Below are positions 1-64,000 of a stretch of 64,000 nucleotides of DNA, one piece after another (the first letter of the stretch is position 1; every line of letters starts with the position of its first letter). A model generated the notes under the pieces. The model made no database searches, was not told the origin of the DNA, and was given only the letters and a program-made list of their open reading frames with translations. The position numbers and the translations under genes are program-made. The stretch is from Membranipora membranacea. Taxonomy: Eukaryota > Bryozoa > Gymnolaemata > Cheilostomatida > Membraniporidae. The stretch lies in contig OU612067.1 of NCBI GenBank assembly GCA_914767715.1, forward strand, positions 30,848,162 to 30,912,161, read 5' to 3'.

Positions 1-296
1 TGTGGATTTTACAGGCAAAAAATTGGAGTGAAGGTAAGGAGTTGTGATTATTGTTGTGAACTTCTATGTATGAATCTACCTCAATATCACTGTAGTTCAT
101 AAGCGTCATGATTGCAATGTGTTGAAGTTTTAGAAATGAAATTACAGACTAATGTTAAAACCAGAACATTAGTGGTGTGTCTATGTGAACCCATAAGCAT
201 AAAAAGAGGTAGTGTGACAATATATTTGTCGACAATCAGACTCAAGGCAGGACAAATATGATCAGATTCAGATTTTTTCTTCTTGCAGATATTAAG

Positions 297-3273
297 ATGA
301 AGTGTAAGACAGCAGTCATCTTATTTGCCTCACTTATTTGCACCAATGGTGAGTTATTGTATCAACTGAGATACTGGCAGATGTTGTTGAAGTTTTCCAT
401 CAGGTGATATGTAGTGTATATTGCTGTGCTGGCCATAGTGTTATGATTCCAGAGCAAATTCATTTGAATTGTATTTAATATATCAACCTGTGTAATACCT
501 AAAGGAAATAATAACTTTAATTCCAAAATAAAGACCGATTGGCAACTTTATCATAAAATTATATTATTGAATTAACAGAAATAGACAACAAGCAAAACTT
601 ATTACTTTGTCATTGTAGCCCAACAACTTGGCAGCGTTGGAGGGTTATTTAGCTCAGCCAGTAACTTAGTCAATATGGTCAACGGAGGAGGCGGCAGCAA
701 CTTTGGAGCAGGTGGATTCAATAATGGTGAGTTGTGTTTTTAGAATGTTGGTGAAGGGTATGGTAAAAATTTAATTGTTTGAAAACTGTTCAGTGCGGTA
801 ATACAAGTCAGTGATTAAGTTATTACGTTCCGTCAATAAGCGCAAATTAAATTTGCGTTGCTTGCCTGATGAGAAGTAAAGCCTGTCGCAATTACTGGAA
901 TGCTTACAAAATACCAATGAGCTGTATATGCACGATGTGATGACTAGAAATCTTCACTGTGCCTAGCCCAGCCTAGCCCTAGCCCATATGCGCCAATCAA
1001 TTCAGGTTGGTTATCTTAGCATTAAAGCGACTGAACTAATTCAAATGTGCTTGAGCTCTCAATTCAAAAAGTCACCCCACCCGCACTGAGAAAAGTTAGC
1101 TTTGATAGGTAAGATCTAAAAAGGTCAATTGGGCCAGTTGTTGGCACTGTCACTACAGTGCAGAGAGACTCATATCACAGAGTCCATCTGCAAGCAGTGA
1201 GGTGCCTCTGACAAAGTCATGTGTTAGGGACTTAGCTCATTCCCTACTCAATATTTATTTAGAATTATGAGACCTTCGATCAGTGATATCTTGTAGTCTG
1301 TCAGTTTGAAAGGAAGCAAGAAAGTGGTAGCAATGGTCCTCCAGCTCCTGTCACGTTCTATAGTTGTCTTTCATTTATGTTTAGCCGTGTTTCTTTTGTC
1401 TTTCAACAGGTATCAACACCAATCAGGGGTTCAATTTTAATACAAACCCTAGCAACCCCTTTGGCAACACAAATGGTTTTACAGTCAACAACGGTGGCTC
1501 AAATGGATTCAACACGAACCAAAACTTTGTCACAGGAATCAGTAACAACAACAGCCCTTTCGCCAGGGGTGATTTTGGTAATAGCAATGAGTTCCAAAGC
1601 AGCAACAGTCCATTCGCCAACACCAACAATGGTTTCGGAGCTAATCAGTTTGCGAACACCAACAACAATGCTTTTGGCAGCAGCAATGCTTTCGGCAACA
1701 ACAACAATCTTGGAAGCAATGCATTTGGCAATAACAACAACATCAACAACAACCCTTTTGGCACTAGTAACACCAACACTTTAACAGGGCAACCTAGCCT
1801 TACAAGCCGACTTGGCCTTAACACAAACAACGGGGGATTCCAAACAGGTCAGGTTGTAGGACAGTTGCGCACACAGAATGGAGTCGTCATTGTTGACGCT
1901 GAAGTACAAGGAGGTAATCCACCACCGGCTGTGTATGTGTGGAGAGTTCAGCAACCAGACGGCACAACTGTCGATTACCCTGCCGGAGAAGGTGGCTCCA
2001 CCGCTGTGGTAAGTTATCTTGAAACTTGTATACACACGTTACAGCTACTATTTCCCACTGCAATATGTATTCAAATCATGTAACCAGTTTCAAGAATGAG
2101 GCTGGTGATACCCAAAAGCTTAGGACCTGTTATGACTCAGATATCATAAGCTCTAACAGATAATCCATCTAAACAACAGATTCATCTGGGTGTGTCATAA
2201 AAGAGTATGGTGACAAACCACATCAACTATGCCAATGTACAGATTATTGTTTATCAGGGGTCACCTTGTTTATACACTGACAGTAAGACAGTAGTTAGAA
2301 ACCATTGTCATCAGCTTCAGGTCTGAGACAACTTGTACTCTGACAGGATGTCGCAGGATCAGTTTCATAATAATTCAGGGCGTTCCATAAATTAAAGCGA
2401 GATTACCTCTAAATCCTAATATTATGATGTTTGATATGGGATTGACCCGGCTTAAATTCCCTTAACAGGCCCATATTGGGATTAACGCCATGGATTAATC
2501 ACTTATTAGCATTCTATATCTAACAGAATCCTCTCAGCTTGAGGAATTGTCCAATAAAATAACGAAAAAGTTTTGTTATTCGAAGCCAATAAAAAGCCAC
2601 ATCAATGATGATTAACAGCCTAGATAAAACCCATGACGTTTTTTATAATCTCTAAGCGCTGCCAGCAAGATCAAACAACAGCTTGCGAAGCTAAAAATTA
2701 AAAGCTGTTGTTGAATCAATTGCGACGGAAAAAATCTCCACACCAATTTTTGCTAAACTTATCTCAAGGGACTCACACAACTGATGACTGCTCTCCTGTT
2801 ACAAAGCATATAAGTCACCTTTTTGAACAACAATTTAAATAAAATTAAGATTCTAGAAAGTGTTAGGAAGATTCAACATTCCTCTCAAAAAATTATTTGG
2901 AAATTATTAACATGTATTTATCTTTATTTTATAGACACGTGGTAACAATGGCTGGCCTTCAACATCCCTCACTGTCACAGAACCAGCAGACATAGACAGG
3001 AAGTTCACCCTTTTCGTATCCTCAGATCCATCTAACAGTCAAACCTGGCAGACCAGTCAATCCTGGGACGCTAAGCCAACAATCTCCAACGGCAATATCC
3101 CTGCAGCACCTGTACAAACACCTCAACAAGTGCCAATTCAAAATCAACCGCTCGCCTTCGAACCTCAAACCTTTGATGGCTTAGGAGGATTTGCACCTTT
3201 GAACTTTTTCGGTAGTACTAGTGATAACGCACCAACCACTGACTCTGAAAGTGACACAGCAAACAGCTCATAA
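297..3273 (+). CDS. Secreted Asn/Phe/Gly-rich protein with one C-terminal two-exon Ig-like module (365 aa)
   Basis: Exons 297-348, 619-726, 1410-2008 and 2935-3273 join in frame (1098 nt) with GT-AG borders. The start encodes a signal peptide (MKCKTAVILFASLICTN) and lies 9 nt after a likely 3' splice site, so a 5' UTR intron is probable. Residues about 54-200 are low complexity, rich in Asn with repeated NPFG/NAFG/NGF-type motifs. Residues about 201-305 form a beta-rich domain without cysteine (GGNPPPAVYVW, then YPAGEGGSTAV, then DIDRKFTLFVSS). This matches the A'B' modules of the 2744-aa gene at 14.6-42.7 kb, including the phase-0 intron position inside the domain. The tail is Gln/Pro- then Asp/Ser-rich. 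There is no TM segment, so secretion is inferred. I do not recognise a named family; matrix component or ligand are possible roles. A polyadenylation signal AATAAA is at 3496. Confidence 0.82.
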
Positions 3274-6200
3274 TCTGGCTTGATTAGCTGTTGATCTTAG
3301 AGAGATAATTTTATTGTGATTATGTACAGTATTGATAATTTTACGTCCCTGCTGAGAGGGCGTATATAAACATTGTAGCCAATCCGCTGAGATGAGGGAT
3401 TTGAAGGGATTAGTTGACTAATTGAGCGCTAATTAGCCATAACGAGAGTTTTGTTTTTGATCTGATCACATAATATAGTATTATACATCAGATTAAATAA
3501 ACACAGCATTACAGCTGGCCTGTATTAGATTGTATTTTTCATTTATATCTTCTCCACAAGTCATAACGCTTATGATAAGCCGGTCTAACGCTTGATACTA
3601 TTAATTTCCATATTTGATTTAATTTTATTTATACTACTCAATTTCGGATGGTAGCCAGTATTAAGGATGTAAAAGAAATAAAGAAATTAATTGGTTATTA
3701 ATTTGATCATTAAAATGTTCAGGAATGTTACTGATATGTTATGTGCAAACAAAAATTATCTTTAATTCATTTTACAATATAAATTATTAAACTGATGTCA
3801 CAATGAACTCAAGTATGTTCTTCAAACCGGCAGCGCCTCTATAATTGATGGAAACTCATCACCCTAGAGAGCAGCATCACACACAAACTGCAATATTTTA
3901 GTTATTCTTTATCACCATTTATCGTTAGGCTTATCTTTCCTTGAATCATGTCCAGACAATTTCTGACAATTATTGTTACAAGAAGATGGGCATGATTCCA
4001 CTTTTTAATTCTTGTTCTCTTTTTGGATTTGGTCAACATCAAAAAAATAGCACAACTTTAGCTCGTAGGTAAACTAATGAACAAGTACTAATTGCTTAGA
4101 GATTATGGTATTGGTTTTCATCCTCTACACTCATTACAACTTGAGTTTTTGATATCGAAATGCTGTCAAATATTAATTTTTAAACAAAACATTGACATTG
4201 GATTGGTTATACAATTTATTAGAGTGCTCTTTTATGTTTGCATTGTTTATAAACAATCAACTTACTTCATGTGTAGGTGCTGCCAGCTTTTGATAATTTA
4301 AATAACCTGACAGTTGACTCCACCACTACCACCTCCTGTTTGAATAAGCTACAGCTACGGAGAACCAGCTAGGGTCCAAATAATCAATGTTTCAATTTTT
4401 TGTATTCTTGCTCAGTGAATTCGGCATAAAAGACATTTTACTTCTTCTTTTTTACAATACACCTGTGCTGCGGCATAAATCCAATCACTTTCATTTTTAT
4501 TTATGGTCATTTTCGTTATTTACTCTGTGAATCTATCAGTAGCAGCTTCCTACTATTTTATATGATATCTTTATATATAATTATATATGTAATACAAATT
4601 TTATTATTATTATCATCTTTCCCTTTGATTTTTATGGTGTGACAAAAACAAAAAGAAGCAGAATATAAGTTGATAATCATATCGTTTTATTATTATATTC
4701 ACAGATTTATATAGAATTTTATCGCTATCAATTGTGACATAGTGAATTTATGGCTAAATATATATATTCATTGTTGGCAGCAATGTGTAATATCAAGAAT
4801 TCAAATATGGAAGTACTTCAAATAGGGGGATAACTTATATGTTTGTTGTGAAGATCAGTTTTGATTTACTGCCTACGTTCATCAAAATTTGTATATCTAT
4901 AAGATGTGACAACTATAGCCGAATCGTTAACCGATGGCCAAAAAATTGCAGACAATTATCGAGAGAAACAATAAACTCAGATCATTAGTGATTATAGTGT
5001 GACAAATCAAAGTTGTCTTTCACTTCCTTATTTTGAAAGTCTGAATTTCCCTGCTAAGCCATCTGAGACTACTAAGCCTCCATAAACAGGCTGTCTAATA
5101 TGAATTAAAAAACTAGTTACTTGCGACATTGGTTTAAGGTGGCAGTATGTTTACAGCTGAACTAGACCATCCTGTTGTTCCAACATACTCAGCTGTAAAT
5201 CGGTAAACCTGCCAGGACCCTGTATGCTGTTTTAGAACATGGAGGTTATATGTAGTGGAAGGGAGAAATTCCTGCAACAAAAATACAGTGGTGATATAAA
5301 CAGGTAAGCAGCTGTTAGGAGCATAGTGAGCATTGTGGAAAACAACCATAGTGAACCACAGATATATATATATACTTTTATTGGCAACCAGAGTCATATC
5401 ATTTGAAAATATGAGTGGTAGCCTTGATGTCTGTCCAAGGATCTTTTCATTATCCTAGCAGCCAGCCATACTCTGTATGACTAATAACTAAACCATATCT
5501 AAAGGTAACCTTTTTATCTGGCTTTTTCTCTGGGAGTAATGCCATCATGCCATATAAATTCAGGCATTTCAATTTTAGACATGTGAGGTGAAGGCTGTTA
5601 GGTCTGGTTTGGTTATGTTAGGCAATCGAGTCATCAAAATCTAATAAATGTAACCATTAAAATTAACTAAGAAAACTCTTCAATTTTTCTTATACTACAG
5701 TGAGTTTTGAGTAGTACTTACTCTTGATCATTGCCTGTTATAATGTGCTGTATATATTATCCTTTTTGACATGATTCTATATTCTTCAGTATCAATATTC
5801 TTATCCGCAAAAATAGTGGTGTCGTCAGGAAGTGTCCATGTTACCATTTTGGCAGCAGGAAACTAAACTCATCGTAATGATGACACTGCCATCTGTCTGA
5901 TTTATACTGTGAGCTATGATATTAGCTTGTCGAGTATTTATAACAGAACCTAGAAACAAAATGTATCCTCAAATATAATCAAGAAACGCAGTGTCCTTGA
6001 GATTTGAACCTGCCCCTCTCAGATTCAGAAGCTCCAATCTAAACCACTTTACCATGCTTCCGTCCTTATATTATATCTTCATTATGTAACATATGCAGTT
6101 GAAATGTTTATATCATGTAGGTGCCAAACACATTTTCAGAACCCACACTTATTAGTTACCTCGACACTCACCGTGAGATGCTGTTAGAAAGACAATGAGG

Positions 6201-7562
6201 ACTGCTAGTGAAATTGAGCACATGTTACTCGCTCAGTTTTGGCAGAAGAAAATAATGAAAGACAAACAAGGCGATCGGCATTTATAGCCACATCATAGCA
6301 TGGATGTCAATTACAAACCATCCATACATACGTCTCACCCAGGGATTATCGCAAAAAAAACATGCTTGTACTTCATCCATATGTGCTAAGCCTCTTCAAT
6401 CTGATTTAAGCGTAAAAAATAAATTAAAAGTATTTAATCCATAATTTTGTGACCAAGCTAGTGCACCTAACCTCATCTTTGGATATGTAGAGAAGAAGTA
6501 CCATCACGCATTGACTTATGAAAAATACATTGTGAAACTCTGTGCAAGTTACGACCTTAAGATAAGACATGCGATATGTGGAAGGGGGCGCAAAAAAATT
6601 ATATTCTGTCTACGCAAGCGGTGGATTTTCAGATTAGTTTTACTTCATGGGATGGATTAAATGGGGATCAGCCTGATTATCTCACTGAGGTGAAATTTTA
6701 CAGTTATTTTGAGTTTCCAGCCTCTGAATATAAATTTGTGATTGAAAAGACAGTCTTAAGTAAAGAATTATCTTATTTGATTTTATTCGGATAATTTCAG
6801 TAGGCTGACATTATTTTAAAGGCAGCAATAAGCGGGTTATGAGGGATAATTGAAAATACAATGCAGACTATTTGAGAACACAACACTGTAGTAATTGTGC
6901 ATGTCATGAACCGCTTATCAGGTTGTAATATTTCAAAGTCTTTGTAAGTTCAGAACTTGGGTTTTACCTCCACTATTTGGTGAGTTCTATATATAACTTA
7001 CTGGATATATTCAACAAAACACAGCTCTTAATGAGAAAGCGTTGCCTCCACTCATCACAAATATAGGAGGCTTGAATAAAAAATCCCTCTAGCTTTTATT
7101 GTATTGAGTCTCTACCTGTCATGATAGGCATAGTATGTATTAGCTCCATATGGGTATTTTCTGATATGTAATCCGTTTTGATTGCCACAATGCAACCAGC
7201 CTGATTTTCAATAGGGCATTCGGTTACTTTACTTACACCATCATTATATTCCAAAATTTCTTTTTTTTTTCAGTACTCATGACAAAATATACAGCATCAC
7301 TGTTTTCTCATATACCGACATTGTATCATACAATGCTAATTTAATTTCCACAAGTTATTAGATATGAGCTACAAAGATAAAAAGTCATTTATAAAAAAAA
7401 TTTGTTTACCTGACTACCTTGTTGTATTTTGTATCTTTCTTGATAAGCATTGTGAATGTTTGAAAACATTGGCCTATTTTGATGAAATCATTAAGCACAA
7501 ATGGACAATGTTAAAAATGATTTATTTATTTATTCAATTCGTTGTTCAACTCGAAGCTAGTA
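3274..7562. other. Gene-free interval with 3' UTR of the secreted gene and, on the minus strand, 3' UTR of the transporter
   Basis: I see no ORF with splice-supported coding character. The first ~230 nt are the 3' UTR of the upstream gene, with AATAAA at 3496-3501. The last part is probably the minus-strand 3' UTR of the transporter: overlapping TTTATT units at 7522-7535 read as tandem AATAAA signals on the minus strand. The rest is AT-rich with short TA runs (for example near 4570-4590 and 5362-5374). Confidence 0.55.
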
Positions 7563-10500
7563 TCAAAATTCATTCAGAAGCTCTGTCGCCCGGTTTAAAT
7601 TACAGTTTAATTCAGTAACATAGGCTTTATTGTTTGTCATCGATACGCTAGCTTCCTCACAAGCATCCTTGTCATTGTAATTTTCATTGTTTGGACTGGC
7701 TCTGTGTTCCTCCGAGTTATTCTCTACCGGCTTCCACATTCTCGGGTGGAACAAAGCAGGCAGTATAAGTATCAAAGCAGCCAATACACCATGAGCACCA
7801 ATATAGCTCAAACCAGCTGTATCACCGTATGAGTTCTGCACTAGACCTGTAGTAACGGGTACAATCAGTCCTGAAATCCCACTCACAGCTTCCTGGAAAC
7901 TGAAGGCACTCTCCACATGGTCTTTAGTGTACAAGTGTGCGGAGAGGCATACCATATTAGCGATCACAATTCCATGAGCAATACCAGTGAAAAATGAGCA
8001 TGTGTAATACACCATATCGTCTCTAATGAAAGCAAATATAAAACTTACTACTGCTAATAAAATATTTGCACAGATCTGTAAAATATAGTGGTTTAGGGTA
8101 AACTTGATGAGATACACCAAGAATAAAACTGTAGCGGTGAAGTATCCTCCACCGAGAGTACTCAGTGAAAGAGTTGCGACTGATATACTAGAATTCCTAA
8201 CAATAAAGCTAAAAAGTATAATGCTTACTGAGGTATGAGCTCCATTCCAAAAATAAGCATTGGTGAGATAAAATGGTGTTACATAAAGTTTAAATGGCTT
8301 TATAAATTTGTTGATGACAACTTTTGCTGATTCAGGCTTTGCTAGTTCCATTTGAGGTATAAATACTATAGGTGCGGTAGCAGAAACCAAGGAGAGGGGG
8401 GATAGGTATAATATTGTCATCTTATAACCATAATTCTGCAACAGTGTTGTGAGAATGTAGGGGAGGGCTACCATTCCCACCCCTCCACCTACACCCAGGG
8501 CTGCGTATGCTGCTGATTTTCTCTTTTCAAAGTAGTGCGGCACAATTCCGACAGTGGCCACAAAGTTCATACTGGCGCCGAAACCTGGAACAATGTAATG
8601 TCACTTAGTCATTCTTGTATGATGTCATCGTCATGTGACTGAGTAGTTTTACATCAGATGATATTGCTAAAGCCATCATCAAAACTACAATCACCAAAAT
8701 TTCGTTCGTAGAGTTATTCCAGTACACAATGTTTCAAGGGCACACTATGACCTATATAATTTCATTACTACAGCTGTCATGAGTGAATTTTATCTTGTTA
8801 TTAACCTGATCAATTTTCATACATATATGAGAAACGGATTGGGCCGTGTACACATCAAGGTGTAGTTGGATTGATGTTCGCAGTCTTGTGCTGTACTGGG
8901 TCCAATAGTGCTTGTGCTATACAGGGTCCGATAGTGCTCAGAGACGGTATTAGGTATGTAGTATGATATAACTTCAATTCTCTCACCATTATCATAATGT
9001 CAGTCGCTCTGGAGTTCAGGTCATCATTTATTGAAGAAGGTGCTGACCCAATAATAAGCAGATGCTAAAAATAGAAAGCTCCGCAAACCAGGGTTAATTA
9101 TAATACAATAAAACACCATTAAGTGATGTTTCATTTAAAAGTCCTATCTAATGATAGGCTGCTAGTCATGCTGTGTATATCAAACGCAAAGTAAGTATCA
9201 TAATAAAATCTCATAAAAAATCCCAACACCTTAACATTTAAACTATAGTGTTAAATTTTTTTTTTGTAGTGAAAATAGATGACAGGTAATTCTAAAATTA
9301 ATGGCAGTGATTCTTTTTGCCAACAGGAAAACATTTAGTAATGCGTGCTTCGCTTCAATCCTGTGTTTAAAATAAGGTCAATCCTGTGTATGATGCTTAC
9401 AAATCGCTATTACTGAAATGTAAATTTAATGCAAATAGCAAAAAATATAAGAATTCAAATGTTTTCTTAGCTTTGTTTTGATGTCGAAAAAGAATGTTTT
9501 GAGATGCCACCTGCGATGTCATAAAAAATTAATTTGTCTGTACACAACAATTTAAAAAAGAAAAAAATTATAAGTCCGTGACAGTTTTTGGATGTTTCAT
9601 GCCAAGATATAAGAAAAATCTCTGCAATGTCACCCGCCATGTCGTAAAAAAACTAATTTGTCTGCACACAACAATTTAAAAAAGCAAAAAATATAAGTCT
9701 TTGACAGTTTTTGGATGTATCATGCCAAGATATGAGAAGTACCTCTGCAAAGCCTGCAGCTTTTAATGCAAATTATTTGAAAGTTACCTCGAAAATATTT
9801 TAGAATAATGTTTTAGGATCGTCCATGCCAAGATGTGGGTATGAATTATGCAACGTCTGCAGCTTTTGCTGCAAATTGTCTGAAGTTTACCTGGAGAATA
9901 TTTTTCTGCATGACAATGAGAGTGGCATAGGATTATATTTATGGTATTAATAGAACTGGTGTTTACTTTAAAAAATTGATATCCTGACGCATACATACGA
10001 TTGACTAAAAGATTATCACAGGGTAAGGATATCTAGAGGGGACAGTTCAATGATAGTCATAGTACCTGCAGTTTTCTATGCAAAAACTCTTCTAATGCAA
10101 ACAGCTGGATAAATATTAGAATTTCTTCATCAGTGCATTACCGATTCATTACTTGCTGTGACAAACACGTTACGTCACGTCACGTCACGTCACGTCACGT
10201 TACATTACGTTACGTTACGTTACGATACGTTACGTCATGTCACGTCACGTTAGGTTAATGAATGCTTTGTGCTTTAGTGTTCAGACTGTCTTATGCATAG
10301 AGTTATTATATACTATATAGAATATAAAATAACTCTATAGTCTTATGTGACAACTCAAAAACATAATATTGATAGAACTCACCACCAATTATACTGAGTC
10401 CCAAAATGAGATGCCAGAGTTGAGAAGGGAAGGCTGAGGAGACAGCCCCTATTATTATCAGGGGACAGCCGATAGCTGATAGAACTCTACAACCCACTAC

Positions 10501-11073
10501 TGACAGCAGAAGTGTGTTAAATGGCACTAAAAATTAGAAACATAATGATGATATACAATACAGACTATTAATTAGACAACAAAGTTGTTTTTAAATATTG
10601 GCCAATACCAAAATATTACCTATTATCATTAGCTTATATGCTAAACAAAGTGTGACTCTACAATGATGCAAGGCTGTTATATCTACATTGAAAAAGTTTG
10701 GATTTAGGGACGTTTATTGTAGTAAAACATGTATGTGAATCATTAGAACTCTGCTAGCAGTCTAGAGACAGCTTTTTTTTGCCAAAACCATTACTATAAG
10801 CATTATTGAATTCTCAATTATAAATAGTGCATTAATTTTCAAAAAGCTATGATAATATATGGAAAATAACACTACCTGCGCACCTGAGAACAGTATGACT
10901 GCAAGCTGTGTAGAGCCGATTATGTTAGTCTGTGATGGGTCCAAACCTAACAGTTCTGGGTAGACATCAGCGAACACTCCAACACTACTCAAGGCATAGC
11001 CGGGCACAAAGATGTTATTGATTGCAATAGTCACCAGAACAATCCAAGAGTATGCTCCATCTTTCTCCATCAT
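7563..11073 (-). CDS. Monocarboxylate transporter-like MFS permease (SLC16 family, 451 aa)
   Basis: Exons 11073-10884, 10526-10383 and 8584-7563 give 1356 nt in frame. The family moves lactate, pyruvate and related monocarboxylates, or thyroid hormone or aromatic amino acids in some members, across the plasma membrane with 12 TM helices. Seen here: the TM1 signature in the form EKDGAYSWIVLV, a GCRVLSAIGCP loop after TM2, and YFEKRKSAAYAALGVGGGVGM between TM4 and TM5, which fits the family pattern YF.KRR..A.G.A.AG. A hydrophilic intracellular loop, six further hydrophobic segments and an acidic/Asn-rich C-terminal tail follow. Length is usual for MCTs. The donor at TCAG|GTGCGC (10884) was preferred over a later GT because only it keeps frame and the TM2 motif. 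A minus-strand donor at 12848 and an acceptor just upstream of the ATG suggest a non-coding 5' exon. Substrate cannot be inferred. Confidence 0.88.
8883..8938. repeat. Short tandem duplication (about 27 bp x2)
   Basis: The phrase cttgtgctgtactgggtcc-aatagtg is followed directly by a near copy (cttgtgctatacagggtcc-gatagtg). It lies in the second intron of the transporter gene and has no coding content. Confidence 0.7.
9504..9749. repeat. Tandem duplication, unit about 123 bp x2
   Basis: Two copies starting at 9504 and 9627 share the blocks aatttgtctg-acacaacaatttaaaaaag, gacagtttttggatgt and catgccaagatat with scattered substitutions. It lies in the second intron of the transporter gene. The next stretch (9751-9906) is another divergent pair containing tctgcagcttt and caaatt..ctgaa..ttacct, so the locus has duplicated more than once. 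Confidence 0.8.
9751..9906. repeat. Divergent tandem pair, unit about 105 bp
   Basis: The segments around 9751-9800 and 9855-9906 both run ctgcagctttt..tgcaaattgtctgaa.gtttacct.gaaaatattttt with substitutions. A copy of the catgccaagat phrase from the neighbouring repeat lies between them. Non-coding, intronic. Confidence 0.6.
10166..10252. repeat. Pentanucleotide microsatellite (CACGT/TACGT)n
   Basis: About 17 units of a 5-mer, first mainly CACGT then mainly TACGT with a few variants, ending in a CACGT pair. It lies in the transporter's second intron, close to the 3' splice side of exon 2 on the minus strand. The change of unit type along the tract shows staged expansion. Confidence 0.92.
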
Positions 11074-14000
11074 GTTAAACTAATCGACAATTGAGGGGTA
11101 TTTAGTGAGACACTAGATTATACACAAGGTAAATCATTCTGTGCAAAGAGATGCTCTATGCAAAAAATAAAACAATACAACTGATCTGATGGCTTGTTGA
11201 TTTATTGGTAATTGTTTTTTTTCCCTTTTTTTGTTTTCTTGGAAGGCTGATTTTGTAAAACACTCTCATCAAATAAAAATCAAATAAAAAATTTTTTTTT
11301 AAATTGGTTAATGTGAGAAATCCAAGAGTAACAGTCATATTTTATTCAAAATTTATTCTTGCAAACATTATTTTTCTCAGATAACATGATAATTGTTTTT
11401 TCTGTCAATCTACTATTAATGTATTATTTTTTTCTTTTAATTTTCATGGCTAATATTGTAAAACATTCTTTGAGGATGAAAACTATGCCAATAAAGTATT
11501 AAAAGAAAAAAAATACATTTTGCTACCATGCAAAAGGGTTTATGTTACCAGAGAAGTGAATTCCGGGGTCTGATAAATGCCTGACCGGTATATGTATTAA
11601 ATAAAAAGAAACACCTGATATACCTTCTTTCTTCTAGCACAAGAAATATCTTATCTTGATTACAATGCCGTAGCAATATTAGGGCATTGTAATAAAGATA
11701 AGAGATTTCTTGTATAGAGGAAATATTGACATATTCATTCTGAGCAAATTTTAGCTAGGTTTGGTGATGTCATTAGTATCTACTGAACTTTTTATTTGAA
11801 AGTTAGCCGAATTAAAAATAGCTTAGACCATTTTTTTTGCATGTTTGATAGCTGTCATCCATGGTAATCTGTCATTTATGATGAGTTTTAGAATTTATTG
11901 CAGCCAGTTCATCTTGCATCAAATTCTGAACCTACTATACCATATTGCAGTAGTAATACACATTAAACTGATATCTGGCATAGCATAATCACCTTTCTTT
12001 TGGCAAACTAAGGGGCTTTTCAAAAATAGCCGGTCCCTAGTAGCAATCTAGAAATCATTGACGCTGAAAGCATTTTATTACCGTTTGCAGATTTCAGTTA
12101 TTATTCATTATTGGTATAGATAGATGATTTTGGTTCTTTAGAAAGGAAAAAATTATAGCTATATAATACACTGAAACTAGAGATACATTCACATATATAT
12201 GTACAACATATTATCTAGAATGATATATTCAAAAACACGTCCATCAAAGTGAATGATTGAAATAGATGCATAACTATTTGCATCTTAGTTTGGAGAATCA
12301 AGGAGTTAAAAGAGTGGAAAAAATGCGGAACTCACAGTAAATGCTGCTACTTTGTGTCAGAACTTTTCAAGAGAGGTGGCTACTCCATACTAACTCCCTG
12401 CAGTAGCACTACCTATATAAAATCATAACATAACAGTAATTTTGACCTACGGTGTAGGAAGAGTCAGCTCACAGCATATACTTATTTGGATGTTGAGATG
12501 GAAAGTCGCCTCCACACTGCAAATGGGGGGACAACTTTAGTGGCTAAGGCCGATCCAACCTTGTCTTAATTCCGAACGATGCTTTCAATAGCCTCTGACT
12601 CTGTCCACTGCAAATACTAAGTTAACAATGATCTTATGGGCTATTGGTCTTACAATATATAGCACTAGTCTCAAAACCCGAAGAATTTTGGTATAATATA
12701 AAAGTCAATCCTCATGTAAATCATATATCCAAAGGAATCATTTTCAGATGACAGAAAATACTTTAAAACATTCAGTGCTTTGCATGAAACAAGGAAATGA
12801 GAAACTGCGATTCATGCTTATAATTCATGACTTACAATTAAACTTACCCAGATAATGAAGCGTATTTGATCAGGATATCGCATGCTGCAGACCTTAGCGC
12901 TAATACGTTGTGTTATGCGCAGTGTGAGACATGCTGCCGCTGACGATGATAATAAATATTTATTGTGTATGCAATTCATGATCTGAAACATATTGGGTGT
13001 ATTTATTTTCAGCACAGAATTTTTTTCGATACGCTTAAGGAATGAAATGTTAATTAGTTTGCAGTAATTGTAGGTAACATACAGGTTAATTGTGCCTGAT
13101 TGCTATCTATCATTATGTGATGATGTTCTGAATATCATCAGATGCATTTAAATACTGTTAGTTGTTGTTAGTTAGTTGTTAAAAATGAGCAGCTAAAGCT
13201 TGCAATACCACCCATATTTGATCTAACTCCTTGATTTGATATTGTAAACATTATAATATATAGAATTAAAGAACATGCGTGAATGGAACTGAATATAATT
13301 ACTACTCTATAAACAAAATATGTGAAGCCCTATCCCGAATGTGACCTTTTTGTAAGCGCTCCCTACAAAGTAGGCGCTGACAACTGTACTGAGTTGACTG
13401 GATTGCCAATGATGTTGCTGCTGCTTTCAAAACGGCGCAGTAATAACTACTCAGAGTAAATGAAATTTATTATGTAATAACATGTTGTCACTCCAATAAT
13501 CATAAGGAAGTTGAACATCTTTAAATATTTTCAAATCGATGGGCATCTCATTTGACTCTAAAAACCGGCTCAAAATGATTGAAAATCAACCAAATCGGGC
13601 GTCAAATCTGATCTATTCTTCAGATTTGCAGGTTTTGATATCCCTAACTAGATGGCTGTCGCTCCCTTTACATTCATGTACAAGTACAAATTGATCTTCT
13701 CGAAATCCAAACATATGATTTTACAATAATTTGAATTTCATTTTTGGTAGATCAACACAGCAGCTCAATCTGAACCTAAAATAAGTTTGTTCCGTCTGAG
13801 GAGCTCCACTTATACTTGTATCGAGGCACCTCAGTAGTTTGGAAATAACCCGCAACACACCCCACTTTAGAAAAAAAACCACCTTGTTCTGTTTGGAACC
13901 AATTGTTCCACATAACCTGTTTTACCCTTATTACATGGATGCAGAAATGACTTTATTATGATTCGCCTAAACAAGCTTTTTATGAAACATCTTTATTCAA

Positions 14001-14454
14001 GTTATAATAAAGGATATATAAACGATCATCAGAGTTATATGAATACATAATTGAAATAAATACACACACTTAATAGAACATATTATATAATAATTTTCCT
14101 AAGGCAGTCCTTTCTCCTTGCTCTGTTGGCGGGTTGGAGTAGGATGCCATCATGGTGCCTCACACAGGGCTATACATTATAATATTACATTATACAAAGA
14201 AGAATAGTTTTTTGAGAAGAAATCAGCAGTAGCACCAAAATTCTCTTCTGTTTAAATATAGAGTGTAATAATAACGTTCCCGCAATGCTTCTTGATCCTG
14301 GAATTCCCAAATGACCGAGTCGTACACAGCAGAGGGGTAATAATCATACAACAAAATCCAATGCAGCAAAAACTGTTTTAAGATAAAAACTATGTTAATT
14401 TATAATAAAGCAGCAGTCGGTGATTCAAACATAGAGAAACTGTAACGGTTTATG
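11074..14454. other. Interval without recognised coding sequence
   Basis: Long T- and A-rich tracts occur at 11215-11300 and 11430-11510. A possible non-coding 5' exon of the transporter lies near 12848-13015 on the minus strand, with donor GTAAGT just below 12848. The part from about 13.95 to 14.45 kb is the likely 3' UTR or 3' flank of the large minus-strand gene and contains AATAAA on the minus strand (TTTATT at 13951 and 13986). I see no other gene. Confidence 0.45.
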
Positions 14455-14591
14455 ACAGTCTGAGATCTGAGGTTACAGTCTGAGATCTGAGACTACAGTC
14501 TGTGATCTGAGGCTACAGTCTGAGATCTGAGACTGAGATCTGAGGCTACGGTCTGAGATCTGAGATTACATTCTGAGATGTGAGACTACAG
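14455..14591. repeat. 20-bp minisatellite in the 3' UTR of the large receptor-like gene
   Basis: Consensus ACAGTCTGAGATCTGAGRCT repeats from 14455 with starts at 14475, 14495, 14515, 14548 and 14568 plus a partial unit. The copy at 14515 carries an extra 13 bp (internal GACTGAGATCTGA). The array begins 18 nt beyond the stop codon (14610-14612, minus strand), so it should be transcribed in the 3' UTR. Each unit contains a BglII-type palindrome AGATCT. Confidence 0.93.
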
Positions 14592-14609
14592 CAAAGTTTC
14601 ATTGAGATC

Positions 14610-14788
14610 TCATTCTTCAGATACTTTGGAAGTTGTCCTCTTTCTGACGAGTAATACCATGAGACATAGGACAGAGATTAGAGAGGTGGCAGATAGAATA
14701 CTCAGCCATACAAGTAGCGTAGTGCTACCCAATGAGGCAGCGCCATCAACATCGCTGCTCAATATATTAGACTGTATATCGACAGATC
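14610..14788 (-). CDS. Exon 51 of the 2744-aa gene: transmembrane helix and short cytoplasmic tail
   Basis: Acceptor TTTGTCTTTGTAG|GA at 14789-14790. The hydrophobic run LLVWLSILSATSLISVLCLM (about residues 2707-2733 including flanks) is followed by RKRTTSKVSEE and the stop. Positive residues on the C-terminal side fit type I topology. The tail is 11 residues. Confidence 0.9.
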
Positions 14789-17700
14789 CTACAAAGACAA
14801 ATGTAAGCTGTAATTGACATGCTTGCTGACAAATTTTGGACTTAGGGTCAGAGATGACATCGGCAATGATGTATTTTATGCAACAACGCAAATGCATTTT
14901 GGTTCTCAATCACAGCTCAATATGTATAAACACAGAGTCAACATATTGGATCAACCGCCTGTGTACAGAGAAAAGACAACTACATGAATACCAGAATGAA
15001 TAAAAATACTATCAATGTTCGGCTGTGACTGGTCTACTTACTTTTTTTCCTGCCTTGTTGTGAAGTTGTCTCCTCTTGCTTGGTCTGATCACAGCAGTTT
15101 GTACATTGACATGTGGCTGAGGTAGAGTTAGACATACATAAATAGCTACCGTATGTATTCATGCAGACCTCTGTCTCTAAACATGGATTAGTATCGCATT
15201 CGTCCTCATCTAAAACATAAAGAAATTATTTCATTTCATACTGTATGGCCAGAAATGCGATAGTTTGTGTTGATGAATCGGATTCTATTATGTAAAGTAA
15301 TGATTCCTTTCCGCAAAGTGCCCACTGTAAACATAGAGAATCACACTTATACAGGGGTCAATACATCACAGCAATCTGAGAGTTTTGAGACCCGAATGTG
15401 CGTGTTGCCGCTGCTTTTCAGTTCAGTGCAAATAATGCTTCAAATGATAAATGTCGTTATTTCAACAAATAAATGACAAAATATCTGTCAAATCATGACG
15501 GAGAATATGAAGAAGTATTTTTTAACGATGTTATATATAGATAGAGAATATAATAAATTACATACCGACACAGCTGTGTCTGTTAGGAGATAGTGTGAGA
15601 CCAGTAGGACAGCCACACTTATATGATCCTACAGTGTTCTCACATGAGTAATCACATCCACCATTCATCCTACTACTGCACTCATCAATATCTATAACAA
15701 GATATGATTATTACAAAGAGAGCTTGCAGAGAGCAGGATGTATATGTACATGAGACTGTGCCTGGGACACACTGGGCAGGTCGGCAATGCCAATGTTTGA
15801 AACTAAGAGATTGTTGAGGATTTTGATAGAAATTGTCTTTTCATATTGAGTGGCAGGATAACTTCTCACCATTTAATAACCGCAACATACATAAATTGAG
15901 GCAAAAGCTTATATAAAAGACCATACAGCCGGTCGGTTTGGTTTTTACCACCCGCACTGCCAGATTATATCATCAGAGGAAACCTCATGACTGATCATGT
16001 CACATGATAGGTCGAGTCACCTGACAGGTCACATCACCTGACAGGTCATTTCACATGACAGACTGCTCCACCTACCTTCACATGATTTTCCGTCAGTAGA
16101 TTGTATGTATCCCTGTTCACATCCACAGTAATACCTCTCAGATTGCTCCAGTGTTACACATGAATGCTGACACCCTCCATTTCCGAACACACAGGAATCT
16201 AACAACATATGAAGGGAGTTTTATTAGCACTTTGATGTATGTCATACAATATACTTTGATACCGATGGTCAGATTGAAAGAAAATGAAGTGTTCACTTCA
16301 TGGTACACATACAAATCAACCTTTTTCAAAGAAACTTGCGCTAATCCACGCACTTAGCTTTGTTTCCTTAAAGATGACGGTGGCCCTTACCTGTTTCACT
16401 GATGTTGAAGAGTTGAGGCTGAGCTGGAACTCCATTATTTCCTTTCATGTCAGTTGTTGTACCAGGTTCAGTGGTGATTATCTCCCCATTCTCAGTTGGA
16501 GAAGGTGTCGTACCTAGATGTCCAGGATCATCTGGTGCGGTATAACCAGATCCTTGTGGTGTAGGCCCTGTCCAGCCTGGAGGCCACGTTTGACCTGCAG
16601 GGTACCCAGGCATGCCAGATACTTGGTTATCTGGAGTGGGATTACCCGGACCACCAGGCCCAGCGGTGCTCACACCAGGCCCAGCGGTGGTCACACCAGG
16701 CTCCTTGGTCTCTATTGTGCCGGTGGTAGTTTTTTGATCACCGTAAGAGGTGAGTGAAAACGTCAAAGTTGTCAGAACGTTCTGGATGAGAAAAAAGGAA
16801 ATGCCTCCATCAATTAATGTAACACAATGCATTGAATTATGAGTCTAGTTCGGAGATTGCTTAAAAAAAAGGGGGGTTCACAGAGTAAGACAGTCCCAAA
16901 TAATCAAATAGTCAAATATTTTAAAGAAGACAGCTTCCGTTTATCATATGGCCTTTCAAGCTGAGCTTGAACTTTGTGTACAAGTCAATACGGTATTGGA
17001 ATAGTATAACTCACATTTCCGATGAGAACAGTGAGCGTTTTACCATCATCACCCGGGGTAGGTGTGTATGTACCCTGGTAGGTGATCACACAGATATCAC
17101 CTACTACCTGTGTCCTTATACGAGTGAACTGTGAGGTGATGTCCATATAACCCACCATTATCTGTAGGGGACAAAAAAACCTACTTAAGGAGAGATACGC
17201 TCCACAAAAAGGTCAAGAAGGAGTAGAAATCGAAAAACTTGATGTCAACTGGGATACCATAATTGTGAGGTTGGGTCACGCTTGCCAGCGACCATAACAG
17301 TTACCTAAGCTAAAGTACTTGATTTTAGCAATGGCCCTGACCACCAATTAGTCTCAAAACCCTCAAAGATATGTGGTGATGTGTGATGATATTTTGCCGA
17401 TGATATCATTCAGAATAACTTACTATAATTGATTCATTGCAGGATTGTTGGTTGACAGTGAACCTGAGAGTCGTCTCCTCTCCTGGACTAGCAGACAGAT
17501 CACTACCTGGAGGGAGGGATGGGCTGTCATCCTGAGGTGTTATACTCAGAGATCCTAGTGGAGTGAGAACTGGAGGCTCTGATATACTGAGTACATATGT
17601 ACCTGATAATATATAACAGTTCTTAGATTGAAGATAGCGACAATGGGGCGTGACTTAATACAGCCTAATACTCAGAGCTTGTCAACGCAGACCAAGTATA

Positions 17701-20700
17701 CAATCATGGCTCTGTGCGTTGAATTCAATTTGTCAACTCAAATCGTTCAAGTTTCGGCGATGCTTTAGTAGATGTATATTTCCATCTTTGTCAGCATTTT
17801 TCAGTTTTGGTTCAGGTTTTAATTTGCCCAACTAGGTTATATTTTTTTGTGAGATCCGTAGACTGAAAAACCGGGCTCACATCTAGTACGGTTTCATTCA
17901 TAGGCTGGATTTCCAACAGCTTAAAGGTAAGCAAAAAGAAAATTACTGACCAATGACTTCATAAGTGCCGTCAGGTTTGATATAAGCCTTCTGTATTATT
18001 GTGACTTGTTCAGGGTCGAGCTGGAAGGTTGTCGTCTGAGCAGTGACATTGACATTCTCATTGGCATACTCATCAAACCTGGTTCCGTTCCTGGTGTCAG
18101 ATGTAAAGTCAGCGACAGGCTCACCATCGACAAGCACCTGTTGGTGAGATTAAAATTAGTTTGGTCATACACTTAAGTCATTATGACTTACTCCAGGGCA
18201 CAAATAAACTATAACGGTAAGAAATCCCAAGAACGCTAGGTTAGGTATTTTGCAAATCATATGCAGAATCACTTACAGCTTTTTTTGGTCGGTACTTTGC
18301 TAGATCCACGAACAAGGTAAGACTGATTTGTTGTTGGCAACCACATTGTTTTATTTGTCAGCATTTTATAAGCCCCATAGAAATTTACTACATGGCAAAG
18401 CACACAATAACAGTGTTACGTGCTTTGCCTGTTGATAGTTGATAGATAGTTGCCAGTGCCAGCAACAATTGACATTTCGAATTGAGACTTACACTTTACA
18501 CAAATACCTAAAACTAGTCATAGCTCTATTTTTCATTGGGAACTCAAACTTACCGTATAGTTCCTATCCATGAATGCTTCAAACTCAAACAGAGCCGTAT
18601 ATGTCTGTCCGCGGAAAAGAAGAGTTCTTGCGTCATATGGTATACCATCGATCAGGAATGCTGTACCTACAAACACCATGAGGTTTTGAGATGCCTACAT
18701 AAAATTTTTTATTGGCTTCCAAAGGTACAAAAGACAGCAGACAGTACAGAGATAGATAGCTCATTAACCAAATGCGCTTGTTGAGTCATCGATCTATCCA
18801 TACCTATAACATCCAGGGTGAACCGGCCGGTCACGTGATCACCATGACCAGACCACACACACTGATACTCAGCTACATCAGTACGGTGTAAGTTATTAAT
18901 AGTTAGCACTGTTGTAGCGATTCCATTTGTATCATCATAAGAGCTGGTGGCATTGTATCGGCCAGGCAAGTCAAAAGGAGATTCCAGTATATCACTAGTG
19001 GAGATTGTTCTCAGCTGGCGGTTGTCTGTGAGTGACCTCCTTCTCCAACTCCAAAAACCTGACAAAAACAGAAAGTGTAATTGGTGGAAGTTAAGAAATT
19101 TCAAGGTGGTGTGGATAAGCGTATAATTAGAGCTACTACTGAGATCGATAAGTTGAAAACTAGTAGTTCAAAAGAGAATATTGTCTCCGTCTGAAAATTT
19201 CAAAGAAGCTGTGTTGAGTACTTTGATTTTGTAGGCATGTTGATGTAAGGGGTGACAAACGCCATAGCAATTTGATTATTAAACATTCTAATTATACATA
19301 ATGTTGCTTGACATCAGTTCATGCAGACATTTTTCAACAAGTTTCTTTAAGCCCCAACTTTTCCTTTACATTAAAATCGATCAGACGAGAGATTGAAGTA
19401 GAATGCTTACCAGATCGGCTATTAGGAGAGAATGGAGCTCTACATTGAGATCTGACTTCAGCTCCCTCGACTCCGACTATCAGCTTACCGATCGGTCTCC
19501 TCACTATCTGTGTCAGCACTATCAACAAAATCAATCAGATAGCATGATGAAAGACAACACATGCCAGCAAGACAAACTGGCTATGGGTTTAAATATTAAA
19601 ACAACGCTCTACCAATTTAAAATATTTCAAGTCAAGAGAGAAGATTAGGCTTTGCTGCTGGTGGTAACAGTAGTATGAGCCCCAAGGTTGTTGCCCTGAC
19701 CGATAAGAGATGAGAATCTCCAATGTCCAGTTATTATAATTAAATTGTGTTTTTCATCTAAAATCACAACTCCACCAAATAATTTTACTTTGATTAAGCA
19801 CCCATGACTTGCGGGTTGCATGTCTCAAAAAATGTGGCGAAGCTTTCATCAAGTATATGAATATCCCATGATGCAAATTTCTGCAATTTCAACGTAACTG
19901 CTGCATTCTGGGAAATTTTTGTAATATGCTCTGTTAGATAACAAGAGGGAGAGGAGTTAGTGGGAAGAGGAAGGAGAGGAAGTGGGAACTAAGGAGAGTC
20001 ACTACAGATAAAACAGAACTCAACTTCTCACTGAGGCACCGGGTAAAGCAAAAATTCAATACCTGTGTCATTCTGAACTCCAGTGATCGCTGAAAATTTA
20101 ATACAACATTATTCAAGACCTAGGAGATTTGATAAATGTCAGATGTGGTCTACACACATAATAATATATCAGGCGAATGAGCTGTAAAATAAAACATCTA
20201 ACAATCATCAACACAGTATCTTGAGAGTGTTTAGTAATTAAAAGATTTGTCTTACGTGGCCTAAGTTGTATATGAGTAGTGGTAACTCCTCCATCGGTTA
20301 TGACCAGGAATCTGTATGTGCTCACGTCCTCAAAGTTATCTGGGATTGTGAGAAAAACAGACGCCTCGATCGTGCCATCCTGGTCTCTCTGTTAATATAA
20401 TCGATGATGAAATAAAGGACCGCCTTGTCATTTTGTTTGATCACAGAATCATAAGCATGCATCTTTGATGGGATGTTTTCATTGCACCAAACTTCATATT
20501 TCGGACAACCCGCACAGAATAATCTGTTAAATTTTATAATTTTTGACGAGCGATTGATGACTTACCCTTTGCACGTATCTGAATCCAGGTACTCGGTCAA
20601 TTGCACTTATGTTTCGCTCTGTACCACCTTGCAGAATGTTAGTAAATATGAGGCTTGGAGTAGACTGAGAACCATTCACTGTACAAACAATCTCCATCTC

Positions 20701-23700
20701 GTCCCCAACCTTCAGATTAGCTGAGTTCCTTAGAGAACAGTCTGCACCTTGCAGTGCTGCAAATCAGAGATGATACTTTTGATATAATTATTGACCAGAA
20801 CATGGTGTCCAGTTGCAACCTTAGATATTTGTTACCACTGTATAAACATATATACACTGACAGCAGCCCAAGCTCATCTGCACACAAGTGGTCGGATCAG
20901 CATTCTTACTCTGATCTTGGTTATTGACGTTCTAACTTTACAATTGACGCTGAGAAGACAATATTTTGTTTGATACGAATTATCACTCAACGTTTTGTTC
21001 TAAAGTATGAACCAACGGCAACATCAATAAAAATAGAGCACTTTTCTTACCAGCAGGCTGAGCACCGACAGTGAAGGTATAGAAGGCAGACCATCTATCT
21101 CCTGAGGAAGCAGTAAACCTGATGGATTGTGGGATATCTGTACGGCCATTTACGAGCTGAAGAGTGTATGTAACTGTACCATCAGCTTGTGTCTGCAATC
21201 AAATTAAAATTAATAATCAAAAGATTTTCGCACTTAGGCAGATAAAATGTAACCAGTAATTATGTGGCAGTATTATTATCTTCCAGATCGTAGGTAAACT
21301 CTCGTTACAAGAAGAGATTGGGTTTGATATAATTGTAGAACTTTAGTGCCGCTTCATTTTCCAACAAAATTAAATCAGCTCCATCCAAATTAGAAGTTAG
21401 CCTACCACCTCACCTGTGCCTGAGATGCAATAAATCCATCTATATTTAGACCAGGTGATATGACAGTACCATCTGATAGAGTCCATATAAAGGTGTCAGC
21501 TGCAGGAGAACCACCTGTCAGTGTGGCTGTCAGTGTCACTGATGTGTAGTCAGGTGACTCTGTTACTGAGCCTGTCAATGTACCAGGTACGGCTGCAGCT
21601 ACAAATAGAAACAGCTGATAAGAATCACCAACTTAACAGTGAATTATCCAGTACTAGCAAAAGACGTTTGACACCTAGACTTTCGAATTCACAATTCTCT
21701 GTCTATCCTAAGAAAACCTCAGTGGTCGGTCATTGAGGATAAGGACTCGAAACAATGTAGGTTCCATGCGTGAACTGAAACACCAATCGTTTACACGGGG
21801 GCTTCCGTTAGTTGAGTTGGCAGCTCCTGTCTTAATATTTAAAGCTGGCACTGGGTTACAGTCGACGGTCGTCCAATAGTTCAATGAATATTTTATGTTA
21901 TTATGCAGTATGTCAGTGTAGCCATTATGGGACACAGCAGTATCATTAATCAACAATATCTAAAACCTATATTTGCAATTAACTGCAAAGCTTTTGGAGA
22001 TCTCTAATTTAGATTCAAAGGTTTTCTCCACCTGTTAGCGGTATGGGTATTATGACTTATCCCTCCCTGACAGCTTAGATATCATATTAATTTAATTTCA
22101 TTGCAGCAGCAAAAGCAATATTATGACTTGTCTCAACTAAACATATCACTTACGCTGCTCTAGTTGTATGAAGGTAGTAGTGACCCCTCCAGGGAAGCTC
22201 ACTAAGAATCTGTAAGTGCTAACGTCCTCAAAGTCAACTGGGATTGTGAAAAACAGGGACGCCTCAATCGTGTCGTCCTGATTTCTCTGTAAATGTATGT
22301 ATATTGTATTGTTATCAATACTTGATAAAATTCATTGTTGTTTTGCTCTGTGATGCCAAAAAAAATATAAAATAAATTATAAATAAAAATATTAAAAAGT
22401 ATCTATAAAAACGTCTAACTTATAAGATGGAATTAAGCAGCCGAGCACACTCTGTTCGGAAACAGTTTTTACGAATGTTTACTCGCTGCTTGGGAATACA
22501 GAATCTACCAGAGTGTAGTCTCACTAGCTCGATTGGTGGATCGAGGCTAGTATAGGTACGCAGACATTTACTTTTGAAACGTTCCTGGTACAGCTCATCG
22601 AGGCTCTTACATTTGAGCTTTTTATTACTGAGTCTGTAGGCTGATTTTATAACATGGTTCAGCTCATTGCGGTTTTTGACTGACATATGGCCGTGGATAA
22701 TACTGAGGTGAAAGGCAAGCACACTTTCTATAATAATGACTCATAGGCTAGCCGAATACAATAGACTACCATATAAGGGACAACTATCTTAATTTTATTC
22801 TATAACACAATTGTTACAAAGAGAAACAGAACGTTTAATCTGCTCAATACAAGTATTTTTTGTGTTGGCGATTGATGACTTACCCTTTGTACATATCTGA
22901 ATCCAGGTACTCGGTCAATTGCACTTATGTTTCGCTCTGTACCACCTTGCATAATGTTGGTATATATCAGCTCCGAAGTAGACTGAGAACCATTCACTTT
23001 ACAGACAATCTCCATCTCGTCCCCAACCTTCAGATTAGCAGAGTTCCTCAGAGAACATTCTACACTTGGTGGTGCTGTAAATCAAACAGTGATAGACATC
23101 TTAAATAACATGTTCAGTTCTTTTGTGTGTTACTGTTTATAACAAGCTCATGATCTTTGAGGAGCATGTTGGCGTCTCTAACACCTAGCTAACACCTAGC
23201 TAACAAAATACTTCTTATAAGCTTCCCTGTGGATATAGATGGTACTGTCCTGTTGTAGTTTGATATTTCGACACGTTTGATATCCCTCTTGAGTTTCAAT
23301 TCTGCTGTTTACTGATATCTGACCCTATGTGCTGTACCACAAGATTTTCTCAATTGGCAGGCATATCAATAGGACGATCCATACAACAACCTATTATACC
23401 GTTGTTTCTTTCCCTCTTTTCAGCCTCGAAACCCTACTTTTTACTCAGAAAGATTTTCACCATAATGAAGCAGTGGTGAAAGTTTTTATTTTGAATTTAA
23501 ATATATACCAAATAATACAACTACAACAAATTAACAATTTACCTGGAGGCTTAGCAGCCACAGCGAATGTGTAGAAAGCATTCCATTCATATCCTGACGA
23601 GACTGTGAACCAGATGGATTGTGGGATATCTGTGCGGCCATTTACTAGCTGAAGAGTGTAGGTTGAGGTTCCATCAGCATTAATCTGCAAGATACAGATT

Positions 23701-26700
23701 ATTGTGGCATCAAATTACTGTCATCGTTTATGATCAAGAAGGAACAACTTAAGACTATCTAAAGATACTGAACTTAATCTCAGTTCCCCTTATCCCCTTT
23801 ATCTACAAGGGGAGGCTGAATCATCTACCCTCTTCCTGGTGAAACAACAGCCAATACTGAATTCAATCATAGCCTCAATTTATATATGCCAAAATCAGTA
23901 CATCACTGATTAGACAAACAAGGTGTCAAACAGCTCACCTGCCCATCAGAAGCTACGAGACCATTGACACTCTGACCAGGTGATATGACAGTACCATCTG
24001 ATAGTGTCCATATAAAGGTGTCAGCTGTAGGAGAACCACCTGTCAGTGTGGCTGTCAGTGTCACTGATGTGTAGTCAGGTGACTCTGTTACTGAGCCTGT
24101 CAATGTACCAGGTACGGCTGTAGGAATAGAAATAAAAATGGCATACTTAGCACTATCGTATTGTCTATTTCAGAGTTTTCAGATACACAAAAGTAACTTT
24201 TGTTTACATCCAAAGATAAAGTAAAAGCTTGTATCATCATAATTGCCAAATTCTGATCATTTTCCATATGCCTCCCCCCCCCCCCCTTATTACCATGAAC
24301 TGCCAGCAAGTATGTAGTTACATCACTTCCATCCAGAAACATTTCAATAATAACATAAATATCACTCTTTGTCCGGAACATCTTTACCGCTATAACTTTA
24401 ACTCACCAGGTCTCCCATCTACTGTAAAAGTATAGAAAGCATTCCATCTATCTCCTGATGAAGCAGTAAACCTGATGGATTGTGGGATATCTGTACGGCC
24501 GTTTGATAGCTGAAGCGTGTATGTTACTGTACCATCAGAGTTTGTCTACAAGGGTATGATTAATCATTATTATCTGGGTTGCCTTCTTTTCAACTCCAAG
24601 GGTGCAACTCTAAAATATCACAAGGCATTGGTTTTTGCTTGCCTCATTGATGATTTGGCTAATGCTGCCATCATGATGACCAAATCAAGCTATTCATAAC
24701 CGTCTGAATCCACAGTAAACACAAGCACCAACCTGCGCCTGAGATGCCATATATCCATCTATATTTAGACCAGGTGATATGACAGTACCATCTGATAGAG
24801 TCCATGTAAAGGTGTCAGCTGTAGGAGAACCACCTGTCAGTGTGGCTGTCAGTGTCACTGATGTGTAGTCAGGTGACTCTGTTACCGAGCCTGTCAATGT
24901 ACCCGGTACTGCTGCAGCTAAAACAAAATACATGATATACCCATCACTGATATAAAGCATTTACAGTGTGATAAGGTATAACACAACAATTATTATTTAC
25001 AACAATAGTTTTCATCAGGAATCTTTTCGAAAGTCCAATTTTTGCCTTACCATCCACTGTAAAAGTATAGAAAGCATTCCACCTGTCTCCAGATGAAGCA
25101 GTAAACCTGATGGATTGTGGGATATCCGTACGTCCGTTTACTAGTTGAAGTGTGTATGATACTGTACCATCAGAGTTTATCTGCAAGGTAAACATGAATC
25201 ATTATAGCACATGCCGCTCTCATTTGATTCAAAGTAACCACTCATATACTCATAAAATACTGAGTTAAATGCCATCTCCCACAAGACACATATAAAAAAA
25301 ATATCCGAGAAACCTGTACATCTCCTGGTACGATATATCTGCGTATTATAGAATACTGAGCGTGATGTCATGTAAGCTTCATTGTGGCAGCTCAACTTCA
25401 ATTGCATAGTTAAATCTAAGAAATCTGTACATCTCATGGTAAAACGAACAACGAGATAAATCACTCACCTGTGCCTGAGATGCCATAAATCCATCTATAT
25501 TTAGACCAGGTGATATGACAGTATCATCTGATAGAGTCCATATAAAGGTGCCAGCTGTAGGAGAACCACCTGTCAGTGTGGCTGTCAGCGTCACTGATGT
25601 GTAGTCAGGTGACTCTGTTACTGAGCCTGCCAATGTACCGGGTACGGCTGCAGATAGAAAATAGAAACTGCATTCTCAGCACTGGTGAAGTGTGCAGGAA
25701 AGTTGGACGCAACCGTTGACCATATAATAGCAATCCTAAAGGAATGAGCAAAGGAAATAAAATAACTTGCCCTAGGTCACCTGTGATTGAACAACTTGTT
25801 TCTAAAGTTTGGAAACTCAAGGTCAAGAAAGGGTGTAGAGTAAGTTGTCTTCCCTTGGGTTGTAGACACGGAAACATCTTTATTTCATAATAATTATTTT
25901 GAGTATTATAGCTGACTGAAAAAACATGGCTGCAGAAATTTCAGTGTCAAAAACCCGTTATTACTGAACAGCAGCTCTAAACTTGGCAATATATCTATAG
26001 TAGTTGTCATTCATTGTTCACCATTACCTTATGTATTCCGACTAAAATGCTAATATTATTATACTCATATATCCTTAGAATTAATTACTAGCACCACATG
26101 TCGGTAATTAGTGACAATGATATAAGCTGCACTTTAAAATATAGCTATGATGAAATAGTAAAGGTCACCTTTTATCTTCTTAAACAGGTATGTTTTGTGG
26201 AGTTTGATATGATCACAGACTACACAATAACTGACCACAATTATTCCCGCTAGGTCCATCAATGCTAAAACTTACCAGGTCTGGTGTCTACAGTAAATGT
26301 GTAGAAAGCATTCCATCTATCTCCTGATGAAGCAGAAAACCTGATGGATTGTGGGATATCTGTACGACCGTTTACCAGCTGCAGTGTGTATGATACTGTA
26401 CCATCAGAGTTTGTCTACAAGGGAAAGATCAGTCATCATAGCCTGCATTGCCGGTGATTTGATATTATTCCTTAACATCGGAAGAAACCTTATTTAATCC
26501 AGCTCCCCTTTGACCTGTTGACCTGCATAGATTTTTGATCATCTCTTCCCAAACTATCAATAAGTAGAATCACTCTCAAGCCATCGATTTTTGCCTCATT
26601 GAAGACCTGAGTCAGCTCTTGCCTTGAACAGAATCAGTCTGATCATAACCATCTGAATACACAGTAAATACAATCACTCACCTGTGCCTGAGATGCCATA

Positions 26701-29700
26701 TATCCATCTATATTTAGACCAGGTGATATGACAGTACCATCTGATAGAGTCCATATAAAGGTGTCAGCTGTAGGAGAACCACCTGTCAGTGTGGCTGTCA
26801 GTGTCACTGATGTGTAGTCAGGTGACTCTGTTACTGAGCCTGTCAGTGTACCGGGTACTGCTGTAAACAGAAATAGTGATGGTACACTTAGTGCTATCAT
26901 ATTTTCTACTTCAGAAATTTATAGTCAATTACACAGAAATAAATTTTTTTTACATCCGAAGATGAGATAGAAGCTTGTGTCATAATAATTGCCTAATCCT
27001 GACCGTTTTCCATATGCCTCCCCTCTACCCCCTTTATCACCATCAACTACCAGCAAGTATGTAGGTACGACATCCATGAACGTTCCAATAATTATATAAA
27101 CAATATCACTCTTTGTCCTGATGATCTTTCAGCTAAAACTAAATCTTACCAGGTCTCCCATCTACTGTAAAAGTGTAGAAAGCGTTCCATCTGTCACCTG
27201 ATGAAGCTGTAAATCTGATAGATTGTGGGATATCTGTACGGCCATTTGATAGCTGAAGCGTGTATGTTACTGTACCATCAGAATTTATCTACAAGGGAAT
27301 GATTAACCATAATAGCATACATGCTGATGATTTGATACAAGTCCATAACATCGGATGAAACTTAATTTTTTCCCCAACTTCCCTCCACACATGTTGAATT
27401 TTGCCAGTATCAGGATCTGAGAAATTTGTTCATCTCCACCCAAACAAACAATGAGTAGAATCACTCACAAGAGATTGGATCTTGCTTCATGGTAGATTTG
27501 AGTTGACTTATGTTACCTTATTAAAAGACACTCAGTGTGTTCATAACCGTCCTAATCCACAAAAAACACATCCCCTACCTGTGCCTGAGATGCCATATAT
27601 CCATCTATATTTAGACCAGGTGACATGACAGTACCATCTGATAGAGTCCATATAAAGGTGTCAGCTGTAGGAGAACCACCTGTCAGTGTGGCCGTCAGTG
27701 TCACTGATGTGTAGTCAGGTGACTCTGTCACTGAGCCTGTCAGTGTACCCGGTACTGCTAAAGCTAAAATAAAAACCGTGATCTTTACAACATATTTTTT
27801 ATGAAAATTACAAAGCTCTATTGCACACATCATCCTAAAGAACATTCATCGAAACCTTGGTTGACCGACTGGTAGGTTGCAATACCCACACTTTATCACT
27901 CTCATAATTTTCTAGAATTTAAGTCAGATCAGGTCAATTGAAACATAATACGATGTCCGACCGGATTTTTAAGGGAATCGAGGCTCCTTTGTCTACTGTT
28001 CGACCTCTTGGGTTATAAAATAAATAAAAATTAAGATCTCACCAGCAGGTATATTGAAGGTGTAGGAGGTATTCCACTCCTCCCCAGACATAGCGGAGAA
28101 GGTTATCGCCTGAGGGTCGTAACCTCTGCCTCCCACCAGAGTCAGCGTGTACGTGTGCGTACCATCTGCATTGAGCTGCAAAAAAATAAGTTTGTTTAGA
28201 TACGCCCCTTAGCTGGTCTTTTTGCTTACAATATAATTCAACATTTACAACCTCTATCATAATCTAACTATTTGACTTTTCATTTCAACTGCCAAACTTT
28301 CGTAAAGCATAACTGATTCAAAATCAGTAAATCTGTAACCATAAAAGAACAATTAATTGTGCCTAAAAGGTATACTTAGGTACCTAACAACAACACCACA
28401 CTGAACTCACTACTTTAGGAGATGAGATATAGCCTCCATCTGTAGATCGGTTCCCAGGTGTGATATTCAGACCATTAGGTAACGCCCAGTAGAACTGATC
28501 AGCTGCCGGCGTACCGTCCACTAGAGTGATTATAAGTATCAGATCACTGTCGACTTCTGATGTGCTGCCGGTAACACTACCTGGCACTGTAGTCATAAAT
28601 AAAACTTTAATTGATTGTGAGAGATAAATAATGTCAAAACTTTGTCTAAATCCACTGCTGAGGCAAAAATGCTAACAGTGGTCCTCCATAAGGTGCTATT
28701 ACCAGCCCTCTCAAGTGTCTGCCCCAGTAACCAACCCAGGGTAGCATAAAAGATGCTACAGATGATTTATCAATAAAAGGTTTCAGCAAGGCTACCACGA
28801 ACATAACCATTAACTCCAAACATTTTTAACGAATTTTTTTGCAATTGAAGAAATAGCTGACACTTGCGGTATTTTATTGTTTTCAAAGCTTAGCTTCCAA
28901 TATCCGAACAAATCTATCTTATAAGTGCAGCTTTTATCAGAAGACAATGGAAACTGCAGTATTGAGCTTCAAAATGAGGAGAAAAATTGCAGAATGGCTT
29001 GTAGGGAACACTATTTATAAACTAGTAATACACACCTAGGCTGGCAGGTATTGTCCACGATTTCCTGGAGTACCACAAGATGGTACCATTGTCGGCAACA
29101 GATGAGGCGAAGAGAGTGAACCTTCTCTCCATACCAGAAACAGCGGTTACAGTAAGAGTGGTACTTCTGTTAGTGTTAGAATTAGTCTCCTACAAGAACA
29201 TACACTACATAACCGTGATATAAATTTTAACCAGTGGAATCACAGTTCAACTACTCTGTGATGATGTAAAATTTAGTTTTCATGACAGGTGATCATTGAT
29301 GTCAATAATACTTTGTGATATCCCTATTACAAAAAAACTACACACGTTCCAAACTCTCCAACCTCCCACCCTCTCTGCTTCTTGTTTGTCTTCTGTTATC
29401 CCATTGGAGTTGCTCTCTACTTTGTTAAGGCTACATAACTCCAAAAAGCACCACTTCTATCTTGTGCAATTCACACAACTTTAACCACCCTCTTACCAAA
29501 GCCCAGAAATTTACCTTTGCATATGTAAGCATATCAGACTATGATCAACAATTCTTAAGATACTGGGTATAGCAATGAGTACTCAGGGACTTACCACTGC
29601 ACTAGATCTGCCCTCTCCAGCTGGGTGTGTTATCTTTGTCCCGTTATCTAAATGATCATTCCATGAGAATGTGTTAGGAGGAGGGACGCCTCCTATCACC

Positions 29701-32700
29701 TGACCATTAATCATGGTAACACCTGATTCTGTAATCATCTCTCCTTTTACTGTGCCAGGGACTACAGAAAACATTAACAAATAGAATAAGATTCAGTGAG
29801 ATTGCCAGGACAATCTCACTGTTTCAAATTTGTTTGGTTGTTCTAGTAAGGAATAGGTACTCAATGTGTTGGCTCCAATTGGCTGGCTGGTCAATTCTCT
29901 ACCAAACAGACAATCGATTCAGAGCCAACACATTGACTGGGATACGGTGATAAGATAAAAGGTGAGAGCATGGGAGTGACAGCTTTAGGTAAAGAATAAG
30001 ACGACAACTTAACAACTGGAATCTATATGTCAATGCCTCCCTGATGCCTCCCTGATCCCACAGTTTTACCAACTTGTGCCCTCATCACACTTGCACTGTG
30101 AACATAATATAGTTTATGCTGGAAGTTGATCCAGAGAGAATGAGAGGGGGAACCAGAGACATCGTCTATTAGGGGATTGGGGGAATAACAAGAGACAGAT
30201 TAACATATTATAGGATTGACAGACTGGAATACCAGAAAAATAAATCAGTACCTGTATCAAACTGCATTGGAGCTGAAAATTTAAAGCAGTCAAATCAAAA
30301 CATCTCTAAACAGCAATATTTTCTGTTTATACTATAAAAGACAGTGGGTCAATTATTTTCAGAATGTTATTGCCTCACCCAAATACAAGGCCTATTAGCA
30401 TAACTGTAGGTCAATATTGCTTATTTTGAAGGATCTGCTTTCAAACCTCTCCGAAACAAAATTGAGCACATTGAGCAGCTTGGCAAAGGCTTGAAAGCTT
30501 TATTGTGCACATTTTTTCGGCCTAGACCACAATATTCACTGTGATAATTTTAACCCGAAAAGGCTGTCTCACCCCCATATTCATACATACTTAGACTTGC
30601 AGGTATAGTCCAGCTCCTCTCAGAAGACCATAGGACATTGTCATTATCATCTTCTGATGTCACACTCAGAGTGAATCTCCTGTCAATCCCTGATACTGAG
30701 GGGACTGTCAGGGTGGTAGTTGGATTAGATCTAACATTAGTCACCTGAAATGAGAAGGGAACTATTTGTAACGATAAGATTAACTACAAATAAGACCAAC
30801 CCATGTACAAGATCCCAAGCGGAGTCAAAATATCAGTTTATTTCTGTAATTTGGAGTTACCTTCCCAAAGAACTTTATGTTTGTTATTTGTGTATAAATA
30901 TATAATGCATGCATCTGGGTATATGTTTTAAATCGATCTAATAAAGTGAGGAGGACTTCAACAGAGCACTGCACAGTGTTACTCACCACAGCACTAGACC
31001 AGCCCTGCCCAGCAGGGTAGGAGATGAATGTCCCATTATCTAACTGTTCTGTCCACATGTAACTAGTCGGAGGAGGTAACCCACCAACAACCTCAGCAGT
31101 TATAACTGACATATCTGTTTCAGTGACGAGGTCTCCCTCCACGACGCCTGGTTCTGCGATATAAACAAAATAATATAGCAGCCAGTGCACATACGACTAC
31201 GTGGTATTATTGTTCAAACGTTACACACCTTGAGACATCAGCACCAGATGCAAGTTTCGCAGCGCTCAAACAGTGAATCCAGGGGAGCTTTTTATCATAA
31301 AACGTTCTTAGTAACAGGAGTACACTAATTACAAGATTCCTAGATTACATGCGTCGAATCTAGCAACAGAATCAGTCACTTGTGTAGAAGACTGACTTTT
31401 CATCACCAAAGCCATATCTATCTATACCCTTCAGACATTGAAGCCTTGGAACAACAAAAAGGAGGTTACTGATTATTTTTATAACCGACATACCTGATGG
31501 GTAGGAGTAGATGGACACAGGTACTTCTCGACTTAGTGTATAACCGTTACTCTGGATAAACGTAAGCTTGAATATCCTCGTAGTGACACCATTAGACCAC
31601 TGATCAACTGTGATACCGTCCAACACTGCAATAAACATCTGCGGGTCTGCAGGACTCAGCTGAAACAATAGAAGAGTTGTATTGTGAATAGCTTCAGCAC
31701 TTTAAGCTGTAAGAGAATGGTTGAGTAGTCAAATTTCACACAAACAAGCCCATGAGCAATCACATTATACAGATGAGACTAGGTATAATATTAGCCCGTT
31801 GTATACTTTATATCATATTTCTATCAGCTCACATATTTTCTCGGCAGGAAACGTTTTATTTGTCAACATTGACGCAATAAAGGTTCATACATACATACTT
31901 ATAATATAGGGAAATGTCTGTATTAAATTATTTGCTTTGCCAAGCAGATCGAAGTTGGAATTTTTTCTGACTCATGATAATACATCGCAACCAATCTGAC
32001 ACAGCGTTCAGTTCAAACTAAGTCCGGGTTACGGTTTGCTTGGTGTTCGTTTATCAACCATCGCCAATCTAGAATGAGTTAGGTGGTTGCCACTAATATA
32101 ATGTTAAGTTCATAATCATAAGTTTGATTACTCACTGTATGGTTGGCAGTATATGGTGCCTGAGTACTGGGACTGTTTAGTCTCGACTGCTGATCAAACT
32201 CCCAGAATACATCAGTAAGTGGATCAGACACATCTGATATAACACATCTTACAGTGCCTGAATTGTCTCCCTCGCTCACAGAGAAACTACAGTTGAGTGA
32301 AGGCCTCACAATCGATTCTAAAAAATGAGATTTTGGTTTTCAATTAAGCGTCGCCATTCCATGTTTTTGCCCTTCTTTCAATCTCAGTAGATCTTCACCA
32401 TTGGACAATTTTGAAAAAATGTAAAAGCTGTAAATTTGCATAATTATTATGATCAAAGCAAGATGCTAATTTTACTACCACTGCATCCTATGGCGTTGAT
32501 TTTGTCCTATGCAGATTACAAAATAAAAAATAAAAATGGGTGTATAAGGCAATAATTTGATGACCGTGTTGATACTACAACATTTTCCTTACCGACATGA
32601 AATCTAGCGTTGACGAAATTGCCAGTGATTTTAGGATTGCTGACGTGGAACAATGTCTGATCATACGCAGGGTCAGCAGTCCAGAGACGGTTGATGAGCT

Positions 32701-35700
32701 CGTACACAGTTCTGACTCTCTGAAGACCTCGAGTGGATCCAGTCACTCTATTAATGTCTACACCGATGACATCAAAATCTGATGTCACATCGACATCTTT
32801 AAGATATTGCTGTAAATAAACAGACCACACAACTAAGGGCTATATGCTACTTTTCTCAACCATTAGATGCTGTTTTATGTTGACAGTAAGAATGAAATAA
32901 AACACAGCATCACATCAACAGTTCTGTTATACAATTAGTAAAATAGAAAATGGTGGGAAATCTAGAAGTTAAGTTGCAGTATGTTGGAGTTGCCTACCTT
33001 TTATCAATGAGAAAATAACTTTCAATATATGAGTTGCATATTTGGATGGGTGAGAGCAGGCAGGGTGAGATGTATGACACACACTGCCCACTCTGTGACA
33101 CACTGTGACACTCGGTGACACTCTGACACTCTGTGACACTTCAGACTTACTCTGTATGGTAACTCATTAACATGCCGCCCTCCAATAGATTGAAATGTCA
33201 GACTGTAGTCCTTTCCCTCACGAAAGAAGAGATTACGGGGTGGTGCATTCATTGACGATGCAACTTGGACATTCCCTGACTCTAGATCCTGAGCAATGAT
33301 CTCGTAATACTGATTTGACTCTGTATAGAAAAAAAGCCAGTATAGAAGCTTTTGATCTTTTTTCCGAAATTGATGAAGATTGAAAATGATAAAGTCTTCT
33401 TAGCAAAAGATGAAAAGCAAAAAGATGTACTTAATTTTTGTGAGAATCACAAAAATAATGAATTTTCTTGCAAAATGAACAGTTGCATTTTAATCTTAAA
33501 ACAAGCAAAAACCCAATACCTATTTCTCTAACTCGGAAGTTTTGTCAGTAACGCTTTTCAGAACATAGGAAATAATAGTACCAAGGTAACAGATTGTAAG
33601 TTTCATTAAGATAGGATAACTCACGCTGTACTTGTAGCCTGTTTATATCAGAGACGAGTCCATACTCAGATTTATAGGTCAGCTGATATAGTCCAGGATC
33701 TACTGTCTGAGCATCTCTTACTGTCAGAGTAACCTGTCAATATACAGTGAGAGGATACTGAGACCCAGTGAGGCACTGAGAAGCATAAAGAGTCACGTGG
33801 TTCTCATGAGAAATGACACCACAGGCCAGAGTTAAGGCAGTACAAACAAATACCCCTTGGCTCAACTGGAACTTTTAACAGCCCAATTCAAAGTTAGAAG
33901 TGAAGTTGGAGAGGATATTCTCATCTACGCTGAATGGCAACAAGGCTTGAATATCATCAATGATAGAGTCAAAAACATCGAGCAAAGAGACTAGAGATGC
34001 AGTTGTAGTCTGGGCATTACATTGACATGAGTGTTCTTGTCATCTTTTCACCCTCTTACTCATGAAAACAATAAGCAGAAGTTTTACCTGCATGACATAC
34101 AGCATGCCTCTCAGCCTAGGCTCAGTAGCTACCAGGCTATACCGTGTTGTGTTAGTGAAAAGGTCTGTCATTATCAGAGTTGCATTCCCTTCAGCGACCA
34201 TAATCGGTAATCCCGGAGGCTGAAACAGATTAGATTAGTATGTAGAGCAAAAAGAAAAACTTGAGTGGATTAAATGTTTGGCTGTAATCACATAATAAAC
34301 GGCACAACAAATGTATATCCCACAAAGCTGAGGAAGTGCTGTTGGGAGAATTCTTCGGAATCAGTTAATACAGCGGCTGGGATTTTCAGATGAAGAATTT
34401 ACAATACTGATATACGTAAAATGGCCCTGCCGAAGTAGAATATTGCACACTCAACATACAGCAAGATTTGTCACAATACTGAAACCACTTCTGAATAAAA
34501 TCAGAATTTTACTTTTTCAAATTCAATAAATGTAGCAAAGAACAGCTGAGGTGATGCGTGAGGTTCAGATTGTGATGCAGTTGCAACAACAAAACATAAA
34601 TTCAAGCGGTGGGGCTGTGATTTTTGTGCTAGGTGTTTGATCAAACTGAGTATGTATGACGATATAACATTACCCTTTGTTTCGTTATGTGAAAAAATAC
34701 ACCGTGACCTCACTACCTGATTTCAACTACCTGATTCTGATGTGAGCCAGATTTGTTCCGCTCAAATGGCAACTTGTGTACCGGTAAAATTAGTGGTATT
34801 ACGTGGATTAGCGAATTCGATAACAAGTAGTTTATTGTTTTAGGTAAACCGCTTGGATGGTAATCTTGTACTTCATGTTGCGGAACAAACACGGGTGGTC
34901 AGATTTGATCTTAGGAAACAATAAGCTGTTGGGATTAGGGTAACTACCTACTGTTAATCATCAACCTGTTGATTATAAGCTGAAATTCTAATCTTGATTC
35001 AGTCTCTGTAAAACGATCATACTGTGCATTTCATTTGATACACATCTGACTTGTAGTAATTTCATAATATAATAGAAAAATTATTCAAAAATGAAAACCA
35101 TTCAGGAATTATGAGTCACTAATTTTAAGAAATCTCCAAGATTTTGATCTGTTTTGTAGTGCAGGTCAGAAGATTAGTTTCGTAGATCAGTTTATAAAAT
35201 CGGTCAAATATAGTTCAATTAACGGAGAGGGCAAAAAGTTTAATGCTAAGAAAACCATGAAAGCTTGGCAGGACCAAAAAAGCTGTAAGGTAAAGCCCAC
35301 CTGCTGTTTCCAGAGTTGTAGGACTTGATGAGAGGTGATGTTAGTAGCGTATACAGTCCAGAGTAGACTAGCAGTCTGCCCGTCAAACACAGTAATATTC
35401 TGCTGAGCTATCACTGCATTACTGACACGACAATCCTCATCAACCGAGCCATCTCCGTCATCATCTATACGGAGAAAAATAGACAACTGCCTAAACACTT
35501 TGCAATGTACAGAGATTGATGTTGGTTACAAAAATTGAGTAGAAAGGAGCTAGATTCATGAGTTAGTTGAATTGTATGTATGGTTGTTTTATTTTTTTCC
35601 ATGTACTAGGTCATATTGGACCACCCTATTTAACGGGCCCGAAAAAGCTTGATGAGAGGAAAACGCCATGCTTTTCTTCGCTTTTTTGTTTCTGATTATT

Positions 35701-38700
35701 CAATCCTCCCACCGAATTTAGATCGGAAATAGCGAAAACGCAATAGAAAACTGGAAATACCTGTGTCATCACAGAATTCTTCATCTATCCGTGCATCACA
35801 ATCATTGTCCAGCCCATCAGTAGGTTGAGCCAGGCTCTGTGTACAGGCAGGGTTTATCACCTGTAGGAGAGAGTCAGTGAAATTAACTATGAGCAACTGA
35901 TAAAGGCAAAATAATTTTGGCTACCTGCTGTTCGGGTATCGATTAGATTTAGCACGGGTACATCCTACTTCAATTCCAGTGCCCGGTACCTAAAAAATTA
36001 ATCAGAGGTGAAGCTCTCAGGGTGGCTACGTCAATAAACTTACAAAAAAAACCGAATTGACATCCACGCGAGCCAGGTTTACCTACTATCAGCCAGTTTA
36101 TATTACCTCAGTAGGTACAACTCAGAATGTGATCACAACACCGCTAAAATTACTCTCAAGTGTTGTAGGAAATAAATTAATCATTTAATTAGTTAATTTC
36201 CTGTCATGACTTTTAAAAAGCCTCAGTTAATGTGTGCTAAGTCTAAGATTCTTAGCGAATCATCCATTCTTGCTGGTTAGTAAGAAACAGAACATTGGGC
36301 TTTCCTCCTGAAGAGGGATGCAAGGTGCCCTAGATCCTATAATCATATTAGAAAATTAGAATGCATCCTAGATGTGAGGCCATAAGAGGTCTCCTGAACT
36401 GTGTTTCAGTAAGTTGCCAAAACTGAAACTGGCACTAATCGGCCATTGGCAGTGACTCTTTGATCTGAGCCATTAGACTGAGAAGCCATCATCCATTCTA
36501 CAGACCTGTAGTCTCATACCGCCCATATACGCGTATGACTCTCTGTCTCCAGCTCCGTATATAATACACATAAAGCTGGTGTCTTCTCTGATAGTACCAA
36601 TAGTGTGAGTTCCTGAGGTGATATTCAGATAGGCTGTGACCAGGGGCTCTCGACCGCCCGCATTTGTGTTAGGGATGTCTACCCAGTTAGAGTGAGGGAA
36701 AGCTGTATTCACATTTTCACCATTTATGACGACCTAAGTAAATAAAAAGTCAGTTTTTGATTTACTGTGATGCTGCTTTTTACACATCAATACCAATGGT
36801 CCACAGGGGAGCAGACAGAACAGTATGACCAAGTTGAAAATATAAATGGGATATGTTTAGTGACCATTTTCCAAATCCACATATATTCTAGTTGTGAATT
36901 CCGATATATGTTGTGTTTATTAAGGGTTATAAGATTTACAGGAGGCAGAATCAAATTAAGTAAGCTAACATGATGCAACTTATATAACTTAGATTATCTT
37001 TCTACATAAACTAACAAAAATACAATGATTCAGGGGGGCAATGAGTTGAAGTCGTAGGAGTCAATGGCCTGTCGAAACTATACAGGTGTCCACCAAAAAC
37101 ATTCTTCTCTCTTGGCAACAGAAGATAGACACGGACTTAGCTACGGAGCTTTAGAAATGGAAGATATTCTAAATATGAAGTCCTCTAGAACATTGCAATT
37201 ATACGGCTCATCAAAATCATTTGTCATCATAATCAGGTAATGTGTAACTGATAAACTATTAGTATATTATATTATATTGTTTGCTGAGTAATTTTTTGGG
37301 ATCATTGAAAACACATTATAGAGGGATCGCTCACACCAATGCTCAGTACACTAACCCAATTTTGGTTATCATAGCAAACGGGGACCATTTGTATGTATTT
37401 TGTATGATAGGAAAAGAGACGCAAGTCGCCCAGCAGTGTATGATATTGGAAAGAGACGATACTCTAAATTTGGTCTATGATTAAATTAAACGGAACTTTC
37501 ATCACTCTCTATCTAAGCACCTCATAATAGACCAGCAAAACTCACACACCATCAAAATAACTGCACAGACTCAAACTTGTACCAGTATTACATTTTAATT
37601 CTTCTATTAGAATTATTTTATAATCACACTTCCATTGGTGCACCTGCGCTAAGAATAATATTCATATAATGTAACATATAACTTACCGAGTCTAGTTTAT
37701 CCTTCCTGATGACGATGGTAAGATAGTTCTGATAAGTGCTCGCTCCGGAATATTTAGCTGTAGCCAGTGTGTAGCTCTGTGCATACTGCTCTTCTGGTAT
37801 TATCAAGGTCATCGCAGGGTCAGCCTAATAAAATAAAGGAAGGTAATAACAGTAAGCTACTGAGTACTAAAACTTTATAAATGCGGCAAGTTATTTCACA
37901 TCTTAGCTTGCCTGGAAAGCTGAAAACAAAACTATTGGCCAGTGATCACAACCATATATCTCTTTAAACTTAATTTGCATAGCTTTCAATCGATGAGAAT
38001 ATTTTTCAATTCAGCCATCGAGAAAAAAAGGGTCACTTTTCAACTGAATCAAATTAATTGTGTGCTTGACTCTTTTATTTCTAACATCACCTGTAACTCA
38101 GTAATGAATCCCCCCAGGGTATTTTATTACACTCTCTGATTTCTCACCTGTATTTGGGAGTGTGCTGACAGCTGACTCATAACCACAGTAGCCACCATGA
38201 TGGGTTTAGTAGCCGTCACATAGTGTGGACTACTAGTGCTCACTTTAAGTTGTATATTTCCTCCAGCATTACAAACATACGGCTTTCCATCGACCTGTCA
38301 GATATAGAGATATAGAGAGAGTGAATATATACCAAAAATCTCACAATAGACTTGTAAGTGAATTGGGGTGTTTCAAAAAATAATCTGCTTCAGATTTACA
38401 AGTGATCACATTCTTTTAAGTCACCAACCACTTATGAACCATATCAAACATATAACCTCTGTGATCAATCTATCCATTGTCAAGTCACTATCTATGGCCA
38501 CCAATAAGTAAATCATGATTCAGATGTAAGCAGCATCTAGATGTATCATTTTGTATGTCACCTTCATATACCCCACAATGCAATTCTCCATATTCAGGAT
38601 ATTGATACCATAGATATGTTGACCTGATCTCTCCAGGCTAAAGTTGCATTGTGGGATTTTTCTGCATATGCTGTACAATAAACTGAAGAGATTTGGGCAA

Positions 38701-41700
38701 AGCATAGAAGCCAATGCTGAACGTAGCATTTAAACTAGTTATATTGTAGCTAATTAGGCGAATGTAAAGGATGCTGGCCAGATCTTCATCAATGATGATG
38801 CCCTATCCAAGCAGCCTCAATCATCCATAAAATTCACCCAGAAATTGTCAATCGTTCACAAGCAATCACAGGGCAATGAACATGTCAAAATTTATCTCAG
38901 GCATATCCAGTAACAGAGTAAATTAGGTGACAAAGCTGCTTCAAAGTGCACATATTATCACAGAGTAAGGATAACTTTACTCTGTGATATTATTGTAGAG
39001 GAAATAAAATGCCTCTAATGCCTATCAAGTAAAACCAACCACTGCAGTAGTTCCCGGCTGTTGACACACAATCTTGAGAACATCAGGCCTGTCAGGTCTC
39101 TCTGGTGTAGGAGGTACAGCAAACTCTGTACCCCAGGTAGATACAGGAGGTAATTGTTCTACTAATAAATCTCTAGATCTCCCTTCTACAGATGTACGAC
39201 TATTTCCTAAAAAGAGAAAAAAAAAAAAATTAAATTGAAATTTTAAATATTTGAAATATTGAATTGTTAATTACTTATCAGTGTTGATAATTGCATGCCC
39301 AAGTAGATCGCCAGATTTATATTGAATAATGTGCCAGGTGCTGACATTAGCCTATGTTTTTGCTTTGATGAAATAGGAAGGCATGGAAAGCTAACATCTT
39401 ATAAACACTGGGTCTTTTCTCCCATATTATAAGCAGTGTTATAAGTGAGTGGGATCTGGTGGAACTGAGTACCCAACGAAATATAGAGGAGGAACGCTTA
39501 GAAAGCAATTCCCACTGAATTCTGTGTAAAAACTGTGAAAATGTCTCTTTTTAACCAGATATCAATCATAGTATTAATCATACTATTACAGATCTATATT
39601 CATTCATAATTGATATATGGCAAATTTGTCATAGATATTGCAATAACATTCAAAGCGATTTTCGAGTACCCACAAAGAAAGATGTCCACTTAGACCACTG
39701 ATTATAAGTGGTATTCACTTCCTGGTATAAATGAAGTTAAAGTACATTATGGAGAAAAAAACACAAGAGTGAGAGTTACAATCTATAATTTCCAGCACTG
39801 CATAGATAAATATCTGAATCTATACTTTTCTAGCTCTATAATTGATGAATAGCCCCATCACATACCACTGAAGGCGGCACAGCTCTGAGTACACTGTATT
39901 CTGGCTCCTGACATGTCACCGCTCGGTATGTACTTTACATGATTGTGATGCTGAAGCTGCAGGGTCTGAAACTGTTTCAGTTTGACTACAATAACATCGT
40001 TAGGTCCATAGGATCGTCCTTTATACTCCACCTTGTAAATTGAATAACCACAGCGTGGGATAAATAGAGTCAGTAACTGAGAATACATAGCATTAGGGGA
40101 AGACTGTAAAATGTTGAGTAATTTAGACTCAATCAAGAAATATAAACCAGTGTTTATGATTTTTTTATTCATTGTTAGCTTCACTTTTACAACCAAAATA
40201 ATTGACTCAGATACGTTGAATCCAGTTTTTAATGCATTGACATAGGTGTTGGGGCCTTCTGAACAGAAACATAAAACCAAAGTATTCATTTAGCCTAGGT
40301 CAAAAAGAGAAATCACATTATAAAATAAATTTTTATGATTCAATAATTAAGATAAATTAATATATGTAATATATGTTATAGAAAGAATGACTTACGCTGA
40401 GTAAGTCGTCATTGTTAGGTAGGGAGACGGTGACCTCAGTTTCTCCTGAGCGGGTAGCCACCACACCTATCTGTGAGGAGGAGGTCTCAGCAGGCATACC
40501 GATAGCGTAGTAATCCGTACCGAGAAGACGATTAGGGATGGCGATGAAACCCTCAGCGGAGAAAGTCTGAGGATTAATACCATAGACTGAGATTCCTCCA
40601 TCAGATAGGATTAGGATACCTCTGAATAAAAAAGAAAGTTCAAATGGTTACCAATAATGCGTGCTGAAAATTTAGCTAGCTGGCTTATAAACTTTTTAAC
40701 CTAAGATTAGTAAATTCAACAATTTTCTTTTCGTCTTGTGAAGTTGACCGAAGAATAACCTCAGTATGTGAGCCTGAGTTTGACCCTGGAGCAGAAATTA
40801 TTGGCCAGAGTTAAGTTTAGCTAGGTTTTGGGTTACCTTATGGTAGCTCATATCTGTGTTCACCATCCAAGGCGCGAACTTATAATGCAAAGAGGGTGGC
40901 AAAAGTTAGCTAGAAATTAAATATCACTGTTTCAAGCCTGTGCAAAATGGCCAAAAATTTACAACTCTTTTATGGTACACATGACAAAAAAATGGACTTT
41001 AATGGACTCATATGAATTCTCAACTCTTGTCACTATATACATATATGTATCATATTCATATTTTAATTCTCATCATAATGAGTACCTGTTACTGATGCCG
41101 GCACCTATATGCATCAGATCCTGTGACAGCAGCACCTCGGTAACGCTGCCTTTATTTACCGTCACTTCCTGTACAGGCTGGAACGGCATCAAGGGAAGGC
41201 TGACCCTGACCTTCACCGTCCTGTTGAGGTTTGTCGACAAGAAGAGGCTCATGTCAAAGTGTTTGTTGAGTCGTCTCGCATCATTCTCAGTGAAGAATAT
41301 AGTAAACTCTGTCCCGACAACATCAGTGGTAGCTAAAGCCATAATCAAAAGAGTTTGATAGTACAGGCCACCAGTGCTTGGGTTTAAGTGTTGACTAGCT
41401 AAAAGCTGAAGTAATTTTCAGAACAAACATTAGGATCACCTTAAAAAAAGCAATTTCCAAGTCAAAAATATTAACAGGTTTAAAATGAGAGTCACAGTAA
41501 CAACACGCATCGCTTTCATCTGGTGACTACGGTTTTCATACTTGTGCTATCTCAGGACTTGCTATAGGACTAACCATAAATATTTTCTTATTATTTCCAA
41601 AAGCAACTGCCTATATGCGTATTACTATCAGTCAAATATCATGTAACAAAAAGGTGCGTGGTGTGAGAATGACAAAATAGCTGTGCGTGAAGTTTCAGGC

Positions 41701-42710
41701 TATAAATTCTTGTGACATGATCTTGATTATTCCGGCTCCGTCTGTTACGGATAGGCCCATGAACGCAGAATTAGATATACATAGATAATAATCGGCGAAA
41801 AGACTTCCTCTCTCTACAAGATCTAACAATAGGATAGTGGGATTATGGGGGATTTAATGTAACTCTGACATCTTTATCGGCCAGGATTATGATAATTAGC
41901 CAAACAAAGCAGGAGCCATTCTTTGCACAAGTAAACAACTCAAAGGATAACCACTGGGGCTTTTCGGAGGCATTGAGCAGCAGTTAGGATTTAGTTCTCA
42001 GATTAAAATCTGACAAATCAAAATCAGGAGTTTCTCAACAGCTGAAAAGGGAGCATTTTTTTATTTTTGCCTATGACGCATGCATGAGACATGCCAAACT
42101 GGTACCTAGATTTCAGTAGGCCAGTCATGCAACGTTTATGGGCTGTGAAGAATAATACAAAGGTACATTGTAATCCCAAATCTCTTAGGGTGTTCATCAA
42201 TATCTTCGCCGATTTTAGACAAATAAACAACATGCCTTCTGCATCAAAAGTATGATGAACATAGATTCCAGACCACTCAAACGCACACTGCCTTCTTCAA
42301 CTGTTACTGAGCCATGTTAAGATTGTTTTGGTAATGTGTAGTTTGTGTAATAAGTAAGTTAGTATAGGTTTTACCTAAAGCGCTAATATACCTCAAATAT
42401 ATTTAGCAAAAATCTTTTAACATATACGCAAGGAAAGGTTGTCCTTCTCCTGCGTCTTTAAGAATTTACATATTCCATTTTTCAGGCCATAGATAAAGAC
42501 TTTGGGCTGTAATATTTAACACTCACTATCTACACATTATTATACACCTATATGTGACAGGCGATATGATCCTGATAGTAGGATTACATGACGCGCCAAA
42601 GAAATCCAACCTTTAGGTGGTAAGCATTACTTACATGGTTTTGGTGCGTCTTGACTGTATCCATATTGTGTGAGATACAGTAGAGCCAAGCTCAACCAAA
42701 GAGGACGCAT
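14610..42710 (-). CDS. Receptor-like type I membrane protein: IgGFc-binding domain, tandem Ig-like modules, EGFs, TM (2744 aa, 51 exons)
   Basis: Fifty-one exons join with consistent GT-AG borders and phases into 8235 nt. Approximate residues: signal peptide 1-20; IgGFc-binding-type domain 26-489; Asp-rich metal-binding motif 490-540; Ig-like/beta region 541-902; eleven two-exon modules 903-2077 (two A'B', seven AB, two CD); Ig domain 2087-2207; further beta-rich segments 2208-2416; Pro/Thr/Gly stalk 2417-2546; three EGF domains 2547-2685; TM about 2707-2733; tail RKRTTSKVSEE. Exon coordinates are in the segment entries below. The order places everything before the TM outside the cell. Many N-x-T/S sites fit a glycosylated surface protein. 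The short tail has no Tyr motif, so signalling would need a partner. No named orthologue is recognised. Role in adhesion, mucosal binding or recognition is inference. Small phase 1-1 exons could have been missed. Confidence 0.85.
15042..16198 (-). CDS. Exons 48-50 of the 2744-aa gene: three EGF-like domains
   Basis: Exons 16198-16076 (DSCVFGNGGCQHSC..CGCEQGY..DGKSC), 15691-15566 (DIDECSSRMNGGCDYSCENT, GSYKCGCPTG) and 15209-15042 (EDECDTNPCLETEVCMNTYGSYLC). The last two have the D-x-D/N-E-C start and the NT.GSY.C pattern of calcium-binding EGF domains. All three are phase 1-1 exons, the usual EGF arrangement. The third runs into a Cys-rich, Lys/Arg-ending juxtamembrane segment. Confidence 0.93.
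16391..16781 (-). CDS. Exon 47 of the 2744-aa gene: Pro/Thr/Gly-rich mucin-like stalk
   Basis: 391-nt exon, residues about 2417-2546. It encodes repeated TTAGPG/STAGPG units followed by Pro/Gly/Thr/Ser-rich sequence (TWPPGWTGPTPQGSGYT, TTPSPTENGEIITTEPGTTT). Such composition is typical of O-glycosylated extended stalks. A small internal DNA repeat (CCAGGCCCAGCGGTG) near 16658-16692 shows slippage in the coding sequence. Confidence 0.85.
17015..18666 (-). CDS. Exons 43-46 of the 2744-aa gene: membrane-distal stalk segments of unknown fold
   Basis: Exons 18666-18554, 18137-17951, 17602-17424 and 17161-17015. Readable pieces include FLIDGIPYDARTLLFRGQTY, VLVDGEPVADFTSDTRNGT, LSISEPPVLTPLGSLSI and MVGYMDITSQFTRI. 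Several NxT/S sites are present. The segment is beta-rich by eye and may hold one or two FN3/Ig-like domains, but I do not recognise a family. Frame is kept at every junction. Confidence 0.75.
18804..19518 (-). CDS. Exons 41-42 of the 2744-aa gene: Cys-paired Ig domain
   Basis: Exons 19518-19411 and 19058-18804. It reads LIVGVEGAEVRSQCRAPF, FWSWRRRS, TVLTINNLHRTDVAEYQC. The elements are B-strand Cys, C-strand Trp, and D-x-A-x-Y-x-C before the F-strand Cys. This is the only segment in the array with a classic V/I-set Ig signature. It follows the microexon at 20.06 kb and precedes the membrane-proximal region. Confidence 0.88.
20063..20756 (-). CDS. Exons 38-40 of the 2744-aa gene: CD module copy 2 and a 27-nt microexon
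   Basis: C2 20756-20566 (191 nt), D2 20388-20256 (133 nt) and microexon 20089-20063 (ITGVQNDT). C2 repeats LRNSANLKVGDEMEIVC and ISAIDRVPGFRYVQR exactly as copy 1, with changes elsewhere. The microexon has the same preceding acceptor context (AAATTTTCAG) and the same ending (GAYACAG|GTAYTGA) as the 21-nt microexon at 30252-30272, so the two look homologous. Confidence 0.8.
21051..28586 (-). CDS. Exons 22-37 of the 2744-aa gene: seven AB modules, first CD module inserted before the last
   Basis: A exons: 28586-28411, 27757-27579, 26860-26682, 25647-25469, 24911-24733, 24117-23939, 21592-21414. B exons: 28175-28043, 27288-27150, 26414-26276, 25180-25051, 24545-24407, 23684-23543, 21192-21051. 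The first CD pair (23074-22884, 22286-22154) lies between AB6 and AB7. Six of seven A exons are exactly 179 nt and nearly identical: AVPGTLTGSVTESPDYTSVT, then TADTFIWTLSDGTVISPG. B exons carry DGTVTYTLQLVNGRTDIPQS, then SSGDRWNAFYTFTV. The module is ~106 residues, beta-rich and Cys-less, with a Trp where an Ig C strand would have one; I infer an Ig-like fold. AB1 (28.0-28.6 kb) is the most divergent copy. Confidence 0.86.
22154..23074 (-). CDS. Exons 34-35 of the 2744-aa gene: CD module copy 1
   Basis: C exon 23074-22884 (191 nt) and D exon 22286-22154 (133 nt), phases 1-0-1. C reads ECSLRNSANLKVGDEMEIVC followed by ISAIDRVPGFRYVQR. D reads DDTIEASLFFTIPVDFEDV then STYRFLV..GGVTTT.IQL. Two cysteines lie 19 residues apart in C. 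An Ig-like fold is inferred. The intron between C and D holds a LINE relic. Very similar to copy 2 at 20.3-20.8 kb. Confidence 0.83.
22420..22765 (-). mobile_element. Relic of a non-LTR retrotransposon: C-terminal end of the reverse-transcriptase ORF
   Basis: The minus-strand frame reads IIIESVLAFHLSIIHGHMSV, then NELNHVIKSAYRLS, SLDELYQERFKSKC and PPIELVRLHSGRFCIPKQRV, then a stop. This matches the C-terminal region common to many animal LINE polyproteins (FIESVLTF...L..VV..A.KI.G....SL.ELY..R...KA..I..D..HPL...F..LPSGRRY..PR). A TGA lies just upstream of the conserved block, so the element is 5'-truncated and dead. It sits in the intron between the C1 and D1 exons, in the same orientation as the host gene. 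No intact copy is seen in the window. Confidence 0.8.
24274..24286. repeat. Homopolymer C13 in an intron
   Basis: Run of 13 C within the intron between B5 and A6. The homologous intron between B2 and A3 has a shorter interrupted version (cctcccctctaccccc, about 27017-27032), so the run expanded after duplication. Confidence 0.85.
29036..31153 (-). CDS. Exons 17-21 of the 2744-aa gene: two A'B' modules with a 21-nt microexon between
   Basis: A'1 31153-30987, B'1 30744-30591, microexon 30272-30252, A'2 29761-29595, B'2 29189-29036. The A' exons share PG.V.G.......VI...V.GG.PPP....W...LDNGT...PAG.G.SSAV. The B' exons share TTLTV..VSG..RRFTL..S then SWTIPASL. Each pair enters at phase 1, is split by a phase-0 intron, and leaves at phase 1. 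They are the closest relatives in the window of the module in the secreted protein at 1.8-3.1 kb. The microexon (PMQFDT) is a linker that could be spliced alternatively without a frame change. Confidence 0.83.
31494..34219 (-). CDS. Exons 11-16 of the 2744-aa gene: Ig-like and undefined beta-rich region
   Basis: Exons 34219-34088, 33733-33625, 33320-33151, 32809-32593, 32317-32136 and 31659-31494. Exons 10-12 read as one Ig-like domain without the Cys pair, ending in DPGLYQLTYKSEYG. Exons 13-14 (residues about 658-786) have no family I recognise; they contain RNLFFREGKDYSLTFQSIGG and LFHVSNPKITGNFVNARFHV. Exons 15-16 form an Ig-like domain with CSFSVSEGDNSGTVRCVISD and VFWEFDQQ. All junctions keep frame. 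The intron after exon 13 carries a GTGACACTC-type microsatellite. Confidence 0.75.
33092..33141. repeat. GTGACACTC-type microsatellite
   Basis: About five imperfect units of a 9-11 nt phrase (tgtgacac-actgtgacactcg) in the intron just downstream of exon 13 (ends 33151) of the 2744-aa gene. It nearly abuts the splice donor. Confidence 0.75.
35301..35860 (-). CDS. Exons 9-10 of the 2744-aa gene: Asp-rich MopE-type metal-binding motif
   Basis: Exons 35860-35761 and 35464-35301 join at a phase-1 intron within the motif: DGLDNDCDARIDEEFCDDT followed by DDDGDGSVDEDC. This is the pattern of the 'putative metal-binding motif' (MopE-like, GxDNDCDGxxDE) and resembles Ca-binding Asp loops. Paired cysteines flank it. 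Calcium binding is inferred. The remainder of exon 10 (NITVFDGQTASLLWTVYA) starts a Cys-less Ig-like domain. The motif forms a hinge between the IgGFc-binding domain and the Ig-like region. Confidence 0.82.
36506..41332 (-). CDS. Exons 2-8 of the 2744-aa gene: IgGFc-binding-type N-terminal domain
   Basis: Exons 41332-41086, 40621-40396, 40103-39866, 39206-39040, 38294-38148, 37824-37687 and 36733-36506. The translation has hallmarks of the IgGFc_binding family first described in the mucus protein FCGBP: VVGTEFTIFFTEN at the start, GGISVYGINPQTFSAEGF then LLGTDYYAIGM, VEQLPPVSTWGTEF, KPIMVATVVMSQ, and late GTHTIGTIREDTSFMCIIYG..SYAYMGGMRL. Residues 26-489 are close to the usual family length. 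In FCGBP the domain precedes VWD repeats; here it precedes Ig-like modules. Ligand unknown. Confidence 0.88.
42635..42710 (-). CDS. Exon 1 of the 2744-aa gene: signal peptide
   Basis: The ATG at 42710 opens MRPLWLSLALLYLTQYGYS, a basic-then-hydrophobic signal peptide with likely cleavage after YGYS or the next Gln. The donor is CCAT|GTAAGT. A 3' splice site (GTTTTAG) at 42743 lies 32 nt upstream of the ATG, so part of the 5' UTR is in this exon. The upstream 5' UTR exon ends at a donor at 43235. Confidence 0.88.
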
Positions 42711-43234
42711 CGCAAAGCTGTCAACTACTACCAAACCTCAGGCTAAAACAGCGAGACATAACTTCCAGTTCTTAAGTAAAATACAGAAATACAATAAGTG
42801 TGAGAAAATCATTAATTACAAATCCAAACTCATTGTGCCATCAGGTCCGGATGCCACCTCTTTAAAACCTAATTGCTCAATTTTGAGAAGTTGTATTTCT
42901 TACTTTATTTGCATCCTTAATTGATTGGCTTGCATCAATAAGCAATTTAAATTCACAAAACTTGCCAAGATGATAAAATAAAGAAATATTCAAGCAAGAA
43001 ACAGCACGCAAGGCCAAAAAGATTAAAAATCTAATCATTACAAAACCTAAAAAAAGTGTGATTGTGTCATCTACAAAAAACGGAAAGATTGTCTGTCTCA
43101 TGATGTGTTGACTAAGATATGATGCTACTTGGTGAAGGGAAACCATGGAGCCAAAGGTTTTTCCAATCTTTGTAAACAAAACACTTTACATTTGTGCATT
43201 AATTGAAGCATGAATAGCAAAAAAGTATCCTTAC

Positions 43235-43382
43235 CTGGTTCAGATTAAATTATCTTCAACCTTTAATTCTTCACGACCATAAGTATGATAAGTAGTCTCT
43301 ATGGTTTGTAGTATAGCAGCGGTGTTTCTCTGATCCAGCTGCTGATGATATATGGAGGTGGACATCTCTGCTGCTTATATAC
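43235..43382 (-). promoter_or_regulatory. Candidate core promoter and non-coding first exon of the 2744-aa gene
   Basis: On the minus strand, GTATATAAG at about 43375-43383 is a good TATA box. Transcription would start about 30 nt downstream (near 43345), giving a ~110-nt leader exon ending at the CCAG|GTAAGG donor at 43235. The leader intron would end at the GTTTTAG acceptor at 42743-42744 before the signal-peptide ATG. No experimental support. Confidence 0.5.
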
Positions 43383-44560
43383 GAGATCGTAAGCTCACGC
43401 TTCACAGTCAGTTACCTGTATATATTATTACATCAGAAGACAATGAAACCATCAACCTTACGCAGTTCTGGTAAATCGCCATGGTAACGGGAGCTTTGGA
43501 GGATATGCTGACATTAGAGTTGGTAAGCTGAGAAGCTCATAATCATTCTTGCAATCACAGTAAGTAGGATGTCTTAAACCTCACATAAAGTGCTCCGCTT
43601 GTGTAACATTCGGGCAGATGTTTGTTTGTGATAATAATCGGAACCATAAAACACATCATCGCTCTGTAATGGGTGGGATCACTTTTGGAAATCAATACAA
43701 TCCCATTGATCGCTCAAAAAAACATGATACTACACCAGCAGTACACCAATGAACTAGTTCATTGAGTACACTGCCAGTTCACAGGCCAATCAATACATTT
43801 TGTTTGGGATAAATTGTGTCAAAAATAATTGAGGATAAGTTTACTATGGCTGATTCTTTGGAGCTTGAATTTCATACCAGGGTAAATGATAATCACATCG
43901 GTACTGAAGTATAGCATGACAGTCAGGGGCTCTGGGAAGTAGTTTTCGTGTAACACATACCTTTTACTACACTTTTATCTCTGGCTCTGATTTTATTGCA
44001 AGTAGTCCCTAAATAATGATACCTGATAAGAAACTATAATACCTGTCTTATTCCCGACGCTGTTGACATGTTCAAACAGCATCTTCTTTAAATCCTCTAT
44101 ATATTACTTCATGTATTTTCCTTTTTTTAACACTAGAAAAGAAGAATTAGTACCAATCACAAAGCACAAAAATGTTTTGATAGCTATATAAAATTGAGGT
44201 TTTGTCAAGCACCATGTATGAGCGCCTATCATGAAGGCTTACCATTTACTCAGCCATCATGTATTCTCAGGTAGATGAAAATTCATGGGTTAGTAGATTT
44301 GATATAAGAAGAGACACCTGTATCATGTTGCTGTGAAATCACGGACGGGTAAGCTTATTTAAGAATTGTCTTCACCTTGTCTCATCGTAAACAGACCTGC
44401 AATAAAATGCGAGCATTAAAGTGGTCATGTGATAATTATGACCAATCAAAAATAGGCATTCGGCAAGAAGCTATGTATTTGCGTATGTCATTATGGAAGG
44501 TCTGTTATACAAAATAGTTTATTGGTTTATACCGTCACACTTCGCCCTTCACGTCATCTG
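43383..44560. other. Intergenic interval between the receptor-like gene and the tRNA gene
   Basis: No ORF or RNA gene recognised. It includes a short inverted pair around 43736-43771 (caccagcagtacaccaatgaactag / ctagttcattgagtacactg). Otherwise nothing is seen. Confidence 0.5.
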
Positions 44561-44632
44561 GCCTCTATAGCTCAGTGGTAGAGCACTGCTCTCGTAAAGC
44601 AGGGGTCGTGGGTTCAAACCCCACTGGGGGCT
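44561..44632 (+). tRNA. tRNA-Thr (anticodon CGT)
   Basis: Cloverleaf read by eye. The acceptor stem GCCTCTA pairs with TGGGGGC (two G-U pairs). D arm GCTC-AGTGGTA-GAGC. Anticodon arm CTGCT-CTCGTAA-AGCAG with anticodon CGT at 44593-44595, decoding ACG. T arm GTGGG-TTCAAAC-CCCAC. The discriminator is T. No intron. A run of six T begins at 44632, a proper Pol III terminator. A-box-like (TAGCTCAGTGG) and B-box (GGTTCAAACCC) promoter elements are intact, so the gene should be functional. Confidence 0.96.
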
Positions 44633-44637
44633 TTTTT
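44633..44637 (+). terminator. RNA polymerase III T-run terminator of tRNA-Thr
   Basis: A six-T run starts at the discriminator position (44632) directly after the acceptor stem. Confidence 0.9.
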
Positions 44638-45440
44638 GACACTTTAAAAAAAAATTTCACATCAATGTACACATGTTTCAGACATTTTATTTCATACAAA
44701 TATAACTTCTTTTACACAACCACGCATCACAGTGATCTCGTGACAAAGTAAGAATGAAGCCATCAACAAACAATTCGAATCGAAAATATTCCGATCGGGA
44801 ATAAACATCCTTACAGAACGGAATGGTGCAACCAGACTCTTGCAGCACTTGTACATTAAACCAAGGAGTAATAGCGAAGAGGAGAGATAGCTTATTACTA
44901 TTTAATGTCACTCCTTAATTAAACCAATGAGTAACAGGGGACTGGTTGATCAATTTGGCATATGTTTTAATAATCTTTGGATACCTTCTGAGAATATCCC
45001 TTCACTAATACCAAATGCATGAGTGAAGGTATGGCTGGACAGTACAGATTCCGAGATTGTGGTTAATGTATCATCATGCAATGAGTAAACACGTTGGTTT
45101 CAAATCAAGGAGAAATCTCCAGGTCCTGTTTTGACTAAATAATTGCAGCATCCAATAATAAATGCGGGAAGCTGCAGCTACACGACTTTAATCAGTTTGG
45201 TTTTCAAGACTATACAGCTCAATGCATGAGGATATTGTCGCCAGCCACTGCAGGTCCAGCCTTGATAGCGGATATGCTTCATGCATGGTACTAATGACTT
45301 GGAAACCTAGTCGCCAGTATAAAACACTTCCTATGCCGGCACATCAGTGTCAGTCATTGTCAACCCTGACAGACAGCAGTAATATAATAAATATAAATTA
45401 GGGTAAGGTCATTTTATAAAGCAAACTGACCAAATAAGTT

Positions 45441-45548
45441 GAGCCACTGTAAATCCATTATGTAGGGTGGAAACTTGAGCAACTGTAAATCCATGATGTA
45501 GGGAGGAAACTCGAGTCACTGTAAATCCATTATGTAGGGTGGAAACTC
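45441..45548. repeat. 36-bp tandem repeat, exactly three copies
   Basis: Copies start at 45441, 45477 and 45513. Each reads GAGYMACTGTAAATCCATK-ATGTAGGGWGGAAACTY. Copies differ at about four positions. It lies between tRNA-Thr and the 3' end of BRK1 and has no ORF. Confidence 0.93.
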
Positions 45549-46048
45549 AAAAATATTTCCACCAGTTTATTAATATAAATGACATGATACATCATATTCT
45601 CGAGGAGAATGTCGGCTAACAAAAAAAATCATACGCATAAGAAAATTGGAATATAAAAAAATGGATGAATGGTAATAAAATACTGTTATATGAGGTCTAG
45701 AGAAGTGGAGATGAGGCTCCAGACCTGGTAGTTTACTTAGTTAACTCTATGAAGAGGGAGCTCATTGGTCAACTTTCTAAATATTAGCCTTGTCACACGG
45801 TTACTTTTTATGTTTTGGGGAGCCCGACACAAAAATAAAGCCGCATCACACAGCTACCTAAATATAGATATGAGTATATTGCAAGAGGCAATAATTGGGT
45901 AACAGATATCAAGCATAAATACAATTATGAGCAGAGTAACTCTACCGTGATTGACTCTATCTTTCTATCTTTATAGTGAGTTGCTAATCTATCCAGAAGA
46001 GTGATAGCCTTGTGGAGTAACTAAATTCTGACTGCCATCCCCTCCATG

Positions 46049-47204
46049 CTACGTCTGTTTGGCAAGCTAAAACAAAACATAGATATTTTGATTTTCGACC
46101 AAAATAAACAGGGAGGTAAAGAATGAAATGGTGCAGGTTGATCCTTGACGTATTATATGTGTTCAATGTCAATTTAATTTGGGTAGTTCAGCTTTTTTGC
46201 TCACTAAAGGTTTGTTATTGTAAGCAAACTGAAGACTGCAGGGACACCTCAAATCACTATTTCAATATAGTTACAGGAACATGATTTTCAGCAAGGATAA
46301 GTGAAAATATCTGAATTTTTAAGGATATGTTCTTGCTGATATGCAGCCCAACAGTACTGTTTTGACGACTGCCAAACCGTTCAGTTCAAGTAGTGATAAT
46401 GAAGAAGAAATGCAGATTTGTCACCTAGCAGTGGTCTTAATGCCAAGGAAAACAAATGACTAGCTTATCAATCTAACTTCATACTCACACTGGCTTCTAT
46501 ATAATCTACTTTCTTCTCGAGGTAATTCAGCCTGTCGTTTAGATTAGCGAGTCGGGATCTACATGATAGGTCTGTAAATAATCACAGTGACATTACAACA
46601 TTACCAGTTATAATCAAGAGCTTACTCTGACACTACACCATTGGTATAATGTGAATAGAACAAAATAAAACATAATAAATGTTTAAAACTTTATTGCTCC
46701 CAAAAGATGACATAACTTACCTTTGACCACTTTGTTACCAAGGAGCTTAACTGGTACTAGCCTGTCTTAACTAGTACTAGCCTGTCTTGACGAAGCTTTT
46801 CAATATAGGCTAAGCTAGCACTTAGTGCCTGTATAGCTACTTGGACCCTAACATGTGGGATAGATAACACTACCATGAGGTAGGTTTCACTATGTAAGGA
46901 GATTTCATAAGCATAAGCACTTCGCTTCAACTATATGGAAAAAACACTGCCCATCGATATAAGTTTGTCATGCTATTTTTCATCTGTCATAACAATAAAA
47001 ATGAAGGAGACTTGTTTGCTCATATGCCTTTCATTTGAAGATGCTATGCCGTAGGTAAAACTCACCAAATGAGTTTAAGAAATCTGTTATACGTTTGATA
47101 CTGGTTGTGATGACTTCGACGTACTCCCTGTTAGCCCAGTCTTGTTGTATTGGACCTCGGGCTGCATTATCTGCAGTGTATGCTGGTGCTCCTGGTCTCG
47201 ACAT
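46049..47204 (-). CDS. BRK1: BRK1/HSPC300, SCAR/WAVE regulatory complex subunit (79 aa)
   Basis: Exons 47204-47066, 46571-46489 and an 18-nt last coding exon 46066-46049 give 240 nt in frame. The protein is the smallest subunit of the WAVE complex, which controls Arp2/3-driven actin branching. The core [40 protein letters not shown] and [10 protein letters not shown] matches animal BRK1 almost residue for residue. The second half is the expected coiled coil. Length (79) is near the usual ~75, with a slightly longer N-terminus. The last exon encodes only LAKQT, at the position of the short family C-terminus; its acceptor (TTTTAG|CTTGCC) was chosen because the next AG would give an immediate stop. 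It is transcribed away from TIMMDC1, 3 kb off. Confidence 0.95.
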
Positions 47205-50200
47205 GACTCTAAAAGGAAGAAGATAAACCACATGGGTGTACAACTTCGGAGGATGCCATGGCTTCATTTGAACCTAAGAGAGAAAGCTTTAAGAGTTACT
47301 GGTTAATTCACAAGGCAATGTCTCTGACTGACAGCTTAGTAGTAATCGTGTCTAAAGTTGTGATCGTTACAAGTAGATCATAAAACACCTGGAGCATCTA
47401 GCCTATTAAAACCAGAAGGTACAGCGAATATCCTTGCATGTTATTGCCAGGCGCTACATCCTATCCCTTCAAAACTCATAACTGCCAGGTGACCAAGCAA
47501 TTGCGTCCGCAGTACCTAGAGCATACCCACCCATGTAAGCAGGTTTGATGTTACCATACTAATATTACACACTAAAAAATGTTGCTGGCGACGGATCTTG
47601 TAAGATGTGTGGCAGATGATGCATGGGACGTGTCCTACACTCAAGTTCTATGAAGCAAGTCATTGTTTATGCTGCGGCTGCATGAGCAGGGTAAGACATG
47701 TCCCAAACAGCAACCTAAAATGTGTCTTCACACACAAAATTTGCTGCACCCAACAACCCCAGCGGGCACATTGTATGCGGCAACATGTTTCCAATGTCGC
47801 AATTGGATTGTTTCTGTGTTGCATGGTACACGTTTAACATTCAATATCTTGTAGATGCATAAATGCTGCATACAAAGCAACACAGTTTTTTCCAATATGG
47901 TAACTGCGCAGTAACTACAGCTACTTTACTAGAGAGTAATTTGCAAGAATACTGGCATCATATGGGAAAAAAATGCTTTGCAATTTGTTTGCTAACACTC
48001 TGTGTGGCTCCAAATTGTGTGCAATTCTATTTTGCACTGTTGTATTCCATTTTCTTAAAATCAAATCTAGTCTCTAAACTGCATGGGAACGATGCGTTCA
48101 TGACTGCGTAGCTGTTGAATCTGTATACATTACTTGCATTTATCTCCCCTGGTAAGCTGCTAACGTTTGGTAAGCCCTTGTGACAACACAACAGTGCAAT
48201 ATATTTATTTAAATAAGCCATTATTCAATAACTTTGAAACATTAATACATGTCAGTATTTGAAATAGGTTAATATATAGCCAGGGTTTAAATTACCTGCA
48301 TTAAGCACCACTTAATGTTCTTTGCGAATAAAGTTGAACCAGATATCTAATTTTGTGTCACACTACCTTGAGATCCAAAACAGTCGCTCTAAACAGAAAG
48401 TGGCCGCTTATCAGCAGTTCTCATCACTACACTGCTAATGACTCAATGACTTACCCTACACTAGTGGAAGTCCAATGGTCTAATGGGCCTACTACTCAAC
48501 ATCCACAGTGGACTGAATCACTATGAGTAAAACACCCTCCTAAAAGCTAAATGATATTAAATCTAATATATCGTAATTAAAATGAAATATATACTGAGGT
48601 ATGACATATTGTGTATAAATTTGCTGTCTAGAAAACGCATGGTTACTATATATACAAGCCTCTAGTTAGATGTGTAGCAGAGGCAGTTTATATATCGTAA
48701 CAATATCTACTAAAATGCACCATTCCAACATATAATAGCGTGACAGATTGCCACATTAGGCAGACGTAGTTCAGCCTCTAAGGTAAACATCTTTTCAACA
48801 TAGTTTAGATACAGTTGTGCCGGCTGGGACCCCTCTACTATGATTTTTTCATAAAACTGGCTACTGCCCACTCATGAAAAAAGGACTTTTTCTGTAATGC
48901 ATCAAAGTTCCCCACTGTTATTGCAACCATCTCCTCACAAATGTCTCCAGCCAACCAATTAAGGGTGATCGTATGGCAATATTTGACTGCTCCAACGAAA
49001 ACTCAAGGGGGGCAGTCCAACATTGCCAAAGACCCAGCCAGGTTTTGGAGTAGACCTGTGAGTGTGGCCTGTGATAATCAATGAACTCCCTCTCATTGTT
49101 GTGAGAATTGACTTATTCACTGATTTAATTATGGAACAGGGGATAAAAGACAGGTTCCATACGCAAGATGCATGACCATTCTCATAAATTTCTGAGCTTA
49201 CTCACAATCAGTTATATCTCAAAACCAAAAATAGGACATCGATCAACACGAGCCGCTCTTGGAATCAACTGGATCCCCAAAGCAGACATCTATGCCTCCT
49301 GGTTAGCCCACACCCCTGGTTTTCCGGCAATTGAATCTAGGAACGTTAATGGACCATGAGCTGCCACATTTCCAGAACCTTCTACACTAAGAAGTGGAGA
49401 TTACGTCGGCAAGTATCAAGTAAGGCAGTAATATTCTCTTACCAAAATTTCTCTGAAAAAGTTGAAACAGGAAGTGAATAAATCCGAATATAGACCTACT
49501 AAAACTCTTATCATCATGGTACTTTCAAACAAAAAACTAACTTTTTATTACCCTTTCTACAAGTTGTGACAGCTTTCCCAATTAACCAATTTCTAGTGTG
49601 TGCATCTAAGAAAATAAAATTTCTTGCAGAATTTGACAGCACTCATATACATACTCATTTTCTAACCTCCAGATCTTATTTTATCTCAAAGGAGGAAAAA
49701 ATCTAGGTGGGTATCAGTGACCTACACAGCAGCTCAACTGGGAGAGTACAAAGATTCATTATATGCTCAGCCTACTTCCACCAATGAAATTATAGACTAG
49801 CTTAGCTAGGCTAGTGTATGTGTTCAGTCATTTTTTCTCAACACAAACTATTGAAACATAACAAACAACCATCAATCAGACTGTCTGTCTGTCAATCATA
49901 TCTCATCTGATCTCCCTTAGGTTTTCTATCCCCATCCATTTGTATAGCTCAAAATGTCTACTGCAATCTGCAAGTCTTGAACTTGTATTTATTACCGCCA
50001 ACTTCATCACACAGTCCTCTGACAAAGATGTGATGACACTATACTACAGTAGCACACAAGCCAAGGAAGAATAATTAGGTTTTCAGAGTCACTGGTTTTG
50101 TAGTAGTCATGTGTATCTAATCTAACCCTCACTTACTTTGAGTTCTGGTACATATGGACAGTTTGTGACAGTTATTTGTAATATCGGCCATGAAATCATT

Positions 50201-50250
50201 TTATTTCAGTTATGCAGGGAGAAATACTATAAACCTTAACGAAAAACAGC
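47205..50250. other. Intergenic interval between divergent BRK1 and TIMMDC1
   Basis: It should hold 5' UTRs and promoters of both genes. An acceptor-like TTTATTTCAG at 50201-50210, ~40 nt before the TIMMDC1 ATG, suggests a 5' UTR intron there. Scattered short ORFs show no splice-supported or recognisable protein. Nothing else is recognised. Confidence 0.5.
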
Positions 50251-53200
50251 ATGTCTCAGGCTAATGATTTGAAGCTGAGCGATAAAGAGCTAGAGTTGTT
50301 GGATGAAGAAACAAAGAAACACTTGGAGAAAGAGAACCCGTGGGACAGAGTACGTCGGCTCTACCAGAGAGAGTGAGTAGCGCGGCCATATCAGGTAGGG
50401 TGTATACCACCCTCCCCGACCACAGTTCATAGCTGAAGTTATCATATAATGATTATATGATCAAACAGTGAATCTATAGTGGTATACTAGACTGAACTAA
50501 TACTTATATGAACTTAAACTTATTTATTACTGGACTTAGTGTAAATCATCTCACTGGCTGTTACAATAAGTAGTGGGCAGGTACAAATATAGTGATGGCT
50601 TTCTTTCCATTATCTCTCTCAGCTGGTGTAACAAATATCAGAGTGTAAGGTAGTATTCATGATGGTTACACAACCTAGTTGAAGATGTGAATTATGAGTT
50701 TGTACCAAACCATAGCTCTCATTCACGATCAGTTTCTCATTTTATAAGACAGATAACTGTACGCTCCTTATCCTAATTCCATCCTTTCTATTTTTAGTGA
50801 GATTTATAATGACTTGTATCCGGAGGGGAGAAACGTCAGATGGTTTTGTGGGTTTGCAGCAGCTGCGGTCGGAAGCTTTGCTTTCATCTTTTCAGCCAAA
50901 ATTTCTCGGACCAACTACCTGGTAGCAAATCAAGCAACAGTTTATGACACAAAATACACGGCACATGTAAGTGAACATAGATATATGTGAGGATTTATAG
51001 AGTGACAGTCCTGCTGAAGCATTAGTTGTCATCCCTCTTGTTTAATTCTCCCTACTAGATTAACCTCGATTGATTTTCATCTGTGAAATGAAATCTGTGT
51101 ACAATTTAGTTAGTCCGGATGCAAATTAAAACATACTAGACAAATTTCACACTTGGTTGCGCTACAAATCGTATTCATAACTGGGAAATAAATTTGATCA
51201 CAATTATCCATTGTATCCATACAAGACCACGACAAATAATTGGGTGTTGGATTTAAAAGTTAACATTTTTCTTGATGTTGAGGCTTTCGGAGCATTAAGC
51301 AAGAGTTTTTATTTACTTGTTGAGACAATTTCTTTCCCAAGTTTTTATGAGCTTTCATGGCTTCGACAACAAGAGCACTAACCACATGATAACCTAGACA
51401 TGGGGGCCTGCTTCAAGAACCCAGCATCCATATTTAGATAGTCATATCAGCTCTGATTTACTTTATTTATTTTTGACAGCGGAAAGCGATGGATGCTTAC
51501 ATGTACGGAGGTACCAAGAGGCTCATCAAATACTCAGCACTTACATACCTGTATACAGCAGCATTCGCGTAAGTCTGAGGATCATTCGACACAATGTGCA
51601 TGTACTAGATCAAGGAGTTGTTAAGATGAGGCAAGGATATCTGTATCTGGGAAAAAATACATTTTGAGATTGTTGGAGTTGTGGGTGTTTGTCTTTTTAT
51701 ATGGTTGGATAAGTTTTTGTCATATTTTTCCTCATGGTTATGTATGTCTGTATGCTTTGATAATCATGCAGAGAAGTAAATGTTAACTTGAGTTAGGTTT
51801 GGCCAGTTTGGGGATGCATAATGTTAGCTAGCACTTAATTTGGCTAGCTGAGGTAAGAGTCCGTATAAAGTAAAGAGGGCGAGTAAATGGAATCTAGCTT
51901 TAAAGTTAGCTATTTCAATCAAGCTGCTCATATTCTATTCGATATATCATTGTGATGCTGTTTATTGCTCGTGTTATCAACTCTTTGTGGTGTACTGATG
52001 AATGGGATATGCATGTCTTTGGGTTTCTGTTTTTGCTTTGTTTTGATTGGCTGATCTTATGACAAACCCAGGACAGAAACCAAATCGACTGCACAATATT
52101 TGACCTGGATCCCAGGCTAAAGGCTGTAAAATAAAGCTACGTAAAAAGACAAATTTGTTATCAGGATAGATTTATTCTTTTTTTGCAGGTATACTGCAGT
52201 AGGTATCGAACTTTACAGAATGGAAACCGATCCTTTCAATTACGGATTCGCCGGTGCTTTTGTAGGCAGTGTGTCTCGATTCATACTTGGTCCTCGGGCT
52301 ATGGTTGCTGCTTCAATTCTAGGCTTTGCTCTGGGGTATGTCATCATTGGTTATTGGCCTCTGCCAGCTGATTAGCTCATTTTTCTGTGGACCTAAATGA
52401 CAATATCTGTTTAATTATTGGAACTCAAAATATTGACACATGTTTTGAGTTCAAGTCGGACAAAAGTTTCAGTATGATGTGGTTGTGTCCATCAAAAGCG
52501 AAATACCGATATTAGTGAAAATCTTGGATTAAATTCTCAAGAACAAGATTTTCACTAATATCGGTATTTCGCTTTTGATGGACACAACCACATCATACTG
52601 AAACTGGATTAAATTCTCAAGAACATGTTGGTTGCAGCCAGAATATTTGGGATGGAAATTCTTAATTAATTTTGAAAATAGGTGAACTGGTTCAAACTTG
52701 ATACAAGTTTGCACACATTCACAGACAAAACTATATGTGAATATTATGAAAATCACACCTGCCATATAGTTTGTAATCACTTTGTTCAAATGATTAACAA
52801 GCCCACTTTACCATATACATCAACGGCTCAATAATACCAAACATGTATTGTGGTATCCATATACCTGCTGACTAGTCTTACACATGCTTACCCATGTAAT
52901 ATTAGCCTTGTCGCGCTGCTACATTTTTTTTTTTTTGATGTGGTTATTTACATGTTATGTATATTTTTCAGCTCAACAGCTGGAATAGGTATGTGTTCAG
53001 CTCTGAACCAGACCGGTTATAATGTAGAGAAACGACGTTATGATGATATAAGACAAAATTTACTTGAAGCAAAGTAAGTACCAGTAATATTCATCGATTC
53101 TCAAATACGTGAAGACCCTCTGTGGATAGCAGTTGGCCAGGTTCTAATGCCTCTTTTCCACTACCATCCATTTGTTGCACTCATTGATCAATGAATTATA

Positions 53201-53707
53201 GGGGCTTTCAGTTGTTGCTGAGTGGTAATACCTTTCCTATGCAGGAAATCAAACTGTTTTATCATGTATGAAGTTACCTTGAAGGTTAACTCTCTCCGTA
53301 CTTACCATAATTATAATATACTATTATCACTTTGCTGTGGACGAGATGTTTCCCTTGTTTACCTGTGATTAGTAGCCAGCTAGCTATGAATAGTAAGCAA
53401 TTTACTTTGTTTGTCTCTATTGTTTTTCACACCTTTAAAAAACTTATTCTAAGTTATTTCAAGCTAGTATTCAGTTACCGTTGAAGTATTGAATGCTGAT
53501 CATTTTCAGATTTTCCACACCTTTTCCTCCTTTATTTACAGATATTATGAGCAGGCTAGCAAAGCGTTTTCCAGTCAGCTGGAATTAAGTAAACAGCCAA
53601 CAGCTGCTGTACCAGAAAACTCTTTATTATCACTAAAAACTAAACCTAGTATATCAGAGGCTGTGCAGAAAGCGGGTATAAAACCAACATTGTCAGCGAA
53701 GGAATGA
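50251..53707 (+). CDS. TIMMDC1: TIMMDC1, mitochondrial complex I assembly factor (264 aa)
   Basis: Exons 50251-50372, 50798-50966, 51480-51568, 52189-52335, 52972-53073 and 53542-53707 give 795 nt in frame. TIMMDC1 (C3orf1) is a Tim17/22/23-related inner-membrane protein needed to assemble the proximal membrane arm of complex I. Recognised by NPWDRVRRLYQRDE near the N-terminus, then VRWFCGFAAAAVGS, AHRKAMDAYMYGGTKRLIKY, FAGAFVGSVSRFILGPRAMV and ALGSTAGIGMC, in the family's order with Gly-rich TM helices. There is no obvious cleavable presequence, as expected for internal targeting. Intron 4 carries a perfect 61-bp inverted repeat. A polyadenylation signal AATAAA is at 54094. Confidence 0.93.
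52465..52624. repeat. Perfect 61-bp inverted repeat with duplicated 19-nt spacer
   Basis: Arm 52465-52525 and its exact reverse complement 52545-52605 are separated by a 19-nt loop (GGATTAAATTCTCAAGAAC, 52526-52544). The same 19 nt recur immediately after the second arm (52606-52624), giving the order arm, spacer, inverted arm, spacer. It lies in intron 4 of TIMMDC1. An RNA hairpin of 61 bp would form in the pre-mRNA. Confidence 0.96.
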
Positions 53708-55162
53708 TCACTGTGTACGAGCTGTTTGATGATTGGATGATGCTGGTTCGATTTTTCTCGAAGAAAGGCTGAAATATGTTGACATGTCTACAAAATATTG
53801 ATAACAACCGGGGATATAATTTGGCAGTGCCTCATGTCGACACGATGGTCCTAAAAATCTGCACCAATCTGATCCCTTTGTTTGGCGTTACAATGCCTTG
53901 ATCGCTTTACTCTGTTTTTTGTTTATGTGTTTATGTAATGTGAGTTAGCGGACTTGTCAAAGCTTGTTAATTGAAACGACATTTTTGTCATTTTTTTCAC
54001 CATGACAGAAGCACTTTTTATTGTGATGAATGCCAATTCAAAGTTTCTTTAATCTGATTGGCTGTGATCGGTCCTATCAGTGCCAACGGTAGGAATAAAA
54101 CACTGTATATGTGCCAACCATCGACTTTCTCTGAAAATATGAAGAGATTTGTTTTTTACTGTGCTATATAATTCTTATTATGACAGGACGTACTGAGATT
54201 AAATTACTCCTAATCGCTCTTGATCATGATTTATTTTTCTCCAAAAGACGATGAAGATTGGTGAACAAATTCAATGCGTTCAGAAGAGAAAAATTGATAT
54301 GTTACTGGATAACATGGTCAAAAACTGAAAATGCTAAGAAATCTTTAAGTTCTGTTTCCAATTTAGTTTTTTCATATTAATGTGTAGACAGATGTAAATT
54401 ATTGACCCACTTCATACTGTGTGCAACTTTAGTCACCTGTTCTTGGAACGCAAATCTGATCGCATTTCTTGCTCAGCATTGCCCAATCTATACATCCTTA
54501 TGTAGAAGCAACACAATCAGAGAACTGGACCAATTAGAACATGGCTGAATTCTTAATCTGTAGTTTGTTCATTCACGTCAGTTCAATATACTCTATGGAT
54601 CTATAGACGAATGATGTGACCTTTGCTACCTAATTAAATATAAGTAACTTATTCCTAGGTTATGATGATGTTTCAAAAAGCAAAGCAGGATGGCTGAACA
54701 AAGACTCTCATTTGCAATTTAATTACGGCATTGAGCCAAACATTTGCACTTAGTTTGTTACACTTGTTATCTCAGCAGTGATTGACCCAGCTCATGTGAC
54801 AAAGCTGTGGCACCAGTGATTTACACCATCATATTATTACTTTGCTCTGTCCAATAGTAACAGAGGGTGTAAAGTAGTGGGGAGAATCATTTTGTTCATT
54901 CTACAAAATGAGCACAGTGTCTGATTGTTATCTGTTCTTTAAGTGCTGCCAGCCTCCTTAGTCCAATCACTAAACCCTTATGATTTAGAAGAGTCACAGT
55001 ATATTCTTCAACCGAGTGTGCACAAATCCAATTCATGTGAAATCGATTGTTTTAGGAGCATTGTCTGCATATCAATCGAGTGGATGTTCATTGTTGCAAC
55101 ATCACTGGTTGGTTTTAGTTTTCTACTAACTAAACCTGTCTAGTAATTTCAATGAATGAGAA
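53708..55162. other. TIMMDC1 3' UTR and intergenic DNA
   Basis: The 3' UTR probably ends after AATAAA at 54094-54099. The remainder to the next gene has no supported ORF. The last ~20 nt are the immediate 5' leader of the next gene. Confidence 0.55.
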
Positions 55163-58126
55163 ATGGGTAACGCCTGTTGTCTCACCACGGCCCCTCGCAC
55201 CGCAGACGAAGGATACGAGGACGCGTATGGAGACGATTACTACTACAACCCAGGAAACGCTCCATCAGGTGGTGTGAAAGTATTAACAAAAGGTAAAAGG
55301 CTAACCTGGGAGGTCTTTCAATTAGAACCAGCAAAAATGGCAATCTGATCGCTCACTCAGTTAGTGAGCGATACCTGCTAGGCTCTCGCCTTCCGATCGC
55401 TCACTCAATGATGGAACTATATACACTCTGAGTGAGCGATTTGGGAGCAATTTTGTCTAATTGAAAGACCCAGTGAGTGATAATTTTTAGCGATGTGATA
55501 GTGATAACTTGCTTTAGTAAAGCATCGCTCATCCTAATTGAAAAACCCCCTGCTCACACAGAAAGTACTCATGCAACAGCAAAGTTTTTACCTGTTAAAT
55601 CCAACTTTGAGAAGAAGCCTGATATTCTTTGACTTACCATGCTCAATACTCATTAACCATCAGCTCACACATTAATACATGAGTAACATGTAGAATTCAG
55701 AAAATCTCCTAATGTGGGTTTAATCACAGCAGTTGTTGAAAAATTAAATGTGTTTGTTAATTGTAAACAATATTGCATCATAAACAACCCACAGCCAGCC
55801 CTTAATGGCGTTTGGGACATCAATCGGGCCGTAAGCGGTCATCGACCGCCTACGGCTACGATCACTATCCGAACGCCATTAACGACTGCCTGTGTAACAA
55901 CCTGGAAGAACAATTTGATATTGGGACCTTTTATATTTTAAACAGTCAATATCACAAAACTGTAAGCACTAATTGGTTTAGAGCAGTGAAGCTGGCAAAA
56001 CGACTTTGATGACAGTCACCTCACTGAGTCTCAAAGGCATTCTCACAATATATTCACTAATCTTGTATGATTGTTGAAGATGGAAAACTTGTTGATAACA
56101 TCAAAGCTGGAAATCCAGCAGAATTTTCTGGAAAAAAGATGGGTAAAAAGCTACCACAACCCCCTCCTAAGGCTGATCAGGGGAACTATGAATATACAGA
56201 ACCCGGTACTGAGAATCCTAATTATGGCTACTATGATGAGGATGGAAACTATAACTATTATAACTACGACGAAAACTACAACTATGATTATAATAACTAT
56301 AACTATGGTGATAGTTACTATTATAAAGATGGAAAGCCTCCTGGACCGCCCCCAAACAAAGGCGGCCCTCCACCAAAAGGTGGTCCTCCGCCAAAAGGTG
56401 GCCCTCCGCCAAAAGGTGGCCCTCCACAAATAGGCGGCCCTCCTAAAGGCTTTCTACAGCCTAAAATAGGTTCTGTACCGATAATAGCGGAGGCCGACTA
56501 TCAGGAGGAAGAACAACCTCTAGAAGGGTATCTGGATATCGCCAGCAAATACATGGAAAATGATAGTGTGATAAAACAGAAACAGTATAATCAACAGTTT
56601 GAATCTCTCAGCAACAAGGAGCCTCTAATACCAGCAGGTCACAAACCTATGACTATAACACAAAAACCTAAAGACAAACCAGAACAAAAACCTAAAAAGA
56701 AGCGAAAAGAATACGGCAGTTATTACGCTAGTCATCCCTCAACTCCAGCGGCTAAAACACCACCCGCTCCTCAAAAACCACTCGTCTCTCAAGTACCGCC
56801 TACCCCTAAGAACCTTCCCCCAGTTAAGAAGCCACCGGCTGGTAAGGCGCCTCCTGCTGCTGAATATGATGGTTGTAAGTATACTTCCACAGAGCTAACA
56901 CTTTAGTTTTTGAGTTCAGGTCACAGACATTGCCTTCAGAGATTTTTAGGTGACTTAGACTAAGCATAGTTTAGAAGTATACAAGAGATGTAGGTGGTAA
57001 TAGTATAGATGTACTCAAGTCACATCGCAACCGAAATGCTTTGTTACTAGAGCACATTACAAAACCCTAGATGTGAATGTAACTTGCTTTGACCTCTATG
57101 ATCATTCTGAGGCTCACCACCCCCCCCCCCCCCGCCGCCCCTGTATTAGCGCACAGAAATAGAACAAACACACAAAGGTGGGATTTCCACACGGCTGTAT
57201 CTGGCCCTTTTTACTTCTCTGCCTGAATCTTAAAGTGTAATATCTCGAGGCAGCTGTCTTTTGCTAGGGCTAAGAAATTGAATAGTTAAATTGAATAATT
57301 AATTCAAATAGAATTTAAATTGAATATTTAATCCCTCAGTATTCAAGGGTTATCTACACAGTTATTCAATATGATCATCAAATTAATAAAATTTCCCTGA
57401 ACCAAACCACTGCCAATTATTTGCCATAGTGTTTTGTTTTATCGAGGCGATGTCTCTTTTCTGGTACAAGTCAATCAGAAATTGACAAACTGCCGATGTT
57501 ATAATAATAAGTCTCTGGCTGCGCCTCTATATCTTTGAATATTATTCTTTTTTTCTTATTTAGATGACTACTATGGATATTATGATGGTGAAGCTGAATG
57601 CAACAAAAATCCACAACCACCGCCTCCTCGTAAGCCAAGTATTCCCCAACAACCCAGGGTTAGCAATACCCCAATGGCTGGCTTTGGGCAGCTTACACAT
57701 CAAACACCGTCTCAAGCTTTGATAGCAGGCTTCTCTCAGCAACCGCCAGCAATGCAGCCGTACCCTCAACAGCCTTCAGCACAGGGCTACTTCCCCCAAC
57801 AATACCCTGCTGGTTTCGCCTCTCCCTCAATGCAGTTTGTTCCCACAGCTTCATACATGGCTGCTTGTATGAATCCTATGGCGGGTTACGGATTGGGCGC
57901 AAGGCCATCTATGCAGGGCCAGATGATGGCCCAACAGATGGCCCAGCAGGCCCAACTTGGCATGCTTAAACAGACACCATCACAAGGTGCCATGAGTTTA
58001 GCACGGCCGAGTCAGCAGATGGCTATGATTCCGAATGCTGCTTACATGTATGGGGCATCACCAGGTATGATGCCTGGTATGATGTATCCACAAACCAGAG
58101 CTAGCATAGTCTTTATACCAACCTGA
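55163..58126 (+). CDS. Unrecognised Tyr/Asn- and Pro-rich protein with N-myristoylation-type start (495 aa)
   Basis: Exons 55163-55292, 56080-56874 and 57564-58126 give 1488 nt in frame. The N-terminus MGNACCLTT is a strong N-myristoylation motif (G2, small residue before adjacent cysteines) with two adjacent cysteines for palmitoylation, so membrane-inner-leaflet tethering is inferred. Residues about 79-125 are almost wholly Tyr/Asn/Asp/Gly. Residues about 130-166 are GGPPPK repeats. Residues about 235-255 are Lys-rich (EQKPKKKRKEYGSYY). Proline-rich stretches with PPPPRKPS-type SH3 ligands follow. Exon 3 is Gln/Met/Pro/Ala-rich (MMAQQMAQQAQ). There is no folded domain and no TM, and the protein is mostly disordered by composition. 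It could be a scaffold or condensate-forming adaptor; function is unknown. A MITE sits in intron 1. Confidence 0.83.
55309..55550. mobile_element. MITE copy 1 (about 242 bp) in intron 1 of the 495-aa gene
   Basis: Its ends are imperfect terminal inverted repeats: GGAGGTCTTTCAATTAGAA at the left and the reverse complement of GGGGGTTTTTCAATTAGGAT at the right. The interior contains several ATCGCTCACT / AGTGAGCGAT inverted motifs able to fold into hairpins. Homologous throughout to 59335-59578. Flanking TG dinucleotides may be a 2-bp target duplication. There is no coding capacity. Confidence 0.85.
56361..56434 (+). repeat. 18-bp coding minisatellite (GGPPPK)n
   Basis: Four near-identical 18-nt units encode GGPPPK within exon 2 of the 495-aa gene, with synonymous variation between units. 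A shorter unit (GGPPQI) closes the array. In-frame unit gain or loss is expected. Confidence 0.88.
57120..57133. repeat. Homopolymer C14 in intron 2 of the 495-aa gene
   Basis: Run of 14 C followed by gccgcccc. Such runs are prone to sequencing error, so the exact length is uncertain. Confidence 0.8.
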
Positions 58127-59704
58127 AGTGATCACTGCTTATACTGATTACTCTTTTGAGTCATTTGATACCACATTTTCAATTCGCTGCTGGATTGGTG
58201 AATGAGAAGGACTGAATTTAACTGTGTATATATTATGTGACATTTTCTACTCTAAAATAAATTGAGTGAGCAATAAAAAGGAACGATGATAAAATCTTAC
58301 GAGACTTATCAATGGTGAAATTTCAACCTATAGCATTTATTGCCTAACAACGTGGTGGCTGAAAAATTATCACCATTGTTGAGGTTAATAATATATATAG
58401 AAATATAACTCTACAATACTGGCATGAACAACTGTTTGTTGTATTTTATGGAGCGGGATAAATAAAATCATCGTTTTCCTTTTATGTGAAACTGAAATAG
58501 GTTCAGAGAATGGCCTTAATTTAGGTGAAAGAACAATCCACCAAACGCTCCAAGAACTCAATATATTTGGCATAAGATGTTACAATGCCATAATCCTTTT
58601 TCGTCTTATCCTTCGATATTGATAGGTTAAAACTGCTATATCATCGTATTGTCACCTGTTCGATGAAATAATTATTTGGGGTAATACTGTAATTTCATTG
58701 CATCTATTTCCAACCAATAGCAAACCTTGTAAACTTTCAAAGTTGTACCTTTGGATTAAGTACAGATTTTAGATTGCGTAATCCTTCTACATCCTGCACA
58801 GCTCCTATATAAAAATGAGGCGCATGTAGATAATTAGGTTATGGTGAGTAGAGTTATACTAGGAGGGACTTCTCAGCATCTGATGCTGTTTCTAAAGATT
58901 GCATTGTCTGCGCCTTGAGGAATAAAGTATTCGCAGGAGGAAAAGTTTCCCATTTACCCCAGTCTTTACTTTATATAAACTCCCACCTCAGCAAGCAAAA
59001 ACTGAGTGCTAGCCAACACTGCTTTATTTTAAATACTTTGATTGGCTGTCTATTTCATTCCAATAGTGGAATTTTTTCTGAATAGTGCCGGGGGTAAAAA
59101 AGAGGAAAAGAAAAAAGGGAAGCTTGTGAATGAAGATAAGTTAAAATGAAGATAGGTTATTTGCATAACTATGAAAATCGGCTCACCTGGCTAATTGAAC
59201 TTCCAGATATATTTATTCCTCTAGAAACATTGCACGGGTTCCTAACTTTGAACTTTTCTGGTTTTACAATGATGAGCCAATGATGTGGTTGTAGTAAGGG
59301 AATATACGCTCCTTGGTCTATGATAATTATTCAGGGGGGTCTTTCATTTAAAAAGAGCAAAAATCGCAATCTGATCGCTCATTTACTGAGTGAGTGAGAT
59401 CTGTCAAGGGTCTCGCTCTCAGATCGCTCACTCATTGATGGAACTATATACATTCTGAGTGAGCGATCTTGGAACAATTTTGTCTAATTGAAACACCAAG
59501 TTAGCTATAATTTTGAGCGATGTGATAGTGATAATTTGCTTTAGTAAAGCATCGCTCATTCTAATTGAAAGAGCCCCCAGCCTATTTTTTAGCTGATATT
59601 CAGTGACTGTACACTATAACTTACAGGACAAATATGCAATGAATCTTGTATTTCATGGTATTATTTTCCTCTGATCTTATTTAATTTCTTTCCTTTATTC
59701 AGAT
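58127..59704. other. 3' UTR and intergenic DNA, with a MITE copy
   Basis: AATAAA motifs at 58256 and 58272 are probable polyadenylation signals of the 495-aa gene. The MITE copy occupies 59335-59578. TTTATTCAG at 59693-59701 is a likely 3' splice site in the 5' UTR of the next gene. Confidence 0.55.
59335..59578. mobile_element. MITE copy 2 (about 244 bp) upstream of the two-Ig gene
   Basis: Left end GGGGGTCTTTCA and right end TTGAAAGAGCCCCC are inverted repeats. The interior aligns along its whole length with copy 1, including gatggaactatataca, tgagtgagcgat, caattttgtctaattgaaa and ttgctttagtaaagcatcgctcat. It is flanked by AG on both sides, a possible 2-bp target duplication. It lies ~125 bp upstream of the next gene's ATG, so it may be in its promoter or 5' intron. 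Confidence 0.87.
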
Positions 59705-62700
59705 ATGACCCAACTGGTGTACACACTATTGCTGATTAGCTGCTTTGTTGGTTTTATTCATTCGTTGTTTGAACCATGTCTGGAGAATGATCCTGAGTCA
59801 GGTAAGTAAACGATAGATGTCTTTGATTAGTGGATGTATAATGGAAGTATTTCTGTATTTGGGTGCAAACTCATGCCATAACCAGTGTAATTTCTTAAGT
59901 TTCGTTATGAATTATAAAGATATTTTTGGAAACAGCATACATGTCATAACGTAATAGTGTGTTTTTTGTGATTCTGCGCAGTAGGCCATAATATGACACT
60001 TACTACTACATTGTATGGTATATTTACTCACCTACATGACATGGCAATCACATCCTAACCATGGTGGCGCCTCACGGTCACAATTTTTGTTTAGCTATAT
60101 TGTGATAAATATTCACAGAGCCTGTTTTATATTAATAACTTAGAAGAACCTGGAACTGCATTTTTATTACACAGAATTGAGATTTCTGGACCCTTACACA
60201 AACACTTCATATCCTGACTACCCGTCTCAGTTCTTTCACCTCTACACTACTTCCGGCTTTCAAAAACAAATCGATGTAGGATGCTGTGCTCAGGGGCTCT
60301 CTCATGTTGATTGGTGGGTAGCAAGTTTTCTTAAGCCAGCCCCAAGTTTTGAAATAACGACTGAAATATTTCTAACGTTTTTTCCACATTCAACCAAAAT
60401 TTGCTATTTCCTTATGATTTTCAATGTGTCGTTACCCTAATATTCACTTAAATATGCACTGAAACATACACTGTTGAGTATTTGAGTGATAGTTATTTTA
60501 TAATGTCATGAACTACCTAGTATTTCCTAACCCGCTCTAATACACCAGCTAGTACATAGTAGGTGCCATCAGAGAACTGGTTCTGGTAAAAGCGTTTTTG
60601 GTTGTTAGGTGATAACTTTTGGATTAGCATATACATGCTTTCAATTCCGATATCCTGATTAAAAGTATTTTGACGATTGTTTTTCAAAGCAAGTAGTCAT
60701 AGTTGGTCCAAGTTATCCTGTGAAACACAACTAGGCAGCTCAAGAACATTACATCATATTTGAATGAAAACTTGGAAGGACTTTCTCTGTCCATAAAGGG
60801 TATGTGAGTCATTGCCTCTCAATTTTTAACCGACAGGTATTTTGAGGATAAGAAATTAGACTCGTCTCCACCTGTTGATGCTCTGTACGGCTATGATAAT
60901 GCTACGCTACGACAGAATCTACGTTTAATATCAGATATCGCAGAACCAGGATTTTGGAATGTGACTTGTGTGGCCTATTCTGCGAACTCATCCAGCGACT
61001 TTATCGAGAACAGAGCTGTTATACATGTTCAAGGTAGGACCTAAAATTATGTATTCATCCATAGTGGCATCATATGTAGGCAGCTTTGCCATCAACACAG
61101 TATCAGTATCAACTTTATCGAGCATAGCACTGTTCTACATGTAGTAGGTAGGATACAGACTACAGCCAGGGTTTGCTAAGGCAGTGATTCCTTTTGAACT
61201 TTCTTTATGGCGCTTTGCCCAATTATATATTCCTTCTCGGCCTATTGGCTAAGATAAAAGTGTCCCAGCTAAAGGCTGATTAGTGTCAGTTTCGGTTCGG
61301 CAGGTTGATGCACACCAAGTTCAGGAGGTTGTTTATGGCCTCACCTCTAGGATGCATTCTAGTTTATTAGGATGTATCACATTCTCTGTAAGAGGATTTA
61401 GGGCACCTTGCGTCCCTCAATAGGGGCAACCCAATCTTCTGTTCCTTACTAAACAGCAATTCTATATTCCGACGGTGTGGAACACACAAGTAAGTGCTCA
61501 TACAACCATGCAACCCCACTCATGTTGATCTAAAAAATGCCAGTGCGAAGATTTAAAGCCTGTAACAAATATCCACAGATGATCAGCCACCAATTCCATC
61601 AGCTCCATACTTTTGATTCACTCTTGCAACTTTTTTCAAAACTCCACTTATTACTGCTCACTTATTTATCTCCCCCGCAAAACAGTCCTATGCACAACAC
61701 CTGGGCATAATTCATCTATTAGTTTTTTCTACCTATTGTCGGTCTTTTTAACTCCATTTGATTTAAATGACCAAAACAACTAATGACATGGTCATGGTTT
61801 CCGACCTGTTTGAGCTTATTGCGTTCGCAAATCACACTTATTGACAAATTGCTTTGAGCCACGAGCTTCATTCAATGTTTTACAAAACAAAATTAGATAC
61901 AGCTGTCCATTCAAATATCGTATTTTACAGCAATACTTTAAACGCCCTAATGACTTGACTTTTTCAGAACGACCAAGGAGAAACCTTTTTTCTGCAAAGT
62001 TCATAGAGCTTCCAAAGAACCAGTGTGCAGAATTGGGAGGCAATCTGGAGTTTTCATGTGCCATGAATCTGACTTCTGCTGGAATCTTCCGCGATAGCAT
62101 AATCATGGAGAGAGATGATGGAGTAGAGTTGGGGCACACTCCTCTGGATGATGTTGAGTTATCTTTCATGTATGTATGCAACATCACTCATTGCTTCCTT
62201 TATAAAATTGTCTGACAGATTTACTACCAATATATGCTAAATCAAATTTGTCCGGGGCCTCTGAATACGATGGGTGCCATATATCGCCTGTATTCTGACT
62301 GATTTATTCCATTCTATCTCAGTCCCCCTCATAAGACAAGACAAGACATTGCCTCCAGCTCCTTTCTTTTGTGTATTTTTAGAATACACCGTAAAAAAGA
62401 ACCTCAAAAATATATATACTTTAATTGTCACCCTACAACCATCTTTCTGAATGGCTTTCATGCAGTAACAGAACAAATAAATTAAAAAATAAGGAAAATC
62501 AGAGAAACAAAGAAAAATAATGTTTAATGCGCTGAAGTTGCTGTTGTTTTCCAGTAGCATTCCAGATCTTTTACTTTGAACCTGTGATTCAAACATGACA
62601 GACAAGCCAGTCATTCAGGTTCCTTTATATCATCCAATATGTCACAATGAAAATAACAAGTTTATGCGCCAGATGTCATTTTGTTCATCTTTCTCGCTGT

Positions 62701-63368
62701 CTTTGACGGTTGTTCGATCAATTTAAAAAATGCCATCGAGTTGCTGATATTAATTCATGAAAAACTTTTGTATATTTTTGCAGCGAAGTTGGCGAGTGTA
62801 CAACATGTGTCAAAGTACATGTCACTGTGAATGACGTGACAGAAGATTATCTGGACAGAAACTTTACTTGTTCTTCATACCAGAATCCACATATTAGTAA
62901 AGGCTTCACCATCCGCTCAGCCCCATGTACAGGTGGGATTTAGATTCAATTTTCTAAATCTGATTGTGATTGAACATATGGCTTGAGGTTTATCCTTTAA
63001 GATCCAACTTCCATGTGGTGCTAAGTATTAACTATAACTCAAGCCAGAGAGTTTGGGACAAGCTCCCTGCTTGAACAGCGATTTTCTTTTAATTAGGATA
63101 CCGTTTTTCATTCCCATTGCTTTATACTTTGCTCAGCGGTTGTGAAGTGAATTGTAAGGTATTGTTAACCAAATTAGATTGTGAAACAACATCTATCTTT
63201 ATTATGGAAATATAACACACTCTATATCAATATCAACTAATGTACCAGTTTTAATTTGTTTTAATTAGCAGTTCAGCAGCTATAGCTAGTCCAGTTTTAC
63301 CCGTTGTATTGACCGGAGTCGTCCTACTTGCAGTGATGGGTTTAAAGCCAAATGTTAGAATATTTTAG
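59705..63368 (+). CDS. Two-Ig-domain secreted or membrane-anchored protein (291 aa)
   Basis: Exons 59705-59801, 60175-60313, 60837-61033, 61968-62169, 62784-62932 and 63277-63368 give 876 nt in frame. Signal peptide: MTQLVYTLLLISCFVGFIHS. Ig-like domain 1 (about residues 33-144): VGCCAQGLSHVDWYFEDKKL, then GFWNVTCVAYSANSS. Ig-like domain 2 (about 145-261): CAELGGNLEFSCAM, ECTTCVKVHVTVND, NFTCSSYQ. The C-terminus (AAIASPVLPVVLTGVVLLAV then MGLKPNVRIF) is one hydrophobic stretch with almost no tail, fitting a GPI-attachment signal or a tail-less TM anchor. The donor at GATTG|GTGGGT (60313) was chosen because it alone keeps frame and gives the Ig 'WY'. A polyadenylation signal is at 63464. Family not recognised beyond the Ig superfamily. 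Confidence 0.84.
61234..61263 (+). pseudogene. Truncated U2 snRNA 5'-end fragment
   Basis: TTCTCGGCCT-A-TTGGCTAAGAT-AAA-GTGT matches the invariant 5' region of U2 snRNA (TTCTCGGCCTTTTGGCTAAGATCAAGTGT) with few changes. The match stops before the branch-site recognition segment (GTAGTATC), so it cannot function. It lies in intron 3 of the two-Ig gene on the same strand. Probably a retro-copied or gene-derived fragment. Confidence 0.75.
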
Positions 63369-64000
63369 ACAAAGACGTTTTCCGACGAAAACACACTTGA
63401 ATATGATTCGCTAACTTTTTTTTCTCTGTGGTCTAATTTGTCTCTGAGTTCTTGCTCTGCAAAAATAAAGTTTATATTTTAATAAGGGCGTTCCTAAAAT
63501 ACCTTACAATGGTTACATTGCAATGGCTCTAAGATGAGTATGAAAGATTAATATAACTTCTTGACATGGTTGAATCATCTTCTACAACTGCTCAACAGTC
63601 CATTTCAACTACTTCTTCATAATGGGTATCCATTATCCATACATATAACTAGTCTGAGCCCCCAGACTCTTGGCCACTGCACAACGCTCCAATTCCCGCA
63701 TGACAGCCCCCCGTTTGTGGAAGATAACATAGCAGGTTTAGCTTTTGGACTAGGTTCAAAATGGTGGAAAGTAGGATTTCCATGAACCAAAAGGAAGTGT
63801 TAATTTTGTTTTATATCATTGAAGGCAATTTCAATTTAATTTGGGGTCAAAACTTCAGAACAGAATCGGAGGTAATCAAGCAATCAATAAAGAGTCAAGA
63901 TAAAAAAATTAAATAATAAAAATTAAATTTACGATATTAGTGCATGGTCTTATGTGTTATTTATTATTTTACATATATTATCAGCAAATACCAGGGCACA
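63369..64000. other. 3' UTR and downstream DNA
   Basis: AATAAA at 63464-63469 lies ~100 nt after the stop codon. The rest shows no supported gene. The 74-codon ORF near 63.6-63.8 kb has no splice or family support. Confidence 0.5.

Follow-up and report, generated by a model that had tools for sequence, protein, structure and literature searches.

The receptor gene described here, from the cheilostome bryozoan Membranipora membranacea, contains a tandem array of two-exon modules of which six are nearly identical, and this near-identity at the DNA level belongs to the first exon of each module (hereafter X; the second exon is Y). We consider it somewhat better than an even prospect that the array arose through lineage-specific tandem expansion of a two-exon Ig-like module in the ectodomain of an IgGFc_binding-type bryozoan receptor, with subsequent exchange or conversion centred on X. 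On the same reading, the product would be a type I membrane (or shed) protein.

The gene lies on the minus strand of the window, that is, the whole 64,000-nucleotide stretch that was analysed. Its splice model was curated by hand, with GT-AG introns by construction, and joins 50 exons (E2–F12) into a single open frame of 2743 residues. The 5′-most exon with the start codon was looked for and not found; a candidate signal peptide near position 41518 was left out, as splicing it in gives no good frame. The encoded protein runs from an IgGFc_binding head through two-exon modules, a Pro/Thr-rich stretch, and EGF-like domains to a transmembrane segment and a short tail, laid out as follows outside the array:

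14610..41405, minus strand: whole gene model, exons E2–F12, with the IgGFc_binding match and a homologue in Watersipora (P0003)
35301..41405, minus strand: N-terminal IgGFc_binding region (E2–E8) and weak MopE-like metal-binding motif (E9–E10), from Pfam; 62% identical to Watersipora P0003
30591..31153, minus strand: divergent related two-exon module E17, E18, from the splice model and sequence comparison
29036..29761, minus strand: divergent related two-exon module E20, E21, from the same sources
17015..19518, minus strand: membrane-proximal V-set-like Ig domain (F2–F3) and two more two-exon modules (F4–F5, F6–F7), from the splice model and Pfam
14610..16781, minus strand: Pro/Thr-rich stretch (F8), three EGF-like exons (F9–F11), and transmembrane segment with 11-residue tail (F12), from the splice model and Pfam

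Membership of the head in the IgGFc_binding family (PF17517) is clear from its Pfam match, which scores 157.2 bits against a gathering cut-off of 25.6 (E 7.5e-46); the MopE-like motif falls below its cut-off (E 0.0014). The combination of an N-terminal IgGFc-binding domain and a long tandem repeat array is shared with mammalian FCGBP (PMC9354016), as that protein is described there. However, FCGBP is secreted and its repeats are Cys-rich vWD-C8-TIL units, and at the thresholds applied no Pfam match to vWD, C8, or TIL was found in E2–E10, E11–E21, F2–F7, F9–F12, or single XY-type and CD modules. The scanned parts of the receptor thus lack the repeat array that would mark an FCGBP orthologue.

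The best homologue is an uncharacterized protein of Watersipora subatra (P0003; NCBI/UniRef, predicted isoform X2), which shares the IgGFc_binding head (62% identical, with 95% of residues 1–576 covered), the D-rich motif, and the order of modules, including XY followed by CD, the V-set domain, and the EGFs. It differs in having one XY and one CD module, against seven and two in Membranipora, and in ending after the EGFs, before any transmembrane segment. With a like layout but only one XY module in this homologue, the array is read as an expansion; what the comparison of predicted proteins shows is a seven-to-one difference between two species' proteins, the Watersipora count coming from one predicted isoform that could omit modules. 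Elsewhere, exons E17–D2 used as a protein query gave no match at E <= 0.001 among 7995 scored candidates, all of similar length, and no relative emerged when viral and genome contigs were scanned for patterns.

The array itself occupies 21051–28586, the exact outer ends of its first and last exons, and comprises, with the neighbouring module and the two homologous introns discussed below:

28411..28586, minus strand: X1, first exon of module 1, 176 nt, divergent (splice model)
28043..28175, minus strand: Y1, second exon of module 1, 133 nt, divergent (splice model)
27579..27757, minus strand: X2, 179 nt (splice model, genome search)
27150..27288, minus strand: Y2, 139 nt (splice model, genome search)
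26861..27149, minus strand: intron Y2–X3, full-length homologue of intron Y5–X6 (blastn)
26682..26860, minus strand: X3, 179 nt, likeness to X6 collapsing from exon nt 145 (splice model, comparison)
26276..26414, minus strand: Y3, 139 nt (splice model, genome search)
25469..25647, minus strand: X4, 179 nt (splice model, genome search)
25051..25180, minus strand: Y4, 130 nt (splice model, genome search)
24733..24911, minus strand: X5, 179 nt (splice model, genome search)
24407..24545, minus strand: Y5, 139 nt (splice model, genome search)
24118..24406, minus strand: intron Y5–X6, full-length homologue of intron Y2–X3 (blastn)
23939..24117, minus strand: X6, 179 nt, nt 1–144 like the other copies, the rest diverged and ancestral-looking (PGQ...) (comparison, trees)
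23543..23684, minus strand: Y6, 142 nt (splice model, genome search)
22884..23074, minus strand: C1, first exon of Cys-containing module C1D1, which separates modules 6 and 7 (splice model)
22154..22286, minus strand: D1, second exon of the Cys-containing module C1D1 (splice model)
21414..21592, minus strand: X7, 179 nt (splice model, genome search)
21051..21192, minus strand: Y7, 142 nt (splice model, genome search)
20566..20756, minus strand: C2, copy of C1 (splice model)
20256..20388, minus strand: D2, copy of D1 (splice model)

An earlier, sequence-only reading of this DNA had proposed seven near-identical modules in tandem within one gene. The array is real, and its likeness is far beyond chance, with corrections. 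Seven two-exon modules do exist in one gene and one open frame, but near-identity extends to modules 2–7 only (protein identity 81–97% in all 15 pairs over 101 aligned residues), module 1 being 46–58% identical to the others at the DNA level, and the tandem order is interrupted: modules 1–6 are followed by C1D1 (22154–23074), module 7, and then C2D2 (20256–20756). The details of exon structure that it gave hold. All seven XY modules have phases 1-0-1, and both CD modules are likewise phase-symmetric (phase 1 to phase 1). Six of the seven first exons (X2–X7) measure 179 nt, although at X2, X5, and X7 this length is a choice of acceptor because a further in-frame AG lies 6 nt upstream. The segment encoding TESPDYTSVT is the same at 29 of its 30 nucleotides in all six copies, X4 differing at the last. 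When the 339-Mb genome was searched with a stretch of X2, all six matches among the best candidates scored fell within the array (E 2e-115 to 6e-60).

The description of the modules as Ig-like and Cys-less is supported by a predicted fold. None of the seven XY modules contains a cysteine, and the canonical B–F pair is accordingly absent. A structure prediction for a single module, as that reading had suggested, was made on the homologous module of Watersipora and gave an Ig beta-sandwich, which supports an Ig fold without canonical cysteines for the XY type at the level of a model. The core tryptophan W37 is invariant across seven aligned modules, five of them XY, and is also present in X4 and X5. 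Against this, seven scanned modules (five XY, two E-type) had no match at E <= 5 to animal Pfam Ig models; two bacterial Ig models were each matched once, weakly. A search of PDB sequences with the module profile settles nothing regarding the fold, since it returned only 13 weak matches, the best of them a beta-lactamase inhibitor (E 0.016); a few Ig domains ranked further down the list (E >= 0.14). Comparison of the XY and CD profiles was not significant (probability 0.2%), so we do not claim that the two types of module share an ancestor.

Divergence at fourfold sites is 0.07 among first exons and 0.36 among second exons, and the pairwise dN/dS comparison that had been proposed as a check gives dS of 0.04–0.11 among X2, X3, X4, X5, and X7 versus 0.31–0.94 among the corresponding Y exons, with dN well below dS in the Y exons of copies 2–7. 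Ungapped identity 20–60 nt outside the edges of X drops to 0.10–0.45 in all 15 pairs on the upstream side and in 14 of them downstream (the exception, X3/X5, stands at 0.65); when gaps are allowed, X2/X5 and X3/X5 stay alike over about the first 40 nt of the donor-side intron. Copies of X are thus more alike than neighboring stretches of the same age, the pattern expected of concerted evolution.

The sequence-only reading had attributed the array to recent unequal crossing-over. Unequal exchange is supported as the origin of some copies: the block X2-Y2-X3 recurs with its introns as X5-Y5-X6, and the likeness of X3 to X6 collapses inside the exon, from nt 145, as a crossover junction would. 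The homology claimed for the introns B2-to-A3 and B5-to-A6 (here Y2–X3 and Y5–X6) is confirmed and extended, as the three shared words are present and the whole 289 nt align (blastn 75.8%, E 6e-56). The introns X2–Y2 and X3–Y3 also match nearly end to end (68%). The word "recent" finds no support. Crossing-over alone, with copies alike through recent duplication as whole units, needs uniformly low divergence in introns and second exons, which is absent. Between the two copies of the repeated block, the intron shows 54 differences in 280 aligned sites (JC 0.22), and dS between Y2 and Y5 is 0.32; apart from the two nearly full-length matches, three array intron pairs match over 55–111 nt and the remainder have no match at E <= 1e-3 (blastn). 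Recent duplication is not supported because introns and second exons diverged while first exons did not, and we regard this explanation as very unlikely on its own. The near-identity of the copies needs a second process confined to the first exon.

One candidate for that process is constraint at the nucleotide level, whereby an RNA or DNA element within X, such as a splicing enhancer or a structure, would freeze synonymous sites with no conversion at all. Several tests lean its way. Trees built from X and from Y are almost alike in topology, the main difference being their length (0.125 for the 5′ part of X vs 0.67 for Y); in AU tests the X data marginally reject the Y tree (p 0.035), the 5′ part of X does not (0.096), and the Y data do not reject the X tree (p 0.10). 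A run-based conversion test across 15 pairs gave a smallest p of 0.0096, with none significant after correction; the break in X6 is significant and is compatible also with a crossover. Raised GC3, which often marks conversion according to PMC2720389, is not seen in X (0.31, vs 0.32 in Y and 0.42 in the rest of the gene). Some constraint on X may operate, because X1 shares about half of its fourfold sites with X2–X7 (6–8 of 13–16), above chance, compared with 2–5 of 12–15 for Y1. Yet L013 shares only 3–5 of 17–19 such sites with X2–X7, the last 36 nt of X6 have changed freely while being nearly uniform in the other five copies, and the same contrast between exons recurs in the C/D module, which has no detectable similarity to XY. 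An overlapping or antisense reading frame as the source of constraint is ruled out by the 2–7 stops in each of the other five frames of X2–X7. We judge a purely constraint-based explanation possible but doubtful.

Our preferred reading, expansion followed by exchange or conversion centred on X, would unfold in two stages. Old tandem duplications by unequal exchange would have generated the array of modules; thereafter, because X (179 nt) offers a longer uninterrupted stretch of homology than Y (130–142 nt), later exchanges and conversions would fall in X, holding it near-identical and leaving introns and Y exons to drift, each under selection of its own. A precedent is the mosaic concerted evolution of DDX19A/B, TUBG1/2, and BMP8A/B, where, as PMC2720389 describes, some exons evolve in concert and others of the same gene diverge. 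In those mammalian pairs conversion also covers introns, and two of the three show significantly raised GC3 (PMC2720389), whereas the alike tracts of the Membranipora array keep to exons and show no rise in GC3.

The functional consequences can be outlined conditionally. In what is the weakest step of the proposed mechanism, the Ig-like modules would form a stalk that keeps the IgGFc-type head at a distance from the membrane. An Ig domain is about 4 nm long, and roughly six added modules would lengthen such a stalk by some 20–25 nm and repeat one surface many times, which may favor reach or multivalent binding to a partner, whether in mucus or on microbes or neighboring cells. The 11-residue tail suggests a putative role in adhesion or capture, not direct signalling.

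The modules might instead form an alternative-splicing array, phase-symmetric units being included in variable number in transcripts. The symmetry of all seven XY and both CD modules, the tandem in-frame AG acceptors, and the annotation of the Watersipora entry as isoform X2 fit such an array; symmetric phases, however, are common in extracellular modules generally, and we think this reading unlikely.

The genes of bacterial Periscope Proteins have no introns, and their repeats are alike throughout; here, by contrast, one exon of each two-exon module is alike, and the gene is that of an animal. The two share adjacent structured domains whose identity greatly exceeds the usual <50% (PMC8201768), and modules 2–7 are tandem repeats of more than 50 residues that are at least 80% identical, as in Periscope-type arrays, although the CD insertion separates module 7 from the rest. 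By the account in PMC8201768, such high identity is unusual in large multidomain proteins, and Periscope arrays are proposed to set the projection distance of a head domain. That X is a self-maintaining recombination unit varying stalk length between colonies, with polymorphic copy number, as an animal counterpart of Periscope Proteins for recognition of colonies or microbes, is an improbable extension.

Another suggestion is that diversifying selection acts on the protein as a receptor for recognition or allorecognition, with copy number polymorphic between colonies. Bryozoans form colonies, and the phylum is reported to show historecognition (PMC12018476). The related-module matches returned all lie on one chromosome (16/16, 8/8, and 9/9), several of them, with E <= 0.01, inside a span of about 170 kb, and variants of X2 and X5 appear in protein fragments from two ENA contigs. 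Hydractinia Alr likewise comprises single-pass membrane Ig-superfamily proteins encoded by a gene cluster in a colonial animal (PMC11067881); polymorphism is reported in Alr, and the passages of that source describing Alr mention no IgGFc head. The two ENA fragments, however, match the existing X2 and X5, with no extra copy shown, and the modules are homogenised, not diversified, with dN well below dS in Y as noted above. We find diversifying recognition quite unlikely.

With DNA-level likeness limited to one exon per module, the array offers an unusually clean natural test of exon-limited conversion versus nucleotide constraint, and the receptor gene gives bryozoans a concrete candidate for a recognition or adhesion protein of variable length.

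In a hand-curated splice model, the gene that carries the array has 50 exons on the minus strand (E2 to F12, from 41405 down to 14610), which together form one open frame of 2743 residues, its sole stop at the end; the start-codon exon was not found.

Parts of the predicted protein in N- to C-terminal order, all encoded on the minus strand
IgGFc_binding region, first in the protein (Pfam)
D-rich MopE-like motif (sub-cut-off match)
Two-exon units E11-E16 (splice model)
Two related divergent modules, E17-E18 and E20-E21 (splice model)
Ig-like modules X1Y1 to X6Y6, then the Cys-containing module C1D1, then X7Y7, then the Cys-containing module C2D2 (splice model)
V-set-like Ig domain and further two-exon units (Pfam, splice model)
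Pro/Thr-rich exon, then EGF-like exons (splice model, Pfam)
Transmembrane segment with an 11-residue tail, at the C-terminal end (splice model)

The IgGFc_binding match is strong (Pfam, E 7.5e-46); the D-rich motif lies below its cut-off (E 0.0014) and is unreported in a scan of a longer segment, and the V-set-like domain scores 24 bits where the cut-off is 26 (E 4.6e-5). The IgGFc_binding family is itself expanded genome-wide, with 94 exon-level matches (E <= 0.01) on nine contigs. Intron C1|D1 holds a 106-aa open frame (22423-22740, minus strand) without a Pfam match at E <= 0.01. Because an RKKR stretch, presumably a furin-type motif, spans the junction of exons F11 and F12 (exons within 15042-14788) directly before the membrane segment, ectodomain shedding by cleavage there would be possible.

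The splice model places the outer ends of the array exactly at 21051-28586, as the sequence-only reading had them, and recovers its 1-0-1 phases in 7/7 modules. The reported 179-nt length holds for six first exons, a length that hinges on the choice among nearby in-frame acceptors. Near-identity, claimed for all seven modules, describes modules 2-7 (protein identity 81-97% in 15/15 pairs) but not module 1, which shares only 46-58% DNA identity with the others; likewise, the tandem arrangement extends over modules 1-6, and C1D1 splits module 6 from module 7. The sequence-only reading also took the modules to be Cys-less and Ig-like, to have arisen through recent unequal crossing-over and perhaps to vary from one individual to another.

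The closest protein homologue belongs to the cheilostome bryozoan Watersipora subatra and contains a single module of each type (E17, XY and CD) in matching order, a count that is provisional because the record is a predicted isoform. In the genome (given in PMC10290214 as 339,374,674 bp with 38% GC and a chromosome 3 of 35.04 Mb; GC of the window, 37.8%), searches scored only the best candidates. Among these, the X2 stretch returned six matches in 339,339,785 bases, all inside the array. At E <= 1 the X3 protein search yielded 16 matches, of which 10 reach E <= 0.01. All 16 lie on the window's contig, C3: X1-X7 and nine elsewhere, the best outside the array showing 49% identity at 18.8 Mb. 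The returned matches for Y (9/9) and for the E17-type exon (8/8) were also on C3, and several relatives with E <= 0.01 sit at most about 170 kb from the array. One belongs to a gene on the plus strand at the start of the window, where an Asn-rich coding stretch (1385-3270) includes a two-exon module of E17 type (about 1841-2009 and 2935-3080); the module family is therefore common to neighbouring genes. The XY array is a real, lineage-specific expansion, and its uncommon pattern of homogeneity is limited to one exon per module.

Further features of the window and its surroundings
7566-11079, minus strand: gene for a Major Facilitator Superfamily transporter (7566-8600 matches at E 3.3e-19; 10765-11079 without a Pfam match)
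44560-44633, plus strand: tRNA-Thr (CGT) gene
52145-52372, plus strand: exon resembling the Tim17 family, its match short of the cut-off (E 1.9e-5)
55308-55550 and 59334-59578: direct repeat of ~243 nt, 86% identity
C3, about 30705761-30708717: satellite of ~3 kb with a 12-nt register (L028-L029)
C3, 30805623-30806055 and 30807065-30807497: 433-nt direct repeat, 100% identity, 1.4 kb spacing (L038)

Two clocks appear to run within one module. Among copies 2, 3, 4, 5 and 7, dS is 0.04-0.11 for X exons and 0.31-0.94 for Y exons; third-position columns vary at 8/59 in X versus 24/42 in Y (p 7.7e-6), and the fourfold distance is 0.068 (0.020-0.126) versus 0.362 (0.244-0.471), with p 2e-4 when codons are swapped between exons. 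Similarity falls off at the X edges, ungapped identity 20-60 nt outside dropping to 0.10-0.45 except on the X3/X5 donor side (0.65); in gapped comparison, X2/X5 and X3/X5 stay similar over roughly the first 40 nt of the donor-side intron. Nucleotide constraint could in principle keep the X exons alike, and both the unraised GC3 of X and the fourfold sites that X1 has in common with X2-X7 (6-8/13-16) speak for it. Conversion, by comparison, is favoured by the recurrence of the contrast in the single C1D1-C2D2 pair (dS 0.24 for C, 1.10 for D) and by the paralogue L013, which shares synonymous sites with X2-X7 at near-chance level (3-5/17-19).

A duplication junction inside X bears on the same question. 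The X2-Y2-X3 block is repeated as X5-Y5-X6, with identities of 172/179 (X2/X5), 139/184 aligned positions plus 109 gap columns (intron X2|Y2), 129/139 (Y2/Y5) and 226/280 (intron Y2|X3). X3 and X6 agree at 139/143 of the first 143 nt and at only 19/36 of the last 36, the first difference in the tail falling at nt 145; against each of X2-X5 and X7, X6 differs at 2-7/143 positions and then at 16-17/36 (p <= 1e-8). Its PGQ tail matches Watersipora and L013, and the other five copies have a derived tail in common. Exchange inside the X exon, the hybrid being either X6 or X3, explains this break, and to that extent the unequal crossing-over proposed earlier is supported. It is probably not the whole account: X dS within the block is 0.074 (X3-X6, 5' part) and 0.108 (X2-X5) versus 0.22-0.32 for intron and Y, and this low X change, with a rough Poisson check on hand-set expectations of 9 and 11.6 changes (p 0.02 and 0.03), suggests that X homogenisation probably continued after the block duplication. 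The X6 mosaic likewise favours conversion over constraint; on the other side, the tree shape of X agrees with that of Y, and a run-based test left zero pairs significant after correction (smallest p 0.0096, n=15). On balance, exon-focused exchange ranks ahead of constraint, though not beyond doubt.

Two protein fragments from ENA metagenome contigs (P0001 and P0002), apparently from other individuals, are variants of X2 and X5, as assigned via their intron flanks. The X2 variant differs at two residues within the exon and at one in the upstream intron flank, and its downstream flank is altered; the X5 variant differs at a single position. Both probably represent sequence variation within the species, and neither fragment shows an extra module copy. 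Stalk lengthening, as proposed for bacterial Periscope Proteins (PMC8201768), would fit the array best as a function. The combination of a head with a long Ig-like stalk and a short tail suggests that the protein may serve in capture or adhesion.
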